The notes beneath the pieces are model-generated. The model was not told where the DNA came from. It searched no databases and saw only the letters and a program-made list of their open reading frames with translations. A DNA stretch of 64,000 nucleotides, from NCBI RefSeq assembly GCF_001953955.1, contig NZ_CP019300.1:1116001-1180000 (forward strand), given 5' to 3'. Every line of letters begins with the position of its first letter. Position 1 is the first letter of the stretch. This document shows positions 1 to 64,000 of this stretch, piece after piece. A program made the position numbers and the translations under genes. Source of the stretch: Prevotella intermedia ATCC 25611 = DSM 20706. GTDB lineage: Bacteria > Bacteroidota > Bacteroidia > Bacteroidales > Bacteroidaceae.

Positions 1-16
1 ATCTTTTCATATTCAT

Positions 17-637
17 TTAAAATTTCTTTCCACTTACGATGTTTATAAATGTTTTAATGATAATTTTGAAATCGAGCCATAGCGAACGTCTTTCAAAGTA
101 GCTTATATCCATTTCGAGACGTCGTAGCATCTTTTCCATTGTATCAGTATATCCGTTATAGAGCGTTGCCTCCGAAGTTAGCCCTGGTCTCATTTTATAA
201 ATGACAGGGTAGAGGTCGGTATGCTCCATAATCTTATCTATAAAGTATTTGCGTTCGGGTCGTGGACCAACTAACGACATATCGCCACACAACACATTCC
301 ATAATTGGGGCAGTTCGTCGAGATGGTGCCCACGGAGAAATTGCTCGAGCGGTGTAGAGTTCTTGCAATTCGTTTTTGCTACTAATTGCGGCTTTTCTTC
401 TTCCACGATACTGCTCATCGTGCGGAATTTAAGTATGACGAATGGTTCTCCCTTATATCCTATGCGTGTTTGTCGAAAGAATACAGGACCATTTCCTTGG
501 CATTTCATCAAAACAGAAATAATGGCAAAAATAGGCGAAAGCAAGATTAATCCAAGTGCAGCCATAGTAAAATCTGAGGCTCTTTTTATGCCTCGCTGTA
601 TGCTACCCATGGCATCGGTATGTGTTGCTTTACTCAT
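17..637 (-). CDS. Bacterial sugar transferase (polyprenyl-phosphate sugar-1-phosphate transferase)
   Basis: The protein has 206 residues and is of the small WcaJ/RfbP C-terminal-domain type. It should transfer a sugar-1-phosphate from a UDP-sugar to undecaprenyl phosphate, the first step of a capsule, O-antigen or exopolysaccharide repeat unit, at the inner face of the cytoplasmic membrane. One hydrophobic segment lies near residues 23-46, followed by the family motifs KFRTM, LDELPQLWNVL and GDMSLVGPRPE. The length fits a one-domain family member with no N-terminal multi-pass region. A 37-residue ORF ends 3 bases upstream of its start. Its polysaccharide locus presumably continues beyond the left window edge. 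The donor sugar cannot be deduced. Confidence 0.9.
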   Translation of the reverse strand: MSKATHTDAMGSIQRGIKRASDFTMAALGLILLSPIFAIISVLMKCQGNGPVFFRQTRIGYKGEPFVILKFRTMSSIVEEEKPQLVAKTNCKNSTPLEQFLRGHHLDELPQLWNVLCGDMSLVGPRPERKYFIDKIMEHTDLYPVIYKMRPGLTSEATLYNGYTDTMEKMLRRLEMDISYFERRSLWLDFKIIIKTFINIVSGKKF

Positions 638-640
638 TGT

Positions 641-754
641 CTACTCGGTTCTTATTACTGTCTTGTTTAAAGTCTTTCTGAATGCCTGACCTATGGTCTG
701 AACATCAGAAAGTGGACGGCTATTCCATAGTGCCCACTTGTATATAAACTCCAT
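641..754 (-). CDS. Possible 37-residue ORF upstream of the sugar transferase
   Basis: This short ORF begins with MEFIYKWALWNSRPLS and stops 3 bases before the sugar transferase start. It starts 17 bases downstream of a minus-strand TATCTTTG element, so it would be the first ORF of that transcript. I do not recognise it. It is rich in basic residues and has no signal peptide. It could be a leader peptide, the remnant of a longer gene, or chance. Confidence 0.3.
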   Translation of the reverse strand: MEFIYKWALWNSRPLSDVQTIGQAFRKTLNKTVIRTE

Positions 755-770
755 TTTCTGAAATTTGTTG

Positions 771-778
771 CAAAGATA
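771..778 (-). promoter_or_regulatory. Putative -7 element for the sugar transferase transcript
   Basis: Reading the minus strand gives TATCTTTG followed by CAAC, which matches the Bacteroidota -7 consensus TAnnTTTG. It lies 17 bases before the small ORF. I could not place a convincing -33 element. Confidence 0.45.
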
Positions 779-810
779 ATATATTTTTCTTAAATACTTT
801 TGTTTTTGTG

Positions 811-818
811 TATCTTTG
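811..818 (+). promoter_or_regulatory. Putative -7 element for dinB
   Basis: TATCTTTG followed by CACC matches the Bacteroidota -7 consensus. It sits about 20 bases before the TTG at 838, so the in-frame GTG at 808 lies upstream of the expected transcript. That is the reason for choosing the later dinB start. Confidence 0.5.
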
Positions 819-837
819 CACCAGAAAAAACTCAGTA

Positions 838-1899
838 TTGCGTAAAATAATCCATATAGATATGGACGCCTTCTTTGCTTCTGTTGAACAAAGAGACGCT
901 CCAGAGTTAAAAGGTGTGCCGTTAGTGGTGTGCCACGACCACCCACGTAGTGTTGTTACTACAGCAAGTTACGAGGCACGAAAGTATGGAGTACGTTCGG
1001 CAATGCCGTTATCTCAGGCAAAACTGCGTTGCCCACACCTCCTTGTTGTCGAACCGCATTTTCAGAAGTATAAAGAAGTCTCGCAACAGATTCACCGTAT
1101 TTTCCATAGATATACGGATTTGGTAGAGCCTATTTCGTTAGACGAGGCATTTCTCGATGTAACTCATAATAAGCTGGGAATAGAATTGGCGGTTGATTTG
1201 GCTAAAAAGGTGAAGGAAGATATATTCCGCGAAACGCATTTAACAGCCTCTGCAGGTGTAAGTTATAATAAGTTATTGGCAAAAATAGCCTCAGACTACC
1301 GTAAACCGAATGGTATTTTCACGGTACACCCCGACAAAGCATTAGATTTTATAGCAGAATTGCCCATAAGAAAGTTTTGGGGAATTGGTCCTAAAACGGC
1401 GGCAACTATGCACAAAATGGGCATCTACAAGGGCGAGCAACTGCGTAAAGTTTCGCTTACGCATTTGGTGCAAGTGTTTGGAAAAATGGGTTCTGTGCTT
1501 TACGACTTTGCCCGTGGTATAGACAACCGTCCTGTTGAGGCTTATCGTGAACGAAAGTCGGTGGGGTGCGAGCAAACTTTTTTGGAAGACTTAAATACAG
1601 AATCGAAAGTTGTAATAGCACTTTATCATATTGTTATAGAGCTGATTGAAAGAATTAGTAAAAGTAATTTTGAAGGTCATACCTTATCTTTAAAGATAAA
1701 GTGGAACACTAAAAGTCAGATTACACGAAGCATAACAGTGGGCAAGATATTGAAAACAAAAGACGACATTCTGCCTTTAGCAAAGTATCTTTTGCATCAA
1801 ACGGAATATCAGCGTCGTACTATCCGTTTACTCGGACTTTCCGTGAGTGGCGATGCTTCGCATAAATGGGAAGAAGGTTTCTTGGATTTCAGAGGATAA
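838..1899 (+). CDS. dinB: DNA polymerase IV (Y-family translesion polymerase)
   Basis: The 353-residue protein is a Y-family error-prone polymerase acting in lesion bypass. The catalytic palm starts at once with HIDMDAFFASVEQ, which holds metal-binding Asp residues. Next come SYEARKYGVRSAMP, the second catalytic segment SLDEAFLDVT and the fingers/thumb motif ASAGVSYNKLLAKIASDYRKP. The WGIGPKTA helix-hairpin-helix and a little-finger domain complete the chain. I start it at TTG 838, giving LRKIIHIDMDAFF. The longer frame from GTG 808 would place its first codons on top of a promoter-like TATCTTTG, and family members begin close to the IHIDMDAFF motif. It is transcribed divergently from the sugar transferase. 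Confidence 0.93.
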   Translation: MRKIIHIDMDAFFASVEQRDAPELKGVPLVVCHDHPRSVVTTASYEARKYGVRSAMPLSQAKLRCPHLLVVEPHFQKYKEVSQQIHRIFHRYTDLVEPISLDEAFLDVTHNKLGIELAVDLAKKVKEDIFRETHLTASAGVSYNKLLAKIASDYRKPNGIFTVHPDKALDFIAELPIRKFWGIGPKTAATMHKMGIYKGEQLRKVSLTHLVQVFGKMGSVLYDFARGIDNRPVEAYRERKSVGCEQTFLEDLNTESKVVIALYHIVIELIERISKSNFEGHTLSLKIKWNTKSQITRSITVGKILKTKDDILPLAKYLLHQTEYQRRTIRLLGLSVSGDASHKWEEGFLDFRG

Positions 1900-2089
1900 T
1901 TCTTTTACTATCTGTGTTTAACGAAGTTGTTTTGTATTTGGTAAAAGTATTCTTTGAGGTAATAGCTTCTTAGGAATTACAAGCATCAAGTTGGCAATCC
2001 GATACAAACTCCAATAAGGTTTGGTAGGCTTTTATTAAGGGAACGGTTTTATCTTTTCTTACTTTCGACAGATGCTAAAAGACTATTGG

Positions 2090-2278
2090 TTTTGTAAAGA
2101 TTATTCCGAAGAAAAACGATAATTTCGATTTGGCATTGCGAAAGCGGCTGTTTTGCAACGCAAAACCTACGCTTTTACCGTGCAAAAGAGCCGCTTTTGG
2201 AATGCAAAACAATAGGTTTTGTAAAGCGTTGATGTATAAGCTGTTATGTAATAGTTATATTCTTGAAAAATATTTACA
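2090..2278 (+). repeat. Dispersed intergenic repeat, copy 1
   Basis: First of seven copies in the window. It starts with TTTTGTAAAGATTATT and ends with GAAAAATATTTACA. The core alternates words ending in TTTTGC or GCAAAA: GCGGCTGTTTTGC, GCAAAACCTACGC, GCAAAAGAGCCGC and GCAAAACAATAGG. It lies in the 523-base gap between the convergent genes dinB and the TPR regulator. The rest of that gap (1900-2089 and 2279-2422) shows nothing I can name. Confidence 0.85.
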
Positions 2279-2422
2279 GTTTTATAGCTTTCTTTTCACC
2301 TCTATATAATAGGACGTATGCAGGAAAAGTGGAGTATAAATCTAAAAGGTTAGCCTAATCAGAAAGATGAGCTTATATGCTTATTCCTATTTCTGAATAT
2401 TGGTAGAATCTCAGACAACCGT

Positions 2423-3841
2423 TCATTCCATTTGTTGAATGTATTTCTCTAAATTCTCGTTGTTAAGGTTCAATCGCTTTCTGAGTCGGTAGCGAAGCTT
2501 GTAAAGGCCAGCTCCAGAAATATTAAGCACCGACATAATCTCGTGCCCATCAAGTCCTGTCTTTATGAGGCATACCAATCGTTTTTCTGCTTTGGTAATG
2601 GTTGGATATTGCTTTTCTAATCGACGACAAAAGTCATTGTCGATAAGTTGGAACTGCTCGTCGAAGAACTGCATTCTTTTCTTCTCCTTCGGGTCGCTGA
2701 GCATTGCTAATTGTAACGACATAGATATATTTTCCTGTTGCGATTTAGCTAACTTCTCTTGCTCTGTCTGCATTTTAAGTCTTGACAGTTCTTTCTCTAA
2801 TTCAGTACGCCTAAGCTTGTCTGATAGTTCCTTCGCTTCAAGTTCCACAATTCGTTTACGCTGCTTGGTTCGATAATAGAGCAGAACAGCAACGCACACT
2901 ATGAATACAGCAACGACGGCAACAAGTAGTAGCAGTATACGTTGTTCTTTCATTTCTTCGCGCGCTTTGAGCTGTTCGTTTTCTATTTTGGCTTTCTCTT
3001 GTATTTGTTCTATTTTAGAAGTAGCCATTGCTCCATTCAATGAATCCCGCATATCGTGGTATTGTGTGAAATGATTGATGAAGGAGCGGTAATCCTGACG
3101 CATTGAATCGATGTGAGTCATGGCCTGTAATGCTTCCACCTGAATGTTCAATTGTCCAAAGCGTACACTTTGTTCAAGGCACTTTTGCGCATAAGTATAA
3201 ATAGAATCGGTATGCCCGCGTTGCTTTGCTATGAGCAAACGACAATACATAAGCTGGGTGTGGAAGAATTCATTGGCTTGTTTATCCAAACTGTCAAGAA
3301 TCGCTGAAGCTTCTTTCATCTTTCCTTGCTTGATGTATATCTCCGCCAAGTTACTTAGGTCGGTTTGGAGAAAAACCTTGTTGGCTATGCGGTGGTCGTT
3401 GGCAATGGCATATTTCATTACTCGTTCTGCTCCTGCATAGTCTTTGCTGTGTTCCAACAGGTACACAGTCTTTGCATAGTAGTACCTATATTGCACCATT
3501 GGAGGTAGTTGTGGCACTGTGGCGTGTGCGCTCTCAAGGTACTTCCACGCTTCTTTCCAAAGACCAATTCCTTCGTACAACAGGGCAAGATGAATTTGGC
3601 ATGTTGCCAGACCTTCTTGATTGTGGGCTTTCTCGTAGATTATCTGTGCTTCAGAAATGCTTTTATAAGCTTTCACAAAAGAATAATTGACAATGTCCAA
3701 GTATGATTTATTCAGCAAACTGTCAGCATACTCTCTCCTCTCTTTGTCTGTAAACGAAGAGCAACCAACATTTATAAGCGTGGCAGCCAACAATATCAGA
3801 ATTGTTATTATACGTATATGATGTGCTTGAAAGATTCTCAT
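2423..3841 (-). CDS. TPR-transmembrane-HTH regulator, putative one-component sensor
   Basis: The 472-residue protein begins with a lipoprotein-like signal (hydrophobic stretch, then NVGCSS). A long helical region of TPR-like repeats (about 30-290) follows. A strong membrane segment rich in Leu and Val lies near 308-330, then a coiled coil (about 335-395). The C-terminus resembles the effector HTH of LuxR-type proteins (AEKRLVCLIKTG, then ISGAGLYKLRYRLRKRL). This layout, with periplasmic TPRs, one membrane pass and a cytoplasmic HTH, recurs in Bacteroidota. I start at ATG 3841, because the upstream Met at 3862 would lie inside the -7 element. It is divergent from three small secreted-protein genes, which are candidate targets. 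The ligand is unknown. Confidence 0.8.
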   Translation of the reverse strand: MRIFQAHHIRIITILILLAATLINVGCSSFTDKERREYADSLLNKSYLDIVNYSFVKAYKSISEAQIIYEKAHNQEGLATCQIHLALLYEGIGLWKEAWKYLESAHATVPQLPPMVQYRYYYAKTVYLLEHSKDYAGAERVMKYAIANDHRIANKVFLQTDLSNLAEIYIKQGKMKEASAILDSLDKQANEFFHTQLMYCRLLIAKQRGHTDSIYTYAQKCLEQSVRFGQLNIQVEALQAMTHIDSMRQDYRSFINHFTQYHDMRDSLNGAMATSKIEQIQEKAKIENEQLKAREEMKEQRILLLLVAVVAVFIVCVAVLLYYRTKQRKRIVELEAKELSDKLRRTELEKELSRLKMQTEQEKLAKSQQENISMSLQLAMLSDPKEKKRMQFFDEQFQLIDNDFCRRLEKQYPTITKAEKRLVCLIKTGLDGHEIMSVLNISGAGLYKLRYRLRKRLNLNNENLEKYIQQME

Positions 3842-3859
3842 GGTAAGCCGTTTTTGCAA

Positions 3860-3867
3860 CAAAGATA
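3860..3867 (-). promoter_or_regulatory. Putative -7 element of the TPR regulator gene
   Basis: The minus strand reads TATCTTTG followed by TTGC, matching TAnnTTTG. The distance to the ATG at 3841 gives a very short leader. Confidence 0.55.
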
Positions 3868-4001
3868 ATGATTTTCATAGATTATGCCCTTTCTTTTAAC
3901 ACTTATTTGATATATTGTCTATATGATGTCTATATGCTGATTTTGCTTTTTTGCAGGAAAATACATTACTTTGCGAAATCAATGTTTATAAAATTCACAT
4001 T

Positions 4002-4478
4002 ATGAAAAAGCTAAGGTATTTAATTCTTGCAGCAGCCTTGATGATGACTCTTGGAGTTATGGGTGAGGAAGGAGTGTTATTACAACTGAAAAATGGTTCG
4101 ATTGTAGGTTTTGCATTCTCAGGTAAACCCACAATGGTAATTGGTGCAACATTGGAAATTCGTGCAACCGAAACAACGGTCAGTTACGATTACAATGAGG
4201 TAAAGCGAGTATATTGGGGAGAAGTTCAGCCCAATAGTATATCTTCTACTAAAGATAACATCAACAGCGATGTGGTCTTCCGCATTAACGCCAATGGTCT
4301 GAACGTATCTGGTCTTGCCAATGGAGAACGTGTAAGTGTCTATGATACTGCAGGAAAATTGGTAACAACAGCTGTATCTACTCAAGACAATGGTACGTTG
4401 AGCTTGCCATTGAAACAGTCTGGTGGCATTTATATCGCACGTACACAGTCGGGTGTTTCTTTTAAGTTTACTCGATAA
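4002..4478 (+). CDS. Secreted protein with T9SS type A-like C-terminal domain
   Basis: The 158-residue product has a Sec signal peptide (MKKLRYLILAAALMMTLG). A short region follows that resembles a beta-rich LKNGSIVGFAF segment. The C-terminal stretch of about 65 residues reads like a type A sorting domain of the type IX secretion system (VSVYDTAGKLVTT, then GIYIARTQSG and a terminal KFTR). Such domains target proteins through the T9SS or resemble it in paralogues. The upstream in-frame start at 3951 is rejected, because a promoter-like TTACTTTG sits at 3967-3974 and the signal peptide begins at 4002. It is followed by two secreted proteins in the same direction. Function unknown. Confidence 0.75.
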   Translation: MKKLRYLILAAALMMTLGVMGEEGVLLQLKNGSIVGFAFSGKPTMVIGATLEIRATETTVSYDYNEVKRVYWGEVQPNSISSTKDNINSDVVFRINANGLNVSGLANGERVSVYDTAGKLVTTAVSTQDNGTLSLPLKQSGGIYIARTQSGVSFKFTR

Positions 4479-4533
4479 ATGTAACACCATTATTCTATTA
4501 TAACCTAATTATAAACCAATAAAAATACGCAAT

Positions 4534-5247
4534 ATGAAGAAGTCATTATCTATTATCTTTGCTGCAATGCTCGCTTTAGGAGCAAGCGCACAAAACACTC
4601 ATGACATAGTTGTATGGCACGGAACACAGTCTCAAACAATCCAAGCTGTGGATAGCATCACCTTTGTAGAATCGAAAGTAGAACCAACCTATGTAGATTT
4701 GGGGCTCAGTATAAAGTGGGGAACCTGTAATATCGGTGCAAAAAATCCTGAAGACTTTGGAAATTTCTACCAGTGGGGAGATGTAGCAACCAAAGAAAGC
4801 TACGATTGGGATACTTACAAGTACGGCACTGACCGCACTAATTTGGAAAAATACAATGTAAAAGATGGCAAAACAGTGCTTGACCCAGAAGACGATGCGG
4901 CAATAGTAAATTTGGGTGAAGGCTGGCGTATGCCTACTCCTGCTGAAATTAAAGAGTTAGTAGACAACTGTACATGGGAATGGACAACTGTTAATAATGT
5001 AAAAGGTTACAAGGTAACAGCCAAGAATGGTAATTCCATCTTCCTTCCAGCAGCAGGCGTGATGTTTGCCAAGAACCCTTATTATGGTGGACAGTATGGT
5101 TACTATTTGTCTAATACGCTTCGCGAAGGAGAGGAATCTTATGTTAAGATGTATGCTCAGGGATTTTCTTTCCAATCAGATAAATACCAGACAGACGACC
5201 GTATTGCACGAAACTATGGTATAACAGTTCGTCCTGTACACAAGTAA
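4534..5247 (+). CDS. Secreted FISUMP-like domain protein (paralogue 1)
   Basis: The 237-residue protein has a signal peptide ending near GASAQ. Residues 52-237 carry a domain common in Prevotella and Bacteroides secreted proteins. Its hallmarks are YVDLGLSIKWGTCNIGA, FGNFYQWGDV, GEGWRMPTPAEIKEL, NGNSIFLPAAG and a terminal ITVRPV. It resembles the FISUMP (TIGR02145) family, whose role is unknown, though surface or extracellular exposure is expected. A short N-terminal segment (IVVWHGTQSQTI, then DSITF) matches the start of its neighbour. It is 11 bases upstream of a clear paralogue and likely cotranscribed with it. Confidence 0.75.
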   Translation: MKKSLSIIFAAMLALGASAQNTHDIVVWHGTQSQTIQAVDSITFVESKVEPTYVDLGLSIKWGTCNIGAKNPEDFGNFYQWGDVATKESYDWDTYKYGTDRTNLEKYNVKDGKTVLDPEDDAAIVNLGEGWRMPTPAEIKELVDNCTWEWTTVNNVKGYKVTAKNGNSIFLPAAGVMFAKNPYYGGQYGYYLSNTLREGEESYVKMYAQGFSFQSDKYQTDDRIARNYGITVRPVHK

Positions 5248-5258
5248 AACAGCCTATT

Positions 5259-5972
5259 ATGATGAAGAAGTATGTTTTATCTTTCCTTCTCTTAGCAGTG
5301 GCATCAATGGCATTGGCACAGGATAAAGTAAGTGTAAAGGTATGGAAAGGTGGAAATGCTACAACCATAGAGCAAATAGACAGTATAACCTTTCCCAATG
5401 CTATGCAAGAGCCTGCTTGCGTAGACTTAGGACTGAGTGTGAAGTGGGCTTCTTGCAACCTCGGTGCAGAGACTCCAGAAGCTTATGGCAACTACTATGC
5501 TTGGGGCGAAACCAGTACTAAGGAATATTATAATTGGGATAAGTATAAATATTGTACTCCCTTGACAATGGCAATGTCAAAGTATAATTCCACTGACAAG
5601 AAGACAATTTTAGAGGCAGAAGACGATGCTGCTACTGTTCTGTTGGGAAATAATTGGCGAATTCCAACAGCAGACGAAATGAAAGAATTAGTGGAAAAAT
5701 GTACTTGGGAATGGTTGGAAGACGAAAAGAATAGAAACTATGGTTATTGGGTTACAGGACCAAATGGCAATCGTATCTTCCTGCCTGCCGCTGGTTGTAT
5801 CAATGACAACGTTCCATACGCAGTAGAGTTTTATGGATATTACTGGACGTCAGAAGTTGTTTCTTTTGAAAGCAAGTTGGCAGTTCATTTATTCTTTAAA
5901 GACAAATCTACCAATGGAAGTAATGTCAGCCATAGATATTATGGCTTTTCTATAAGACCAGTCAAACCGTAA
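5259..5972 (+). CDS. Secreted FISUMP-like domain protein (paralogue 2)
   Basis: The 237-residue paralogue of the preceding gene shares its order of elements: signal peptide ending ASMALAQ, the KVWKGG and DSITF segment, CVDLGLSVKWASCNLGA, YGNYYAWGE, NWRIPTADEMKELVEKCTWEW, NGNRIFLPAAG and a terminal FSIRPVKP. A second Met directly follows the first, so the true start may be 5262. The pair probably arose by tandem duplication, and the proteins have diverged throughout. A hairpin just downstream closes the unit. Function unknown. Confidence 0.75.
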   Translation: MMKKYVLSFLLLAVASMALAQDKVSVKVWKGGNATTIEQIDSITFPNAMQEPACVDLGLSVKWASCNLGAETPEAYGNYYAWGETSTKEYYNWDKYKYCTPLTMAMSKYNSTDKKTILEAEDDAATVLLGNNWRIPTADEMKELVEKCTWEWLEDEKNRNYGYWVTGPNGNRIFLPAAGCINDNVPYAVEFYGYYWTSEVVSFESKLAVHLFFKDKSTNGSNVSHRYYGFSIRPVKP

Positions 5973-5986
5973 GAAAGTATTGAAAG

Positions 5987-6042
5987 CAAAGTTTCCATTT
6001 CTGTGCCACTGCTTGAAGCGGGGTGCGGAAATGGAAACTTTG
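5987..6042 (+). terminator. Hairpin terminator after the FISUMP-like pair
   Basis: Perfect 15-bp inverted repeat CAAAGTTTCCATTTC / GAAATGGAAACTTTG with a 26-base loop that can itself pair (CACTGCTT with AAGCGGGGTG). No long U-run follows, so termination efficiency is uncertain. Confidence 0.65.
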
Positions 6043-6194
6043 TGTTTAAATACGCATTATGTACTTTCTTTTTGACTTTAATATTCGATTAAATACAATT
6101 AGGTAAAAACTACAGATTACGTTCGGTAGAACTTTATTTTAGAGAATTGAACTCCTCTTTATCGTTTAAGGAAAATACAGAAGAATAGAATCTG

Positions 6195-6382
6195 TTTTGT
6201 AAAGATAATTCCCAAGGAAAACGATAATTTCGATTTGGTATTGCGAAAGCGGCTGTTTTGCAACGCAAAACCTACGCTTTTACCGTGCAAAAGAGCCGCT
6301 TTTGGAATGCAAAACAATAGGTTTTGCAATACGTTGAAATATAGCGAGTTAGACAACAACTATACTTGTAAAAAATATTTAC
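6195..6382 (+). repeat. Dispersed intergenic repeat, copy 2
   Basis: Nearly the same core word order as copy 1: GCGGCTGTTTTGC, GCAAAACCTACGC, GCAAAAGAGCCGC, GCAAAACAATAGG. It ends with AAAAAATATTTACA, 10 bases before the lutC stop. It lies between convergent genes. Outside the terminator at 5987-6042 and this copy, the 419-base gap holds nothing I can name. Confidence 0.85.
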
Positions 6383-6391
6383 ACTTCTTGC

Positions 6392-6967
6392 TTAACCGAT
6401 AAGTATCACCGTAACACCACGAGCAGCTTGCGCACCCATTACCAAAGCCTGCTCAATGTCAGCTGTTTTGCTTGACCCTGAAATGAAAACGCCATAACCG
6501 TAGTTGTTCATTTCTACACGTTTATAGGCTTCATGCATATTATTTACGATGTTTTTCTTATCAAGCAAGATAACTAATTCTTCAGAAATGAAATATATAG
6601 CCCGCTCTTTCATTGTCTGCGGAACCCATATACAACCATTTTCTGCTACTCCCATTTCACCTTGAATGATACCAACATCAGTTCCATTGAGGTCGGCTGC
6701 ATTTGCCACAGTGTCGGGGTTTAAGTCTGCCTGAATCCCTTTTACATTCGATGCGAATACCTTTGCATCGGGATAAGCCTTGTGAATTACAGCATTTAAA
6801 TCGTCGGAAGCCTTAGCTTCTATGACCTTTCCGCCAACAGTCTTGGAAATTTCGATAAACTGTTTTATAATATCTTCGTAAACAATGCCCTTTACTGGTT
6901 TGGCTGGCATATCAAATTGCTGTGTAATACCGCCACGCAACTTGTCGAATAATTCTTCTTTCTTCAT
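6392..6967 (-). CDS. lutC: Lactate utilization protein C (LUD domain)
   Basis: The 191-residue LUD-domain protein is the third subunit of the LutABC L-lactate oxidation complex. It contains GTDVGIIQGEMGVAENGCIW, the nucleotide-binding-like region typical of YkgG/LutC, and ends with AARGVTVILIG. It is the last gene of a minus-strand run (lutA, lutB, lutC) with gaps of 19 and 51 bases, so one transcript is likely. LutC has no iron-sulfur motif of its own. The complex should oxidise lactate to pyruvate in the cytoplasm and pass electrons on. Confidence 0.88.
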   Translation of the reverse strand: MKKEELFDKLRGGITQQFDMPAKPVKGIVYEDIIKQFIEISKTVGGKVIEAKASDDLNAVIHKAYPDAKVFASNVKGIQADLNPDTVANAADLNGTDVGIIQGEMGVAENGCIWVPQTMKERAIYFISEELVILLDKKNIVNNMHEAYKRVEMNNYGYGVFISGSSKTADIEQALVMGAQAARGVTVILIG

Positions 6968-7018
6968 TATAGTTCGTTTTTATGAAGACGCAAGACTTCC
7001 AACTTGCGCCTTTTATAA

Positions 7019-8413
7019 CTATTTTTTCTTCCGCTCTTCTTTCAATTCTTTCATCGCTTGGCGATAAATCTTGTGAAATGGTTTCTTGGGAAATTGCATC
7101 ATTTCGTGCCCCACACTCCAAGGATTCAACTTGTTGTCAAGCATCTGTTTCGGTATATAGTTCGCCAAATAAGCATACCTTGTTGCAATGTCGTAAATTG
7201 TATAGTTGCCATACAACTTAGTCATTGCCTTTGCCATATACTTCTTTTGCTTGTTTTCTGTACCGAACTTTTCGAGTTCCTGACGCCAAGAATAAATCTG
7301 ACTGCCTGGAGTTACCTTTGTGGGACAAACGTGGTCGCAGCTTAAACAGAGCGAACAAGCCGAAACGTTTCCGCTGTGTTGCTTCGGATTGCGCAACATT
7401 CCAAGGTTCACGCCAATAGGTCCAGGAATGAAATAACTGTACGAATAGCCCATAGAACGTCGATAAACAGGGCACGTATTCATACACGCACCACAGCGAA
7501 TACATTTTGCCGTCTTCCAGTGTAGTGGGTTTGCTATTATATCGCTTCTGCCATTGTCTACCAAAATTACGTGCATTTCGCCGTCAGGACGAGCCTTGCG
7601 GAAATGAGAAGTAAAGGCTGTTGTAGGCTGACCTGTTCCACAACGGCATAATAAGCGTTGGAACACAGCCAAGGAATCGTAGTTTGGAATGACTTTGTCG
7701 ATGCCCATTGCCACGATATGCAGTTTCGGAATAGCCGTACACATATCTGCATTCCCTTCGTTGGTGCAAACTACACAGTCGCCCGTTGCAGCTACACCGA
7801 AATTACAACCTGTCATTCCCGCCTCAGCTTCGATAAACTCTTCACGCAAACTGTAACGTGCGCATTGTGTGAGATAGGTTGGGTCGTGGTTGCCAATATC
7901 TTTTGATATTCCTTTTTCTTCAAACATATCGCCCACTTCGTCGCGTGTAATGTGTGCAGCAGGTACCACTATGTGCGAAGGTTTCAAGTCCATTAGCTGT
8001 AAAATGCGTTCGCCCAAGTCGGTTTCTACAACGTCAATACCTTTTTTAATAAGGTAATCGTTCGTCTCGCATTCTTCGGTGAGCATTGATTTAGACTTCA
8101 CCAGCTTCTTTACCTTGTGGCATGCCAAAACGCCGTATGCAATTTCGTTAAGTTCTTGCGCATCTTTTGCCCAATGAACAATAACGCCATTGCTTTCCAA
8201 ATTCTTTGCAAATTGCTCCAAGTAGTCTGCCAAATGGGTTAGCGTATGCTCTTTTATTTGGCTTGCGTGTTCTCTTAAATCTTCCCATTCAGGGAGCATT
8301 GCAGCCTGAATATCGCGCTTTTCTCTGATTCCCCAAAAAGTTTGGTCGTGGCGAGTTACTTTATCAGGGTTTGACAGGAATGCTGCTGCCTTCTTAGAAT
8401 GACTTGTTGCCAT
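7019..8413 (-). CDS. lutB: Lactate utilization iron-sulfur protein B
   Basis: The 464-residue LutB combines an N-terminal LUD domain with a ferredoxin-like module. Two 4Fe-4S motifs are visible in the C-terminal half: CIRCGACMNTCP and CSLCLSCDHVCP. The usual LUD segment GMTGCNFGVAATGDCV, then TNEGN, precedes them. The length matches the family. A Lys-rich C-terminus (EERKKK) ends the protein. It sits between lutA and lutC. Known family members form a cytoplasmic complex that supports growth on L-lactate, which fits an anaerobe living beside lactate producers. Confidence 0.92.
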   Translation of the reverse strand: MATSHSKKAAAFLSNPDKVTRHDQTFWGIREKRDIQAAMLPEWEDLREHASQIKEHTLTHLADYLEQFAKNLESNGVIVHWAKDAQELNEIAYGVLACHKVKKLVKSKSMLTEECETNDYLIKKGIDVVETDLGERILQLMDLKPSHIVVPAAHITRDEVGDMFEEKGISKDIGNHDPTYLTQCARYSLREEFIEAEAGMTGCNFGVAATGDCVVCTNEGNADMCTAIPKLHIVAMGIDKVIPNYDSLAVFQRLLCRCGTGQPTTAFTSHFRKARPDGEMHVILVDNGRSDIIANPLHWKTAKCIRCGACMNTCPVYRRSMGYSYSYFIPGPIGVNLGMLRNPKQHSGNVSACSLCLSCDHVCPTKVTPGSQIYSWRQELEKFGTENKQKKYMAKAMTKLYGNYTIYDIATRYAYLANYIPKQMLDNKLNPWSVGHEMMQFPKKPFHKIYRQAMKELKEERKKK

Positions 8414-8432
8414 GTTTTATCCTCCTTATAAA

Positions 8433-9164
8433 CTATATGCCAGCAGCCAGAATTTCAGCCACATGCTTAAATTGAACATTATATTTCTTCTTCTTTGCCA
8501 CTCCCTGCATATGCATCAAGCACGAAGAATCGGGGCCCGTAATAAACTCTGCACCTGTTGCCATGTGTCGTTTTACTTTGTCATCGCCCATTCGACTGCT
8601 TACACTGGGTTCTTCAATGGCGAACATTCCACCAAAGCCACAACATTCATCGGCACGTTCAGGTTCTTTTATTGTAATACCTTTCTTTAGTTTCAAAAGG
8701 TCTATAATCTTATTAAAAGGCGGAACATGTTCCTCGGTAGGCGAACTCAAACCCAACTCACGTACACCGTGGCATGAATTGTGCACCGAAACAATGTGCT
8801 CGAATTTCCCCGGTAGTTCTTCCACCTTCAAGACATCGTGTAAGAACTGCACCAACTCCATTGTTTTTTCAGGTGTTGAACATTTATGTTTATGAAGTTG
8901 CGGGTGATTCTTCTGTACGAAAGCAGCACACGAAACACTTGGCGTTACTACATAATCATATTCTTTGAAGATATCTTCAAACTTCTCAACCAACTTCCCT
9001 GACATGCGCTGGAAGCCTCCATTTGACATTGGTTGCCCACAACACGTTTGACGTTCAGGGTATTCTACATCAAGTTTTAGCTTGCGTAGAAGTCTGTAAG
9101 TAGCCACACCGACTTCTGGATACAATGCATCGACATAACATGGAATAAATAATCCTACTCTCAT
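8433..9164 (-). CDS. lutA: Lactate utilization protein A (CCG-domain oxidoreductase subunit)
   Basis: The 243-residue LutA has two cysteine-rich CCG domains of the heterodisulfide-reductase type. Cys motifs are visible at CCGQPMSNGG and ECCGFGGMFAIEEP, with further Cys in SVSCAAF, HNSCHGVRELG and GPDSSCLMHMQG. It is the first gene of the lut operon. A promoter-like TACTTTTG lies 34 bases upstream. The gene is divergent from rfbC, with a 292-base gap that holds an inverted repeat which could be an operator. Confidence 0.92.
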   Translation of the reverse strand: MRVGLFIPCYVDALYPEVGVATYRLLRKLKLDVEYPERQTCCGQPMSNGGFQRMSGKLVEKFEDIFKEYDYVVTPSVSCAAFVQKNHPQLHKHKCSTPEKTMELVQFLHDVLKVEELPGKFEHIVSVHNSCHGVRELGLSSPTEEHVPPFNKIIDLLKLKKGITIKEPERADECCGFGGMFAIEEPSVSSRMGDDKVKRHMATGAEFITGPDSSCLMHMQGVAKKKKYNVQFKHVAEILAAGI

Positions 9165-9198
9165 AAAATAGTTATAATCTTGTTAGCTTTTTATTTCA

Positions 9199-9206
9199 CA
9201 AAAGTA
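9199..9206 (-). promoter_or_regulatory. Putative -7 element of the lut operon
   Basis: The minus strand reads TACTTTTG, then TGAAA, a match to TAnnTTTG, about 35 bases upstream of lutA. No clear -33 element was seen. Confidence 0.45.
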
Positions 9207-9252
9207 AAAATAAAATGGCAGAATAAAGAAAAATAACTATATAAAATACACA

Positions 9253-9289
9253 ACTATTCGTTTATTTTACAAATAAGTACACGAATAGT
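9253..9289. promoter_or_regulatory. Inverted repeat in the lutA-rfbC divergent gap
   Basis: Nine-base arms ACTATTCGT and ACGAATAGT are separated by 19 bases that contain a second, nested repeat (TTATTT-TAC-AAATAA). It could be an operator for lutABC. No regulator gene adjoins it. Confidence 0.35.
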
Positions 9290-9420
9290 CTGCGATTTTA
9301 CGTCATTTTCTACCTTTTGCTTCTATTTTTACAACATTCCGATACAACTTTCAACGCATTTTTATGGATTAAAAACTTTAATAAATAGTTATTTTATTTT
9401 AGCAATTCAATATATTTTCG

Positions 9421-9428
9421 TAACTTTG
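9421..9428 (+). promoter_or_regulatory. Putative -7 element of rfbC
   Basis: TAACTTTG followed by CAA matches TAnnTTTG and lies 29 bases before the rfbC ATG. Confidence 0.55.
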
Positions 9429-9456
9429 CAATGCATAATACTATTATAAATAAGAG

Positions 9457-10008
9457 ATGGAATACAAGAAAACCGATATTGATGGTGTTTGGATAATAGA
9501 GCCAAAAGTGTTTAACGACAACCGCGGCTACTTCTATGAAGTATGGAAACAAGCTGATTTCGACGAATACATAGGGCAGCATATAGAATTTATTCAAGAC
9601 AACGAATCAAAGTCAAGCTATGGCGTATTGCGCGGACTTCATTACCAAAAAGGCAATTTCTCGCAAGCTAAATTGGTGCGTGTGCTGAAAGGAAAAGTGC
9701 TTGATGTGGCTGTAGACCTACGAAAAGACTCACCAACATTAGGCAAATATGTTATGGTAGAGCTGTCGGAGGAGAACAAACGCCAATTCTTTATTCCTCG
9801 TGGCTTTGCGCACGGCTTCTTAGTACTATCGGACGAGGCGGTCTTTACATATAAAGTCGACAACGTTTATGCACCACAGAGCGAGGCTAGTCTACGTTGG
9901 AACGACGAAACAGTAGGCATTGAATGGCCTATCGACGAAAAAGACATTGTCATTTCCGATAAAGACTTGAACAAAGCCGTAGCTTGGAAAGATGCAGACC
10001 TCTTTTAA
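9457..10008 (+). CDS. rfbC: dTDP-4-dehydrorhamnose 3,5-epimerase
   Basis: The 183-residue cupin-fold enzyme epimerises dTDP-4-keto-6-deoxyglucose at C3 and C5 on the way to dTDP-L-rhamnose. Motifs include FNDNRGYFYEVW, the catalytic His segment GVLRGLHYQ, KLVRVLKGKVLDVAVDLRK and FIPRGFAHGFLVLSDEA, then Tyr in YKVDNVYAP. The length is typical. It starts after a good promoter and stands apart from rfbB, which lies 5 kb away on the other strand. rfbA and rfbD are not in the window, so the rhamnose pathway is split. A short gap (18 bases) leads to a lipoprotein gene. Confidence 0.93.
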   Translation: MEYKKTDIDGVWIIEPKVFNDNRGYFYEVWKQADFDEYIGQHIEFIQDNESKSSYGVLRGLHYQKGNFSQAKLVRVLKGKVLDVAVDLRKDSPTLGKYVMVELSEENKRQFFIPRGFAHGFLVLSDEAVFTYKVDNVYAPQSEASLRWNDETVGIEWPIDEKDIVISDKDLNKAVAWKDADLF

Positions 10009-10026
10009 AAACTTTTAAATGCAGTG

Positions 10027-10815
10027 ATGAAACTAAAGAGTTTCTACATACTCGCTTTCTGTCTGTTCATCATTGGGTGTACCGACAAGACGAAACAAGG
10101 CGATTCCCCAGCCGAAGATGCAAAGGCAAAGGAATTGTTTCAAGGGTTGTGGGTGTCTGACGACAATGGAGAACCTGCACTGTTGGCGAAAGGCGACAGC
10201 GTTTTCTATCCCGATTCTGCCTGTATGCCTATGCAGTTTTGGATTTATAAGGATTCTCTCTATTTGAAAGGACAAAACCAAAACGAATACAAAATAGCAA
10301 AACAGTCGGAGAATGTATTTGTCCTCATTAATGACAACGGCGACGAAGTGCGCCTTGTAAAAAGCAAGAACAAAGACCTGCGCGCATCATTCGACAACCA
10401 AGTATATGCGTTGAATACCTTTCTGCATGCGCAAACCGATACGGTGGTAAGAACAAGTATGGGGTATTTTGAAAGCAAAATTACAGTAAAGACAACTTCA
10501 GACAGGGTTATAAAATCTACTTACAATGAAAATGGAATCGAAGTAGACAATGCTTATCTTGACAATGTAGCTTCGCTTTCAATATCAAACCAAGGCAAAC
10601 TCGTTTATATGCACGACTTCAGAAAGCAGGAATTTGCCTCACTTATTGATAAGAAGTTCTTGGAAAAAAGTATTTTGCGTAAGTTCGAGTTTAATCATAC
10701 CGACGAAAAAGCATTGTATTTCGATGCCATCATAGGTATTCCAGACGCTTCGACAAGCTATGTCATTGCCATTAGAATAACAACAGATGGCAACCTATCA
10801 ATGAAAATGAGATAA
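10027..10815 (+). CDS. Lipoprotein of unknown function (DUF4738-like)
   Basis: The 262-residue protein has a lipoprotein signal peptide with lipobox FIIGC (Cys about residue 18), then a charged linker and a beta-rich body. It resembles Prevotella proteins with a DUF4738 domain, recalled from memory and not checked. It likely sits in the outer or inner membrane facing the periplasm. GTG 10024 and ATG 10027 are adjacent; I chose the ATG. It follows rfbC by 18 bases, so cotranscription is likely, but nothing ties it functionally to sugar synthesis. Confidence 0.6.
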   Translation: MKLKSFYILAFCLFIIGCTDKTKQGDSPAEDAKAKELFQGLWVSDDNGEPALLAKGDSVFYPDSACMPMQFWIYKDSLYLKGQNQNEYKIAKQSENVFVLINDNGDEVRLVKSKNKDLRASFDNQVYALNTFLHAQTDTVVRTSMGYFESKITVKTTSDRVIKSTYNENGIEVDNAYLDNVASLSISNQGKLVYMHDFRKQEFASLIDKKFLEKSILRKFEFNHTDEKALYFDAIIGIPDASTSYVIAIRITTDGNLSMKMR

Positions 10816-10887
10816 GAAAAGTGCCCTAAAAGCATGAAGAGATATTAAAGATAAAGAACCTATAACAATATAAAAAACAGATGATTT

Positions 10888-12135
10888 ATGAAAAGTAAAA
10901 AGATAATTCAGGAAGAACAGATTTTAGTTAGAGTTACAGGACAAGACAGACCAGGACTTACAGCAGCAATTATGGGAATATTGGCAAAGTACGATGCACG
11001 TATTCTCGATATTGGTCAGGCAGATATTCACGCAACCCTTTCGCTCGGTGTCCTTATCCGAACAAACGAAGACAATTCGGGTAAGGTAATGAAAGATTTA
11101 CTTTTCAAAGCTACCGAATTAGGTGTAAACATTGGCTTCTCGCCAATCACAGACGATGAATACGAAGACTGGGTAAACCAACAAGGCAAGAACCGATACA
11201 TTTTAACCATCATTGGTCGTTCGCTTTCTGCAGAAAACATAGAAGCTACCACTAAGGTAATTGCCAGTCAGGGTATGAACATCGACTCCATTGTGCGTCT
11301 CACAGGTCGTCAAAGCATAAAGAAGGCAAACCATAGCGTTCGCGCTTGTATAGAGTTTTCGCTCCGTGGAACGCCTAACGACTATGTTCAAATGCAAGCA
11401 GACCTGATGAAAATGAGCCAAGAACAAGGCATCGATTTCTCTTTGCAGAAAGATAATATGTATCGTCGTATGCGTCGTCTTATCTGTTTCGATATGGATT
11501 CAACCCTTATCCAAACAGAATGTATCGACGAATTGGCAAAAAAGGCTGGCGTAGGTAGCAAGGTGAAAGAGATAACAGAGCGTGCTATGCGTGGCGAAAT
11601 AGACTTCAAGGAAAGCTTCACAGAACGTGTTGCACTCTTGAAAGGTCTTGATGCCAACGTAATGCAAGAGATTGCAGACAATTTCCCAATAACAGAAGGT
11701 GTAGACCGCCTAATGACGGTGCTGAAAAACTGCGGTTACAAGATTGCTATTCTTAGTGGAGGATTTACTTTCTTTGGTGAGTTCTTGCAGAAAAAATACA
11801 ACATCGACTATGTCTATGCAAACGAATTGGAGATAGATGAAAACAATAAACTGACAGGAAACTTTGTCGGAGAAATCGTAGACGGTCGTCGAAAAGCCGA
11901 ATTATTAAAACTTATAGCACAGGTTGAGAAAGTTAATTTGGAACAAACCATTGCTGTCGGCGATGGTGCCAACGACCTGCCAATGCTTGCAGAAGCTGGT
12001 TTAGGCATTGCATTCCACGCAAAACCACGTGTAAGAGAGACTGCCGAACAGAACATCAACACCATTGGTCTCGACGGCGTTCTTTACTTCTTAGGCTTCA
12101 AAGACAGCTATCTCGGTGAGGCGGGCAAGCTATAA
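10888..12135 (+). CDS. serB: Phosphoserine phosphatase with N-terminal ACT domains
   Basis: The 415-residue enzyme hydrolyses O-phosphoserine to serine, the last step of serine synthesis. The N-terminal half holds two ACT-like regulatory modules (VRVTGQDRPGLTAAIMGIL, and YILTIIGRSLSAENI), likely serine-binding. The C-terminal HAD domain has motif I CFDMDSTLIQTECIDELA, motif II ILSGGF and motif III/IV GDGANDLPMLAEAGLGIAF. The length fits the long ACT-containing SerB family. A strong terminator follows at 12160-12205. It seems to be a separate unit from the lipoprotein gene, 72 bases upstream. Confidence 0.94.
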   Translation: MKSKKIIQEEQILVRVTGQDRPGLTAAIMGILAKYDARILDIGQADIHATLSLGVLIRTNEDNSGKVMKDLLFKATELGVNIGFSPITDDEYEDWVNQQGKNRYILTIIGRSLSAENIEATTKVIASQGMNIDSIVRLTGRQSIKKANHSVRACIEFSLRGTPNDYVQMQADLMKMSQEQGIDFSLQKDNMYRRMRRLICFDMDSTLIQTECIDELAKKAGVGSKVKEITERAMRGEIDFKESFTERVALLKGLDANVMQEIADNFPITEGVDRLMTVLKNCGYKIAILSGGFTFFGEFLQKKYNIDYVYANELEIDENNKLTGNFVGEIVDGRRKAELLKLIAQVEKVNLEQTIAVGDGANDLPMLAEAGLGIAFHAKPRVRETAEQNINTIGLDGVLYFLGFKDSYLGEAGKL

Positions 12136-12159
12136 ATCGCTTCTAACTTATATATAACA

Positions 12160-12205
12160 TTACAACAACGCCTCTGCATTCTTTAATGTAGAGGCGTTGT
12201 TGTAA
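12160..12205 (+). terminator. Strong hairpin terminator after serB
   Basis: A 21-bp stem with one G-U pair (arms 12160-12180 and 12185-12205) and a 4-base CTTT loop. The arms include CAACAACGCCTCTGC and its complement. Confidence 0.85.
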
Positions 12206-12261
12206 ACTGTAAAAAGCAAGTGGTATATCTTATTTTGTAGGCGAAAAGAAGATAATAAGGT

Positions 12262-12428
12262 TGTAAATATTTTTCAAGAACTAAACTCTCGCATAACAGC
12301 TTGTACATCAACATTTTACAAAACCTATTGTTTTGCATTCCAAAAGCGGCTGTTTTGCGTCGCAAAACAGCCGCTTTCGCAGTGCCAAATCGAAATTACC
12401 GTTTTTCTATGAAATTATCTTTACAAAA
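12262..12428 (-). repeat. Dispersed intergenic repeat, copy 3 (inverted)
   Basis: Reverse orientation, from TGTAAATATTTTTCAAGAA to CTTTACAAAA. The core differs from copies 1 and 2: it contains a 17-bp inverted repeat (arms 12343-12359 and 12361-12377, word AAAGCGGCTGTTTTGCG) and lacks the CCTACGC word. It lies between the convergent genes serB and the aminotransferase. The rest of the gap holds only the serB terminator. Confidence 0.85.
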
Positions 12429-12515
12429 GCAAAGCTGTTTTAGCACTTTTCTCAAATAGCAAGTTGGTAACTTTTTAGCTTTTGGTGGGTACTGATAATG
12501 AATAATATCTTCTGA

Positions 12516-13613
12516 TTAATGGAAGTTGTTCAGCAGCGTTATAATCAGTTCGGCGTCGCCTAACGACATTGTTTGGTTGCAAGGAATGGAAAGTTCTTCC
12601 CGATGGATACGTTCTGTTATTGGAAATGAAAGGGCATTCCATTCCTTGTATGCTTTTTGTTTGTGGGGTGGAATGGGATAGTGTATCATCGTCTGCACAC
12701 CATTCTTCTTTAAATATTCTTGCAGTCTGTCGCGTTCAGTGCAGAGTATTGGGAATATATGATAAACGTTATCGCGGTTTAAAGCTGTAGGAATGGTGAT
12801 GTACTCGTTCTTTACATGCTGCTCAAAGTAATGGGCAATTTCTTTTCTGCGTGCATTATCTTCATTGAGATACTTTAGTTTTACATCGAGTACAACAGCT
12901 TGAATTTCGTCCATACGGCTGTTTTTGCCTTGATAGTCGAATACGTATTTGCGGCTCGAACCATAATTGCCAAGTGTACGGACTGCTTTGGCGAGTTCCA
13001 AGTCGTTAGTGGTTACAGCACCTGCGTCGCCCAATGCGCCAAGATTCTTGCCCGGATAGAAACTGTGGGCAGCTGCATCGCCAAGACTTCCTGTAAGTTT
13101 GCCGTTGTAAGTACAGCCGTGTGCCTGTGCATTGTCTTCTATTAGCTTGATTCCATGCTGTTTACAAATGTTGCCTATTCTTTTGGTATAAGCACAACGA
13201 CCATATAAATGCACGAGCATAATCGCACGGGTACGAGGCGTGATAGCTGCTTCTATGCGGTTGTCGTCTATTTCCAACGTTGTAATATCGGGTTCTACGA
13301 GTACGGGTGTAAGGTTGTTTTCGGTTATTGCCAATATGGTGGCAATGTAAGTGTTGGCAGGTACAATTATTTCGTCGCCATCGTGGAGTTGCTCAAGTTC
13401 TTTGTAGGCACGTAGAATAAGGTGCAATGCGTCAAGTCCGTTACCACAACTGATGCAGTGTTGCGTACCAATGTAGGTGCGGTAATGCTCTTCAAAACGT
13501 TGAACAGCAGTGCCGTTAAGATACCAACCTGAAGCCACGACGTCCGAAATCGCCTTGTTTATTTCGTCTTCGTGCATCGCCGTGATGCGTTTGAGTGATA
13601 AATATTCTATCAT
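12516..13613 (-). CDS. DegT/DnrJ/EryC1-type sugar aminotransferase, FdtB-like
   Basis: The 365-residue PLP enzyme belongs to the sugar 3-/4-aminotransferase family. The PLP lysine lies in [16 protein letters not shown]. Other family motifs are [40 protein letters not shown] and [10 protein letters not shown]. Placed with fdtA and rfbB, the likely substrate is dTDP-3-keto-6-deoxyhexose, giving dTDP-3-amino-3,6-dideoxyhexose (Fuc3N or Qui3N type). I start at ATG 13613 ([10 protein letters not shown]), 5 bases after the stop of the upstream acyltransferase gene. The longer frame to 13649 would overlap that gene. Confidence 0.85.
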
Positions 13614-13618
13614 AAGGC

Positions 13619-14563
13619 TTATATTTTCCATTCGTAAGTGTCGTAACAAACGCCGCGTCCACCAAATCCTTCCTTCTGATGAATAAGCTGTTGGTTCAGA
13701 ACAGTGCCACTTGCTTCGGTGCTTTTGCCAAAGTCGAAATAGCCGTTTCTACGCTTATACACCTTATTTATTATATAGTCGAACAGCAGGTCTAATGCTC
13801 CCATTGCCTTTCCGTCGGGCGATGCCGAGATGTATTGTGTATGAACAACGTTCGGTGTCTCGTAAATGAGCGTACCTCCAAGCGGTTCTCCGTTGGTTGT
13901 TGTAGCCATATAAAGTTTTATTTCTTTCGGGAAACGACACATTAAAAGCTGCAATTCTGCTAAAGAATGTACGGGACGAGCATCGTATTTAGCAGTTAAA
14001 TTGTTGTTGAGGATACTCCAAAATGCTGCTAAATCTTGACTTTCGCTTACGAGAATGCCGTTTCTGGCAGCTTTCCGAATACCGCTTCTACGGCTTTCGG
14101 TAAACTTTTGCACATCGTGGAGGCTGAACGATGATGAAATATCGCGGCTGACGAGTTGTGCGTGGCATATATTGGTAAGTGCATAAAGGTCTTCTTCAGC
14201 AGGAATACGGTGGTAAATCCACGGAATAGCTTTGTAAACCACTTGCTTTATGCCCATTTCTTTGAGCAAAATGTTCAGTTCCGAGAAGATGTTGCATACC
14301 TTTTCAGCTGTTATTCTCTCCGTTGTGAGCAATCCGCCATAGGTAAGTCCCTGATGAGAATATAAGGTGTCGCCTTTCCGATTGGCAGGTAACGCAGCAG
14401 AAATGCGCCCTTTCTCCATTACAAGAAACGAACAGTCGGTGAACCTATCGCTATGATAGTCCATATAGTTTCGATTGAAAAGAAACGTACCTTGCCTGGA
14501 AATGGTTACAAGTTCGTTCCATTTCGCTGCATCATCAAGGTTATATTGTTTAATTTCAATCAT
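13619..14563 (-). CDS. GNAT/FemAB-like acyltransferase in the amino-sugar cluster
   Basis: The 314-residue protein resembles FemAB or GNAT-type acyltransferases (BioF2-like). Supporting segments include [48 protein letters not shown] and [18 protein letters not shown], plus the [11 protein letters not shown] region near the end. It sits directly upstream of the aminotransferase. A plausible role is acylation of the newly made 3-amino group, in place of the hexapeptide-repeat acetyltransferase (FdtC type) seen in other clusters. Acetyl-CoA, another acyl-CoA, or an aminoacyl donor are all open. Confidence 0.7.
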
Positions 14564-14572
14564 ATTATGGTT

Positions 14573-14650
14573 TTATTTAATACACTCTATTTCAGGCTTT
14601 AAAACGATAGCAAGCGACGTTTCAGCTTTCGTTCTGAATCTGTTTTTCAT
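14573..14650 (-). CDS. Possible 25-residue ORF between fdtA and the acyltransferase gene
   Basis: A short ORF beginning MKNRFRTKAETSLAIV fills most of the 95-base gap. It is basic at the N-terminus and has no membrane segment. It could be a translated spacer or chance; there is no other support. Confidence 0.2.
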   Translation of the reverse strand: MKNRFRTKAETSLAIVLKPEIECIK

Positions 14651-14658
14651 TATGGTTC

Positions 14659-15069
14659 TTATTTGGTTTTACCGATGAACTTTAAATACTCATCGTATTC
14701 TCTGATGTAGTCGTCTTCGTCAAATGGGTCTTCAGCGAGCACCAAACAAACCGAACCAGATGAGAAATCTTCGAGTGTTCGCCACGTATCTGTGTTTACA
14801 AGCAGGCCTTGATAGGGGTGATTGAGTAAGAACGACTCTTTTTCAGTGCCGTTATCGAGTGTAACGGTGAAAGAACCGCTTGCTGCAATAATAAGTTCGC
14901 GACAATGTTTGTGCGAGTGTCCACCACGATTCTCGCCCCCTGGTACATCGTAGACCCAATAAACGCGCGAAATATTGAAAGGAACGTCTTTCATTTCTTC
15001 TGCTACGGTAAGGTTGCCACGGTGGTCTAATCGTTTAGGCAGTTCTATTATCTTCCCTATTTTTGACAT
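14659..15069 (-). CDS. fdtA: TDP-4-oxo-6-deoxy-glucose 3,4-oxoisomerase, FdtA-like cupin
   Basis: The 136-residue cupin of the WxcM/FdtA C-terminal family shows DHRGNLTVAEE, FNISRVYWVYDVPGGE, the metal- or substrate-binding RGGHSHKHCRELIIAASG and GLLVNTDTWRTLEDFSSGS. Known FdtA enzymes convert dTDP-4-keto-6-deoxyglucose to the 3-keto isomer, which a 3-aminotransferase then uses. Lying between rfbB and the aminotransferase genes, it supports a 3-amino-3,6-dideoxyhexose product. FdtA (gives Fuc3N) and QdtA (gives Qui3N) are homologous and cannot be told apart by eye. Confidence 0.82.
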   Translation of the reverse strand: MSKIGKIIELPKRLDHRGNLTVAEEMKDVPFNISRVYWVYDVPGGENRGGHSHKHCRELIIAASGSFTVTLDNGTEKESFLLNHPYQGLLVNTDTWRTLEDFSSGSVCLVLAEDPFDEDDYIREYDEYLKFIGKTK

Positions 15070-15127
15070 ATTTGTGCGTTTGAAAACTTCCCCTGACCTG
15101 TTTAAAAGGGCAGGGGAAAGGTTTTAT

Positions 15128-16276
15128 TTATCGGTTTCCGTACATATTTTCGTAGTACTTCTGATAGTCGCCGCTGGTTACTTCTTCAATCCAAGATTGA
15201 TTTTCCAAGTTCCATTTTATGGTTTTCACGATACCTTCGGCAAACATAGTTTCAGGGAACCAACCCAATTCGTTCTTAATCTTTGTAGGATCGATGGCGT
15301 AACGTGCGTCATGGCCGAGTCGGTCAGCCACGTGGGTAATCAAATCGTTGTTGATCCACGAGATGTCGATGTCGCCATTCTCGTCTTTAACTTGCTTTTT
15401 CAGAACTTTGCGAAGCTCTTTATCTTCAGCCATCATATCGTGAATGGTTTTGATAGTGAGCTTAACAATGTCGATATTCTTCATTTCGTTGTGTCCACCA
15501 ACGTTGTAAACCTGTCCTATACGACCTTCGCGAACCACCATTTCAATAGCTTTGCAGTGGTCTTCTACGTACAACCAGTCGCGAACGTTTAAGCCTTCGC
15601 CATATACAGGAAGTGGTTTGCCAGCAAGAATGTTGTTGATAATTAATGGAATTAACTTCTCTGGGAAGTGGTAAGGTCCATAGTTGTTTGAGCAACGTGT
15701 GATGCTGACGGGCATATGATATGTGTCGTGGTATGCCATAACAAACATATCGGCACTGGTTTTACTTGCCGAATAAGGGCTGTGAGGGCATAGAGGAGTT
15801 TCTTCAGTGAAGTAACCGTCAGCACCAAGCGAGCCATAAACCTCGTCGGTAGATACCTGATGATAACGTTTTCCTTCCTTCCACGTAGGATAACCTTGTT
15901 CGTCTTTGCCCGTAACCCATGCACGGCGAGCAGCGTCCATAAGGTTCTGAGTACCCAATATGTTTACATTCAAGAACAGTTGCGGGTCTTCTATCGAGCG
16001 GTCTACGTGACTTTCAGCAGCGAAATTCACAAGATAGTCGATGTCGTTTTCAGCAAACAGCTTATCAACCAATTCTCTATCGCGTATATCTCCTTTCACA
16101 AAAACGCATCGTTTATTATCGATGTCGTCTTTAATAGTACCGAGATTGCCAGCGTAAGTTAATGCGTCAAGTACGATAATCTTAATATCTTCGTTCGCAT
16201 ACTTCTTGTGAAGCAGATACTTAATGTAGTTTGCGCCGATGAAACCAGCACCACCAGTTACCAAATAAGTTTTCAT
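15128..16276 (-). CDS. rfbB: dTDP-glucose 4,6-dehydratase
   Basis: The 382-residue NAD-dependent short-chain dehydrogenase/reductase starts with TYLVTGGAGFIGANYIKYLL. The catalytic region reads STDEVYGSLG with the YSASK Tyr-Lys pair, and RCSNNYGPYHFPEKLIPL follows. It makes dTDP-4-keto-6-deoxyglucose from dTDP-glucose. The product can feed both rfbC (rhamnose) and fdtA (amino sugar) in this window. It is 58 bases upstream of fdtA and 25 bases downstream of the phosphodiesterase gene. The length is slightly longer than the common 350-360 residues because of an insertion around residues 110-140 (VTGKDEQGYPTWKEGKRY). Confidence 0.95.
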   Translation of the reverse strand: MKTYLVTGGAGFIGANYIKYLLHKKYANEDIKIIVLDALTYAGNLGTIKDDIDNKRCVFVKGDIRDRELVDKLFAENDIDYLVNFAAESHVDRSIEDPQLFLNVNILGTQNLMDAARRAWVTGKDEQGYPTWKEGKRYHQVSTDEVYGSLGADGYFTEETPLCPHSPYSASKTSADMFVMAYHDTYHMPVSITRCSNNYGPYHFPEKLIPLIINNILAGKPLPVYGEGLNVRDWLYVEDHCKAIEMVVREGRIGQVYNVGGHNEMKNIDIVKLTIKTIHDMMAEDKELRKVLKKQVKDENGDIDISWINNDLITHVADRLGHDARYAIDPTKIKNELGWFPETMFAEGIVKTIKWNLENQSWIEEVTSGDYQKYYENMYGNR

Positions 16277-16301
16277 AAGTTGCTAATATTTTTATTTTTA
16301 A

Positions 16302-16808
16302 TTATTTGTTTCTATTATTTGTCAATGTAATAACTTCGCAATCGCTCATTTTATTGCCCTCAATGGTGAGTCTTACGATGGTTCTTTCTTTGTGAAAACC
16401 TTGTAAACCCGCTGCGCCAGGGTTGATATGAAGCAGATTTAATGTTTTGTCGGGCATTATTTTCAATATGTGTGAGTGCCCATCTACAAAAAGATTGGGC
16501 GGTGAATAATAGAGTGTGTTGCGCACAGAATAGTCGTACCTGCCTGGGTAACCACCAATATGCTTTAGCAGGACATCTACTTCTTCACACTTGAAACGCA
16601 GAATTTCGGGATAGCGGGCACGAATATCGTAGCCATCGCAGTTGCCGTGAACCGCTCGAAAGATAGGTTTCATAGCCTCGAACTTGTCTGCAACCTCCAA
16701 CGAACCAATGTCGCCAGCGTGCCAAATCTCGTCGCAGTCTTTCAGATAGAACTCGTATTTCTCGTCCCAATAGGCGTGTGTGTCGCTTATAATGCCAATT
16801 CTTTTCAT
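16302..16808 (-). CDS. YfcE-type metallophosphoesterase
   Basis: The 168-residue protein is a calcineurin-like phosphodiesterase of the MJ0936/YfcE type. Metal-binding motifs are GIISDTHAYWD, EIWHAGDIGSLEVAD, VHGNCDGYDI and DGHSHILK, then LHINPGAAG. Family members are soluble phosphodiesterases with broad or cyclic-nucleotide activity; the natural substrate here is unknown. It sits between a cytidylate-kinase-like gene (7-base gap) and rfbB, so cotranscription is likely. Its role in the unit may be housekeeping. Confidence 0.85.
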   Translation of the reverse strand: MKRIGIISDTHAYWDEKYEFYLKDCDEIWHAGDIGSLEVADKFEAMKPIFRAVHGNCDGYDIRARYPEILRFKCEEVDVLLKHIGGYPGRYDYSVRNTLYYSPPNLFVDGHSHILKIMPDKTLNLLHINPGAAGLQGFHKERTIVRLTIEGNKMSDCEVITLTNNRNK

Positions 16809-16815
16809 ACAGAAT

Positions 16816-17442
16816 TTAGTCTATTGACAGCTTTTTACGTATGAAAGAAGCTATAAAGTCTTTTGTTTCTTCAAACCCCAATATGCTTGCGTCCACACAA
16901 AGGTCGTAGCTTTCGGCGTGTCCCCATATCTTTCCTGTATAGTAATTGTAATATTTGGCACGTTCGCTTTCTTTATTTTCAATCAGTTTGAGGGCTTCCT
17001 CCATTGTGCAACCAAGGCGTTCGCTTACGTGTTTCGCCCTGAAATTGATGTTAGCAGTAATGAAAATGTTGATAGCATCAGGATTTTCGCGCAGCACATA
17101 GTCTGCCGTTCTGCCTACAAAAACGCATCGTGGGTTTTCTTCAGCAGCTTTTCGTATCACGTCGCTTTGGAATTGGTAAAGCCCTTCTTGCGAAAAGTCG
17201 TTTTTATAGAAGTCGTTATTGCCCAAGAGCGGTAGATGAATATGGAAGTGCGATTTAAGAAATCCTTTCTGTTCGTCGTTCTTTTCAAAGAACTTTTCAG
17301 AGAAACCACTTTCTTTTGCCGCAAGGTTCAGAATCTCTTTATCGTAGAATTGACAATTAAACTCCTCTGCAAGAGCTTTTGCTATGCAGCGTCCGCCACT
17401 TCCGAGTTGTCGTCCAACGTTGATTATCAGTTTCTTTTCCAT
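16816..17442 (-). CDS. Cytidylate kinase-like protein
   Basis: The 208-residue P-loop kinase-like protein begins IINVGRQLGSGGRCIAKALAEE, which resembles the phosphate-binding loop of the cytidylate-kinase-like family (Pfam cytidylate_kin2). The segments CQFYDKEILNLAAKESG and CVFVGRTADYVLRENPDAINIFITA also fit. These proteins are common in Bacteroidota and have no assigned substrate. It is 31 bases downstream of the MATE gene and 7 bases upstream of the phosphodiesterase, so all three are probably one transcript. Confidence 0.8.
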   Translation of the reverse strand: MEKKLIINVGRQLGSGGRCIAKALAEEFNCQFYDKEILNLAAKESGFSEKFFEKNDEQKGFLKSHFHIHLPLLGNNDFYKNDFSQEGLYQFQSDVIRKAAEENPRCVFVGRTADYVLRENPDAINIFITANINFRAKHVSERLGCTMEEALKLIENKESERAKYYNYYTGKIWGHAESYDLCVDASILGFEETKDFIASFIRKKLSID

Positions 17443-17473
17443 AAGCGAGGATATTTGTTTAGATTAATTTGCT

Positions 17474-18823
17474 TTACATTTCTTTCTTGAATCGTCGTAG
17501 ATAGACGGTCATTATCGATATTGCCACAATCACAGAGATAAGGTCGCTCGTTGGCATTGAAGCCCAAACGCCATTGATACCATAGAAGTTTGGCAGCAGA
17601 ACGAGTAGTGGCAGCAAGAACAACAACTGTCTTGAGAGCGACAGGAAGATGCTGATTTTAACTTTCCCAATACATTGGAAGAAGTTGGTGATTACCATCT
17701 GGCACCCTATAAATGGGTACATCATCATTATAATCTGTATTGCCTTGATGGAACCTTTAATGAGTTCGGGGTCTTTTGTAAACATTCGGGCGCAATAGTA
17801 AGGTGCAAACATAGCCAAAGTCCAGCCCGTCAGCATAATGCAAATTGCTGTAATGATGGACAATTTCACCACTCGCATCATTCTGCCGTATTGCTGCGCA
17901 CCGTAGTTATAGCCTGCAATGGGCTGCATACCTTGGTTGAGCCCGATGACAAACATTATGAAAATCATTGCTATACTGTTGGCAATACCGTATGCTCCTA
18001 CTGCTATATCGCCACCAAACTTTACCAACTGATTGTTTATAAAGATGACAATCACGCAGGCACAGGCATTCATCAGGAAAGGAGAGATGCCTATTGAGAT
18101 AATGTTTCTTACGAGATTGGCTTTCAACTTGTATATACCTCGTTTCAAATGCAATAGTTCGTTTTTGTTGGCAAACAGCTTCATCTGCCAGCAGAGTGCT
18201 AAAACCTGCGATATAACGGTAGCGAAAGCTGCGCCCTTAATGCCCCAATGCCACCAAAGAATGAACACTGCGTCGAGTAAAATATTCATCGCGACGGTGA
18301 AAATAGTGGCAAACATCGCCATTCGTGGCTTCGATGCTGCCCTCAGTACAGCGTTCATACCGAAATACATGTGCGAAAACACGTTGCCTGCGAGTATTAT
18401 CTGCATAAAGTCGCGTGCGTAAGGAAGAGTAGTATCGCTTGCACCGAAGAAACGCAAGATAGGGTCGAGAAACAAAAGACAGATACCTCCAAACGCCAAA
18501 CCTATAATAAGATTAAGGGTGATGGTATTGCCAAGGGTGTTTTCTGCCGACTCGTAGTCTTTCTGTCCTAACTTTACACTAATCGTTGTGGCTGCTCCGA
18601 CACCTACTGCAGCACCAAATGCAGCTGCAAGAATCATGAATGGGAACGTGATGGCAAGTCCCGAAATCGCCATCGGACCTACTACCTGTCCAATAAATAC
18701 ACGGTCGATAATATTGTAGAGCGACGCTGCCGTCATCGCTATGATAGCAGGCAGGGCATATTGTGCCAGTAGTTTGCCCACTGGTTTTGTTCCAAGCTCT
18801 AATGTCGCTTTCTTATTATCCAT
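17474..18823 (-). CDS. MATE family efflux transporter
   Basis: The 449-residue inner-membrane protein has about 12 hydrophobic segments in two halves, as expected for a MATE Na+/H+-drug antiporter. Recognisable segments include GTKPVGKLLAQYALPAIIAMT, NIIDRVFIGQVVGPMAISGLA and GLNQGMQPIAGYNYGAQQYGR. It starts the long minus-strand unit that runs on to the aminotransferase, and may simply share its promoter. Substrates of such MATE proteins vary widely and cannot be inferred here. Confidence 0.9.
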   Translation of the reverse strand: MDNKKATLELGTKPVGKLLAQYALPAIIAMTAASLYNIIDRVFIGQVVGPMAISGLAITFPFMILAAAFGAAVGVGAATTISVKLGQKDYESAENTLGNTITLNLIIGLAFGGICLLFLDPILRFFGASDTTLPYARDFMQIILAGNVFSHMYFGMNAVLRAASKPRMAMFATIFTVAMNILLDAVFILWWHWGIKGAAFATVISQVLALCWQMKLFANKNELLHLKRGIYKLKANLVRNIISIGISPFLMNACACVIVIFINNQLVKFGGDIAVGAYGIANSIAMIFIMFVIGLNQGMQPIAGYNYGAQQYGRMMRVVKLSIITAICIMLTGWTLAMFAPYYCARMFTKDPELIKGSIKAIQIIMMMYPFIGCQMVITNFFQCIGKVKISIFLSLSRQLLFLLPLLVLLPNFYGINGVWASMPTSDLISVIVAISIMTVYLRRFKKEM

Positions 18824-18846
18824 TCAGAATAGTTGTCTTCTTTCTG

Positions 18847-18854
18847 CAAAAGTA
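18847..18854 (-). promoter_or_regulatory. Putative -7 element for the MATE-led minus-strand unit
   Basis: The minus strand reads TACTTTTG then CAG, matching TAnnTTTG, with a TTG about 17 bases upstream. It lies about 24 bases before the MATE start. Confidence 0.5.
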
Positions 18855-18947
18855 CTAAAAAAAAACGATACAACTAATTATATACAATATCTTTTACTTT
18901 GTAAATCAATTTTTCAGGATATTGTTGGGTTAATGAAAAAAAAGGAG

Positions 18948-18955
18948 TATTTTTG
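18948..18955 (+). promoter_or_regulatory. Putative promoter of the porin-like gene
   Basis: TATTTTTG (then CAAA) with TTG about 20 bases upstream in TTGTTGGG, a good Bacteroidota -33/-7 pair. The gene starts at 18979. Confidence 0.55.
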
Positions 18956-18978
18956 CAAAAAATAAATTAGAAAGAAGT

Positions 18979-19581
18979 ATGAAAAAATTATTTTTATCTC
19001 TACTCTTGCTTGTCGGAAGTATGACAACTTATGCACAAGCAACGTTTCCAAACACAGTAGCCCATCACGATGACGAACATGGGGCGCGCACTTTTGTAGG
19101 TGGAGCAGTAACATTTTGGTCTGACCCAAAAGATAAAACTGTGAAGTTCGACTTCTCTCCCGAAATCGGCTACTTGTTTAATGATAAATGGGGCGTGGGC
19201 TTGATGCTGGGTTATGAATACGAAAAAGAAACTGAAGCTGGAAAGAAAAGCTATTCCAATAGTTTTAAAATTTCGCCTTTCGCACGTTGGTATTATGTGC
19301 ACAAAGGTCCTTTCAACTTGTTTTTAGATGGCGGAGTTGGGTTCGACTTCGGTAAAGTAAAGGCTAATGGTGAAAAGACCAACCGCCATGGCTTTGAAGT
19401 AGGAGTACGTCCGGGTGCTTGTGTAGACCTTACAGAAGGACTTTGCCTATGTTTGCGAATGGGCTTTGTAGGCTATCGACACGACTATTTTGGTGGCGAA
19501 GAACCTGAAATAGGAACCAACGGCTTTGGTTTGCGCTTTGCACCAGAAGAGTTGATGATTGGTTTTGAACTTGAATTTTAA
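18979..19581 (+). CDS. Outer-membrane beta-barrel protein (small porin-like)
   Basis: The 200-residue protein has a signal peptide (MKKLFLSLLLLVGSMTTYAQ) and alternating beta-strand segments such as FDFSPEIGYLFNDKWGVGLMLGYEYEKE and GPFNLFLDGGVGFDFG. It ends in a Phe (GFELEF), a common C-terminal outer-membrane signal. The fold resembles the OMP_b-brl family of 8-stranded barrels. Function unknown. It is alone in its unit, with a dispersed repeat downstream. Confidence 0.8.
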   Translation: MKKLFLSLLLLVGSMTTYAQATFPNTVAHHDDEHGARTFVGGAVTFWSDPKDKTVKFDFSPEIGYLFNDKWGVGLMLGYEYEKETEAGKKSYSNSFKISPFARWYYVHKGPFNLFLDGGVGFDFGKVKANGEKTNRHGFEVGVRPGACVDLTEGLCLCLRMGFVGYRHDYFGGEEPEIGTNGFGLRFAPEELMIGFELEF

Positions 19582-19657
19582 CAGTTCAATAAAATTTTAT
19601 AGGAGGAACGATTTTCCTTTTTATTGCTGAAGTCAGATACAGAAAATAAATTTGATA

Positions 19658-19844
19658 TTGTAAAGATAATTCTGTTAAAAAGTAATAATTGCACTTTGGC
19701 ATTGTAAAAGCGGCTGTTTTGCATCGCAAAACAGCCGCTTTTGGTTGGTAAAAGAACCGCTTTTGCAATGCAAAACAATAGGTTTTGTAATTCGTTGATA
19801 ATTAGTTTGTTAGGCAACAGTTATGTTTGTGAAAAATATTTACA
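19658..19844 (+). repeat. Dispersed intergenic repeat, copy 4
   Basis: Runs from TTGTAAAGATAATT to AAAAATATTTACA. The core holds a 17-bp inverted repeat with a 3-base loop (arms 19706-19722 and 19726-19742, word AAAAGCGGCTGTTTTGC), then a variant GGTAAAAGAACCGC word and the GCAAAACAATAGG word. It lies between two plus-strand genes. The remaining part of this gap (19845-19980) is AT-rich with no visible structure. Confidence 0.82.
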
Positions 19845-19982
19845 GCGCTATCTCCTTCTTTTCGTCTATTTAAGAGCAGGAATTAAAAGATTTGTCTATT
19901 CGGAAAAGATAAAGTTATATAAAGCAGACTGACAGTTTTGTTTTTCTTTACTACTTATGTGGTAACTCTCATTTTTTTTGTA

Positions 19983-19990
19983 TATCTTTG
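19983..19990 (+). promoter_or_regulatory. Putative -7 element for the 20019 gene
   Basis: TATCTTTG followed by CAAC, a match to TAnnTTTG, 29 bases before the ATG. Confidence 0.5.
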
Positions 19991-20018
19991 CAACTCAAAT
20001 CAAAACAATATAGTATAA

Positions 20019-20477
20019 ATGATGGAAAAAAAATTGGGAGTAGTATTTTTGCTACTTGCTTTCGCGTTGAATCTATCAGCACAAAGACAAGTTAGTGGTG
20101 TTGAATTTATGGCGGACAAAGCCAAGACAATGGAAATGCTGGAGAAAAAATTTGGTGCTCCTTATTTATTAGGTGGTGGAAAGGCGACGTATAAGAACGT
20201 TGTTTTTGACGGAGAAACCTATAACGAGGCTGAATGTTTCTTCAATGAGGAAGGAAAACTAAACCAGTTGCGTTTAAGAACAAATTTGGGTAATAAGAAA
20301 GATGCCATTGTGCGAATGAACAAATTGGCAAAGAAATACGAGCAAAGCTATAATACAACCTATTCGGAAAATTCCGATGATGGAAAATTTGTAGTAGGAT
20401 ATGACACAAAAGGCGGAACAACAATTATGATTTCTACCTTTAAAAACAGTTGTCTGTTAAGTTTTGGTCTTTTCTAA
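20019..20477 (+). CDS. Secreted protein of unknown function
   Basis: The 152-residue protein has a signal peptide ending NLSAQ and a soluble body containing MEMLEKKFGAPYLLGGGKATY. A mixed alpha/beta region with FVVGYDTKGGTTIMIS follows. The start MM leaves 20019 or 20022 as alternatives. I do not recognise the family. It is a periplasmic or exported protein. It is followed by a hairpin and then a DUF3256 gene. Confidence 0.6.
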   Translation: MMEKKLGVVFLLLAFALNLSAQRQVSGVEFMADKAKTMEMLEKKFGAPYLLGGGKATYKNVVFDGETYNEAECFFNEEGKLNQLRLRTNLGNKKDAIVRMNKLAKKYEQSYNTTYSENSDDGKFVVGYDTKGGTTIMISTFKNSCLLSFGLF

Positions 20478-20540
20478 TTGATGTGTGTAAAGAGTAACAA
20501 TAAGCATCTTTTTAGAAAATAAACTTGCTTGTTTGCTAAA

Positions 20541-20583
20541 AAAAGCGTAATATTGCACTTCAAAAATGCAGTATTACGCTTTT
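20541..20583 (+). terminator. Hairpin between 20019 and the DUF3256 gene
   Basis: Arms AAAAGCGTAATATTGCA (20541-20557) and TGCAGTATTACGCTTTT (20567-20583), near-perfect pairing, 9-base loop. It ends 7 bases before the next ATG, so it could also form in the leader of that gene. Confidence 0.7.
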
Positions 20584-20590
20584 ACTTGAT

Positions 20591-21187
20591 ATGAAGAAAA
20601 TATTTTTAATCTTATTGGTAATGTTCAGCTTATTGCCTCTGAATGCGCAGAATATGCGTCAGATATGGCTGGAAATGCCTGACTCGATAGTACCCTATCT
20701 TAATAGAAGTTTAAGAACGGAATTGGCAGACTATGTTACTATGGGTATGAAGTCGGAGGTGATGAATGCTTTGCGCGATACAACACGTATAGAAAAACTT
20801 ACTGACGACTATATCTTGGTTAAGTTAAGCAATGCTACTAAATTGGAAATAAAGAGCTTAGACGCCTCTACGATAGCAATGGTTCAGACGTGGTGTGGTC
20901 CTTTAGCCGAGAGTAAACTATCATTGTTTTCAAATAATTGGGAGGTTAAACCGCTCAATATAGATGTTTCTCCAATGTTTGTAAAGCCCGACACAATGTC
21001 GCAACAGCGTTACAGCGAGTTGTTGGATATGGCAAACGTTACAATGAACGAAATGCAATTATCGGTGAAAGATAATAGTCTGACAATAAAATATTCCGTT
21101 CCTCTGCTCTCTTCTACCGATAAAAAGGAGATGCAAGCGATATTAAGGCAAAGAAAGCTTAATTGGAATGGAACTACGTTTAAATAG
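20591..21187 (+). CDS. DUF3256-like secreted protein
   Basis: The 198-residue protein has a signal peptide (LLVMFSLLPLNAQ), then MRQIWLEMPDSIVPYLNRSLR, a signature I associate with DUF3256 proteins of Bacteroidota (from memory). The rest is beta-rich with no catalytic motif. It is likely periplasmic. A hairpin ends just upstream of the ATG. Function unknown. Confidence 0.65.
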   Translation: MKKIFLILLVMFSLLPLNAQNMRQIWLEMPDSIVPYLNRSLRTELADYVTMGMKSEVMNALRDTTRIEKLTDDYILVKLSNATKLEIKSLDASTIAMVQTWCGPLAESKLSLFSNNWEVKPLNIDVSPMFVKPDTMSQQRYSELLDMANVTMNEMQLSVKDNSLTIKYSVPLLSSTDKKEMQAILRQRKLNWNGTTFK

Positions 21188-21242
21188 TGTTAACACCAAA
21201 ATGAAAGCATTTGTAAAGTTTGCAATTTTGCGTAAGTATGCC

Positions 21243-21322
21243 TAACTTTGCAATGTGTTTTTCATGGTATTAGATTATTAAGGTTAATAAAGATTGATTG
21301 TCGCGAGACAATCAATTTTTTT
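21243..21322 (+). ncRNA. Candidate short transcript: promoter-like element followed by a terminator
   Basis: TAACTTTG at 21243-21250 (then CAATG) is promoter-like. About 45 bases downstream is a textbook intrinsic terminator: stem 21293-21302 with 21307-21316 (arm ATTGATTGTC), GCGA loop, then a run of seven Ts. No ORF of use lies between them. The predicted RNA would be about 65 nt. It may be a small RNA or an attenuated leader of the downstream transporter gene. Confidence 0.35.
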
Positions 21323-21378
21323 GTTCTTATTCCTACATAAATATTCGGCTTTGTTTTGGTAGTTTGTGATAAAATCTG

Positions 21379-21386
21379 TACTTTTG
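21379..21386 (+). promoter_or_regulatory. Putative promoter of the nucleoside transporter gene
   Basis: TACTTTTG with TTTTG about 20 bases upstream (21354-21358), a good Bacteroidota -33/-7 pair, 25 bases before the ATG. Confidence 0.55.
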
Positions 21387-21410
21387 TTGCCAAACAATAA
21401 AATCTAAGAG

Positions 21411-22673
21411 ATGAATTTAAAAATACGTTTAGCACTGATGAACTTTTTGGAGTTTGCAGTGTGGGGAGCATACTTGACGTCTATGGGACGTTATTTAGGT
21501 AATGTTGGAATTGGTGAGAACATTGGCTTGTTCTATTCTATGCAAGGCATTGTTTCTATTTTTATGCCTGCATTGATGGGTATTGTTGCTGATAGGTGGA
21601 TTCCTGCGCAACGATTGTTGGGCTATTGCCATTTGTTAGCAGGCTTATTTATGTTCGGTACAGCATGGTATGGAATAGAAGCAGGCGCAAATGTAGACTT
21701 TACCATAATCTTCACCCTTTATTCTTTGTCGGTTGCCTTTTATATGCCAACCATTGCTTTGGCCAACTCCGTTGCTTATTCTGCATTGACACAAGCAGGA
21801 ATGGATACAGTGAAAGATTTTCCACCTATCCGAGTGTTTGGTACAATAGGTTTTATATTGACAATGTGGTTGGTCGATATATTGGGCTTTCAAAGCAATC
21901 AAAACCAATTCGTTACTTCGGGTGTAGTGAGCATTATTCTTTTCCTTTATACCTTTACATTACCGAATTGCGAAATATCGAAGAGCGATGAAAAGAAGAG
22001 TTTGGTAGATGCTTTCGGGTTGAAAGCCTTCTCGCTGTTTAAACAAAAGAAAATGGCAATCTTCTTTATCTTCTCAATGTTGTTGGGTGTAAGTTTGCAG
22101 ATAACAAACAGTTTTGCAAATCCTTTCCTATTTAGCTTTGCAGCACAACCCGAATTTGCCGATGCTTTTGGTGTGCAACATGCCAATATATTAATCAGTC
22201 TTTCGCAGATAAGCGAAACTTGCTGTATCTTGCTCATTCCGTTCTTTATGCGCCGTTATGGCATTAAGAATGTAATGCTGATAGCTATGTTTGGGTGGGT
22301 TTTGCGATTCGGACTTTTCGGTTTGGGCGACCCAGGTACGCCTGGCGTCTTCCTCTTCGTATTGTCAATGATAGTTTACGGTATTGCATTTGATTTCTTT
22401 AATATATCGGGTTCGCTATTTGTAGATAAGAGTACAGACCCCTCGATACGTTCATCGGCACAAGGATTGTTTATGTTGATGACCAATGGTATTGGTGCTA
22501 CGGTAGGAACGCTTGCAGCTCAAGCTGTTATTAACCATTATACGGAATTGAAACAGTTTGGCAATGATATTCTGACAGTGGGCGATTGGCAAACTTGCTG
22601 GTTTATTTTTGCTGGTTATGCTTTGCTTGTTGCAGTTAGCTTTGCTTTAATATTCCGTCCAAAAGAACATTAA
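21411..22673 (+). CDS. MFS nucleoside permease, NupG/XapB-like
   Basis: The 420-residue membrane protein has about 12 predicted segments. It starts LKIRLALMNFLEFAVWGAYLTSMGRYL and shows GIVADRWIPAQRLLGYCHLLAGL, resembling nucleoside:H+ symporters of the MFS. Near the end are DKSTDPSIRSSAQGLFMLMTNG and TCWFIFAGYALLVAVSFAL. The likely role is uptake of nucleosides. It overlaps the next gene by one base (TAATG), so the following genes are translationally close: bifunctional nuclease, then rsmE. Confidence 0.88.
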   Translation: MNLKIRLALMNFLEFAVWGAYLTSMGRYLGNVGIGENIGLFYSMQGIVSIFMPALMGIVADRWIPAQRLLGYCHLLAGLFMFGTAWYGIEAGANVDFTIIFTLYSLSVAFYMPTIALANSVAYSALTQAGMDTVKDFPPIRVFGTIGFILTMWLVDILGFQSNQNQFVTSGVVSIILFLYTFTLPNCEISKSDEKKSLVDAFGLKAFSLFKQKKMAIFFIFSMLLGVSLQITNSFANPFLFSFAAQPEFADAFGVQHANILISLSQISETCCILLIPFFMRRYGIKNVMLIAMFGWVLRFGLFGLGDPGTPGVFLFVLSMIVYGIAFDFFNISGSLFVDKSTDPSIRSSAQGLFMLMTNGIGATVGTLAAQAVINHYTELKQFGNDILTVGDWQTCWFIFAGYALLVAVSFALIFRPKEH

Positions 22674-23233
22674 TGAATAAAGTACAGGTATTTTTTAAAG
22701 GATTGACAGAAATAGTTGGTGGTTCCAAGATGGGACTCTTGGTGCTTACCAACCAAATGGAAGATAAGCAAATTGCCATTGTCTGTGATAAGGCAATGGC
22801 ACATGAGCTGAATATTCGCATAGGCCAGAACTCTCTTCGGCACAAGCTTTTGCCTGAAGTGTTGTGTTGGATAAATCCTGATATGGATACCGAACATTAC
22901 GAAATCTTATTCAATTCCATAGAAGACGGACAGTATAAAGTGGTGTTGGTAAATAAACTAACGTTTGAAATGACACCTATACGTGCTTCAGACGCAATAC
23001 TTTTAGCGCAGATAGCCCAGTTGGAGATATTTATGGAAGAAAGACTTTTTATGCGCCAGAGTGTGCCTTACGAGTTGGGGAAAAGTAAAGTAGCACTGCC
23101 TCTGAATGCCTTGACTTCCGAAATGCTTGAAGAAGCTTTGCAGAGAGCCATCGAAAATGAAAACTACGAGTTGGCTTCTAACTTGCGCGACGAATTGAAT
23201 CGACGCAAGGAAAATAAAGATGAAACGGTGTAA
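22673..23233 (+). CDS. Bifunctional nuclease family protein with UvrB/C motif
   Basis: The 186-residue protein has an N-terminal DUF151 bifunctional-nuclease domain (segments GGSKMGLLVLTN, LLPEVLCWINPDMDTEHYEI, KVVLVNKLTFEMTPIRASDAI). A C-terminal UVR motif follows (LEEALQRAIENENYELASNLRDELNRR). The DUF151 family was described as DNase/RNase-like, but its role in Bacteroidota is unclear. Its start overlaps the stop of the transporter gene (TAATG), and rsmE starts 10 bases after its end. Confidence 0.82.
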   Translation: MNKVQVFFKGLTEIVGGSKMGLLVLTNQMEDKQIAIVCDKAMAHELNIRIGQNSLRHKLLPEVLCWINPDMDTEHYEILFNSIEDGQYKVVLVNKLTFEMTPIRASDAILLAQIAQLEIFMEERLFMRQSVPYELGKSKVALPLNALTSEMLEEALQRAIENENYELASNLRDELNRRKENKDETV

Positions 23234-23243
23234 TGGGTAAGAA

Positions 23244-23966
23244 ATGAAAGAAGCACGTTACTTTTATGTTCCTAATGCAGCTGACAATAACGAATTGCCA
23301 ACTGAAGAAGCTACGCATGCTGTGCGTGTTTTACGACTGAAAAGTGGCGACGATATTTTCTTAATGGATGGCGAAGGAACGTTTTATCAAGCTGTTGTTA
23401 CATTGGCAAATCAAAAGCATTGCCTTTACGAAATAAAGCAATCGTTGCCTCAAGATAAAACGTGGAAAGGATATTTACACCTTGCTATTGCTCCCACAAA
23501 GGATATAGGGCGTATTGAGTGGTTGGTGGAAAAAGCCACAGAAATAGGTTTTGATGAGATTTCTTTTTTGAATTGTCGCTTCTCTGAACGCAAAGTATTG
23601 CGTACAGACCGCATAGAACGTATTGTTGTATCGGCAATGAAGCAAAGTCGGAAGGGGTGGAAACCTGTTGTAAACGAAATGGTTACATTCGAAGAGTTTA
23701 TGTGTAGAGAGATAAAAGGAGCGAAATTTATCTGTCATTGCTACAATGAAATAGAGAAAGCCGACTTCTTTACAGAATTGAATAGTTCGGATTGTGCCAA
23801 TGATATAACTGTTTTGGTTGGACCTGAAGGAGATTTTTCTATTGATGAAGTTCGCCAAGCTATCAACAACAACTATCAAAGCGTAACATTAGGAAATAGT
23901 CGTTTGCGCACAGAAACAGCGGGATTGTCTGCTGTAATGATGGCTAATTTGGCACATCGGATTTAG
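23244..23966 (+). CDS. rsmE: 16S rRNA (uracil1498-N3)-methyltransferase
   Basis: The 240-residue SPOUT-class methyltransferase has an N-terminal PUA-like part (EATHAVRVLRLKSGDDIFLMDG). The SAM-binding trefoil knot follows: IAPTKDIGRIEWLVEKATEIGFDEI, VVSAMKQSRKGWKPVV and LVGPEGDFSIDEV, then LGNSRLRTETAGLSA. It methylates U1498 in 16S rRNA (E. coli numbering) of the 30S subunit. It is the last gene of a three-gene unit. Confidence 0.93.
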   Translation: MKEARYFYVPNAADNNELPTEEATHAVRVLRLKSGDDIFLMDGEGTFYQAVVTLANQKHCLYEIKQSLPQDKTWKGYLHLAIAPTKDIGRIEWLVEKATEIGFDEISFLNCRFSERKVLRTDRIERIVVSAMKQSRKGWKPVVNEMVTFEEFMCREIKGAKFICHCYNEIEKADFFTELNSSDCANDITVLVGPEGDFSIDEVRQAINNNYQSVTLGNSRLRTETAGLSAVMMANLAHRI

Positions 23967-24026
23967 TTTTTCTTGTTACAACTTGTTTTTTAACACGGTT
24001 GTAACGATGTTTTGGTGAATTTTAGT

Positions 24027-24034
24027 TATATTTG
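24027..24034 (+). promoter_or_regulatory. Putative -7 element of the Oar-like receptor gene
   Basis: TATATTTG then CACC, a match to TAnnTTTG, with TTTTGG upstream at non-ideal spacing. The gene starts at 24082, giving a leader of about 40 bases. Confidence 0.45.
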
Positions 24035-24081
24035 CACCATAATTATAATATAACGTTATTAAATCTTAACATCAATTTATT

Positions 24082-27000
24082 ATGCAGAAAAGATTGCTTT
24101 TCCTTGTTGTAATGCTGTTTGCTTTGACTTCTTCGGTTATGGCACAGATTACTACATCAGGCATTAGCGGTAAGGTTACGTCAGATGGCGAGGAAGTCAT
24201 CGGTGCTACAGTTACTGCTACCCACCAACCTTCTGGAACTGTCTATCGGGCTTTGACCAATTTGGACGGACGTTTTACCATTCAAGGTATGCGTGTTGGT
24301 GGACCTTATAAAGTAGAAATTGCCTATATTGGCCAACAAACAAAAACATTTAGAAATGTAACGCTTCGCTTGGGTGAAGTGGAAGATTTATCATGCAAGC
24401 TGCAGACAGACTCAAAAGAGTTGCAGGAGGTTGTTGTGGTAGCTAAAGCAGGAATCAATGGAACAAAGACAGGTGCTGCGCAGAGCCTTAGTGCTAAGCA
24501 AATAGCAGAGATGCCAAGTATCACACATGGTATTGCTGATGTGGCAAGATTAAATCCTCAGCTAACAACATCAAGCAATGGCGCAATGTCGTTTGCAGGA
24601 ACAAACAACCGTTACAATTCGTTTATGATTGACGGTGCAATGAATAATGACGTATTTGGTCTTACTGCCGATGGCTCTAATGGCGGACAGGCAGGTACGC
24701 AGCCAGTTTCTATGGAAACCATTGAGCAAATTCAAATCAATGTAGCACCATTCGACGTTCGTCAGAGTGGTTTTACAGGAGGTGCAATCAATGCTATAAC
24801 AAAGTCGGGAACTAACAAGTTCCACGGAAGTGTGTATGGATTTGGCAATAATCAGAACCTTATCGGCCGCCATTATCCTTATTCTGACGGAACAGGTTAT
24901 GCACCGAAATATCAGAAACAGCAACAATACCAATGGGGTGTAACGCTTGGTGGTCCTATTATCAAGGATAAACTATTCTTCTTCGTGAACTTTGAAGACG
25001 CCAATAAAGAATATCCAAATATCAATGGTTACGGGCAGACTGGCTCACGTATCCTTAAAGAAGAGGCTGACGGTGTACTTGCAAAGGTTAAGGAAATGGC
25101 TGCAAAGCAAGGATACGACTATACAGGTGCATTCGGTAACCCTGATATTTATACCAAGAGCAAAAAGTTTGGTGCAAAGATAGACTGGAATATCAACGAC
25201 TTTAATAAGTTCTCATTCCGTTGGAGTTTGGTAGATGCAAAACAATTAAACAATGTCAGTGGTGCTTCATCGTTGAACGATAATCATTATTATTATCCAT
25301 TTGAAAGCAAAACAAACTCTTTCACAGCTGAATTGCAAAGCCGTTTGTCGCCTGTATTGAGCAACGAAGCACGTGCAAGTTACGTACGAGTGCGTGACCA
25401 GCGTGCTGTGGCATCGGCTTTCCCAATGATTTCTCTTCAAGTAACAGGTGGTACGCTCAATATCGGTAACGAACGTTCATCTATGGCAAACCAACTCGAC
25501 CAAGATATTTACACTGTTGAAGACAACTTTACTTGGTACAACGGCAGTCATACATTTACTTTTGGTACACACAACGAGTTTTATAGGTTTGCAAATCTTT
25601 TCATTCAGGATGCAAACGGTACTTACAACTTTGCTGACTTAGCACATTTCAATAAGTACTACGAAGACTTTATGGCGGACAAACTCGACCCTAACTATGC
25701 TTATTTCAAGCAATACCGCTTCGGAATGGCTAATACCGACGTAACGGGCGACCCACGTTGGAAGGCTCCATTCTCTGCAGGACAGTTAGGTTTCTACGTT
25801 CAAGATAAGTGGAATGCTACTCCTTCTTTCCAACTTACATACGGTTTACGTATGGAAATACCTCTTTTCTTCGATACTCCTACTGCTAATACAGGGTTCA
25901 ACGAATATGCTGCACAGCGTGGCTGGGGTGTTCGCACAGACCATAAGTTGTCAAGTTCTCCTTTGTGGAGTCCACGTGTAGGTTTCCGTTGGGATATCAA
26001 TGATGACCGTCAGTTCATTCTTCGTGGTGGTGTAGGTGTCTTCACAGGACGTATTCCATACGTTTGGATTAGCAACAACTTCACTAACACAGGTATTCAG
26101 ATGTCTAAATACAGTGTTTATAATCCAAAAGGACTTAATCTAATCTTCGACCCTAACAAGCAATTGGAGAATGCTGAAAAGTTGAAAGTGTCAGCTGGAA
26201 GTCAGGAAGTAGATATTTTCTCTGATAACTTCAAGTTTGCCCAAACACTTAAATTCAATCTTGGTTTTGACTTTAAAGCATTGGGAATAGATTGGACAGC
26301 AGAGGCTATCTACTCAAAGACATTGAACGACATCTATTATAAGAATCTTGCAATTGAAGCAACGGGCAAAACCTTTGGTCAAGAAACTGGTTATACGTGG
26401 GACAACCGTCCAATGTTTACACAGACTACAAAGGGCACTCCATACGCATACGTGTACGGATTGTATAACACCAACAAGGGTTATACCGTAAACTTATCGC
26501 TGAAAGGTGAGAAGCATTTCGACTTTGGACTTGATTTGATGGCAAGTTATACATGGACACGTTCTATGAGTGTGAACAGTGGAACTTCTTCTGTGGCAGG
26601 TAGTAACTGGATGTTTAATACTACCTATAGAAATCCTAACGACCCAGAACTCGGCTTCAGTGCATATAATGTTCCTCATCGTGTTCAGGCAAGTGCTTAC
26701 TATCGTTTAGGTTACGGTGCAAGCAAGCAGTGGCAAACCACTATCGGTCTGATTTATCAAGGACGTAGCGGCTCTCCATACGTTATTGAAATGTATGGCG
26801 ATATGAATGGCGATGGTGCTCGTGGCAACGACCTTATGTTTATTCCTACCGATGCACAAATCGACCAAATGCGCTTTGCACCAACTACCGTAAACAACAG
26901 CAATAACACTTATCCGTTGATAACAAAGGTATTGGGTGCAGGATATAAGGGTAATCTTTCCGAAGAACAGCAACGTGCTTTGTTGAAACAATGGATTGCC

Positions 27001-27342
27001 GACGACTCTTATATGAGCAAGCACCGTGGCGAATACTTCAAGCGTTATGCCGATAATCTTGCTTTCGAGCATCATTTTGATGTTCACTTGGCACAGAAGT
27101 ATAGCTTTAAAGTAGGTGGACAAGTTAATTCTTTGGAGTTAAGCTTCGATATTATCAATGTCGGAAACTTGCTCAACAAGGATTGGGGACACACCTATGG
27201 CGATGGATTCGGCCGCTACTTTAGCCCATTTAACTATGAAGGCGATGGCTTGTTCAAGTTCGATGGTACACACGTAAATCGCGATTACGACAGCTACAAT
27301 AGCCGTTGGCGTGGTCAGATAGGTTTGCGTTACACATTCTAA
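24082..27342 (+). CDS. TonB-dependent outer-membrane receptor, Oar-like
   Basis: The 1086-residue protein has a signal peptide (ending SSVMAQ), then a carboxypeptidase-regulatory-like Ig module (ISGKVTSDGEEVIGATV, about residues 25-115). A plug domain (SLSAKQIAEMPSITHGIADVARL, then DGAMNNDVFGLTADG) and a large barrel follow, ending GQIGLRYTF. The segments QIQINVAPFDVRQSGFTGG and ITKSGTNKFHGSVYGFG are typical of the Oar family. Such receptors import large substrates or take part in surface functions. The ligand cannot be inferred, since no lipoprotein partner (SusD type) is adjacent. Confidence 0.9.
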   Translation: MQKRLLFLVVMLFALTSSVMAQITTSGISGKVTSDGEEVIGATVTATHQPSGTVYRALTNLDGRFTIQGMRVGGPYKVEIAYIGQQTKTFRNVTLRLGEVEDLSCKLQTDSKELQEVVVVAKAGINGTKTGAAQSLSAKQIAEMPSITHGIADVARLNPQLTTSSNGAMSFAGTNNRYNSFMIDGAMNNDVFGLTADGSNGGQAGTQPVSMETIEQIQINVAPFDVRQSGFTGGAINAITKSGTNKFHGSVYGFGNNQNLIGRHYPYSDGTGYAPKYQKQQQYQWGVTLGGPIIKDKLFFFVNFEDANKEYPNINGYGQTGSRILKEEADGVLAKVKEMAAKQGYDYTGAFGNPDIYTKSKKFGAKIDWNINDFNKFSFRWSLVDAKQLNNVSGASSLNDNHYYYPFESKTNSFTAELQSRLSPVLSNEARASYVRVRDQRAVASAFPMISLQVTGGTLNIGNERSSMANQLDQDIYTVEDNFTWYNGSHTFTFGTHNEFYRFANLFIQDANGTYNFADLAHFNKYYEDFMADKLDPNYAYFKQYRFGMANTDVTGDPRWKAPFSAGQLGFYVQDKWNATPSFQLTYGLRMEIPLFFDTPTANTGFNEYAAQRGWGVRTDHKLSSSPLWSPRVGFRWDINDDRQFILRGGVGVFTGRIPYVWISNNFTNTGIQMSKYSVYNPKGLNLIFDPNKQLENAEKLKVSAGSQEVDIFSDNFKFAQTLKFNLGFDFKALGIDWTAEAIYSKTLNDIYYKNLAIEATGKTFGQETGYTWDNRPMFTQTTKGTPYAYVYGLYNTNKGYTVNLSLKGEKHFDFGLDLMASYTWTRSMSVNSGTSSVAGSNWMFNTTYRNPNDPELGFSAYNVPHRVQASAYYRLGYGASKQWQTTIGLIYQGRSGSPYVIEMYGDMNGDGARGNDLMFIPTDAQIDQMRFAPTTVNNSNNTYPLITKVLGAGYKGNLSEEQQRALLKQWIADDSYMSKHRGEYFKRYADNLAFEHHFDVHLAQKYSFKVGGQVNSLELSFDIINVGNLLNKDWGHTYGDGFGRYFSPFNYEGDGLFKFDGTHVNRDYDSYNSRWRGQIGLRYTF

Positions 27343-27368
27343 TTTTCTGAATAATAAGCAAAAAGATT

Positions 27369-27402
27369 AAGTGGATACTCTGTTTCTAAGGAGTGTCCAC
27401 TT
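27369..27402 (+). terminator. Hairpin terminator after the Oar-like receptor
   Basis: Stem AAGTGGATACTC / GAGTGTCCACTT with a 10-base loop and one G-U pair, then ATTTTAT. The rest of the gap up to 27567 shows no further structure. Confidence 0.75.
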
Positions 27403-27567
27403 ATTTTATATATGATAATTCTTCTTTAAATACAGTTTTCAAGATTGTAGGATAGTGTCAAAGCCCATGTTTCTCCACTTTATAAAAGATAGAAGATACT
27501 TTATTTAATCTCTAAATAGAATGCAAAGAATTTCTATCTTGTCGTTGGAGTTTAGGGAAATATTTGT

Positions 27568-27575
27568 TATTTTTG
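27568..27575 (+). promoter_or_regulatory. Putative promoter of the cupin gene
   Basis: TATTTTTG with TTGG about 20 bases upstream (27545-27548), 22 bases before the ATG. Confidence 0.55.
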
Positions 27576-27596
27576 TGCAAACTTTAAAATATCATT

Positions 27597-27929
27597 ATGG
27601 TAATAGATTTTGAGAAAATAGCAGAGGAACATATACAAGGTTTCAAAGGGGGAGAAGGAAAGTTGGACACCCGTAACTATGTAGATGATAAAGCTCGAAT
27701 AATGTATTCGACGCTTCGCCCAGGTGCACGAAGTGGAGAGCATGCCCACAGCGGCTCGTTTGAAGTAATGTATGTTATCAGTGGAGAACTAACTGTGCAC
27801 TACGATGGAGTGGAAGAAGTTGTTAGGGTAGGGCAGGTGCATTATTGTCCTGACGGGCATAAACACTGGTTCGAGAATAAGACCGACCACGATGTGGTAT
27901 ATTTTGCCATTGTTCCTACATTAGGCTAA
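27597..27929 (+). CDS. Small cupin-domain protein
   Basis: The 110-residue single-domain cupin has the two conserved motifs of the fold: GARSGEHAHSGSFEVMYVISGE (metal-binding His residues and Glu) and CPDGHKHWFEN. Such proteins bind metals or small molecules and may act as isomerases, dioxygenases or sensors; the substrate is unknown. It has its own promoter and a bidirectional terminator, and faces a convergent DUF1573 gene. Confidence 0.82.
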   Translation: MVIDFEKIAEEHIQGFKGGEGKLDTRNYVDDKARIMYSTLRPGARSGEHAHSGSFEVMYVISGELTVHYDGVEEVVRVGQVHYCPDGHKHWFENKTDHDVVYFAIVPTLG

Positions 27930-27956
27930 GATAGAAGTTTGTTTATCTGAAATATA

Positions 27957-27992
27957 AAAGCGAGAAATCGACCGTAGTTGATTTCTCGCTTT
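27957..27992. terminator. Bidirectional terminator between cupin and DUF1573 genes
   Basis: Stem AAAGCGAGAAATC / GATTTCTCGCTTT, 10-base loop; A-run and T-run flank it, so it can end both convergent transcripts. Confidence 0.8.
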
Positions 27993-28009
27993 ATTCTTAT
28001 GTATGTCTT

Positions 28010-28396
28010 TTATTTTCCTTCCATTACGCCTTCTATATATAAGCGTGTCATTTCTGTTTTGGCATTCGACTTTATTGTAATGCTCTTTTTAAAATGTCCA
28101 GGGAATTTGCCTTGTCCGTTGTAAGTAATTTCTACTGAGCCTTTCTGCCCAGGAGCAATAGGGCGTTTGTCGTATTTGGGTACTGTACAACCGCAACTTG
28201 CTACTACTTGATTGATAACCAAAGGAGCATTACCTACATTGGTAAAGGTATAGACAGCCTTTTTAACTGGTGCACTTTCTGGGAAAGTACCAACATTAAT
28301 CGTTATTTGGTCAAACTTAATTTCTGCTTGATTTTGTGCAGATGCCATTGTGATACCAATGAACATCAACAATGCTACCATTAAAAACTTTTTCAT
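28010..28396 (-). CDS. DUF1573 domain protein
   Basis: The 128-residue exported protein has a signal peptide ending TMASAQ and a single Ig-like DUF1573 domain. It shows YTFTNVGNAPLVINQVVASCGCTVPKYDKRPIAPGQKG, containing the conserved SCGCT segment, and ends YIEGVMEGK. Such domains are widespread in Bacteroidota periplasmic or surface proteins; the function is unknown. It stands alone on the minus strand. Confidence 0.85.
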   Translation of the reverse strand: MKKFLMVALLMFIGITMASAQNQAEIKFDQITINVGTFPESAPVKKAVYTFTNVGNAPLVINQVVASCGCTVPKYDKRPIAPGQKGSVEITYNGQGKFPGHFKKSITIKSNAKTEMTRLYIEGVMEGK

Positions 28397-28753
28397 ACTT
28401 TATCTTTTTGGTTTTTATTGTAGATGCAAAAATAGCGATAAAGTTTATTCTTTCTTTCTAAATTCACTTAAATTAACAGCTTTTTACTGTTACTTAACGC
28501 AACTTGGTGTTTCGTATGCTAACAAATATAAAATAGAATGCTTCATTGAGGAGTATTCATCTTTGTTGGATAAGTAAATAATTACTTCTTTATACCTTGC
28601 ATCAAACTAAGTATCCATCTATCCATTACAGTCTTTCTGTTTGTGTTTATCTATCCCGTAAGCTTATAAAAGACGGGGATATTGAGTTTGTTAATGAGGA
28701 GAAAAGCTGTATAGGTAAATCTGAAAAAGTCATTAAAATTCTTCTTTGCTGAA

Positions 28754-28838
28754 TTATTTACACGTAAAGAAATATTTATTTACGTGTAAGAAAATATTTA
28801 CATACGTGTAAAGAAGAAATTATTTACATGTAAATAAT
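28754..28838. repeat. Array of four near-palindromes at a 22-nt period
   Basis: Dyad centres fall at about 28762.5, 28784.5, 28806.5 and 28828.5. Cores: TTTACACGTAAA; TTTACGTGTAAG; TACGTGTA within TTTACATACGTGTAAA; and ATTATTTACATGTAAATAAT, the last a perfect 20-bp palindrome. It lies in a 638-base gap between the peptide transporter and DUF1573 genes (both minus). The gap also has hairpins at 28901-28941 and 28977-29021. I see nothing else in 28397-28753. Confidence 0.7.
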
Positions 28839-28900
28839 TTGGCAACTTTTTGCTAAAGCGACTGCAAATCATCGACAAAGGCAAGGGAAAGGATAAGAAA

Positions 28901-28941
28901 AACGCTGCCAAACCTCATTGTTATATAGGTTTGGCAGCGTT
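28901..28941. terminator. Hairpin in the peptide transporter 3' region
   Basis: Perfect 15-bp stem AACGCTGCCAAACCT / AGGTTTGGCAGCGTT, loop of 11. It lies beyond the closer terminator, so it may be a backup terminator for the minus-strand transporter or belong to a plus-strand transcript. Confidence 0.6.
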
Positions 28942-28976
28942 GAAAGTACGTATATATAACCGATATACTGAAAATG

Positions 28977-29021
28977 AAAAGAGGATATGCCAGCATAGAA
29001 GTTTCTGACATACCCTCTTTT
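28977..29021 (-). terminator. Terminator of the peptide transporter gene
   Basis: Stem arms 28977-28993 and 29005-29021 (AAAAGAGGATATGCCAG with CTGACATACCCTCTTTT), 14 bases after the stop, with a T-rich stretch after it on the minus strand. Confidence 0.7.
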
Positions 29022-29034
29022 ATATTTAGTTTTT

Positions 29035-30564
29035 CTACTTCGCTACTTTTTCAAGTTTGCCCATTACTGCAAACATGAAGATAGCAGAAAGGATACAAAG
29101 CACGATGAATACGCTCCATACAACTGTCAATGGAAGGTCGCCCCAAAGGAAACCACCAACACTAACGAGGAGGTTACCTAAGGCTGTTGCTACGAACCAG
29201 CCACCCATCATTGCACCCTTGTACTTTGGAGGAGCAACCTTTGATACGAATGAGATACCCATAGGGCTGAGCAACAACTCACCGAAGGTAAGAACAAGGT
29301 AAGTACCAATGAGCCAGTTTGGAGATGCAAATGTCTTTGCACCTTCTGCAGCTGCCTTCTGTGCATCAGGAGAGTTGAGTCCCATAGAAGCGAGCAACAT
29401 CACCAAGAAACCGCAACCGGCAATCAACATACCGTAAGCTATCTTGCGAGGAGCTGTTGGCTCTTTACCCTTGCGAGCAAGCGCACCGAAGATAGCCATG
29501 CTGACAGGTGTGAGGGCTACAACATAGAATGGGTTGAACTGCTGGAAGATAGGAGCACTAACAGATACACTGCCTTCCACAACACTGTACTTATAGACTA
29601 TTACAGCCAATGCAGCAAGCATAACGAGTGCTGAAATTCCTTTAGCTTTGCCTGTCTTAGCACCGAAGAATGAAAATCCTGCATAAACAATGACAATCAC
29701 CATAAAAAGGTTAATCACATCGAATACCATACTTTGAGCACCTTCTGCTGTAGGTTGTACAAACTCGTCGGCAAAGTAAGTAAGCGTAAGACCGTTCTGG
29801 TGGAATGCCATCCAGAAGAAGATAACTACGGCAAATACAAGGCAAAGTGCAATGATGCGCTCTTTTGTTTCTGCTGGAGAAAGCTCTTCTGCTTCAGATG
29901 CAGCACCTGATTTTTCGTCTTTTTTCTTTGTATTGCCTTCCAAATGCTTAAATCCTGGGCGGAAAGTATAGTAGATAGCAATAGAAAGAATTAGCGAAAC
30001 ACAAGCTACGGCAAATGCCAAGTGGTAAGCTGCGTTAGGATCCATGTGCAATGAAGTAATACCCCAATCGTGAATTTTCACGGCAGCTGTTGGAGCGAAC
30101 AACGCACCAATGTTGATAGCCATGTAGAAGATAGAGAAGCCAGAGTCGCGTTTGCTTTCCATTCCAGGAGCATCGTAAAGGTTACCTACCATTACTTGTA
30201 GGTTTCCTTTGAATAGACCCGTACCCAGCGAAATTAACAGTAGGGCTGCAAGCATGCTTGAAAAAGCAACTGTGCCAGTTCCCAATGGGATTGCCAAACA
30301 GAGATATCCAATGAACATAATCATGATACCTGTAGTAACCATCTTTCCGTAACCGAACTTGTCTGCCATGATACCACCAACAAGTGGCAAGAAGTAGACT
30401 AATCCGAGGAAAGTACTGTAAATAGCCCCTGCGGCACCTGGGTCGAGACCAAAGTTTCCTCTGAGGAAAAGGGCAAAAACTGCAATCATGGTGTAGTAAC
30501 CAAATCGCTCTCCTGTGTTGGCTAATGCCAATGCATAAAGACTTTTAGGTTGTCCTTCGAACAT
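29035..30564 (-). CDS. POT family proton-coupled peptide transporter
   Basis: The 509-residue MFS-fold protein has the POT signature ANTGERFGYYTMIAVFALFL (the ERFGYY motif couples protons) and about 12 to 14 membrane segments. It imports di- and tripeptides. A charged loop (NTKKKDEKSGAASEAEELSPAETKERI) lies mid-chain. It is 34 bases downstream of the PorT-like barrel gene, and that gene is 44 bases downstream of a LysM protein, so all three may be one unit. Amino-acid users such as Prevotella rely on peptide uptake. Confidence 0.92.
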   Translation of the reverse strand: MFEGQPKSLYALALANTGERFGYYTMIAVFALFLRGNFGLDPGAAGAIYSTFLGLVYFLPLVGGIMADKFGYGKMVTTGIMIMFIGYLCLAIPLGTGTVAFSSMLAALLLISLGTGLFKGNLQVMVGNLYDAPGMESKRDSGFSIFYMAINIGALFAPTAAVKIHDWGITSLHMDPNAAYHLAFAVACVSLILSIAIYYTFRPGFKHLEGNTKKKDEKSGAASEAEELSPAETKERIIALCLVFAVVIFFWMAFHQNGLTLTYFADEFVQPTAEGAQSMVFDVINLFMVIVIVYAGFSFFGAKTGKAKGISALVMLAALAVIVYKYSVVEGSVSVSAPIFQQFNPFYVVALTPVSMAIFGALARKGKEPTAPRKIAYGMLIAGCGFLVMLLASMGLNSPDAQKAAAEGAKTFASPNWLIGTYLVLTFGELLLSPMGISFVSKVAPPKYKGAMMGGWFVATALGNLLVSVGGFLWGDLPLTVVWSVFIVLCILSAIFMFAVMGKLEKVAK

Positions 30565-30598
30565 AATTTTAAACTTTTAATTTTGTTATTAATTGATT

Positions 30599-31348
30599 TT
30601 ATCTATTGTTTTTACTTTTTGTTATATCGAATAGGTAAGTTGCTTTGACAAGTATATTGCTGTTATTGGATTTCCCGAAGAAATCTTGTTTTGTATTGCC
30701 GTATATATTGCCCAAACCGTAGTAATAGCGTGCCTCTATAAGGAAATGTCCTAAGTGGCGAATGCTCCATTCTGCACCTAAACCTGCTGCAATGCCATAG
30801 TCGAACTTCTTTTCTACAGGCATAGATTCTTGTTCTACAATGGTATTGCTTCTTCCGCTGCCGTCTTTCGATAGGTTTGGCGTTTCGTAGTTCTTAGCTG
30901 TTGTTTCGTTCAGTAAGATGCCAATCTGTGGTCCTGCCTGAACAAAGAAATTGAAACCGCTTTGTTCTCGTCCCCATGCTAAATGTGCAAAAACGGGTAT
31001 TTGAAGATAGTTTAAGGTGCGTGAGTATTCCTCTGCTGTGCCATTGGCATTGATAACAGGCTCATCTTTCGATGTCCGTATGTTTTGTTTCCACCCCATT
31101 GAAGCATAGTTTACTTCTCCATAAATAGAGCAGATGGTGTTGAAATACTTTTCGCACACATATTTAACGCTTAATCCTGCAGTAATTCCACCGTGCATAG
31201 ATTGCGATACTTTGGGGTCGAAACCTACATTTGAAAGCACATAGCCAGCGTTGCCACCTATCGAAAGGTCGCTGCGATGGTCTCCTACCTGTGCGTATGC
31301 ACACAGTGGGAGTATCATTAACAGTGCTGTAAGTATCTTTTTATGCAT
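30599..31348 (-). CDS. Outer-membrane beta-barrel, PorT-like
   Basis: The 249-residue protein has a signal peptide ending LCAYAQ and alternating strands. It contains LSIGGNAGYVLSNVGFDPK, LNYLQIPVFAHLAWG and FFVQAGPQIGILL, resembling the OMP_b-brl_2/PorT family of 8-stranded barrels. True PorT proteins serve type IX secretion, but this level of resemblance is not enough to claim that role. It sits in a likely three-gene unit with a LysM protein and a peptide transporter. Confidence 0.75.
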   Translation of the reverse strand: MHKKILTALLMILPLCAYAQVGDHRSDLSIGGNAGYVLSNVGFDPKVSQSMHGGITAGLSVKYVCEKYFNTICSIYGEVNYASMGWKQNIRTSKDEPVINANGTAEEYSRTLNYLQIPVFAHLAWGREQSGFNFFVQAGPQIGILLNETTAKNYETPNLSKDGSGRSNTIVEQESMPVEKKFDYGIAAGLGAEWSIRHLGHFLIEARYYYGLGNIYGNTKQDFFGKSNNSNILVKATYLFDITKSKNNR

Positions 31349-31392
31349 GTTTTATAGTATCTGTTTTCTTCACCTGTTAGGTTATTGGGGAA

Positions 31393-32778
31393 TTAGTAGA
31401 CTAAGTTTTCCATTGTCTGGTCAACTTTGAAGTGTACCAATTGGAAATGATTATTGATATATCCGCCCTCTCCTATACGTTCAAAGTTGTATCTTGTTTG
31501 TAGTGGAGCGTAGCCCACTTCTGCACTCGTGCCTTTAAAGTTCTTGCCTTTATTCCTAATTCCTCTGATGAAGAATTGTGCTTGGTCGTATCCTATTATT
31601 GCGAAGCGTGGTATATAGGTGTTTTTCATTGGTTCACCATATTTTTTTATGTATAGTTTTTCCAATGCTTCTGTTTTCTTTGCCACCTTATTATAATAAT
31701 AGGTAGATGGGATATACACTCCGTATTTAAAGTAATTGGACAGGTTGTAGTCCTGATACATAAACCATTCGTTATAACCGTATATTGAAATAGCTATGCC
31801 AGGATTTGTTCTTTTGAGCGAATCCAATTTTGTAAATACTTTATTTAAGTAAGGACTCTTTTCGGAGTTGATAACTATCACATTAGGTTGTGAAGGGCTA
31901 AACTGCTTCACAAAATTTATTTGCGGTGTGTTTATGCTTGTTACATTGTAGCGAATGTTTGCAAGTTCGAGTTGTTTTCTCAATCCACTTGTAAAGCTGC
32001 CAACTTGACTACTTTCATCGTTGCAATTGATAAAGATTGGGTGATGAGTCTTTTGAAAGCGTTCAAAGAAACAAGCAGTTGCCTTTTTTGCTAAACGATT
32101 GTAGTCTTGATAGACTTGGAAAATGTTAGGATTGGTAGCAACTTCTTTTGCTTCAATAGAGAAAGGTATCACCATCTTTATGCCATAGCGTTGGCAAAAG
32201 TCGCCCAATGGCTTTACTTGATTAGAATAAAGTGGACCAAAGATAATGTCTAAAGTAGATGCATTCTTATCAATCAAGGTGGTTCTGATGTCAGCATCTT
32301 TAGGTACATTCCACGCATGCACATCAGTATTAATGCCTTCTTGCTTCATTTGCTCAAGTGCAAGCAAGATTCCTCTATAATATTCTACCATTCTCAAGCC
32401 GTCGCCATCTTCTCTATGAAGTGGAAGCATCACGCCAATGCGAACCGTGTTCGTAACAGGCGTATTGGCTGTTATAGGCTTTTTAGCAGTATTGCTTATT
32501 GTGTTGCTTTCCGTGCCAGCTGTATATTTCTTATCACCACCTTTTGCATAAGGCACAAAAATCCAATTACCCTTTTTAAGCTCATATCCTTCTTGCTTCA
32601 TTTCAGGGTTTGCATTGATAAGCTCCTGTATGCTGACACCGTACTCTTTAGCTATGCCAAAGATTGTTTCCTTCTTTTTCACCTTATGAAGGTCTCTCCA
32701 TACCGTAGTTTGTGCAACGACGTGGACAGAGAAAACCAAAACAACTAATAAAAGTAAATACTTATAATAATGTTTCAT
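31393..32778 (-). CDS. LysM domain plus periplasmic ligand-binding-type protein
   Basis: The 461-residue protein has a signal peptide (residues 1-23), then one LysM peptidoglycan-binding domain (VKKKETIFGIAKEYGVSIQEL, then NPEMK and LKKGNWIFVP). A periplasmic-binding-protein type 1 fold follows (VRIGVMLPLH, YYRGILLALEQMKQEGI, DIIFGPLYSNQVKPLGDFC, VIPFS). This pairing is common in Bacteroidota as a peptidoglycan-anchored binding protein. I start at ATG 32778; the longer frame to 32937 crosses the divergent promoters and lacks a signal peptide at its N-terminus. Ligand unknown. Confidence 0.82.
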   Translation of the reverse strand: MKHYYKYLLLLVVLVFSVHVVAQTTVWRDLHKVKKKETIFGIAKEYGVSIQELINANPEMKQEGYELKKGNWIFVPYAKGGDKKYTAGTESNTISNTAKKPITANTPVTNTVRIGVMLPLHREDGDGLRMVEYYRGILLALEQMKQEGINTDVHAWNVPKDADIRTTLIDKNASTLDIIFGPLYSNQVKPLGDFCQRYGIKMVIPFSIEAKEVATNPNIFQVYQDYNRLAKKATACFFERFQKTHHPIFINCNDESSQVGSFTSGLRKQLELANIRYNVTSINTPQINFVKQFSPSQPNVIVINSEKSPYLNKVFTKLDSLKRTNPGIAISIYGYNEWFMYQDYNLSNYFKYGVYIPSTYYYNKVAKKTEALEKLYIKKYGEPMKNTYIPRFAIIGYDQAQFFIRGIRNKGKNFKGTSAEVGYAPLQTRYNFERIGEGGYINNHFQLVHFKVDQTMENLVY

Positions 32779-32806
32779 AATTGTACGTTCTGAGTTTAAC
32801 ACCTTG

Positions 32807-32814
32807 CAAAGATA
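32807..32814 (-). promoter_or_regulatory. Putative -7 element of the LysM gene
   Basis: The minus strand reads TATCTTTG then CAAGG, 29 bases before the ATG at 32778. Confidence 0.55.
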
Positions 32815-32857
32815 ACAAAAAGTATTCACTATTTGCTTTTTGTCAATAGTTTTTTTG

Positions 32858-32865
32858 TATTTTTG
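32858..32865 (+). promoter_or_regulatory. Putative promoter of the T9SS cargo gene
   Basis: TATTTTTG then CAG, with TTTG about 22 bases upstream (32832-32835); 17 bases before the ATG at 32882. This and the LysM promoter form a divergent pair. Confidence 0.5.
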
Positions 32866-32881
32866 CAGAAATAAGAAGATT

Positions 32882-33577
32882 ATGCAGACATATTTTAATA
32901 AAATATCCTTAATAGTGGTATTATTTTTATTTACCACGAATGTTTTTTCTCAATCGTGCGAGCCATACGGAACGTACATTGGCGAAAATGGAAGTACAGA
33001 AACCATTAATTCTGCACAAGGCTTTTCTGGCTCTGCTCCATTGACCGTCGATTTCGTAGCAAACCCTGTTGTTGATTACCCCAATGGAACTCATTTTGAG
33101 TGGCATTTCTTTGAGCAGGCTAATCGCAAGAATGCGTTTTTAATACGTTATGAGCAGAATACGCAATACACTTTTACGACAGCAGGCTCGTTTCAAATTT
33201 GCTTGTATGAAATATTAGGTAGCGATACAATTAATATTTACGACCCGATAACAGTTTCAATAAGCGAGAGCGAAATCGTTTTCCCCAATGCTTTTTCGCC
33301 TAACGGAGATGGTATAAACGATGTCTACAAGGCTAAAAAAGGATTTAAGAGCATTGTAGAGTTTCGTGCAATTATCTTTAACCGATGGGGACAGAAGCTA
33401 TTTGAATGGACCGACCCTAACGAAGGGTGGGACGGAACTTTCAACGGAAAGCCTGTTGCACAAGGCGTTTACTTTGTAAATGTAAAGGCAAAGGGTGCTG
33501 ATGGTAGAAAGTTTCATATCAAGAAAGATGTGAATTTATTGCGTGGATACAATGAAACCACTACACAGATGCCTTAA
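32882..33577 (+). CDS. T9SS type B (gliding-associated) C-terminal domain protein
   Basis: The 231-residue protein has a signal peptide (residues 1-20 ending VFSQ), a PKD-like domain (APLTVDFVANPVVDYPNGTHFEWHFF) and a C-terminal region of type IX secretion type B. The latter reads IVFPNAFSPNGDGINDVY, then IIFNRWGQKLFEW, then NEGWDGTFNGKPVAQGVYFV. It should be exported by the T9SS and attached to the cell surface. The upstream in-frame Met at 32840 is rejected because a promoter lies between it and the signal peptide. It precedes uvrA by 33 bases; that link is probably only positional. Confidence 0.85.
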   Translation: MQTYFNKISLIVVLFLFTTNVFSQSCEPYGTYIGENGSTETINSAQGFSGSAPLTVDFVANPVVDYPNGTHFEWHFFEQANRKNAFLIRYEQNTQYTFTTAGSFQICLYEILGSDTINIYDPITVSISESEIVFPNAFSPNGDGINDVYKAKKGFKSIVEFRAIIFNRWGQKLFEWTDPNEGWDGTFNGKPVAQGVYFVNVKAKGADGRKFHIKKDVNLLRGYNETTTQMP

Positions 33578-33610
33578 CGGTTATGTAAATTAACTAACAC
33601 AGACTAATTA

Positions 33611-36451
33611 ATGAACGATAAAATAGAAGTATTAGGGGCGCGTGTGCACAATTTGAAAGGTGTAGATGTAACGATGCCACGCAATGCGCTGATTGTTTTT
33701 ACAGGATTATCGGGTTCAGGCAAAAGTTCTTTGGCGTTCGATACCATATTTGCTGAAGGGCAAAGACGGTATATTGAAACATTTTCTGCCTATGCCCGCA
33801 ACTTTCTCGGAGGTATGGAACGCCCTGACGTTGATAAGATAACAGGATTGTCGCCTGTTATTTCTATCGAGCAGAAAACAACCAGCAAGAACCCACGTTC
33901 AACGGTTGGAACCACTACGGAAATATACGATTATCTTCGTTTGCTGTATGCCCGTGCAGGAACTGCTTATTCTTATATGAGCGGCGAAGCAATGGTGAAG
34001 TACACAGAAGAGCGTGTTGTGGAAATGATTCTTCACGATTATACTGATAAGAGCATCTATGTGCTTGCCCCATTGGTGCGAAACCGTAAAGGACATTATC
34101 GTGAATTGTTCGAGCAAATGCGTCGCAAAGGCTATCTTTATATTCGTGTTGATGGCGAAATCCTTGAAATTACGCGTGGCATGAAGGTGGATAGATACAA
34201 GAACCACAACATAGAAGTTGTAATCGACAGGCTCAAACTCGGTGCTGCCAACGATGAAACGTTTAAAGACCGATTGGCAAAAACAGTGTCGGTTGCGATG
34301 AAACAAGGCGATTCGCTTATTATGATAATGGAGAAAGACAGCGGTTCGGCTAAGTATTTTTCCAAGCGTTTGATGGACCCTGTTACGGGAATAGCCTATA
34401 AAGACCCCGCTCCGAATATCTTTTCATTTAATTCTCCTGAAGGTGCGTGCCCCCATTGCAAGGGCTTGGGCAAGATTAGCGAGATAGATTTAGGCAAGGT
34501 GATTCCCGAAACAGCACTGAGTATTCATGAAGGTGCAATTATTCCTTTAGGCAAATACAAGAACCAAATGATATTCTGGCAGATAGATGCCATTCTTGAA
34601 AAGAGCGAATGTACTTTGAAGACCCCTGTCAAGGATATTCCAAAGGAGGTGCTCGACGAGATTCTTTATGGCTCTTTAGATAAGGTTCGTATATCAAAAG
34701 AACTTGTCCATACCAATTCCGACTATTTCTCTACCTTCGATGGCGTTATAAAATATTTGCGTTCGGTAATGGAAAACGATGAAACTGCAGCAGGAAAGAA
34801 ATGGGCTGACCAGTTTATCGCTGAGCGTGAATGCCCCGAATGCAATGGGCAGCGTCTTAATCGTGAAGCTCTCTCTTATCGTATATGGGACAAGAACATT
34901 GCCGAACTTTCAGCAATGGATATAACCGACCTTAAAGTATGGATAGAAGAGGTAGAGAAACACATCAGCGAAAAGCAGCAACTCATTGCCAAAGAGATAT
35001 TAAAAGAAATTCGTAAACGTATAAACTTCCTGCTCGATGTGGGTCTTGACTATCTTTCGCTGAACCGTCAGAGCGCAACTCTTTCGGGTGGAGAAAGCCA
35101 GCGTATAAGGTTGGCAACACAGATAGGCTCTCAGCTTGTGAATGTACTTTATATTCTCGACGAACCTTCCATCGGTTTGCACCAGCGCGATAACAATCGT
35201 TTGATAAAGTCGTTGCGCGAACTACGCGACCTTGGCAATACTGTCATTGTTGTAGAACACGACGAAGATATGATGCGTGCTGCCGATTGGATTGTCGATA
35301 TTGGCCCCAAGGCAGGCAGAAAGGGTGGAGAAGTTGTTTTCCAAGGCACATACGAGCAGATGCTCAAGACGCATACACTTACCGCGCAGTATCTTAACGG
35401 CGAACAACAAATTGCGCTTCCCGAAGTGCATCGCAAAGGAAATGGCAAGTCGATATGGCTGTATGGCTGTAAAGGAAACAATCTGAAAGATGTAGATATA
35501 GAGTTTCCGCTCGGCAAGCTCATTGTTGTTACGGGTGTGTCAGGTTCGGGTAAGAGCACATTAATTAATGAAACCTTGCAGCCAATACTTTCGCAACATT
35601 TCTATCGTTCGTTGAAAACTCCTATGGAATATTCGAAGATAGAAGGAATAGACAATGTAGACAAGGTCGTGAATGTAGACCAAAGTCCTATTGGGCGTAC
35701 CCCACGCAGCAATCCTGCCACCTATACAGGTGTGTTTTCAGATATCCGCAATCTCTTCGTAAACCTTCCCGAAGCCAAGATACGTGGCTATAAGCCTGGG
35801 CGTTTCTCGTTTAACGTGAAAGGCGGACGTTGCGAAGGTTGTGGTGGTAATGGCTATCGTACGATAGAAATGAACTTCTTGCCCGATGTAATGGTTCCGT
35901 GCGAAGTATGCCACGGAAAACGTTACAACCGCGAAACGCTTGAGGTGCGCTTTAAGGGAAAGTCTATTGCAGATGTTTTGGATATGACGGTTAATATGGC
36001 TGTGGAGTTCTTCGAGAACGTCCCGCTTATTCTTCCGAAGATTAAGGCTTTGCAAGATGTAGGTCTGGGCTATATCAAGTTAGGGCAAAGCTCTACAACC
36101 TTATCGGGCGGAGAAAGTCAGCGTGTGAAATTGGCAACGGAACTTTCCAAGCGTGATACGGGCAAGACGCTTTATATTCTCGACGAACCTACTACTGGTT
36201 TGCACTTTGAAGACATTCGTGTTCTTATGGGTGTGTTGCAGAAACTCGTAGACCGTGGCAATACGGTTGTCATTATCGAGCACAATCTTGACGTAATAAA
36301 ACAGGCAGATTACATTATTGATATGGGACCTGAAGGCGGACGTGGTGGAGGAAAGGTTGTTGTAACGGGCACTCCGGAAGAGGTTGCGAAGAACCAAGAA
36401 AGTTATACTTCGCCATTCATCAGGAAGTTCTTTGAAGGCAATAAAGCTTAA
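33611..36451 (+). CDS. uvrA: Excinuclease ABC subunit A
   Basis: The 946-residue nucleotide-excision-repair damage sensor has two ABC ATPase modules. Walker A sites are GLSGSGKSSLAFDTIFAEGQ (N-terminal) and GVSGSGKSTLINETL (C-terminal). Signatures LSGGESQRIRLATQIG and LSGGESQRVKLATEL are present, and Walker B reads YILDEPSIGLH and YILDEPTTGLH. Zinc-finger motifs are visible at CPHCKGLG, CPECNGQR and CEGCGGNG with CEVCHGKR. The length is typical. It lies downstream of a T9SS cargo gene. Confidence 0.97.
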   Translation: MNDKIEVLGARVHNLKGVDVTMPRNALIVFTGLSGSGKSSLAFDTIFAEGQRRYIETFSAYARNFLGGMERPDVDKITGLSPVISIEQKTTSKNPRSTVGTTTEIYDYLRLLYARAGTAYSYMSGEAMVKYTEERVVEMILHDYTDKSIYVLAPLVRNRKGHYRELFEQMRRKGYLYIRVDGEILEITRGMKVDRYKNHNIEVVIDRLKLGAANDETFKDRLAKTVSVAMKQGDSLIMIMEKDSGSAKYFSKRLMDPVTGIAYKDPAPNIFSFNSPEGACPHCKGLGKISEIDLGKVIPETALSIHEGAIIPLGKYKNQMIFWQIDAILEKSECTLKTPVKDIPKEVLDEILYGSLDKVRISKELVHTNSDYFSTFDGVIKYLRSVMENDETAAGKKWADQFIAERECPECNGQRLNREALSYRIWDKNIAELSAMDITDLKVWIEEVEKHISEKQQLIAKEILKEIRKRINFLLDVGLDYLSLNRQSATLSGGESQRIRLATQIGSQLVNVLYILDEPSIGLHQRDNNRLIKSLRELRDLGNTVIVVEHDEDMMRAADWIVDIGPKAGRKGGEVVFQGTYEQMLKTHTLTAQYLNGEQQIALPEVHRKGNGKSIWLYGCKGNNLKDVDIEFPLGKLIVVTGVSGSGKSTLINETLQPILSQHFYRSLKTPMEYSKIEGIDNVDKVVNVDQSPIGRTPRSNPATYTGVFSDIRNLFVNLPEAKIRGYKPGRFSFNVKGGRCEGCGGNGYRTIEMNFLPDVMVPCEVCHGKRYNRETLEVRFKGKSIADVLDMTVNMAVEFFENVPLILPKIKALQDVGLGYIKLGQSSTTLSGGESQRVKLATELSKRDTGKTLYILDEPTTGLHFEDIRVLMGVLQKLVDRGNTVVIIEHNLDVIKQADYIIDMGPEGGRGGGKVVVTGTPEEVAKNQESYTSPFIRKFFEGNKA

Positions 36452-36461
36452 TTTTACACCT

Positions 36462-36492
36462 CAAAGCAAGTAAATCCAGTTACGCTGCTTTG
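36462..36492. terminator. Weak hairpin downstream of uvrA
   Basis: Arms CAAAGCA and TGCTTTG with an inner GTAA/TTAC pair and a 6-base loop. It is short, so only a candidate terminator. Confidence 0.4.
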
Positions 36493-36534
36493 TCTGTACT
36501 CTCCGTTTCATAAACGAAAAACAGAAAGGAACGA

Positions 36535-36722
36535 TGTAAATATTTTTTGTAAGAATGTCTATTGCGTAACTGTCTTTCTATCAACACTTTGCAAAACCTA
36601 TTGTTTTGCATTCCAAAAGCGGCTCTTTTGCACGGTAAAAGCGTAGGTTTTACGTTGCAAAAGAGCCGCTTTCGCAATGTCAAAGCGCAGTTATCACTTT
36701 TTAAGAGAATTATCTTTACAAA
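36535..36722 (-). repeat. Dispersed intergenic repeat, copy 5 (inverted)
   Basis: Reverse orientation, starting TGTAAATATTTTTTGTAAG and ending CTTTACAAA. The word order on the plus strand is CCTATTGTTTTGC, AAAAGCGGCTCTTTTGC, GGTAAAAGCGTAGG, GCAAAAGAGCCGC. It lies between convergent uvrA and the radical SAM gene; together with the weak hairpin, it accounts for most of the 328-base gap. Confidence 0.85.
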
Positions 36723-36779
36723 GCTGTCATTGTTTCCCTATTCTCTTTCAGTAGCAAAAGGGAAATCAAAAGGTGTTCG

Positions 36780-37682
36780 TTAAGCCCTTTCAATCGCCTT
36801 TTTTGCTTTCAGTTTGTTGTTCAGTAAGTTTGTGAACTCGTAGTTTTTCAGTCCCCATTTCGGTGCAATCAGCATCTCGGGAGGGCTTTGTGTAACAAAC
36901 CTTTCTAATACTAAATCGCTTCTAAGGAGTCCGATGTATTTGGTAATAAGGTCGATATATTCCTCAACAGTATATAAATGGAAAGGCTGTTCTTTGTATA
37001 TCTTTGCCAACCTTGTACCTTTTATAATCTGCATCTGGTGTATTTTGAGCATCGTCAGCGGTAGCGACGATATGATAGGAGCTTGTCGCAGACTTTCCGC
37101 AGCATCTTCACCAGGTAGCCCCATTATAACGTGTCCACCCACATAGATGCCTCTTTTCGCAGTTTCTTCTACTGCTTTGCGTGTGCAGGCAAAGTCGTGC
37201 CCACGGTTTATGAATCTTAATGTGTCATCGTTGCAACTTTCAATGCCGTATTCTACTATTAAGAATGTCCGTTTGTTCAGTTCTTCCAAATAGTCCAATA
37301 ATTCACTGCTGACACAGTCGGGGCGTGTTCCAATCACAATTCCTACCACATCTTCCACTTTCAAAGCTTCTTCGTAAAGCTGTTTTAGCTTATCCACAGT
37401 ATCGTACGTGTTTGTATATGCTTGGAAATAAGCTAAGTATTTCATATCTGGATATTTCTTTGCAAAGAAGCGTTTTCCGTCTTCCAACTGTTCTGTTACA
37501 CTCTTCGTGTGGCTGCAATACGATGGATTGAAACTCTTGTTATCGCAGAATATGCAGCCGCCAATACCTATTCTGCCGTCCCGATTAGGACAAGTAAAGC
37601 CGGCGTCTATTGAAATCTTTTGCACTCGGAAAGGCAGTTGATTTCTTATCCAAGTACCAAAATCATGATAGTATTGTTCCAT
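36780..37682 (-). CDS. TIGR01212-type radical SAM protein (YhcC-like)
   Basis: The 300-residue protein is of the YhcC/TIGR01212 radical SAM family. The N-terminal iron-sulfur site reads CPNRDGRIGIGGCIFCDNKSF. The segments VVGIVIGTRPDCVSSELLDYLEEL and GIYVGGHVIMGLPGE fit the radical SAM fold. The family has no settled function. It starts 60 bases from the divergent dipeptidyl-peptidase gene, with overlapping promoters. Confidence 0.88.
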   Translation of the reverse strand: MEQYYHDFGTWIRNQLPFRVQKISIDAGFTCPNRDGRIGIGGCIFCDNKSFNPSYCSHTKSVTEQLEDGKRFFAKKYPDMKYLAYFQAYTNTYDTVDKLKQLYEEALKVEDVVGIVIGTRPDCVSSELLDYLEELNKRTFLIVEYGIESCNDDTLRFINRGHDFACTRKAVEETAKRGIYVGGHVIMGLPGEDAAESLRQAPIISSLPLTMLKIHQMQIIKGTRLAKIYKEQPFHLYTVEEYIDLITKYIGLLRSDLVLERFVTQSPPEMLIAPKWGLKNYEFTNLLNNKLKAKKAIERA

Positions 37683-37684
37683 TG

Positions 37685-37717
37685 TTTTGCAAATTTACTT
37701 CTTTTTTTGTACTTTTG
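37685..37717. promoter_or_regulatory. Divergent promoters of the radical SAM and dipeptidyl-peptidase genes
   Basis: Plus strand: TTTTGC (37685-37690) and TACTTTTG (37710-37717), spacing 19, a good -33/-7 pair. Minus strand: TAAATTTG at 37690-37697. The plus -33 element abuts the minus -7 element, so the two may compete for RNA polymerase. Confidence 0.6.
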
Positions 37718-37742
37718 TTGCATTAAATCAATTTAATATACA

Positions 37743-39938
37743 ATGAAAAAAATACTTCTTATGTGTGCAGCGTTATTAGCAACGTCTATTCATACGTTTG
37801 CGGGTGAGCCTCTTAAGTTAGAAGAGATGACAAAAAACACTTTCGCTGCGAAGACAATTTCTGGTATTAACCCATTGAAGGGGACGTCAGACTATGCGCA
37901 AATCTCTGCGGATAGAAAGAAAATAGTAACCTATTCTTTTGTTACCGGCAAAGAAACAGGTGTGCTCTTTGATGTTAATAAAGTCAATGGGGCAAAGTTA
38001 AAGGAAATAGAAAGCTATGAAATTTCCGACGATGGACAGTTTATACTTATTCAAACGGGTACAAAACGAATTTATCGCCGTTCCTTTACCGCAGACTTCT
38101 ATTTATATAATGTAAAGAGCAAGTCGCTGAAAAAACTGTCAGAGGGTGGTCCACAGCAAATTCCGACCTTCTCACCAAATGGAAAGTATATCGCATTTGT
38201 GCGCAGCAACAATATCTTTGTAACTGATGGAGCAACTGAAAAGCAGATAACGACCGACGGTAAGTTCAACGAGATAATCAACGGATTGCCCGATTGGGTG
38301 AACGAAGAGGAGTTTGGATTCAGCAATGCCTTAGCTTGGGGTGCCGACAGCAAGACTTTGAGTTGGATACGTTACGACGAATCGAAGGTGAAGACCTATT
38401 CGTTGCAAATGTTCGAAGGTGCAAAGCCTGCATTTAAGAACTACGAGGTTTATCCTGGCGATTATTCTTACAAGTATCCGAAGGCTGGTGAGGATAATTC
38501 TAAAGTGTCCGTTCACGCTTATTCGTTGGAGTCTGGCAAGACACTTACCTACAGTTTGCCACTCGATGCCGATGGTTACATTCCACGCATAAAATCTACG
38601 AAGTTTGCCGACCGCATTGTTATTTACACAATGAACCGCCATCAAGACGAGCTAAACCTCTATAAAGCAAACCCAACTACGGGCGAATGCAGCTTGCTAA
38701 TCAAAGAGAAAGCCAACAAATATGTGAAGGAAGATGCGATGGGAGGTATTCTCGTGATGAACGATTACATTCTTTTCCCTTCCGACCGCGACGGTTATAT
38801 GCACTTATACCTCTACACCATTGACGGAAAATTCATTCGTCAGATAGAGAAAGGCAAGTATGATGTCATCGAAGTTTACGGCTTTGACGAGAAAACAGGT
38901 GAGACTTACTTCCAAGCTGCTGCAAAGACACCGATGCAACGTGAGGTATATGTGGCTGACAAACACGGAAAAGTAACGTGTCTGACAACGAAAGAGGGCT
39001 GGAACTCTGCTGTGTTCTCTGGCGATTATAAGTACTTCCTGAACAATTGGAGCGACCGCAATACTCCTTATTCATACGCAATCTACAACAACAAGGGAAA
39101 GGTTGTGCGCGAAGTTCTCAACAACGATAAACTCATAAAGGATATGGTAAAGTACGATTTGCCTGCTCGCGACTTCTTCAAGTTTACTACTTCTGAAGGC
39201 GTTCAACTGAACGGCTGGATAGTAAAACCTAAGGACTTCGACCCTAATAAGAAGTATCCTGTCATCTTCTTCCAATACAGCGGCCCTGGCAGTCAGCAGG
39301 TTGTAGACCGTTGGGCACTTGGCTCAATGGGTGCAGGTGGTATCTACGAGGCATATCTCACGCAGCAAGGCTTCATCGTTGCTTGTGTAGATGGACGTGG
39401 AACAGGTGCCCGTGGCTCTGAATTTGAGAAATGCACCTATCTGAAGTTGGGCGATTTGGAATCGAAAGACCAAGTTGAGGCTGCCCTTTGGATAGCAAAG
39501 CAACCCTACGTTGATGCCGATAACATTGGAATATGGGGTTGGAGCTTTGGCGGTTTCAACACTTTGATGAGCTTGAGCGAAGGTCGCAACGCCTTCAAAG
39601 CGGGTGTTTCTGTTGCGCCACCTACCAATTGGCGTTGGTACGACACCGTTTATACCGAGCGATATATGCGCACACCGCAGGAAAATCCTGACGGTTACGC
39701 TGTAAATCCTATTGAACGTGCATCGAAAATGAATGCAAAACTGCTCATCTGTCACGGCATTGCCGACGACAATGTGCACATTCAGAATGCTTACGAATAT
39801 TCAGAAGCATTAGTGCAAGCTGACAAAGACTTCAAAGAAAACTTCTATACGAATCGTAACCACAGTATTTTTGGTGGCAACACACGCAACCACCTCTTCC
39901 GCCAAATCACCGATTGGTTTGTTCAGAACTTGAAGTAA
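37743..39938 (+). CDS. Dipeptidyl peptidase IV (S9 family)
   Basis: The 731-residue serine peptidase removes dipeptides from N-termini, usually after Pro or Ala. It has a signal peptide (ending HTFAG), an N-terminal beta-propeller, and a C-terminal alpha/beta-hydrolase domain. The catalytic Ser is in GWSFGG (about S601); the Asp is in HGIADDNVH (about D675) and the His in NRNHSI (about H707). The propeller holds the Glu pair in DWVNEEEFGF that binds the substrate amino terminus. It should act in the periplasm or at the surface and feed dipeptides to uptake systems such as the POT transporter at 29-30.5 kb. Confidence 0.93.
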   Translation: MKKILLMCAALLATSIHTFAGEPLKLEEMTKNTFAAKTISGINPLKGTSDYAQISADRKKIVTYSFVTGKETGVLFDVNKVNGAKLKEIESYEISDDGQFILIQTGTKRIYRRSFTADFYLYNVKSKSLKKLSEGGPQQIPTFSPNGKYIAFVRSNNIFVTDGATEKQITTDGKFNEIINGLPDWVNEEEFGFSNALAWGADSKTLSWIRYDESKVKTYSLQMFEGAKPAFKNYEVYPGDYSYKYPKAGEDNSKVSVHAYSLESGKTLTYSLPLDADGYIPRIKSTKFADRIVIYTMNRHQDELNLYKANPTTGECSLLIKEKANKYVKEDAMGGILVMNDYILFPSDRDGYMHLYLYTIDGKFIRQIEKGKYDVIEVYGFDEKTGETYFQAAAKTPMQREVYVADKHGKVTCLTTKEGWNSAVFSGDYKYFLNNWSDRNTPYSYAIYNNKGKVVREVLNNDKLIKDMVKYDLPARDFFKFTTSEGVQLNGWIVKPKDFDPNKKYPVIFFQYSGPGSQQVVDRWALGSMGAGGIYEAYLTQQGFIVACVDGRGTGARGSEFEKCTYLKLGDLESKDQVEAALWIAKQPYVDADNIGIWGWSFGGFNTLMSLSEGRNAFKAGVSVAPPTNWRWYDTVYTERYMRTPQENPDGYAVNPIERASKMNAKLLICHGIADDNVHIQNAYEYSEALVQADKDFKENFYTNRNHSIFGGNTRNHLFRQITDWFVQNLK

Positions 39939-39950
39939 TCTTCATCAAGC

Positions 39951-40001
39951 ATACAGAAAAAGGATTGCACATCGTGTTTGTGCAATCCTTTTTCTGTATG
40001 T
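39951..40001 (+). terminator. Long terminator after dipeptidyl peptidase IV
   Basis: Perfect 22-bp stem (arms 39951-39972 and 39980-40001), 7-base loop. Its inner part, including AAAAGGATTGCACA, recurs almost unchanged in the terminator at 43364-43401. Confidence 0.88.
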
Positions 40002-40207
40002 TTTTGTATTCTCCTTAATAGTGTAAGTACCCCAAATGATGGTTTGCAACTTCTGCAAAACTATTCCTCTGCAAACAGATAATCAATAAGCCATATCCTT
40101 GTTTCTGATGTCAGGATAGACTTTTTCAGAGGTTCTGATATTATTTTGGCACGTTTCCCTTTTGTGGGAAACCGTATATAGTATGATTTTTCTACGTGTA
40201 TTTTAAA

Positions 40208-40313
40208 TTATCTAAGCTTTGATAAGTATTTATCTAAGCTTAGATAATAGTTTATCAAAGCTTAGATAAATGTTTCTCACAGCTGTGATAATTCAATTTT
40301 CACGTACGTAAAT
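40208..40313. repeat. Array of five near-palindromes at a 22-nt period
   Basis: Units at 40208, 40230, 40252 and 40274 are 18 nt each and exactly 22 apart: TTATCTAAGCTTTGATAA, TTATCTAAGCTTAGATAA (perfect palindrome), TTATCAAAGCTTAGATAA (exact reverse complement of the first) and TTCTCACAGCTGTGATAA. A fifth, weaker dyad (ACGTACGT) is centred at about 40305.5. The array lies 175-280 bases upstream of the promoter at 40488. The rest of the 609-base gap holds a terminator, a short hairpin at 40154-40173 and AT-rich DNA. Confidence 0.8.
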
Positions 40314-40487
40314 AGTATTAGAATGGGTATAAATATCTTCAGAACCTGTACTTTTGTCAGTTCTTAACGCTCAGAAAGGTTTCGGAATATTATTCTTTTG
40401 CATTGGTTTTGGCTTCTTTTTAAGATGTTTTAGTGTTAAAAGACTGTTAAATTAATACTTCTTTTGAGAATTTATTATCTATATATG

Positions 40488-40495
40488 TATCTTTG
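40488..40495 (+). promoter_or_regulatory. Putative promoter of the 40548 barrel gene
   Basis: TATCTTTG with TTTTG about 21 bases upstream (40462-40466), a good Bacteroidota pair; the ATG is 52 bases downstream. Confidence 0.6.
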
Positions 40496-40547
40496 TAAAG
40501 AAAAATAACGAAACCTAAAAAGTTGATAATTAAAACTCTAAAATCTT

Positions 40548-43349
40548 ATGAAAGTCTATATTAAAAAGCACATTCAATGTATTTGTCTGCTGTTATTGTT
40601 TTTCGCTTTGCCTGCACAGGCGAATGATTACAAACATTCCGTTGAAGGTTCTGTTGTTGATAACATCACAGGCATGGGGGTTACAGCCAAAATAACCTTG
40701 ATGACTGCCGACAGTGTTGTTATTGATACGATTACAGCGGATATAGAAGAGATGCCTTGGGATATTGGTTATCACAAGGCTTATTATGAATTTAAAGATG
40801 CTGTAACGTCGAAAGGAAAGTACATTATTAAGGCTGAGAAAGAGGGCTACGACGTTTGTTATATGAATTGTGAATTGAGAAGCACTCGCCAAGACTATAT
40901 TAAGGTAAAAGAAATCCGAATGACGAAGATTGTGGAACACGAACTACAGGAAGTTACGGTTGTTGCTTCAAAGGTGAAAATGGTCATGAAAGGCGATACC
41001 ATTGTCTACAATGCTAATGCTTTTAACTTAGCCGAAGGCAATATGCTCGATGCCTTAATCGCCCGCTTGCCGGGTGCAAAGTTAGAGAAAGACGGAAGGA
41101 TTTATGTGAATGGGAGGTTTATTCAGAGTCTGTTGGTAAACGGACATGAATTCTTTTCCGGTAATCCTAAACTGGCTTTAGAGAACCTTCCTGCCTATAC
41201 GGTGAACAAAATAAAGGTATATAACAAGGCGGGAACAAAGTCAAGGCTGATGCAACAAAGTATGGGAGATAATACTTACGTGATGGACGTCAGGTTGAAA
41301 CGTGAATATGCAACGGGCTATATGGGCGATTTGGAAGCTGGAGGCGGTACACAGAAGCGTTACAAACTTCGTGGTTTCGGTATGAAGTTCTCCGATAAAG
41401 AACGTATGGGAGCCTTCTTCAATATCAATAATCTGAACGATAATCAGCGTGCTGAACTCACTGGAGAATGGGAACCGCAAGATGTGGGCAACGGTTTGCT
41501 TACAGTAAAGAACGCAGGTGTATCGTATGTACGTTTCTTGAATAATGAAAGATCGTGGGTTTCAACCGGAAACACTTGGCAACATATCAGTACAGACAAC
41601 GAGTCTATTACACATACGCAGACTTATTTGCCTGAAGGAAACTCATTCTTACACAATCATAGCAAACAACTGAATAGTTCGGATAAGTGGGAAAGCATAA
41701 ACCGTCTTTCTATTGATAAGACTAATTTCTCTACATCTAACTCTCTTAGTATTTCCTATCTGCGCAATAATGGGTTTGGAAGTACGAACAGCACCACTGC
41801 AAATGAAACAACAAAGCTGAATACTTTGCTATCGAGAAACAGTTTCGAGTCAAGCGATTTCAACTTTGACTTCTCGACAGGCAATTATGTTAAGTACATT
41901 ACAGACTTGATACGAGGAGACTTTTCTGTAAGTTACAATCGTAATAAGCAAAAACAGTTTATGTTGAACAACGTTCAATATCTGCAGGGAGGTCAACCCA
42001 ATGACCTTCGTAACAATTACTTTGACATGCCCAATCAGAAGCTGAAGCTATCTGCTGGTGTGGGCTACGATTTTAAAATACGTGAAACAACTTTAACTCC
42101 AGAATATTCTTATACTTACACATATAACAAGGCAAGTAATTTGCTTTACCGTCTTGACTGGATTGCAGGAAGAGATATTAATCAGTTTAATGTCTTGCCT
42201 TCTGCTTCAAATGTTTTGCTTTCCGTATTGGATAATAACAATAGCTATCGCTTCAATGAATATCGAAACGAACATAAATTTAATTTTAAATACTTTAATC
42301 GTAAGATTAAAATATTGAATAGCTTTGTTTTACTAAATCTTCCGCTGCGTTTGTTAAATGCCGATTTCCATTATTATGGTATTAGTGAGCAACGTTTTTC
42401 TCGTCGCAAACTGTTCTTTGAACCAAACGTAGAACTAAACCATTGGGAAGAAGATGTGTCATGGGTGTTTACTGCAGGTATGAAATCAGACTTTCCAAGC
42501 CTGCTTGCCACAGCAGATTATCGCAACGACAGCGACCCTTTGAACATTCGATTGGGTAATAAAGACTTACGCAACCTGCATTATTATGATGTAGATGCCA
42601 ATATTACCTTTAATGGAGAAAATGAAAAAACAATTAGTTTATCTGCCAATTATCACCGAACAGACAATCAAGTGGCCTATGCGCTCATCTTTGATAAGAC
42701 GACGGGAGCTTCAATTATATATCCTACCAGTGTGAATGGCAATTGGAATACAAAGTTTGAAGTAGAGTTTAAACGTGCATTGGACAAAGCGAATAAAATC
42801 CTGTTCAGCAACAATTTCTCTACGAATTATAACCACAGTGTAGATATGGCTTCAATAGCAGGAAGTACTGAAAGCCAACGAAGCATTGTGAATAACTGGG
42901 AGTTTGGCGATGAACTGAAGGTTAATTGTCGTCTGAACGACAACTATGAATTTACATTCCATACAGGTGGAAAGTACTATCTTATAAATAGCGAGCGTGT
43001 AGGCTTTGAGAAAATCAAGGCATCTGACTACAACATAGGGCTGAATGCACAGATTGTATTGCCTTGGGAGTTACAACTAACTACCGATATGACGATGTTT
43101 GCAAGGCGAGGTTATCAGCAATCTGAAATGAATACCACCGATTGGATTTGGAATGTTCAGTTGGCACGTACCTTCTTAAAAGGACATCTTACCGCTAAAC
43201 TGCAAGGTTTCGACCTGTTGCAACAACTGTCAAACACACGCTACGTTATTAATTCGCAAGGGCGTACAGAGTCGTGGAACAACAGCATACCACGATATGT
43301 AATGCTTTCTCTTGCGTGGAAGTTCAACATTAATCCAAAGAAAAAATAA
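40548..43349 (+). CDS. Outer-membrane beta-barrel protein, TonB-receptor-like
   Basis: The 933-residue protein has a signal peptide (ending PAQA), a carboxypeptidase-regulatory-like module (VEGSVVDNITGMGVTAKITL, about 33-110), a plug-like domain and a barrel. The plug-like part reads GDTIVYNANAFNLAEGNMLDALIARLPGAKL, then NGHEFFSGNPKLALENLPAYTVNKIKVYNKAG. The same plug plan occurs in the barrel of the peptide locus at 47.8 kb. No TonB box was identified. Adjacent palindrome arrays and flanking repeated terminators mark it as a possibly mobile or regulated unit. Substrate unknown. Confidence 0.82.
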   Translation: MKVYIKKHIQCICLLLLFFALPAQANDYKHSVEGSVVDNITGMGVTAKITLMTADSVVIDTITADIEEMPWDIGYHKAYYEFKDAVTSKGKYIIKAEKEGYDVCYMNCELRSTRQDYIKVKEIRMTKIVEHELQEVTVVASKVKMVMKGDTIVYNANAFNLAEGNMLDALIARLPGAKLEKDGRIYVNGRFIQSLLVNGHEFFSGNPKLALENLPAYTVNKIKVYNKAGTKSRLMQQSMGDNTYVMDVRLKREYATGYMGDLEAGGGTQKRYKLRGFGMKFSDKERMGAFFNINNLNDNQRAELTGEWEPQDVGNGLLTVKNAGVSYVRFLNNERSWVSTGNTWQHISTDNESITHTQTYLPEGNSFLHNHSKQLNSSDKWESINRLSIDKTNFSTSNSLSISYLRNNGFGSTNSTTANETTKLNTLLSRNSFESSDFNFDFSTGNYVKYITDLIRGDFSVSYNRNKQKQFMLNNVQYLQGGQPNDLRNNYFDMPNQKLKLSAGVGYDFKIRETTLTPEYSYTYTYNKASNLLYRLDWIAGRDINQFNVLPSASNVLLSVLDNNNSYRFNEYRNEHKFNFKYFNRKIKILNSFVLLNLPLRLLNADFHYYGISEQRFSRRKLFFEPNVELNHWEEDVSWVFTAGMKSDFPSLLATADYRNDSDPLNIRLGNKDLRNLHYYDVDANITFNGENEKTISLSANYHRTDNQVAYALIFDKTTGASIIYPTSVNGNWNTKFEVEFKRALDKANKILFSNNFSTNYNHSVDMASIAGSTESQRSIVNNWEFGDELKVNCRLNDNYEFTFHTGGKYYLINSERVGFEKIKASDYNIGLNAQIVLPWELQLTTDMTMFARRGYQQSEMNTTDWIWNVQLARTFLKGHLTAKLQGFDLLQQLSNTRYVINSQGRTESWNNSIPRYVMLSLAWKFNINPKKK

Positions 43350-43363
43350 TACGTTCGTTAATT

Positions 43364-43401
43364 AAAAGGATTGCACATAGTGTTTGTGCAATCCTTTTTT
43401 T
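43364..43401 (+). terminator. Terminator after the 40548 barrel gene
   Basis: Stem AAAAGGATTGCACA / TGTGCAATCCTTTT, 7-base loop, T-run following. It is nearly identical to the inner part of the terminator at 39951-40001. Confidence 0.88.
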
Positions 43402-43404
43402 GTG

Positions 43405-43412
43405 TAACTTTG
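43405..43412 (+). promoter_or_regulatory. Promoter of the zinc-ribbon gene, embedded in a terminator
   Basis: TAACTTTG, with TTTG about 18 bases upstream (43383-43386). That -33 element lies within the 3' arm of the upstream terminator. Confidence 0.5.
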
Positions 43413-43442
43413 CGTTGTTATCAGTACTACAAAACGGCAATA

Positions 43443-43736
43443 ATGGGCTTTATACGGAAATACAAATGCGTTGCTTGTGGCTACGAGGCTGACATATACG
43501 AAGGAAAAGGCTTTATGGGACAAACCATCGAAATGGTATCGTGTGCCGACTGCCACTCGGTGCAGCCATTGGTGGTGGGTGGCGTAATCGGCGATGCTGC
43601 CCCTTCGTTTCGCACATTGATAGGCAGGCTGTGCTTGAATTGCGGTTCAGAACACATCATAAAGTGGGACGGACATACTTGTCCGCAATGTAAGGGCAAT
43701 ATGGAAGATATGGGCAGCCGTGAATTTTGGTCGTAG
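43443..43736 (+). CDS. Small zinc-ribbon protein
   Basis: The 97-residue protein has three CxxC pairs suited to zinc: CVACG, CADC and CLNCG, then CPQCKG near the end. It begins MGFIRKYKCVACGYEADIY. The start is the ATG at 43443; the frame extends back to 43371, but that region is the terminator and promoter. Such proteins may bind nucleic acid or act as accessory metal proteins. Function unknown. Confidence 0.7.
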   Translation: MGFIRKYKCVACGYEADIYEGKGFMGQTIEMVSCADCHSVQPLVVGGVIGDAAPSFRTLIGRLCLNCGSEHIIKWDGHTCPQCKGNMEDMGSREFWS

Positions 43737-43851
43737 TCGCAGTGTTAAAATATATGTATAAATGTTTAGAGCGAAAACTTGAGCAGAACAATTGAAATAG
43801 AATCGTGAAACAATAAAAAGGCAATTAAATTCCAAAGAAAATTCTTTCAGA

Positions 43852-43950
43852 TTTTAAAACCTATGCTCTTGCAAAGCAAAACAATAGGTTTTACACCGCA
43901 AAAGAGCTGCTTTTGCAAGGCGAAACCTACACTTTTATAAGGCGTTTTTA
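43852..43950 (+). repeat. Degenerate dispersed repeat, copy 6
   Basis: It keeps only part of the core: AAAACCTATGCTC, GCAAAACAATAGG, GCAAAAGAGCTGC, GCGAAACCTACAC. Both outer segments of the full repeat are missing. It lies in a 590-base gap before the VKOR gene. Outside this copy and the promoter at 44258 I see only AT-rich DNA in that gap. Confidence 0.6.
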
Positions 43951-44257
43951 GTTCTATACGCTACTTTTTTTGTTCCTTTTGCGAGTAAATACCTGCTGTT
44001 TTATTGCACAAAGTATCTATATAAAGTTGTACTTGTTTAATAGTTAGAAGGTTGTGCTTGCACACGAATGCTTCGATTATTTGCAGATAAATATCTTATC
44101 GTTCCTAAAAACCGCCTTCCTGCCATTGTTTCACGCTTGAATTTTAACACTATTGTGCGTTTGGTGATAGTAATTATGATTTAGTAACAATAACACTTTA
44201 ATTTGTTAATGTGTGATTTTTTTTAAATGAATATTTGCAAATAAAAAGATAAATTTC

Positions 44258-44265
44258 TATATTTG
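44258..44265 (+). promoter_or_regulatory. Promoter of the VKOR-thioredoxin fusion gene
   Basis: TATATTTG with TTTG about 20 bases upstream (44234-44237). This is the only good promoter I see for the peptide locus from here to 53 kb. Confidence 0.6.
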
Positions 44266-44326
44266 TAAAAAATATAGTATAAGTTTATCAGAAAAATATC
44301 ACATCTATACTGATTAACCTAATAGT

Positions 44327-45853
44327 ATGAGAAATGAGTATATTTTAGATGTTGTTGACAAAATATTGAATTTGAACGATATTCATGCTAATAGAAAAAA
44401 ACTTTTTAAAGTTCTTTTCTCTTCGCCTGTTTTTCCAAGTTTAGCTGCCATTTCTCAAACTTTATCTTATTACGGCCTACATAACAATGCTTTTGTTACT
44501 GATTTAAAACATCTATTGAAACTTAAAAATGTAATAGTTCATTCTATTAAAAAAGAGGAAGGACATTTCTATATTCTTACCCAAATAGACAGTAATACAG
44601 TAACACTCTATGATGGCGATGAAACAAAAATTAGTCTTGAAGAGTTTACTGTAATATGGGACGGTGTTGTGTTGGTGGTTGAAGAGAAAGAGAATGTCAA
44701 TATAAAACGGTCTATTATTGCTTTTCCGTTTTGCTGTTTTGGTTTTTGGGGGTATTTATTGTTGTATTTTTTCTTTACCACAACAAAATTTACTATAGAC
44801 TTTATTTTAGACAGTATAGGGTTCACTTTGTCATTAGTATTGTTTAGGCAACATTTGATAATATTCGAGAAAACTTCTTTTTGCCAAATTGGAAAGAATG
44901 TTGATTGCAATTATGTTGCAGATAGAAATCCATTGCAAAAATGGCTACCGATAGATTTAGCTATAATGGGCGTTTTCTTTTTTCTTTTTAATCTACTTAG
45001 CCTGATTATAGTTGGAGCAGCAAATTGTATATCGGGTTATATCACTCTTGTTGCAGCTATTTTTATGATGTTTCTTAGTATTTATCAGGTATTTAAAATA
45101 AAAAAATATTGTCTTTATTGTTTAGGCATAACGATTGTGGTTTTTGCAAAACTCTACATTTCGGTTTTATCATTTAATGCTAATCATATCTATTTGTTAC
45201 CTAAATTTGTCATTTCAATAATTATTGCTTATTTATTTAGTTATCTAATTTATAAAATAATGAACTATGATAAACTATTATTAAATAATGATATAGAACT
45301 CTTAAGAATAAAACGCAATCCCAGTATTATAAAAAAATATTTCGTTCAATCTCATTCTATCGTGCCTACTGAGGAAATGATGGAGTTTGGCAACAAGTAT
45401 GCAGATATAGTGATAACTACTTTTATTAGCTTACATTGTCGCCACTGTCAAAAGGTTGTGTCAGAAGTTATTCAGCTTATAGATAAGTTTCCTAAACGTT
45501 TCTTATGGCGCGTTGCGATACAAGGTATTAGCAGCAATGATATGGATGATAACGTTTTTGCCCGATTGAATACTCGTCAGTTGAATATTCTTCAACTCTA
45601 TATAAATGATAAAAAGCGTTGCTTGAAAGCAATGCGCTTATGGAATTTTAAGAATATAACTGATTGTTTGGAAGAGTTGATTGCAAAATATCGTTTTCAG
45701 CAGAAAAATATTGAAAAAATGATAATAATGCATTATCCTACAATATGGGTAAACGGTATTGTTCTACCTCAAGAATATACAACATCCGATTTACAATATA
45801 TTAACCAAGAATTAATAGAAATGAAACATAACGAAACTTATCGAATGAGATAA
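44327..45853 (+). CDS. C39-like/VKOR/thioredoxin fusion protein
   Basis: The 508-residue protein joins three parts. Residues about 20-120 resemble a C39 peptidase without its catalytic Cys (VFPSLAAISQTLSYYGL), although His80 (HFYIL) and Asp96 are kept. Residues about 128-315 form a VKOR-type membrane domain with an outer Cys pair (C186, C194) and an active-site CLYC (262-265). Residues about 355-495 are thioredoxin-like, with CRHC (371-374) and a Pro in YPTIWVNG. VKOR enzymes reoxidise thioredoxin-like partners, so the fusion should make disulfides at the outer face of the membrane. The next gene encodes a small two-Cys peptide, a plausible substrate. The inactive C39 part may bind the peptide leader. 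These roles are inferred. Confidence 0.8.
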   Translation: MRNEYILDVVDKILNLNDIHANRKKLFKVLFSSPVFPSLAAISQTLSYYGLHNNAFVTDLKHLLKLKNVIVHSIKKEEGHFYILTQIDSNTVTLYDGDETKISLEEFTVIWDGVVLVVEEKENVNIKRSIIAFPFCCFGFWGYLLLYFFFTTTKFTIDFILDSIGFTLSLVLFRQHLIIFEKTSFCQIGKNVDCNYVADRNPLQKWLPIDLAIMGVFFFLFNLLSLIIVGAANCISGYITLVAAIFMMFLSIYQVFKIKKYCLYCLGITIVVFAKLYISVLSFNANHIYLLPKFVISIIIAYLFSYLIYKIMNYDKLLLNNDIELLRIKRNPSIIKKYFVQSHSIVPTEEMMEFGNKYADIVITTFISLHCRHCQKVVSEVIQLIDKFPKRFLWRVAIQGISSNDMDDNVFARLNTRQLNILQLYINDKKRCLKAMRLWNFKNITDCLEELIAKYRFQQKNIEKMIIMHYPTIWVNGIVLPQEYTTSDLQYINQELIEMKHNETYRMR

Positions 45854-45856
45854 ACA

Positions 45857-45913
45857 TATACTATCTTACTTAAGTAAAGGATTAGCTACCCTTTTTCCAA
45901 GTAAGATAGTGTA
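45857..45913 (+). other. Strong hairpin between the VKOR and peptide genes
   Basis: A stem of about 15 bp with one G-U pair (core ACTATCTTACTT, 45860-45871, with AAGTAAGATAGT, 45899-45910) and a 27-base loop that can pair further (AAAGG with CCTTT). There is no U-run directly after it, so it may be an attenuator, a processing site or an mRNA stabiliser rather than a terminator. Confidence 0.65.
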
Positions 45914-46019
45914 GAGGAGTTGCCTATTCCCTCTTTTAATGTTAAAAGCATAAATACTAGTTAATGCAATATCGATAAAAGGTATAGTAAATAAAATATA
46001 ATTTTTTAAATTAAAACAA

Positions 46020-46235
46020 ATGAAAAAGCTAAATTTTATTGAAATGTCCACTGTTTATGGTGGTTTTGACAACGAAAAAGGTCGTGAAGTACAGCAAAGA
46101 GGTCATGAACTTGACAACAAACAAAATGGTAGAATTACGCTTTGTAATACTTCAGAAGAAGAAAAAGCTTACCGAGATAAATTGGAGCAAGATTGGGAAC
46201 AATGGATAATAGATTTTAATAAGTATTGTGTATAA
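46020..46235 (+). CDS. Small peptide with double-glycine leader
   Basis: The 71-residue product has a leader MKKLNFIEMSTVYGG of the class II bacteriocin type seen in Bacteroidota (hydrophobic L4, F6, M9, V12 and a GG cleavage site at 14-15). Cleavage would release a 56-residue peptide with two Cys, C42 and C70, able to form one disulfide. It is acidic (13 Asp/Glu against 9 Lys/Arg) and Trp-containing, unlike the cationic amphipathic bacteriocins. It lies between a VKOR-thioredoxin fusion and GLPGLI/barrel genes, and a C39-peptidase ABC exporter is 4 kb downstream. The export link is inferred. Confidence 0.7.
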   Translation: MKKLNFIEMSTVYGGFDNEKGREVQQRGHELDNKQNGRITLCNTSEEEKAYRDKLEQDWEQWIIDFNKYCV

Positions 46236-46242
46236 TAATTAT

Positions 46243-46277
46243 CTTCCTCACAGAGAATATTATTTTCTGTGAGGAAG
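46243..46277 (+). terminator. Hairpin directly after the peptide gene
   Basis: Stem CTTCCTCACAGA / TCTGTGAGGAAG plus further A-U and G-U pairs, 5-base loop. It begins 7 bases after the stop codon and the next ORF starts 20 bases later. It may partly terminate, or protect the 3' end of the peptide mRNA. Confidence 0.65.
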
Positions 46278-46296
46278 GGTTTATAATAAAATAAAA

Positions 46297-47058
46297 ATGA
46301 AGACCATAGCATCTTTATTGATGATATTAAGTGTACAATTTTGTTTTTCACAGGAAACCCGTGTTATCGAGCCTGCAGAGCTTGAAATAACTTTTTCTAC
46401 AAAGGAATATGCATTTTGGGACACCTATACCTTCCGTTGTGGAAAGAATGTGAGCCAATATTTTAGTATTTCTGAATTGCAACATCAAAAGATGTTAGCT
46501 GATGATGATCCGGCTCTCTTTATCCTTTGGGATAAGAGATTGGCAGATTACGATGAGCCGGACCCGGCAAAAAGGATGCCTGCGAGTACGGGAAACTTAG
46601 ATGAAATTTACCGCAACCTTGAGCAAGGGAAGTTTACAACCTATTCAACTGTTGTGGGAACTCATTATTTAATAACCGAAGATGTTGTTATTCCCGAGTG
46701 GACAATGTACGAAGACTCCACAATTACAGTCTTAGGCATGGAATGTAAGAAAGCTACGACAAACTTTCGGGGTCGCTATTGGGAAGTCTGGTATGCCGAA
46801 GAATTGCCCATCAGCCAAGGTCCTTGGAAGTTGTGCGGCTTGCCGGGCATGATATTAAAAGCGAATTGCCCCAAGTTTATGTTGATAGAAGCAACCGGTA
46901 TCAAGAACAAAAACCTTGAACCCGTAACCTTTTATAATTATCTGAACTATAAATATGCCCCGATAGACCGCATGGAATATCTAAAGAAAGTGCATAAACC
47001 GGGTATCTATCCAACCGGAGGAAGTCGTAAAACGATAGAAATAGATGATACTGAATAG
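46297..47058 (+). CDS. GLPGLI family protein (first of a tandem pair)
   Basis: The 253-residue secreted protein has a signal peptide ending FCFSQ. The family signature follows: ECKKATTNFRGRYWEVWYAE, then GPWKLCGLPGMILKANCP. Its N-terminus contains IEPAELEITFSTKEY and FRCGKNVSQYFS. GLPGLI (TIGR01200) proteins are common in Bacteroidota with no known function, often next to TonB-type barrels. This copy overlaps no other gene except the ORF extension of its partner, whose true start is 8 bases after its stop. Confidence 0.85.
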   Translation: MKTIASLLMILSVQFCFSQETRVIEPAELEITFSTKEYAFWDTYTFRCGKNVSQYFSISELQHQKMLADDDPALFILWDKRLADYDEPDPAKRMPASTGNLDEIYRNLEQGKFTTYSTVVGTHYLITEDVVIPEWTMYEDSTITVLGMECKKATTNFRGRYWEVWYAEELPISQGPWKLCGLPGMILKANCPKFMLIEATGIKNKNLEPVTFYNYLNYKYAPIDRMEYLKKVHKPGIYPTGGSRKTIEIDDTE

Positions 47059-47065
47059 AACTGAT

Positions 47066-47836
47066 ATGAAGCCAAGGTCTTTTCTCTTAGTTTTGTTCTT
47101 TATGCTAAATGCTGCAATGTGTTTAGCACAAGAAACCCACGTTATAGAGCCGGCAGAACTTGAAATAGTTTATTCGGTAAAAGAACAACCGCACTGGGAT
47201 ACTTATATTTTCCGTTGTGGTAGGAATGTGAGCCAATATTTTAGCCAACCTGCACTGCAAAGTGATAAGATGTTAGCGAATGACGACCCGGCTCTCTTTA
47301 TTATCGCAAATGAAAGAATGAAAGCTTTAGACACACCCGAATATGCAAAAAAATATCCTGTTAGTACAGGTCGTCATGATATCATTTATCGGAACTTTGA
47401 GGAAGGAGTATTAAAAACTTATTCAAGAGTGTTTGGTTCTAAGTATTTAATAGTTGAAGATATTACTATTCCCGACTGGACAATGTACGAAGACTCCACA
47501 ATTACGGTCTTAGGTATGGAATGTAAGAAAGCTACAACAAATTTCCGTGGCCGTTATTGGGAAGTTTGGTATACAGAGGATATTCCTATTAGTCAAGGTC
47601 CTTGGAAACTATGTGGATTGCCGGGTATGATATTAAAGGCGAATTGCCCGGGCTTTATGTTGATAGAAGCAATGGGTATCAACAACAAAAACCTTGAACC
47701 CGTAACCTTTTATAATTATCTGAACTATAAATATGCCCCGATAGACCGCATAGAATATCTAAAGAAAGTGCATAAACCTGGTGTTTATCCAGGCGGTGGA
47801 AGTTGTGATACTATTGAAATAGACGATAAAAAATAA
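47066..47836 (+). CDS. GLPGLI family protein (second of a tandem pair)
   Basis: The 256-residue paralogue has a signal peptide (ending MCLAQ), the shared IEPAELEI start and GPWKLCGLPGMILKANCP. Its 3' part is nearly the same as in the first copy: 68 bases are identical without a break (47684-47751 and 46906-46973). The N-terminal halves have diverged much more, which fits gene conversion or recent duplication of the 3' part. I start at ATG 47066; the Met at 47045 lies inside the first gene. It is 7 bases upstream of the barrel gene, so translation coupling is likely. Confidence 0.85.
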   Translation: MKPRSFLLVLFFMLNAAMCLAQETHVIEPAELEIVYSVKEQPHWDTYIFRCGRNVSQYFSQPALQSDKMLANDDPALFIIANERMKALDTPEYAKKYPVSTGRHDIIYRNFEEGVLKTYSRVFGSKYLIVEDITIPDWTMYEDSTITVLGMECKKATTNFRGRYWEVWYTEDIPISQGPWKLCGLPGMILKANCPGFMLIEAMGINNKNLEPVTFYNYLNYKYAPIDRIEYLKKVHKPGVYPGGGSCDTIEIDDKK

Positions 47837-47843
47837 TACCAAT

Positions 47844-50396
47844 ATGAAAAAACTATTTGTATTAATTGTTATAACGTTGTTTTCAGAAATATTGCAGGCA
47901 CAAGTAACAGTAACGGGAGTGATAACTGATGTAAATGGAAGTCCGTTATCCGCAGCAATCATAAAAAGTATTGATGCTTCAACAAAGAAAATGCTTGCAT
48001 TTTGCAATACCAAAAATGATGGTAAATTTAGTATTAAAGCAAAAGTGGGCGACTTACTGCAAATTTCTGCAATGAGCTATAAGAAAAAGCAAATAGCGGT
48101 AATAGCAGATATGCCAGAACAACATATCGTGCTTGAAGATGATGCAAAAGCATTGGACGAGATAACGGTAAAGGCAAAGCCTGTAAGGATTGATGGCGAC
48201 ACGATAAAATATCTTCTTGGCGTATATGCAAAACCTGGCGATCGCACTTTAGCCGATGTATTGGCTCGTGTGCCGGGTTTTGAGGTGAATAAAAGCACGG
48301 GGCAAATTTCGTATGAGGGAAGAAGCATCAGCAACTTCTATATAGAAGGAATGGATATGTTGGGCGGAAAATATGGTGTTGCTTCAAAGTCGCTGCCTCA
48401 AAACGATATAGCAACGGTGGAAGTGATGAAGCATCATACCCCCATTCGGGTATTAGACGACTTTGTTTATTCAGACGAAAGTGCCATTAACGTTCGTATG
48501 AAGAAAGGTGCTAAAGCACATTGGATAGCTACGTTTAATGGTGGCATAGGCTATAAGAGTGGTGGCGGGCTGTGGAACTTTGAAAGTTTTGCCATGCGTT
48601 TAAAGCAGAATTGGCAAACCATGATTACCTATAAAACGAACAATAGTGGCAGAGACATTGTTCACGAAACGAACAAAGCCTTTACTTATGGTGAGTTGGA
48701 CAGCAGGCTGGTCCCATTTATTTCGCTGCCTTCCCCTGCAAGTTCCAGATTGGGAGAACGCTCTTTGTTCAACAGAAGTCATACGTTGAACTTGAATATG
48801 TTGCAACGTATAAACGAGACATCGCAAGTAAATGTTCAGGTTACTTACATCAACGACCGCCAAGAGACTTTCTCTAAACGTACAGCGGAGTACTTTTCAA
48901 AGCGAGGAAACAAAGTATCGGACAATGAAAAACACTATATAGCAAAGACTAATGAACTCTTTGCAAAGGTTAAATATGAGAACAATGCCAACAGTCAGTA
49001 TCTAAAGAATGAACTTTCTACGAACTTAAATTGGAACAAACAGCTGCTGATAGAGCGTGGCACAAATCCACACGAAATGAATGGTAACCTTCCTGTATTC
49101 ACATTGAAAGATAATCTTTTGCTAATGCGTAAGTATGGCAAGCGTTTGTACTCTTTCGAGTCGAAGAATATAATGGAAGCGCGCCCCCGGCAGTTAGCTA
49201 TGGACACACTGCACCAAGACATTAACCAACATTATTACGAGACTGACAATAAAATATCAGGTAGTTTCCGTTTGGGTAAGTTTGTTCTGACAGGGAAAGT
49301 AGGAGCCAATGCAGCACTGCACGCATTTTCTTCGCATCTTGTAGGTGTCCCCGACAGCATCGGAATGCTTTCCGGTAACAGCCGCTTTTCCATGTTTCGG
49401 TTCTATGTAAGTTCAAATATAGAATACAAGTTATCCGATTTTATCTTTAATTTTTCTTCGGACGTGTCTTACAATCGCTATAAATACAGTCTAAGCACGG
49501 CTTACAGTCGTGCACTTTTCTCGCCCAACTTGCACATTCGTTGGAATGCCACACCGCATTGGACGTTCGCTGTTGATGGAAGAATAGGGCAGAGAGAAGT
49601 AGACGTAAATCAGTTTTATCCCACCCTCGTATTAGCCGATTACGAATATATAAACAAAGGCTTTGCCGATTACAGAATAGGTAAGGATAAGACGGCAGGC
49701 ATCATTGTTCGGTACAACAATGCACTACAAGGCACGTCGGTGTTTCTTACTGCCAACAGAACTTTTATGACCACACCTTATACAGCTTCGCAAGACTATG
49801 TAGGCAGCTATATTGTATTGTCGCTTGTGCCACAAGAAACCAAAAGCAATGCGTGGACAATTAACTTAATGGGGTCGCAAGGTGTTGGCTTTCTAAAAGG
49901 AAAGCTGAATATCAGAACCATATACAACAGTTCAAAATCGTATATTGTGCAAAACAACGAGGTGATGCCTTTCAATACAAGCACTTGCAATGTGAGAGGA
50001 GGCTTAACAGTTGGCCTTGTCAGGAATACCGATTTGGGTTACAATATTGAATATAGCTACTACCAAACCGACATGCCGGCACTCTCTTCCGCCTATACAC
50101 TGAACAACTGGAAGCACAATGCTTACTTGCGACTGTTTCTTACGAAGAAGTTTACAACCGAGGCAAGGGCAGAATACTATCACAACCAAATAGCGAAAGA
50201 TAAGTTTAAAGACATCTTCTTTGCCGATTTAGCAATGCGATACAGCTTTAAGAAGTTCGACATTACGTTAGAACTCAACAACTTATTGAATAAGAAAGGT
50301 TACGGTTATGGCGTAAACGGCACATTTGTTCGCAGCTATAACAGTTTGAATATTCGAGGAAGAGAGATAATGGTAAGTGTCTATTATAAGCCTTAA
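47844..50396 (+). CDS. Outer-membrane barrel of the peptide locus, TonB-receptor-like
   Basis: The 850-residue protein has a signal peptide (ending ILQAQ), a carboxypeptidase-regulatory-like domain (VTVTGVITDVNGSPLSAAII, about residues 20-93), a plug-like domain and a large barrel ending GREIMVSVYYKP. The plug contains RTLADVLARVPGFEV, NFYIEGMDMLGGKYGVA and VEVMKHHTPIRVLDDFV. The same plug plan is in the 40548 protein. Barrel proteins next to GLPGLI genes are common in the phylum. Here it lies between the peptide's maturation genes and the exporter, so it may be the outer-membrane exit or receptor of the peptide (inferred). Confidence 0.82.
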   Translation: MKKLFVLIVITLFSEILQAQVTVTGVITDVNGSPLSAAIIKSIDASTKKMLAFCNTKNDGKFSIKAKVGDLLQISAMSYKKKQIAVIADMPEQHIVLEDDAKALDEITVKAKPVRIDGDTIKYLLGVYAKPGDRTLADVLARVPGFEVNKSTGQISYEGRSISNFYIEGMDMLGGKYGVASKSLPQNDIATVEVMKHHTPIRVLDDFVYSDESAINVRMKKGAKAHWIATFNGGIGYKSGGGLWNFESFAMRLKQNWQTMITYKTNNSGRDIVHETNKAFTYGELDSRLVPFISLPSPASSRLGERSLFNRSHTLNLNMLQRINETSQVNVQVTYINDRQETFSKRTAEYFSKRGNKVSDNEKHYIAKTNELFAKVKYENNANSQYLKNELSTNLNWNKQLLIERGTNPHEMNGNLPVFTLKDNLLLMRKYGKRLYSFESKNIMEARPRQLAMDTLHQDINQHYYETDNKISGSFRLGKFVLTGKVGANAALHAFSSHLVGVPDSIGMLSGNSRFSMFRFYVSSNIEYKLSDFIFNFSSDVSYNRYKYSLSTAYSRALFSPNLHIRWNATPHWTFAVDGRIGQREVDVNQFYPTLVLADYEYINKGFADYRIGKDKTAGIIVRYNNALQGTSVFLTANRTFMTTPYTASQDYVGSYIVLSLVPQETKSNAWTINLMGSQGVGFLKGKLNIRTIYNSSKSYIVQNNEVMPFNTSTCNVRGGLTVGLVRNTDLGYNIEYSYYQTDMPALSSAYTLNNWKHNAYLRLFLTKKFTTEARAEYYHNQIAKDKFKDIFFADLAMRYSFKKFDITLELNNLLNKKGYGYGVNGTFVRSYNSLNIRGREIMVSVYYKP

Positions 50397-50461
50397 AGTA
50401 AGAAAAGTATTTTTAAAAAAAGTATTAAAAATTATCCCATATATTTATTTTCAACTTTAAA

Positions 50462-52651
50462 ATGCAACAATTTCCATTATTCAAACAGCACGACTCTATG
50501 CTTTGTGGCATAACTTGTCTTAAAATGGTGTGTAAATATTACGGTGCATTTTATTCTATTGAGTTTCTTTCTTCGCTGTGTAAAGAGGGACGCGAAGGTA
50601 TATCGTTACTTGCAATGAGTAAAGGGGCAGATAGCTTGGGATTAAAAAATGAATGTGGATTAGCTGAAATAGCAGAATTGAAAAATAGTCTTCCTTGTAT
50701 TCTCCATTGGAATCAAAATCATTTCGTAGTATTATATAAGGTTAATAAAGGGAAGATTTTCTATATTGCAGATCCTGCAAAAGGACTTACAAAGTATAGT
50801 CTTGAAGATTTTAAGAAGCATTGGATTAGTACAAAGTTAGGAGGTGAAGAAAAAGGAATAGCGATGTTTATTGAACCAACTTCAGAGTTTTATGAAAGGC
50901 AAATAGAAGAACCCATGGAGAAACGATCGTTTAAATTTCTTTTTGGTTATATAAAGAAGTATCGCAAATATTTCGGGCAGATTGTCTTAGGCTTGTTTGT
51001 TGGTAGTTTGTTGCAACTAATTTTGCCTTTCCTTACCCAAGCTATTGTGGATGTAGGTATTAAAAAACATAGTATAAGTTTTATTTGGTTGATACTTTTA
51101 GGTCAATTGGTATTGACGATAAGCCGTACAGCTATCGACTTTATTCGTCGTTGGTTGTTGCTTCACATATCAATGCGTATCAATATTTCGTTGGTGAGCG
51201 ATTTCTTCATTAAACTTTTGAAACTACCGATGTCGTTCTTTGAAACAAAGTTGTTGGGCGACCTAATGCAACGTATGGGAGACCATAGTCGTGTGAATGG
51301 CTTTTTAACGCAGCAAACATTAAGCATTGTATTTTCGTTTTTTACCTTTATTGTGTTCAGTATCGTACTGTTATTTTATAATTGGTTGATATTTTCCATT
51401 TTTCTTTTGGGGAGTTTGTTGTATGGTAGTTGGCTTGCTCTTTTTCTTAGGCGAAGAAAAGTACTCGACTATGAATTCTTTGAGCAACAAGCTATAAACA
51501 ACAACAAGACTTATGAATTTATTACTTCTATGCAAGAAATAAAACTCCAAGATTGTGAACAGCGTCGTCGTTGGGAATGGGAAGATGTGCAGGCTGAACT
51601 CTTCGGCGTGCAGATGAAGTCGTTGAAACTCCAGCAAACACAAGAAGCCGGTAGTATTTTCATAAACGAACTTAAGAATATAATCATCACAGTGGTTGCT
51701 GCAACAGCTGTAATACAGGGCCAGCTCACTTTGGGTATGATGCTTGCAGTGCAATATATAATTGGTCAGCTCAATTCTCCAGTTGAACAACTGATGGGAT
51801 TCTTTTATTCTGTCCAAGATGTAAAAATAAGCCTTGAACGTATCAACGAAATACACAATGTAGACGATGAAAATGGAAAGAATGGATTACAAACAATAGT
51901 GAGAGAAGAAAGTAAGGGAATAGACTTTGAAAATGTTAATTTCAAATACGACCCTCACGCACTGAAAGCGATAATTGATAATGTGAACATACAAATTCCC
52001 AAAGGTAAAGTAACCGCTATCGTGGGCGCGTCGGGCAGTGGGAAAACAACATTAATAAAATTAATGTTAGGTTATTATCCTGTTTTGAGCGGACAAATTT
52101 CCATTGACGGAACAGACATAAATACATTGAATAAAAAATGGTGGCGCAGGCAGTGTGGTGTAGTAATGCAAGACGGCGTTATTTTTTCCGAATCTATTGC
52201 ACGCAACATTGCCATAGATGATAGTGATATAGACAAAGAACGATTACAAAGAGCTGCCAAGATAGCTTGTATCAACGACTATATTATGGGATTGCCCTTA
52301 AAGTATAATACCAAGATAGGGCGTGATGGTATTGGCTTGAGTCAAGGGCAAAAGCAACGTATCTTGATAGCAAGAGCTGTATATAAGAATCCTGACTACA
52401 TTTTTCTTGATGAAGCGACCAATTCACTCGATGCTAATAACGAACGTATGATTGTAGAAAACCTCAATCAATTTTATAAAGGTAAAACAGTGGTTATTGT
52501 GGCACACCGTCTTAGCACGGTAAAGAATGCCGACCAAATAGTGGTATTAGGCAAAGGAAAAGTATTGGAAGTAGGTAACCATGAACAGCTTACTGCAAAA
52601 CGTGCCGCATATTATAACCTTGTGAAAAATCAATTGGAGCTGGGCAATTAA
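50462..52651 (+). CDS. C39-peptidase ABC exporter (peptide cleavage and export)
   Basis: The 729-residue protein combines an N-terminal C39 peptidase (residues 1-145), six membrane segments (about 165-460) and an ABC ATPase (about 485-729). The peptidase triad is visible: Cys15 in LCGITCL, His87 in NHFVVL, Asp104 in ADPAKGL. ATPase motifs are GASGSGKT (522-529), LSQGQ (626-630), YIFLDEAT (646-653) and His682. Such proteins cut double-glycine leaders and export the peptide through the inner membrane. The peptide at 46020 is the obvious substrate. Many such systems need an HlyD-type adaptor; only a short piece of one follows here. Confidence 0.92.
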   Translation: MQQFPLFKQHDSMLCGITCLKMVCKYYGAFYSIEFLSSLCKEGREGISLLAMSKGADSLGLKNECGLAEIAELKNSLPCILHWNQNHFVVLYKVNKGKIFYIADPAKGLTKYSLEDFKKHWISTKLGGEEKGIAMFIEPTSEFYERQIEEPMEKRSFKFLFGYIKKYRKYFGQIVLGLFVGSLLQLILPFLTQAIVDVGIKKHSISFIWLILLGQLVLTISRTAIDFIRRWLLLHISMRINISLVSDFFIKLLKLPMSFFETKLLGDLMQRMGDHSRVNGFLTQQTLSIVFSFFTFIVFSIVLLFYNWLIFSIFLLGSLLYGSWLALFLRRRKVLDYEFFEQQAINNNKTYEFITSMQEIKLQDCEQRRRWEWEDVQAELFGVQMKSLKLQQTQEAGSIFINELKNIIITVVAATAVIQGQLTLGMMLAVQYIIGQLNSPVEQLMGFFYSVQDVKISLERINEIHNVDDENGKNGLQTIVREESKGIDFENVNFKYDPHALKAIIDNVNIQIPKGKVTAIVGASGSGKTTLIKLMLGYYPVLSGQISIDGTDINTLNKKWWRRQCGVVMQDGVIFSESIARNIAIDDSDIDKERLQRAAKIACINDYIMGLPLKYNTKIGRDGIGLSQGQKQRILIARAVYKNPDYIFLDEATNSLDANNERMIVENLNQFYKGKTVVIVAHRLSTVKNADQIVVLGKGKVLEVGNHEQLTAKRAAYYNLVKNQLELGN

Positions 52652-52667
52652 TCTAAAAAAACAGATT

Positions 52668-52835
52668 ATGGCAGATGACAAAATAGAACTTCGTAGCGAG
52701 AAGATACGTAATATTATTGATGAACCTCCTTCAAAAATTATTTGTTATGGAATTACGATAATCAGTATTGTTATTTTAGTATTTCTAATTATTGTTTATT
52801 TCATAATAAGAAAAACTCCGTACTTTAATATTTAA
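52668..52835 (+). CDS. Small membrane protein resembling the start of an HlyD-type adaptor
   Basis: The 55-residue ORF begins MADDKIELRSEKIRNIIDEP, then an all-hydrophobic span of about 20 residues. Such an acidic start with a single span matches the N-terminus of HlyD-family adaptors in Bacteroidota. It then stops (TPYFNI) where the long periplasmic coiled-coil part should begin. It lies 16 bases after the ABC gene. It may be a truncated adaptor gene or an independent small membrane protein. I see no frame that restores a full HlyD protein before 53004. Confidence 0.55.
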   Translation: MADDKIELRSEKIRNIIDEPPSKIICYGITIISIVILVFLIIVYFIIRKTPYFNI

Positions 52836-52837
52836 AG

Positions 52838-52981
52838 ATGAGTTCGGTGTTTTTTATGGTGTTGAATATTTCATTAAAAATGGGAAAGAAATGGTTAATA
52901 ACTACGAAAGTATATTTCGTCGTGGTCTTAAATTTATCCTTTGGGGGGTATATCATTAAAGAAACGCTTACTGTTCGTTAA
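52838..52981 (+). CDS. Possible 47-residue ORF following the HlyD-like fragment
   Basis: An ORF beginning MSSVFFMVLNISLKMGKKWL starts two bases after the fragment ends. An internal Met (MGKKWLITTKVYFVVV) could be the real start, giving a single hydrophobic segment and FGGYIIKE. I do not recognise it. It could be a small membrane protein or part of the decayed adaptor gene. Confidence 0.35.
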   Translation: MSSVFFMVLNISLKMGKKWLITTKVYFVVVLNLSFGGYIIKETLTVR

Positions 52982-53003
52982 ACTCAGGTAGTTTAATTAT
53001 TTC

Positions 53004-54107
53004 TCATTCTGTCAGAATAGAATGATAGAACGCCTCGTATTGCTTTGCTACTTTAATGTGGTCGTGGTGTTTGTGAACGTAGTCGATGCTTTCTTGTTGA
53101 AGTTGTGGTATGCGTTCGGGGTGGAGTGCCAATAGCTTTATTTGTTCGTAACAGCTTTCGTAAGTTGGCTGAACGTTGATGATAGGGTGTAGTTGTGTTT
53201 CGTTTAGTATCTCGTAGTTTTCGGGTTCGCCTCCTCCAATGCAAATAATACCCCTGCTCATAGCTTCCAATGGGTTCATCGAAGGAGTGTAGCTATAAAG
53301 CTGGTCGAGTATGGCATCAGAGCCTTCCATTAGCTTTACGTATTCGTTGAATGGAATTCCTTCGGCTATGCGCAACTCCAACAGTTCGGGATAGTCTGCT
53401 TTTACCGCCTTGGCAGCTCGGAGCATAATGTCTGTTCCTTTATATTCTGAACGGTTCTTGCTTATTCCTATGAACAGTTTTAGTGCTCCGTCTTTCCTTT
53501 CAGCTTGTGTGTTTTTTCCTTCGGTGATGATGGGAAAGGGAATGAATGTTGTTTTGTCGGGAAAGAAGGGCTGGTAGCAAACTTGGTATTCGTATAGTCC
53601 TGCCACAATGCCGTCACAATCGTTGGCAATTGTTTTGTTCAGTTGTTCTTTGTCTGTGCCTACCCAATCGCATTGCTCTATAATGGCATCTTTGTTTGTT
53701 CTTAGTGTTTTGCCGATGTTGAAGTCGCTGTATCGTAAAGGCATGGTGGTGCTATTGACGTGTACCCAATAGTAGTCCATACCGAAAGCACCCATTATTA
53801 TTTTCTTATTGTGGCGACGCAGGTAGTTGTATATGTACTGAATGCGTTTCGCCTTCAGGTCTATGAAGACGGGATTGATAATTTGCACGATGTCGTAGCC
53901 ACGCAATTTGTGCAGATTGGCGCATAGATGCAACGTAAGCCGAAGCCCTGCAAACCGTCCTGACGGTCGGGCAAGGTCGATGTCGCGGGGATATGCTTTC
54001 CAGTAATCGCCGTTTGAAGCCACAACGACCTTGTGTCCTAAACGATCCAAACCCGCTTTCAAGGTGTTGTGCACATTGCTGTACTCTCCAATCAACAGTA
54101 TTTTCAT
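53004..54107 (-). CDS. Glycosyltransferase, GT4-like
   Basis: The 367-residue cytoplasmic enzyme starts MKILLIGEYSNVHNTLKAGLDRLGHKV, typical of a GT-B fold. The C-terminal part GSDAILDQLYSYTPSMNPLEAMSRG resembles the donor-binding region of GT4 enzymes. The acceptor is probably a lipid-linked glycan in surface-polysaccharide synthesis. It is 15 bases downstream of a family-2 glycosyltransferase gene and is the last of three minus-strand genes. Sugar specificity cannot be read from sequence. Confidence 0.8.
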   Translation of the reverse strand: MKILLIGEYSNVHNTLKAGLDRLGHKVVVASNGDYWKAYPRDIDLARPSGRFAGLRLTLHLCANLHKLRGYDIVQIINPVFIDLKAKRIQYIYNYLRRHNKKIIMGAFGMDYYWVHVNSTTMPLRYSDFNIGKTLRTNKDAIIEQCDWVGTDKEQLNKTIANDCDGIVAGLYEYQVCYQPFFPDKTTFIPFPIITEGKNTQAERKDGALKLFIGISKNRSEYKGTDIMLRAAKAVKADYPELLELRIAEGIPFNEYVKLMEGSDAILDQLYSYTPSMNPLEAMSRGIICIGGGEPENYEILNETQLHPIINVQPTYESCYEQIKLLALHPERIPQLQQESIDYVHKHHDHIKVAKQYEAFYHSILTE

Positions 54108-54122
54108 TTCGCTATGATGCTA

Positions 54123-55112
54123 CTAATTCAGACGTGGCAGTGTGTGAATAAGGATTTTTCGCCCCACTTTCGAGTTTATCATGATAGAGAACAGCTTGTA
54201 CTTTCGTGTGTAATTCTTCTTTGGCAGAGGGAAAAGTCCACGCTTTTCGAGCCGTAACAGAACGTGGTTAAGATACTGTTCGTCGCGTGTCAGGATTATA
54301 ATGTTGTAAATATAGTCCATCGTCAGCTGTGCCACACGGCGCAGCATAGCCACTCTGTCTTTAGCAGGCATAAGGTCGGCTTTGTCTTGCAGGCTCTTTA
54401 TCACCTGTTCGGTGTCTTGCAGACGCTTTAGTTTCCAGCGTTTGTCCTTGTTGTGCGTTATCGATTCCTTGCGCTTGCGGTAGAAGTAGGCTTGCACTTT
54501 GGTGTTGTAAACCTTGTCGGCACGAATAATAAGCTGCGGTGTAAATTCTTCGTCTTCGTGTAGAATCCCCTTTGTGAAACGCAAGTTTACCAATAGATTC
54601 TTCTTGAAAATATATCCGCATGCCGATGCCCGCAAGTTGTTGTTGTGCATGTATTCTGTACCAGAAAGTTCCTCGTTGTTGGCAAGTTGTGCACTTGACA
54701 CTTCTTTGGTGGCAAAGTCGAAAAGAACGATGTCGGCATCTTTAAACCTTATAAAGTCCAAACACTTATCGTAGTTGCTCGATATAAGGAAGTCATCAGC
54801 ATCTACAAACTGGAGGTATTGCCCATTTGCCATTGCAATTCCAGTGTTTCTTGCGTGGCTAAGTCCTTGGTTGGGCTGCCGAATGTATATCATTTGGTCG
54901 GCAATATCTGTCAATAAGTTGAGTGGCGACACATCTGAGCCATCATCAATGACGATAATCTCACGCTCTTCTCTGTTAAATGTGAGCATAAGAATGCTAT
55001 CGATACATTTCTTTAGCATATCGATAGGTTCGTTGTAATAGGTGATGATAAAGCTGATTAGTGGCTGGGCTTTATCGTTTTGTGGAAGAGGGTGTTGAGT
55101 TTGCATAAGCAT
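54123..55112 (-). CDS. Glycosyltransferase family 2
   Basis: The 329-residue GT2 enzyme has LISFIITYYNEPIDMLKKCIDS, EIIVIDDGSD and the DXD-type FVDADDFL motif for nucleotide-sugar binding. It starts MLMQTQHPL; a second Met two codons in is an alternative. Its start overlaps the 3' end of the upstream GT2 gene by about 50 bases, a sign of translational coupling. It should add one sugar to a lipid-linked glycan at the cytoplasmic face. Confidence 0.85.
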   Translation of the reverse strand: MLMQTQHPLPQNDKAQPLISFIITYYNEPIDMLKKCIDSILMLTFNREEREIIVIDDGSDVSPLNLLTDIADQMIYIRQPNQGLSHARNTGIAMANGQYLQFVDADDFLISSNYDKCLDFIRFKDADIVLFDFATKEVSSAQLANNEELSGTEYMHNNNLRASACGYIFKKNLLVNLRFTKGILHEDEEFTPQLIIRADKVYNTKVQAYFYRKRKESITHNKDKRWKLKRLQDTEQVIKSLQDKADLMPAKDRVAMLRRVAQLTMDYIYNIIILTRDEQYLNHVLLRLEKRGLFPLPKKNYTRKYKLFSIMINSKVGRKILIHTLPRLN

Positions 55113-55951
55113 TTTATTCCTAAAAGATGAAGTAATGTTAGTTTTAAGTTGCCATAGAACGGACGAATCGGCAGCAATGGCACAGCCTTGGTTGCCTCGT
55201 AAACGTCCAACTGAATGTTCAGAACGTGTGCGTAATAGGTTGCGTCTATCTCGTTGTTGCCATTTATATAAGCCAAATGCGCTTCTAACAAACTCGTTAG
55301 GTCTTGTCCGTTGGCATTGGCAGTAATTCCTGCGTCGTTCCAGCAGTAATAATATGTTCCCAAACTTGTGGTTGCGATGGTTTTAGCCGCAGCCATGAGC
55401 TTTGGAAGTGTATGTGCATCTTCAAAATTCTTGCCTTTTGGAAATTCAATATCGGCAAACAGTTCTCGCCGATATATCTTGTTCCACGCGTAAGTATGGC
55501 GGTAGGCTTGCCCTTTCAGCCAGTATTCCTGCTGGTTTTGATAGACACAGTCGTCCAATATCAATGGGTGTTGCGCTTTTGAACCATACTTCTCGATAAC
55601 TGAAAATTCAAGAATGTCGTATTCGGGGTGGGCGTTCAGCAAATCCATAACACCTTTGTAGGTGTCTTGTGCAATGAAGTCGTCGGAGTCTATGAATGTG
55701 ATGTATTCCCCTTTCGCTGCCTTTATACCTGTATTTCGGGCTGCAGAAAGCCCTTGGTTGCTCTGGTGTATAACGCTAATTCTATTGTTCGTTCGGGCAA
55801 TTTCGTCTACCATTGTGGCGGAATTGTCTTTTGAGCCATCATCAACCAATATCATTTCAAAGTTTTGAAACGACTGTCTGAGAACGCTCTCAACACACCG
55901 AAGGAGCGTTTTCTCAACATTGTAAACTGGTATGATAATACTTAATTCCAT
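55058..55951 (-). CDS. Glycosyltransferase family 2
   Basis: The 297-residue GT2 enzyme starts MELSIIIPVYNVEKTLLRCVES, then ILVDDGSKDNSATMVDE and the DXD-type FIDSDDFI. I start at ATG 55951; the frame runs back to 56113, but that region crosses a promoter and the divergent flippase gene. It is the first gene of the minus-strand glycosyltransferase unit. Specificity unknown. Confidence 0.87.
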   Translation of the reverse strand: MELSIIIPVYNVEKTLLRCVESVLRQSFQNFEMILVDDGSKDNSATMVDEIARTNNRISVIHQSNQGLSAARNTGIKAAKGEYITFIDSDDFIAQDTYKGVMDLLNAHPEYDILEFSVIEKYGSKAQHPLILDDCVYQNQQEYWLKGQAYRHTYAWNKIYRRELFADIEFPKGKNFEDAHTLPKLMAAAKTIATTSLGTYYYCWNDAGITANANGQDLTSLLEAHLAYINGNNEIDATYYAHVLNIQLDVYEATKAVPLLPIRPFYGNLKLTLLHLLGIKCLCKLNTLFHKTIKPSH

Positions 55952-55965
55952 AAATTTCCTTGTTG

Positions 55966-55973
55966 CAAAAATA
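55966..55973 (-). promoter_or_regulatory. Putative -7 element of the glycosyltransferase unit
   Basis: The minus strand reads TATTTTTG then CAACAAGG, 15 bases before the ATG at 55951, between two divergent polysaccharide units. Confidence 0.45.
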
Positions 55974-56004
55974 ATAAAAACTTTTAAATTACGTTTAAAG
56001 ATTA

Positions 56005-57501
56005 ATGAAAAAAACAGACAGCTACAGCCATATTCTGCGATATACTGGACTCTTTGGTGGAGTTCAGGGACTGAATATATTGGTTGGTGTCGTGCGAAAT
56101 AAGTTGGTTGCAATGATTTTAGGGCCTGATGGAATGGGACTTATTTCGTTGTTTAATTCTACTTTGAAGTTGATGAGCGACTCCACCAACTTCGGAATAT
56201 CTATCAGTGCTGTCAAGAGTATATCCGAACACTTTGACAAAAACGAAGAAGAGAAGTTGGCAGATACCGTGAAATTGGTGCGTTCGTGGAGTTTGTTGGC
56301 AGGATTGTTGGGAATGTTTCTTTGCATCGTATTGAGTCCGTTGTTAAGCAAGTTCACTTTTTCGTGGGACGGACACCGCCTGCATTTCATTCTTCTTTCG
56401 CCCATTGTAGCCCTAATGGCTTTGTCGGGAGGTGAGCTTGCTATATTAAAAGGACTTCGTGAGTTAAGGAAATTAGCAGTAATCTCTATCTTTAATGTGT
56501 TAGGTGCATTGATTTCTTCAGTGCCGTTGTATTACTTCTTTCGCGAAAAAGCCATTGTGCCGTCATTAGTAATAATGGCACTTATTCAGTTTGCTTTAAC
56601 GATAGCTTTTTCATATCATATTTATCCTTTGCGATTAATGAACCGTTGGCAATCTATGCGTGAAGGAGTGGGAATGCTACGGCTCGGAATTGCATTCGTG
56701 ATTGCGGGCATTTTGGGTTCGGGGGCAGACTTCTTGATTCGTAGTTATATTAATAATGTGGCGAACATTGATACCGTTGGTTTCTTTAATGCGGGCTATA
56801 TGATGACGATGACCTATGTCGGTATGGTGTTTGCAGCAATGGAAACCGACTTTTTCCCTCGTCTTTCAGGTGCCAATCAGTACCGATTTACTTTTAACCA
56901 GATAGTAAACAGACAGATAGAAGTTATGTTGCTGTTGGTTTCTCCGCTGTTGGTGCTGTTTTCTTTGTTTCTTCCGATACTGCTTCCTTTATTATATACA
57001 GGCAAATTTATGCCTGCTTTGGGAATGATGCAAGTAATTATGCTTGCCATGTACTTTAGAGCCGTGAAATTGCCGGTACAGTATATCCCATTGGCAAAAG
57101 GCGATTCTGTTTCCTATTTGCTTTTAGAAGGCATTTACGATGTTGTGTTGGTGGTTGCCGTAATTCTGAATTTCGACCGCCTCGGTTTGGTTGGAGCAGG
57201 GTGGGCGATAACCATTGCTGGCTTTTTAGATGCCATATTGGTGTTTGTTTATTCTCGTTGGAAGTATGGCTATAAGGTTTCTTCAAGCGTATTGCTTTAT
57301 TCTTCCATACAGATTCCCATAGGATTCTTAACCTTTATGGTAACCCAGCAGTCTAATCAGCTGATGTATTGGGGCGTGGGATTGTTGTTGGCGTTGATAA
57401 GTGCTGCTACATCAGTTAGCATACTGAAAACAAAAACGAACCTATGGTATAAGCTTACTTCAAAAATATTAAGGCGTTTTAAGCGGAATGGTGAAGATTA
57501 G
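56005..57501 (+). CDS. Oligosaccharide flippase (Wzx/O-antigen translocase type)
   Basis: The 498-residue protein has about 12 to 14 membrane segments and begins HILRYTGLFGGVQGLNILVGVVRNKLVAMILG, then GLISLFNSTLKLM. It fits the PST/MVF polysaccharide translocase families, which flip lipid-linked repeat units to the periplasm. It overlaps the next gene by 14 bases. Together with the nearby glycosyltransferases it points to a surface-glycan locus that lacks its polymerase in this window. Confidence 0.88.
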   Translation: MKKTDSYSHILRYTGLFGGVQGLNILVGVVRNKLVAMILGPDGMGLISLFNSTLKLMSDSTNFGISISAVKSISEHFDKNEEEKLADTVKLVRSWSLLAGLLGMFLCIVLSPLLSKFTFSWDGHRLHFILLSPIVALMALSGGELAILKGLRELRKLAVISIFNVLGALISSVPLYYFFREKAIVPSLVIMALIQFALTIAFSYHIYPLRLMNRWQSMREGVGMLRLGIAFVIAGILGSGADFLIRSYINNVANIDTVGFFNAGYMMTMTYVGMVFAAMETDFFPRLSGANQYRFTFNQIVNRQIEVMLLLVSPLLVLFSLFLPILLPLLYTGKFMPALGMMQVIMLAMYFRAVKLPVQYIPLAKGDSVSYLLLEGIYDVVLVVAVILNFDRLGLVGAGWAITIAGFLDAILVFVYSRWKYGYKVSSSVLLYSSIQIPIGFLTFMVTQQSNQLMYWGVGLLLALISAATSVSILKTKTNLWYKLTSKILRRFKRNGED

Positions 57502-58480
57502 CATTTTAGTAGCTGTATATAATGCAGAGAAATACTTGTCCCAATGTTTGAGTTCCTTGCTCTCTCAGACGCTTCAAGACATAGAAATAATATGTGTTGA
57601 TGATGCCTCTACCGACTCGTCGCTAAATATTCTTAATGCGTATGCTGCAAAAGACGAAAGGATAAAAGTAGTACACTTGCCCCAAAATGCAGGAATAGCC
57701 AAGGCAAGAAATGCAGGATTACATATTTCTACTGGTGAGTATATTGCATTTGTTGATAGCGACGACTGGCTGTCGGAAGATGCTTGCGAAAAGGTTTTTG
57801 ATGTCTTCAAGCGTTATCCATCAACCGATACGGTGCTTTTCCATGTAAAAAGCGTTTATGGCGATAAGGAAGTAGATTTCTATATGCCTCCTTTTACCAC
57901 CTTAGACGGCTTCACGGCATTCCGTGAAAGCCTGACTTGGAATATCCACGGCATTTATGTTATTAAGCGAGAATTGCATCTTCGTTTCCCTTACGACGAG
58001 TCTGCCATTGCGTACAGCGATGAAAACGTAACACGTTTGCATTATTTGGAGTCGCGGGAAATACGTACTTGCGAGGGCATCTATTATTATAGGCAGCATT
58101 TAGGTTCGGTAACGCATAAGGTTAGCTTACGTCGCTTCGACTATTTGTTGGCAAATAAAAGTATGAAACAGCAACTGGAAGCATTGAATGTTTCGGACAA
58201 GATACTCGATATATACGAAGAAGTGCGTTGGCGGAATGTGATAGGTCTTTATATGTTCTACTTTCTGCATCGCAAAGACCTTGATAAGCCTTCTCGGAAA
58301 CAAGGTTTGGAGATAATAAAAAACAGTTGGCAAAGCATAGAACAAAACCGTTTGCCACGGTGGCTGATACGAAAGTTCGGTTATATACCTCTTCAAAAAT
58401 CCTGGTTTGCTTTTCGTTTGCAGGAGGAATTCTATTTCTTTTTGCGTGCATTGATTGGTAGAAACAAAGAGCAATTGTAG
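57488..58480 (+). CDS. Glycosyltransferase family 2
   Basis: The 330-residue GT2 enzyme starts MVKISILVAVYNAEKYLSQCL, then IICVDDASTDSSLNI and the DXD-type FVDSDDWL. It overlaps the flippase gene by 14 bases, so the two are translated together. The C-terminus is long and basic, perhaps a membrane-associated part. Specificity unknown. Confidence 0.87.
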   Translation: MVKISILVAVYNAEKYLSQCLSSLLSQTLQDIEIICVDDASTDSSLNILNAYAAKDERIKVVHLPQNAGIAKARNAGLHISTGEYIAFVDSDDWLSEDACEKVFDVFKRYPSTDTVLFHVKSVYGDKEVDFYMPPFTTLDGFTAFRESLTWNIHGIYVIKRELHLRFPYDESAIAYSDENVTRLHYLESREIRTCEGIYYYRQHLGSVTHKVSLRRFDYLLANKSMKQQLEALNVSDKILDIYEEVRWRNVIGLYMFYFLHRKDLDKPSRKQGLEIIKNSWQSIEQNRLPRWLIRKFGYIPLQKSWFAFRLQEEFYFFLRALIGRNKEQL

Positions 58481-58611
58481 ATTTTAAGCTCTTGTTAATG
58501 GTTGTATTATCAGTGCAAATTATCTGTTTGTCTTTATTGTAAGCCTGCAACAAAATAATAGAAGTTTTAGTGAGAATACTTATTTTATGAGCAAAAATAA
58601 TACGGTAGGTG

Positions 58612-58800
58612 TGTAAACATTTTTCGTAAGAATAACTATTGCTTAACCCATTTGTTATCAATGCGTTACAAAACCTATTGTTTTGCGTTCTAAAAGCGTA
58701 GGTTTTGCACGGTAAAAGAGCCTCTTTTGGTCGGCAAAACAGCCGCTTTCGCAACGCCAAAACGAAATTGCTGCTTTTTAACAAAATTATCTTTACAAAA
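58612..58800 (-). repeat. Dispersed intergenic repeat, copy 7 (inverted)
   Basis: Reverse orientation, from TGTAAACATTTTTCG to CTTTACAAAA. Plus-strand words: CCTATTGTTTTGC, AAAAGCGTAGG, GCACGGTAAAAGAGCC, GGCAAAACAGCCGC, so one word differs from the other copies. It lies in the 683-base gap between a glycosyltransferase and pfkA, both plus strand. The rest of the gap (58481-58611, 58801-59087) shows nothing I can name. Confidence 0.82.
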
Positions 58801-59109
58801 TCAAAGTGTTTTTTGTCATTTTCCTAAAGCAAGTAAAAGGAAAGCAATTCCTTCTGTAAATATCAACTATTGAGTGATTGCGATATTAGCAAGGCAAAGC
58901 TGTATGAACGTAGTATTGCTGTAATTGACTTTCTTTTTATAATCTGTCGGTAAATATAAACACCGAACGGGAAATATTTTCGTAGTAAGCAAGGAAGAAA
59001 ACAACCACTTATTCTTCATCAAAATGAAAAGATTTTTTGAAATTAATTCATTATTTGTGCTTTCTGAAAAATAATTCGATAACTCTCTTTGTATTATAGA
59101 AAATTTTAT

Positions 59110-59117
59110 TAACTTTG
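59110..59117 (+). promoter_or_regulatory. Promoter of pfkA
   Basis: TAACTTTG with TTTG about 18 bases upstream (59088-59091), a good Bacteroidota pair, 47 bases before the ATG. Confidence 0.6.
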
Positions 59118-59163
59118 TGCCAAATTTAAATACTACGATTTATACAAACAAGGCGAAGTAATT

Positions 59164-60141
59164 ATGGCTAAGGTCAAAACAATTGGTATTTTAACTTCGG
59201 GCGGCGACGCTCCGGGTATGAATGCTGCCGTTAGAGCTGTTACTCGTACTGGAATTTACAATGGGTTTTCTATAAAAGGAATCTACCGTGGATATGATGG
59301 GTTGCTTACTGGAGATATAAAGACATTTACAACAGAAAATGTAAGTGGCATTATTGATGAAGGTGGAACAATCTTAAAGACGGCTCGGTCGAAAGCCTTT
59401 ATGACCAAAGAAGGCAAGGAGAAAGCCTATGAGAATATAGTAAAGGAAGGAATTGACGCACTTGTAGTAATCGGAGGAAACGGTTCTTTGACAGGAGCAA
59501 TGAACTTTGCTCAAGAATATGACCTTTGTTGTATAGGTTTGCCGGGCACAATAGATAACGACCTCTATGGAACGGATAGCACCATAGGTTACGATACAAC
59601 CTTAAACACAATAATGGAGTGCGTGGACAGAATACGTGATACGGCGCAAAGCCACGAGCGCATCTTCTTTGTGGAAGTAATGGGGCGCGATGCTGGTTTC
59701 TTAGCACAAAATTCGGCAATAGCAAGTGGTGCTGAGGCTGCAATCATTCCTGAAGACTCAACCGATGTAGACCAGTTGGCTCGATTTATGGAGCGCGGTA
59801 TTCGGAAGTCAAAGAAAAGCTGTATCGTCGTGGTTTCAGAAAGTCCCAAATGCGGTGCTATGTATTATGCTGACCGTGTAAAGAAAGAGTTTCCAAACTT
59901 CGATGTTCGTGTTTCGATACTTGGACACTTGCAAAGAGGCGGAAGACCATCGGCACGCGACAGAATACTTGCAAGCAGAACAGGCTATGGCGCAATAGAA
60001 GCCATAATGCAAGGACAGCGGAATATAATGGTAGGAGTTCGCAATAACGAGGTGGTGTATGTGCCGCTTTCAGAAGCTATTCGCTCCGATAAGCCTTTCG
60101 ACAAGAAACTTATTAAAATCTTGGACGTGCTTAGTATATAA
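59164..60141 (+). CDS. pfkA: 6-phosphofructokinase
   Basis: The 325-residue glycolytic enzyme phosphorylates fructose-6-phosphate. Motifs: [19 protein letters not shown] (nucleotide site), GGNGSLTGA (104-112), GLPGTIDND (125-133, with catalytic Asp131) and a later [10 protein letters not shown]. Gly in GLPGTIDND points to ATP use rather than pyrophosphate, where a Lys is common. In the GGNGS segment an Asn replaces the Asp common in GGDGS of ATP-type enzymes. It is 66 bases upstream of atpD with its own promoter. Confidence 0.93.
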
Positions 60142-60147
60142 GTATAG

Positions 60148-61734
<1,587 letters not shown>

Positions 61735-61761
61735 TTAATGTAACAAATTAAAAAGGTTGCG

Positions 61762-62001
61762 ATGTTAGTTCTAAGGATAGTATCACCGGAGAAAATCCTC
61801 TTTACAGGAGAAGTGGAAAACGTATTAGTCCCAGGTGAAGTGGGAGAATTTGAGATTCTGATAAACCACGCACCCATTATTTCTACATTGGTAGAAGGAC
61901 GAGTTGTTTATACCATTAACTCCGAGAAGAAGACGATTATGGTTAAAGGTGGTTTTGTGGAAGTAAAGAAGAACGTGGTAAGTCTTTGTGTTGAACTGTA
62001 A
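61762..62001 (+). CDS. atpC: ATP synthase subunit epsilon (short form)
   Basis: The 79-residue protein matches only the N-terminal beta-sandwich of epsilon (LRIVSPEKILFTGEVENVLVPGEVGEFEIL). The C-terminal helical hairpin of the E. coli 139-residue form is missing. That truncation is common in Bacteroidota, so it is not a defect. The helices normally inhibit ATP hydrolysis; loss suggests different control. Confidence 0.92.
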   Translation: MLVLRIVSPEKILFTGEVENVLVPGEVGEFEILINHAPIISTLVEGRVVYTINSEKKTIMVKGGFVEVKKNVVSLCVEL

Positions 62002-62040
62002 TTCAGCATAGGATTTATACTCAACAACATCTTTGAGACA

Positions 62041-62460
62041 GTGGATATTGCTAAGATAGAAAAAGGTTATAACAAGATAAACCTTTGGCTTGTAGTAGCA
62101 CTAACTTTGTTAGGACTACTTATGTCGCAGGTTTTATTGAAACCAAACTTGGTAACACCAATGGTTGTTAGCTCAATATTTTTCATTGCTACGAGTAAGT
62201 TATACGGAAAGGCGTGGAAGTATTTTGCAACTAATTCACCAAAAGTGTTAGGGCGTTTTTACTTGGCAGGTTCAATGTTGAGAATGTTTCTTGCGGTAAT
62301 TGTGATTCTTATAGGAGCACTTGTTTATCGTGGAGATAGCGAGAAGATACTTACCTATGTGGCTGTGTTTGTAGTTTACTATATTACAGCAATGATTTTA
62401 GACTGCGTATATTTCTTCCGCATTGAGAAAAATAATAAAATAAATAATAAGAAGATATGA
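62041..62460 (+). CDS. AtpI-like membrane protein in the ATP synthase operon
   Basis: The 139-residue protein has four hydrophobic segments (LWLVVALTLLGLL, MVVSSIFFIA, MFLAVIVILIGALV, TYVAVFVVYYITAMI) and a basic C-terminus. It sits in the position often held by an AtpI-like protein, which helps c-ring assembly, but sequence similarity by eye is weak. It starts at GTG 62041. Its stop overlaps the atpB start by 4 bases. Confidence 0.65.
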   Translation: MDIAKIEKGYNKINLWLVVALTLLGLLMSQVLLKPNLVTPMVVSSIFFIATSKLYGKAWKYFATNSPKVLGRFYLAGSMLRMFLAVIVILIGALVYRGDSEKILTYVAVFVVYYITAMILDCVYFFRIEKNNKINNKKI

Positions 62461-63569
62461 AATTTATCAAACAAGTACTTCTCTTGTTGCTCTTATTTAC
62501 AGCACTTGTACCGACAGTTGCACGCGATATGTCGAAGAAAGGTGATGTAGATGTGAAAGAGATATTGTGGGGACATATCAAAGATTCTTATGAATGGCAT
62601 ATTACGGATTTGGGTTCGGAAGGAAATTTCCACCCAGTTGTAATACATCTTCCTATTATCGTGAAATCTTCTACGGGTTGGCACGTGTTCAGTAGCGAAG
62701 AGTTTTTAGAAGAACGAGATGCTAATGGCGATAGGCCAGGTCCCTATAATCTTGTCATAAAGAATGGAGAGGATAAGGCAAATCCAAACCTAATAGTGGA
62801 GAAGATTGGCAACGAGGAAGTACGTCCTATTGATATTTCTATAACAAAAGCAGCTTGCACTGTCTTTATAGATGGCATATTGCTTTTGTTGGTAATCTTA
62901 ATACCAGCACGTTGGTGTCGTAAGCATAAGGCGAACGACCCAGCACCAAAAGGTTTTACTGGCTTGATGCATATGTTCATTATGAATATTCACGATGATG
63001 TCATTAAACCTTGTTTAGGCGAAGATACTCCTAAGTATGCTCCTTGGTTGCTTACATGTTTCTTCTTTATATTCTTTGCGAATCTTATGGGATTGGTTCC
63101 GTTCCCTCCAGGAGGCGGTAACCTGACTGGTAATATAACTTGTACCTTCTTTTTAGGAGCTTGTACTTTCCTAATTACCAACTTCACGGGAACAAAAGAA
63201 TATTGGAAAGAGATATTTTGGCCTGATGTACCAGTGTGGATGAAGTTTCCTGTGCCATTGATGCCAATTATTGAACTCTTTGGTATCTTCACAAAACCAT
63301 TGGCTTTGATAATCCGACTTTTTGCAAATATGTTTGCTGGACACGCCATTGCATTGTGTTTCTGTGCGATAATCTTCATTATGTTTAGCATTGCTGATAA
63401 TGCTATTGCGAACTGGAGTGCAGGTACAGGTATGTCAATTGTTGGAGTTCTCCTAAGCATCTTTATGATGTTGCTCGAGCTTTTGGTAAGCTACATTCAG
63501 GCTTTAGTGTTTACAATGTTGAGCGCAGTGTTCATTGCACAAGCTCATATTAAAGAACACGAGGCATAA
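62457..63569 (+). CDS. atpB: ATP synthase subunit a
   Basis: The 370-residue subunit has five or six hydrophobic helices and the essential Arg in LALIIRLFANMFAGH. It has a long N-terminal extension (about 125 residues) with a signal-like start (LLLLLLFTALVPTVA), which Bacteroidota a-subunits commonly carry. Its start overlaps the previous stop by 4 bases, so translation is coupled. It guides protons past the c-ring. Confidence 0.95.
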   Translation: MKFIKQVLLLLLLFTALVPTVARDMSKKGDVDVKEILWGHIKDSYEWHITDLGSEGNFHPVVIHLPIIVKSSTGWHVFSSEEFLEERDANGDRPGPYNLVIKNGEDKANPNLIVEKIGNEEVRPIDISITKAACTVFIDGILLLLVILIPARWCRKHKANDPAPKGFTGLMHMFIMNIHDDVIKPCLGEDTPKYAPWLLTCFFFIFFANLMGLVPFPPGGGNLTGNITCTFFLGACTFLITNFTGTKEYWKEIFWPDVPVWMKFPVPLMPIIELFGIFTKPLALIIRLFANMFAGHAIALCFCAIIFIMFSIADNAIANWSAGTGMSIVGVLLSIFMMLLELLVSYIQALVFTMLSAVFIAQAHIKEHEA

Positions 63570-63619
63570 AATAAATAAAAAGAGTAAGAAAAGAAAAATT
63601 AAAATTAATAACAAATTAA

Positions 63620-63874
<255 letters not shown>

Positions 63875-63940
63875 TTATGGAGTGTGGCGCAAAGTGCGCA
63901 TAATGCCCAAATAGATTTTTAGAAAGAACAAAACCAGCGT

Positions 63941-64000
63941 ATGGATTTATTAATTCCCAATAGTGGACTTCTTTTTTGGATGACGCTTGTCTTCCTTATC
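63941..64000 (+). CDS. atpF: ATP synthase subunit b, cut by the window edge
   Basis: Only the first 20 codons are present (MDLLIPNSGLLFWMTLVFLI). The hydrophobic N-terminus fits a subunit b membrane anchor, and the position after atpE fits. The gene continues past 64000. Confidence 0.8.
   Translation, partial: MDLLIPNSGLLFWMTLVFLI

Follow-up and report, generated by a model that had tools for sequence, protein, structure and literature searches.

A bacteroidetocin-like locus of an oral Prevotella that probably matures and exports a small disulfide-bonded peptide

The locus described here lies in the window, the whole 64,000-nucleotide stretch of Prevotella intermedia DNA that was analysed. 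In this oral Prevotella it comprises seven open reading frames, all intact and all on the plus strand, which encode in order a VKOR fusion, a peptide, two GLPGLI proteins, a barrel protein, a C39 exporter and a HlyD-like stub (Table 1). A first-pass annotation had described codirectional genes for a disulfide-forming fusion protein, a 71-residue peptide with a GG leader and two cysteines, a GLPGLI pair, a barrel and a C39-peptidase exporter, with a promoter near 44258. All genes that it named were located on the plus strand between 44327 and 52835. The Pfam VKOR match bore out the fusion, the two above-cut-off TIGR01200 matches the GLPGLI pair, and the C39 and ABC_tran matches the exporter; the peptide and a Bacteroidetes-type promoter pattern were likewise in place. 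The HlyD stub, which ends the locus, was absent from that description, as were the N-terminal C39-like domain of the fusion and the DsbA-like character of its final domain. The promoter pattern occurred 11 times in the window versus 2.77 expected. The inverted repeat behind the VKOR gene is possibly a 3' end or a processing hairpin.

Table 1. Genes and other features of the locus, with positions in the window.
Feature	Position	Strand	Evidence
Promoter, Bacteroidetes-type TTTG-N20-TATATTTG	44234..44265	+	pattern match
C39-like/VKOR/DsbA fusion, 508 aa	44327..45853	+	Pfam VKOR 44.8 bits, Peptidase_C39 39.5 bits
Inverted repeat 3' of the VKOR gene	45857..45913	+	-21.8 kcal/mol, z -4.1
GG-leader peptide, 71 aa	46020..46235	+	no family match; same-slot relatives in loci L079 and L080
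Strong hairpin directly 3' of the peptide gene	46242..46278	+	-23.7 kcal/mol, z -7.1
GLPGLI protein 1, 253 aa	46297..47058	+	TIGR01200 131.8 bits, cut-off 50
GLPGLI protein 2, 263 aa	47045..47836	+	TIGR01200 139.7 bits, cut-off 50
Putative outer-membrane barrel with TonB-receptor-type plug, 850 aa	47844..50396	+	Plug below cut-off; likeness to related barrels
C39 peptidase ABC exporter, 729 aa	50462..52651	+	C39 100.8 bits, ABC_tran 107.4 bits
HlyD-like stub, 55 aa	52668..52835	+	cytosolic ELRSEK motif, one membrane helix

By predicted fold, the fusion is composed of a C39-like pseudo-peptidase (residues 1-129), a VKOR domain (151-285) and a DsbA-like domain (342-500). All six redox cysteines were invariant in the 28 fusions aligned, every one of which had the features of a VKOR with a DsbA-type partner, namely two loop cysteines and a CXXC motif in VKOR and a CXXC motif with a cis-proline in the partner. 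The N-terminal domain passed the C39 fold test, and in the same 28 fusions this segment held no conserved cysteine, so that the catalytic Cys/His pair is lacking; His80, placed by sequence alignment, occurred in 3/28, and 20/28 had a gap at that position. The fusion may give peptides a dedicated disulfide route, with a domain that could read the leader. A search for related loci with the single fusion protein as query found no relative.

The peptide is made up of a 15-aa GG leader (residues 1-15), the cleavage site being read from the GG motif, and a predicted mature part of 56 aa, in which the cysteines are Cys42 and Cys70. Its structure model was of moderate confidence (pLDDT 70). The TIGR04149 GG-leader precursor model (cut-off 25) did not match it, and two of the seven other peptides scanned passed that cut-off (L059, 28.3 bits; L045, 26.1 bits). 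Three cysteines were present in 10 of the 11 full-length (71-aa) homologues, compared with two in the window peptide, which carries Gly at position 21 where 17 of the 19 homologues listed have Cys; the remaining two (P0002 and P0016) share the Gly. Consequently, the presumed bond between an N-terminal and a C-terminal cysteine cannot form in the window peptide, which leaves Cys42 and Cys70. In the VKOR set we called 31 GG peptides, each with 2-8 cysteines, in 24 of 36 loci, after discarding two false calls (the HlyD stub of L048 and a one-cysteine peptide of L082); one more, in L079, was found by hand, and the opposite strand yielded a single call. The control loci held 10 GG peptides in 9/40 loci, with 2-9 cysteines each. 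Cysteine content as a mark of VKOR loci was rejected, since the control-locus peptides are cysteine-rich too.

The gene order VKOR, peptide, GLPGLI, barrel, exporter recurred in two relatives (L079 and L080), where a peptide occupies the identical slot between VKOR and GLPGLI. These peptides share with that of the window the leader pattern MKKL...E...VxGG, plus two conserved tryptophans, and their mature parts are of 33 aa (L079) and 37 aa (L080); the L080 peptide gene is likewise trailed by a hairpin (-20.0, z -3.6). Counting the window and the L006 type, four distinct loci of the genus have the identical order. The genome itself contains a second, diverged locus with VKOR, GLPGLI, barrel, exporter and HlyD in order and an unlike GG peptide upstream; the start of its exporter is frame-disrupted. 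These two loci hold one each of the only two VKOR matches genome-wide (the VKOR search leaves DsbB-like enzymes outside it). The conserved order and peptide slot and the confinement of VKOR matches to two such loci support a dedicated maturation and export locus. To this extent the earlier proposal of a maturation and two-membrane export pathway for a disulfide peptide stands; its outer-membrane step is a presumed one.

Across the family, a C39 match was found in 26 of 28 genomes with a fusion-profile match versus 77/273 others, although a C39 match can come from the C39-like domain of the fusion itself and several of the 28 are fragments (e.g., G299, G186, G244 and G048). With G163 removed, because its profile match is the exporter domain itself, the figures were 25/27 versus 78/274. 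An exporter-type match in a frame of >700 aa was also listed for 24 of the 25, and G015 had a truncated one (judged by eye). Phylum-wide, 31 other genomes had a fusion match of at least 240 bits, and at least 16 of them an exporter-type C39 match within 7 kb (also by eye).

The two GLPGLI proteins are 73% identical to one another, and protein 2 matched PNGF-II and 7zgn by sequence. The barrel was the weakest of the gene calls: in Pfam it matched only Plug, below the cut-off (E 5e-4, 21.0 bits versus 23.9), and no barrel domain, but it resembles barrel-type proteins of related loci, which match OMP_b-brl_3. Its identity to the second-locus barrel was 24% over the whole length. The link of GLPGLI and barrel to the peptide had been drawn from position. 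GLPGLI and barrel were retained in 6 of the 7 genus loci fetched around a VKOR match (window, L006, L073, L079, L080 and L082, the exception being L081), and a barrel was present in 14/19 exporter-bearing VKOR loci; however, in other genera GLPGLI occurred in just 2 of 29 fetched loci (L048 and L069). Beyond near relatives, neighbourhoods thus do split GLPGLI from peptide and exporter, which for GLPGLI counts against the earlier proposal. Moreover, the genome has seven GLPGLI genes in five runs, each with a barrel, and three of these runs, holding the four GLPGLI genes outside the two peptide loci, are without a C39 exporter. On these two grounds GLPGLI was rejected as a general peptide partner outside near relatives. 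Both also speak for GLPGLI and barrel being a separate module, for example for nutrients or the envelope, that shares the operon fortuitously or for self-protection. We regard this as rather unlikely, given that the order is kept in the four genus loci and that barrels adjoin 49 of 83 scored C39 exporters, inversely to full-length HlyD.

The barrel also bears on a different proposal, namely that the peptide serves in signalling or as a pheromone instead of as an antibacterial, with barrel and GLPGLI as the receptor or import side in sister cells. Proteins of the TonB-receptor type are usually importers, and such a role would suit the below-cut-off Plug and the OMP_b-brl_3 matches of related barrels, as would the fact that no immunity gene was recognised among the family matches of the window genes. 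The L080 peptide even matched pheromone VP1 very weakly (E 0.02, 15.1 bits, cut-off 85), but only in the leader region. Those family matches include no regulator either, and the closest characterised loci, in the consulted part of their description (PMC6671954), produce toxins. A signalling role is accordingly improbable in our estimate, and a bacteroidetocin-like product is preferred.

The window exporter matched PCAT1 (4ry2) along its length (E 1.7e-93). The stub beside it had no Pfam match: the N-terminal motif and helix remain, and the periplasmic lipoyl/barrel-sandwich domains are missing. Stubs and full-length HlyD proteins are related in their N-terminal starts; over 46 aa, the window stub shares 48% identity with the second locus's HlyD-like protein of 164 aa. 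Radical-SAM loci house the exporters nearest to that of the window, one at 83% identity, which suggests that the maturase can be exchanged between exporter loci. Radical SAM was detected in 2/19 VKOR loci (the 19 include L071 and L072, which hold only VKOR fragments) versus 17/33 control loci, a difference to be read with the profile having been seeded from control loci, which favours detection there, and with controls picked outside VKOR loci. These nearest exporters (L097, L128, L135 and L165) are each accompanied by a 159-aa HlyD-like protein. Together with Gly21 and the disrupted exporter of the second locus, this could mean that the locus is decaying in the window strain, having lost a peptide cysteine and part of its HlyD gene. 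Such decay seems very unlikely, as all seven frames are intact, relatives of the stub are 55-57 aa long at 98, 76 and 78% identity (P0020, P0021 and P0023), and HlyD-like frames of 47-86 aa adjoin exporters in 17 loci including the window, although some of these are mutually close relatives.

The inverse relation of barrel and HlyD length was strong by simple count. Among the 83 Bacteroidaceae C39 exporters, a barrel lay beside 2/24 with full-length HlyD versus 37/44 with short HlyD (Fisher 7.8e-10), the other 15 being loci where no HlyD was found, a class that may hide undetected HlyD. Four of 87 exporters had been dropped for having <3 kb upstream and no barrel; HlyD was sought on both sides of the exporter, since one clade carries it upstream, and L049 was scored as barrel-bearing by a wider barrel search. 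Loci of the first batches had supplied the HlyD, barrel and TolC profiles. When the later 40 loci were scored with these early profiles, a barrel accompanied full-length HlyD in 0/6 and short HlyD in 16/20 (Fisher 9e-4; counted by eye, with L167 omitted for missing upstream sequence). On the exporter tree, a quick one with a warning of long branches meeting, the relation was not significant once descent was taken into account: only four independent pairs on well-supported branches exist, and they gave on average 1.9 in the expected direction and 0.3 in the opposite one. Full-length HlyD is found in the VKOR loci L045, L046, L052, L064 and L081; oxidation thus does not need the stub/barrel layout.

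From the anatomy, conservation, predicted fold, gene order and maturase exchange we propose that the window locus probably produces and exports a small peptide carrying a disulfide bond. The 15-aa GG leader would mark the precursor for recognition, and the C39 domain of the exporter would cleave after GG while carrying the peptide across the inner membrane. The fusion, in the inner membrane, would oxidise the peptide, its DsbA-like domain forming the bond and passing electrons to VKOR and, as known for the family, onward to quinone. The dead C39-like domain, which VKOR topology places in the cytosol, probably binds the leader, uniting precursor and oxidase. The stub would correspond to an adaptor cut down to its cytosolic and membrane portions; lacking the periplasmic arm, it leaves the locus without an encoded HlyD/TolC tunnel. 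A TolC conduit from the locus was rejected because none is encoded there; the three OEP proteins of the genome all lie outside, and a tunnel may be assembled in trans with one of them. Barrel and GLPGLI are the likely outer-membrane partner. Weighing against this reading are Gly21 of the window peptide, the cysteine-rich control peptides, the VKOR loci with full-length HlyD, the usual importer role of TonB-receptor-type proteins, the failure to recognise an immunity gene and the moderate confidence of the peptide model.

A broader generalisation, which we put forward tentatively as possible, is that Bacteroidota have a two-step, TolC-free peptide secretion in which the stub serves the inner membrane only, the maturase is exchangeable and a TonB-receptor-type barrel is the exit, together with GLPGLI in this lineage. 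Maturation would be periplasmic here, by the leader-binding pseudo-C39/VKOR/DsbA fusion, and would precede export elsewhere, by radical SAM, with disulfide-forming and radical-SAM loci drawing on one exporter/barrel set. How Bacteroidales secrete peptides is poorly understood. The recurring stub, readily overlooked in annotation, and the way it runs inversely to full-length HlyD and TolC make for a testable secretion model.

Our literature search (titles and abstracts, with few subscription journals and preprints) found no description of a C39/VKOR fusion or of the window locus; 3 papers that it listed mention GLPGLI. Sublancin/glycocin clusters with BdbA/BdbB likewise unite a GG leader and a C39 exporter with dedicated thiol-disulfide oxidoreductases; unlike the window locus they are Gram-positive, with separate oxidoreductases, a glycosyltransferase and no barrel. 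As in the window locus, the genes for ColV export do not include TolC, which is encoded elsewhere. Colicin V type export by PCAT, membrane fusion protein and TolC, as outlined in the consulted sections of PMC10352776, resembles the window in its C39 exporter, HlyD-type partner and GG peptide, whereas in the window the adaptor is reduced to 55 aa, a barrel is present and the TolC gene is absent from the locus. The Bacteroidales radical-SAM/PCAT clusters, in the available parts of PMC10352776 and PMC8939145, also have a GG precursor and C39 exporter, and some of them encode an outer-membrane protein but no recognised adaptor, for which PMC10352776 asks about a distinct mechanism; their maturase is a radical-SAM or ATP-grasp enzyme, in contrast to the disulfide-forming fusion here.

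The closest likeness is to the bacteroidetocins, class IIf bacteriocins known also from Prevotella (Coyne et al. 2019, PMC6671954, cited here from excerpts). In those excerpts, deletion of the thiol oxidoreductase of a bacteroidetocin locus attenuates toxin activity, and active outer-membrane secretion is left undecided. Both systems have a 15-aa GG leader (15-16 aa in bacteroidetocins; 15 aa by predicted cleavage here), a small peptide with at least two cysteines in its mature part, a C39 ABC exporter gene and a thiol oxidoreductase gene, here the VKOR/DsbA-like fusion. The window peptide, at 56 aa, exceeds the mature size of 35-50 aa, and by eye no separate five-membrane-span gene was recognised in 44327-52835, a part that the fusion's VKOR domain might fill. 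Further differences from bacteroidetocins are the single C39-like/VKOR/DsbA fusion as oxidase and the added GLPGLI pair, barrel and HlyD stub. Bacteroidetocin-type neighbours were sought in seven control loci and none was seen (L141 and L146, with no exporter in the table, gave no result). The locus most likely produces a bacteroidetocin-like peptide that would act on neighbouring Bacteroidales and, while not a bacteroidetocin locus by the published gene set, is best read as a bacteroidetocin-like one for disulfide maturation and export of a peptide.

In the window (C1:1116001-1180000 of a 2.67-Mb genome in two contigs), the single direction and the one promoter described by the first-pass annotation were borne out: the locus comprises seven genes on one strand, with one Bacteroidetes-type promoter ahead of them. 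The last gene, a 55-aa HlyD-like stub, was absent from that annotation. The barrel assignment stood in part, being backed by similarity to related barrels, whereas Plug was matched only below its cut-off; in Pfam scans, OMP_b-brl_3 was found in 3/3 barrels of related loci. The largest intergenic gap (166 bases) lies directly ahead of the peptide gene, and a hairpin stands on either side of that gene. Since the peptide gene of the same-genus VKOR locus L080 likewise has a hairpin 3' of it, a control of its own for the peptide message appears plausible from the sequence.

Coordinates of the loci and neighbouring features
Locus	Coordinates	Strand	Feature
Window	1-64000	+	Bacteroidetes promoter consensus: 11 matches, every one on this strand
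Window	40548-43349		Second barrel protein upstream of the locus: OMP_b-brl_3, 933 aa; likeness to the locus barrel mainly over ~120 residues, plug region
Window	44327-52835	+	The locus
L006 (G000:C2)	57-17181		Second locus of the same genome with its neighbours
L080	5777-19333		Two tandem cassettes, each behind a 533-aa lipoprotein-like and a 117-aa exported protein
L087	2-8646		One run: barrel, GLPGLI protein, GG peptide, radical-SAM protein, C39 exporter
L089 (radical-SAM control)	1891-4264		Upstream pair similar to that of L080 (by eye)
L110 (radical-SAM control)	2346-4915		As L089
L113 (radical-SAM control)	2420-4682		As L089

Peptide homologues were collected at E up to 1 (n = 19), and a close one is named from P. 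intermedia (87%). Three cysteines, at positions 21, 42 and 70, are present in 10 of the 11 homologues of 71 aa; residue 21 is Cys in 17/19 homologues and Gly in the window peptide, P0002 and P0016. The predicted structure is helical, at moderate confidence (pLDDT 70). The same slot is taken in L079 and L080 by short relatives whose mature part has Cys close to its beginning and at its end.

The fusion has close homologues named from Prevotella pallens (92%) and P. disiens (84%); with the peptide homologue, these point to an oral Prevotella as the likely source. As a single query it matched 5/200 genus genomes, its profile 28/301 family genomes (some matches being fragments and one an exporter), and a wider profile 99/296 phylum genomes, with many matches partial or C39-only; each count includes the window's genome. 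At ≥240 bits, 31 other genomes matched in the phylum search, and at least 16 of them, counted by eye, have an exporter-type C39 match within 7 kb. The gene order of the window recurs in L080, with a single GLPGLI gene and a 157-aa HlyD-like protein, and in L079, without a recognised HlyD. A second locus on contig 2 runs GG peptide, leucine-rich-repeat-like protein, fusion, GLPGLI, barrel, exporter and 164-aa HlyD-like protein (identity to the window: fusion 28%, barrel 24%, exporter 57%); its exporter start falls in another frame. L073 and L082 appear orthologous to it, the exporter being only a short piece in both and the fusion likewise in L073. The locus is real, conserved and more than a chance grouping, a variant of Bacteroidales GG-peptide loci. 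Mobilisation-, excisionase- and transposase-like genes, recognised by eye, surround the second locus, which may therefore sit in an integrative element.

The controls were 40 C39 loci other than the VKOR loci; another 40 C39 loci were fetched later. Radical-SAM genes lay near the exporter in 17 of the 33 controls whose exporter was scored, as against 2/19 VKOR loci (Fisher 0.0033), and Pfam upheld radical SAM in 5/5 proteins scanned for it, with SPASM in two. In a tree of 87 exporters, VKOR presence changed 11 times, and the four rows nearest the window's exporter, the closest 83% identical, all came from radical-SAM loci. This swap of maturases on closely related exporters is among the strongest new points, as is the dead-C39/VKOR/DsbA fusion as a putative dedicated oxidase. 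Some other VKOR loci carry extra genes for thioredoxin-like proteins, or glycosyltransferases like TIGR04157 that score below its cut-off. The two L080 cassettes continue with the VKOR fusion in one and a radical-SAM gene in the other; their lipoprotein-like copies share 532/533 residues and their exported proteins 81/117. The upstream pairs of L089, L110 and L113 consist of a 568-580-aa lipoprotein-like and a 119-130-aa exported protein.

The GLPGLI proteins match the PNGase F-II N-terminal domain (Pfam) and, by sequence, solved PNGF-II and 7zgn, a GLPGLI protein. The genome holds seven GLPGLI genes in five runs: the window accounts for two, the second locus for one, and three further loci share the remaining four. 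Because every run has a barrel and those three loci lack a C39 exporter, the GLPGLI-barrel pair is a unit in its own right; the simplest guess is that GLPGLI partners the barrel here, at the surface or in the periplasm. In L087 GLPGLI accompanies a radical-SAM maturase too.

Although HlyD-type frames adjoining the exporters vary in length between about 40 and 450 aa, they begin in a related way, with a short motif on the cytosolic side (ELRSEKVRxIIG-like in many) and one helix. Among 83 scored exporters, those with a full-length adaptor (n = 24) had a barrel in 2 cases and a nearby TolC-type gene in 9, those with a short adaptor (n = 44) in 37 and 0, and those for which none was found (n = 15) in 10 and 0. 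A reduced adaptor accompanies the barrel, also among the strongest new points, although these are simple counts, possibly shaped by shared descent. This relation touches the question, raised in PMC10352776, of clusters with an exporter and an outer-membrane protein but without an adaptor; export of graspetides by TonB-receptor-related proteins was already proposed in PMC8939145.

In three P. intermedia strains, bacteriocin-related genes were mostly strain-specific, according to PMC4349605, which fits an interbacterial role for the locus. Compared with the bacteroidetocins (PMC6671954), the locus differs in peptide size and in having no recognised separate five-span gene, and we therefore do not class it as a bacteroidetocin; its leader, Cys, oxidoreductase and exporter are nevertheless like theirs, and they are the nearest characterised system.
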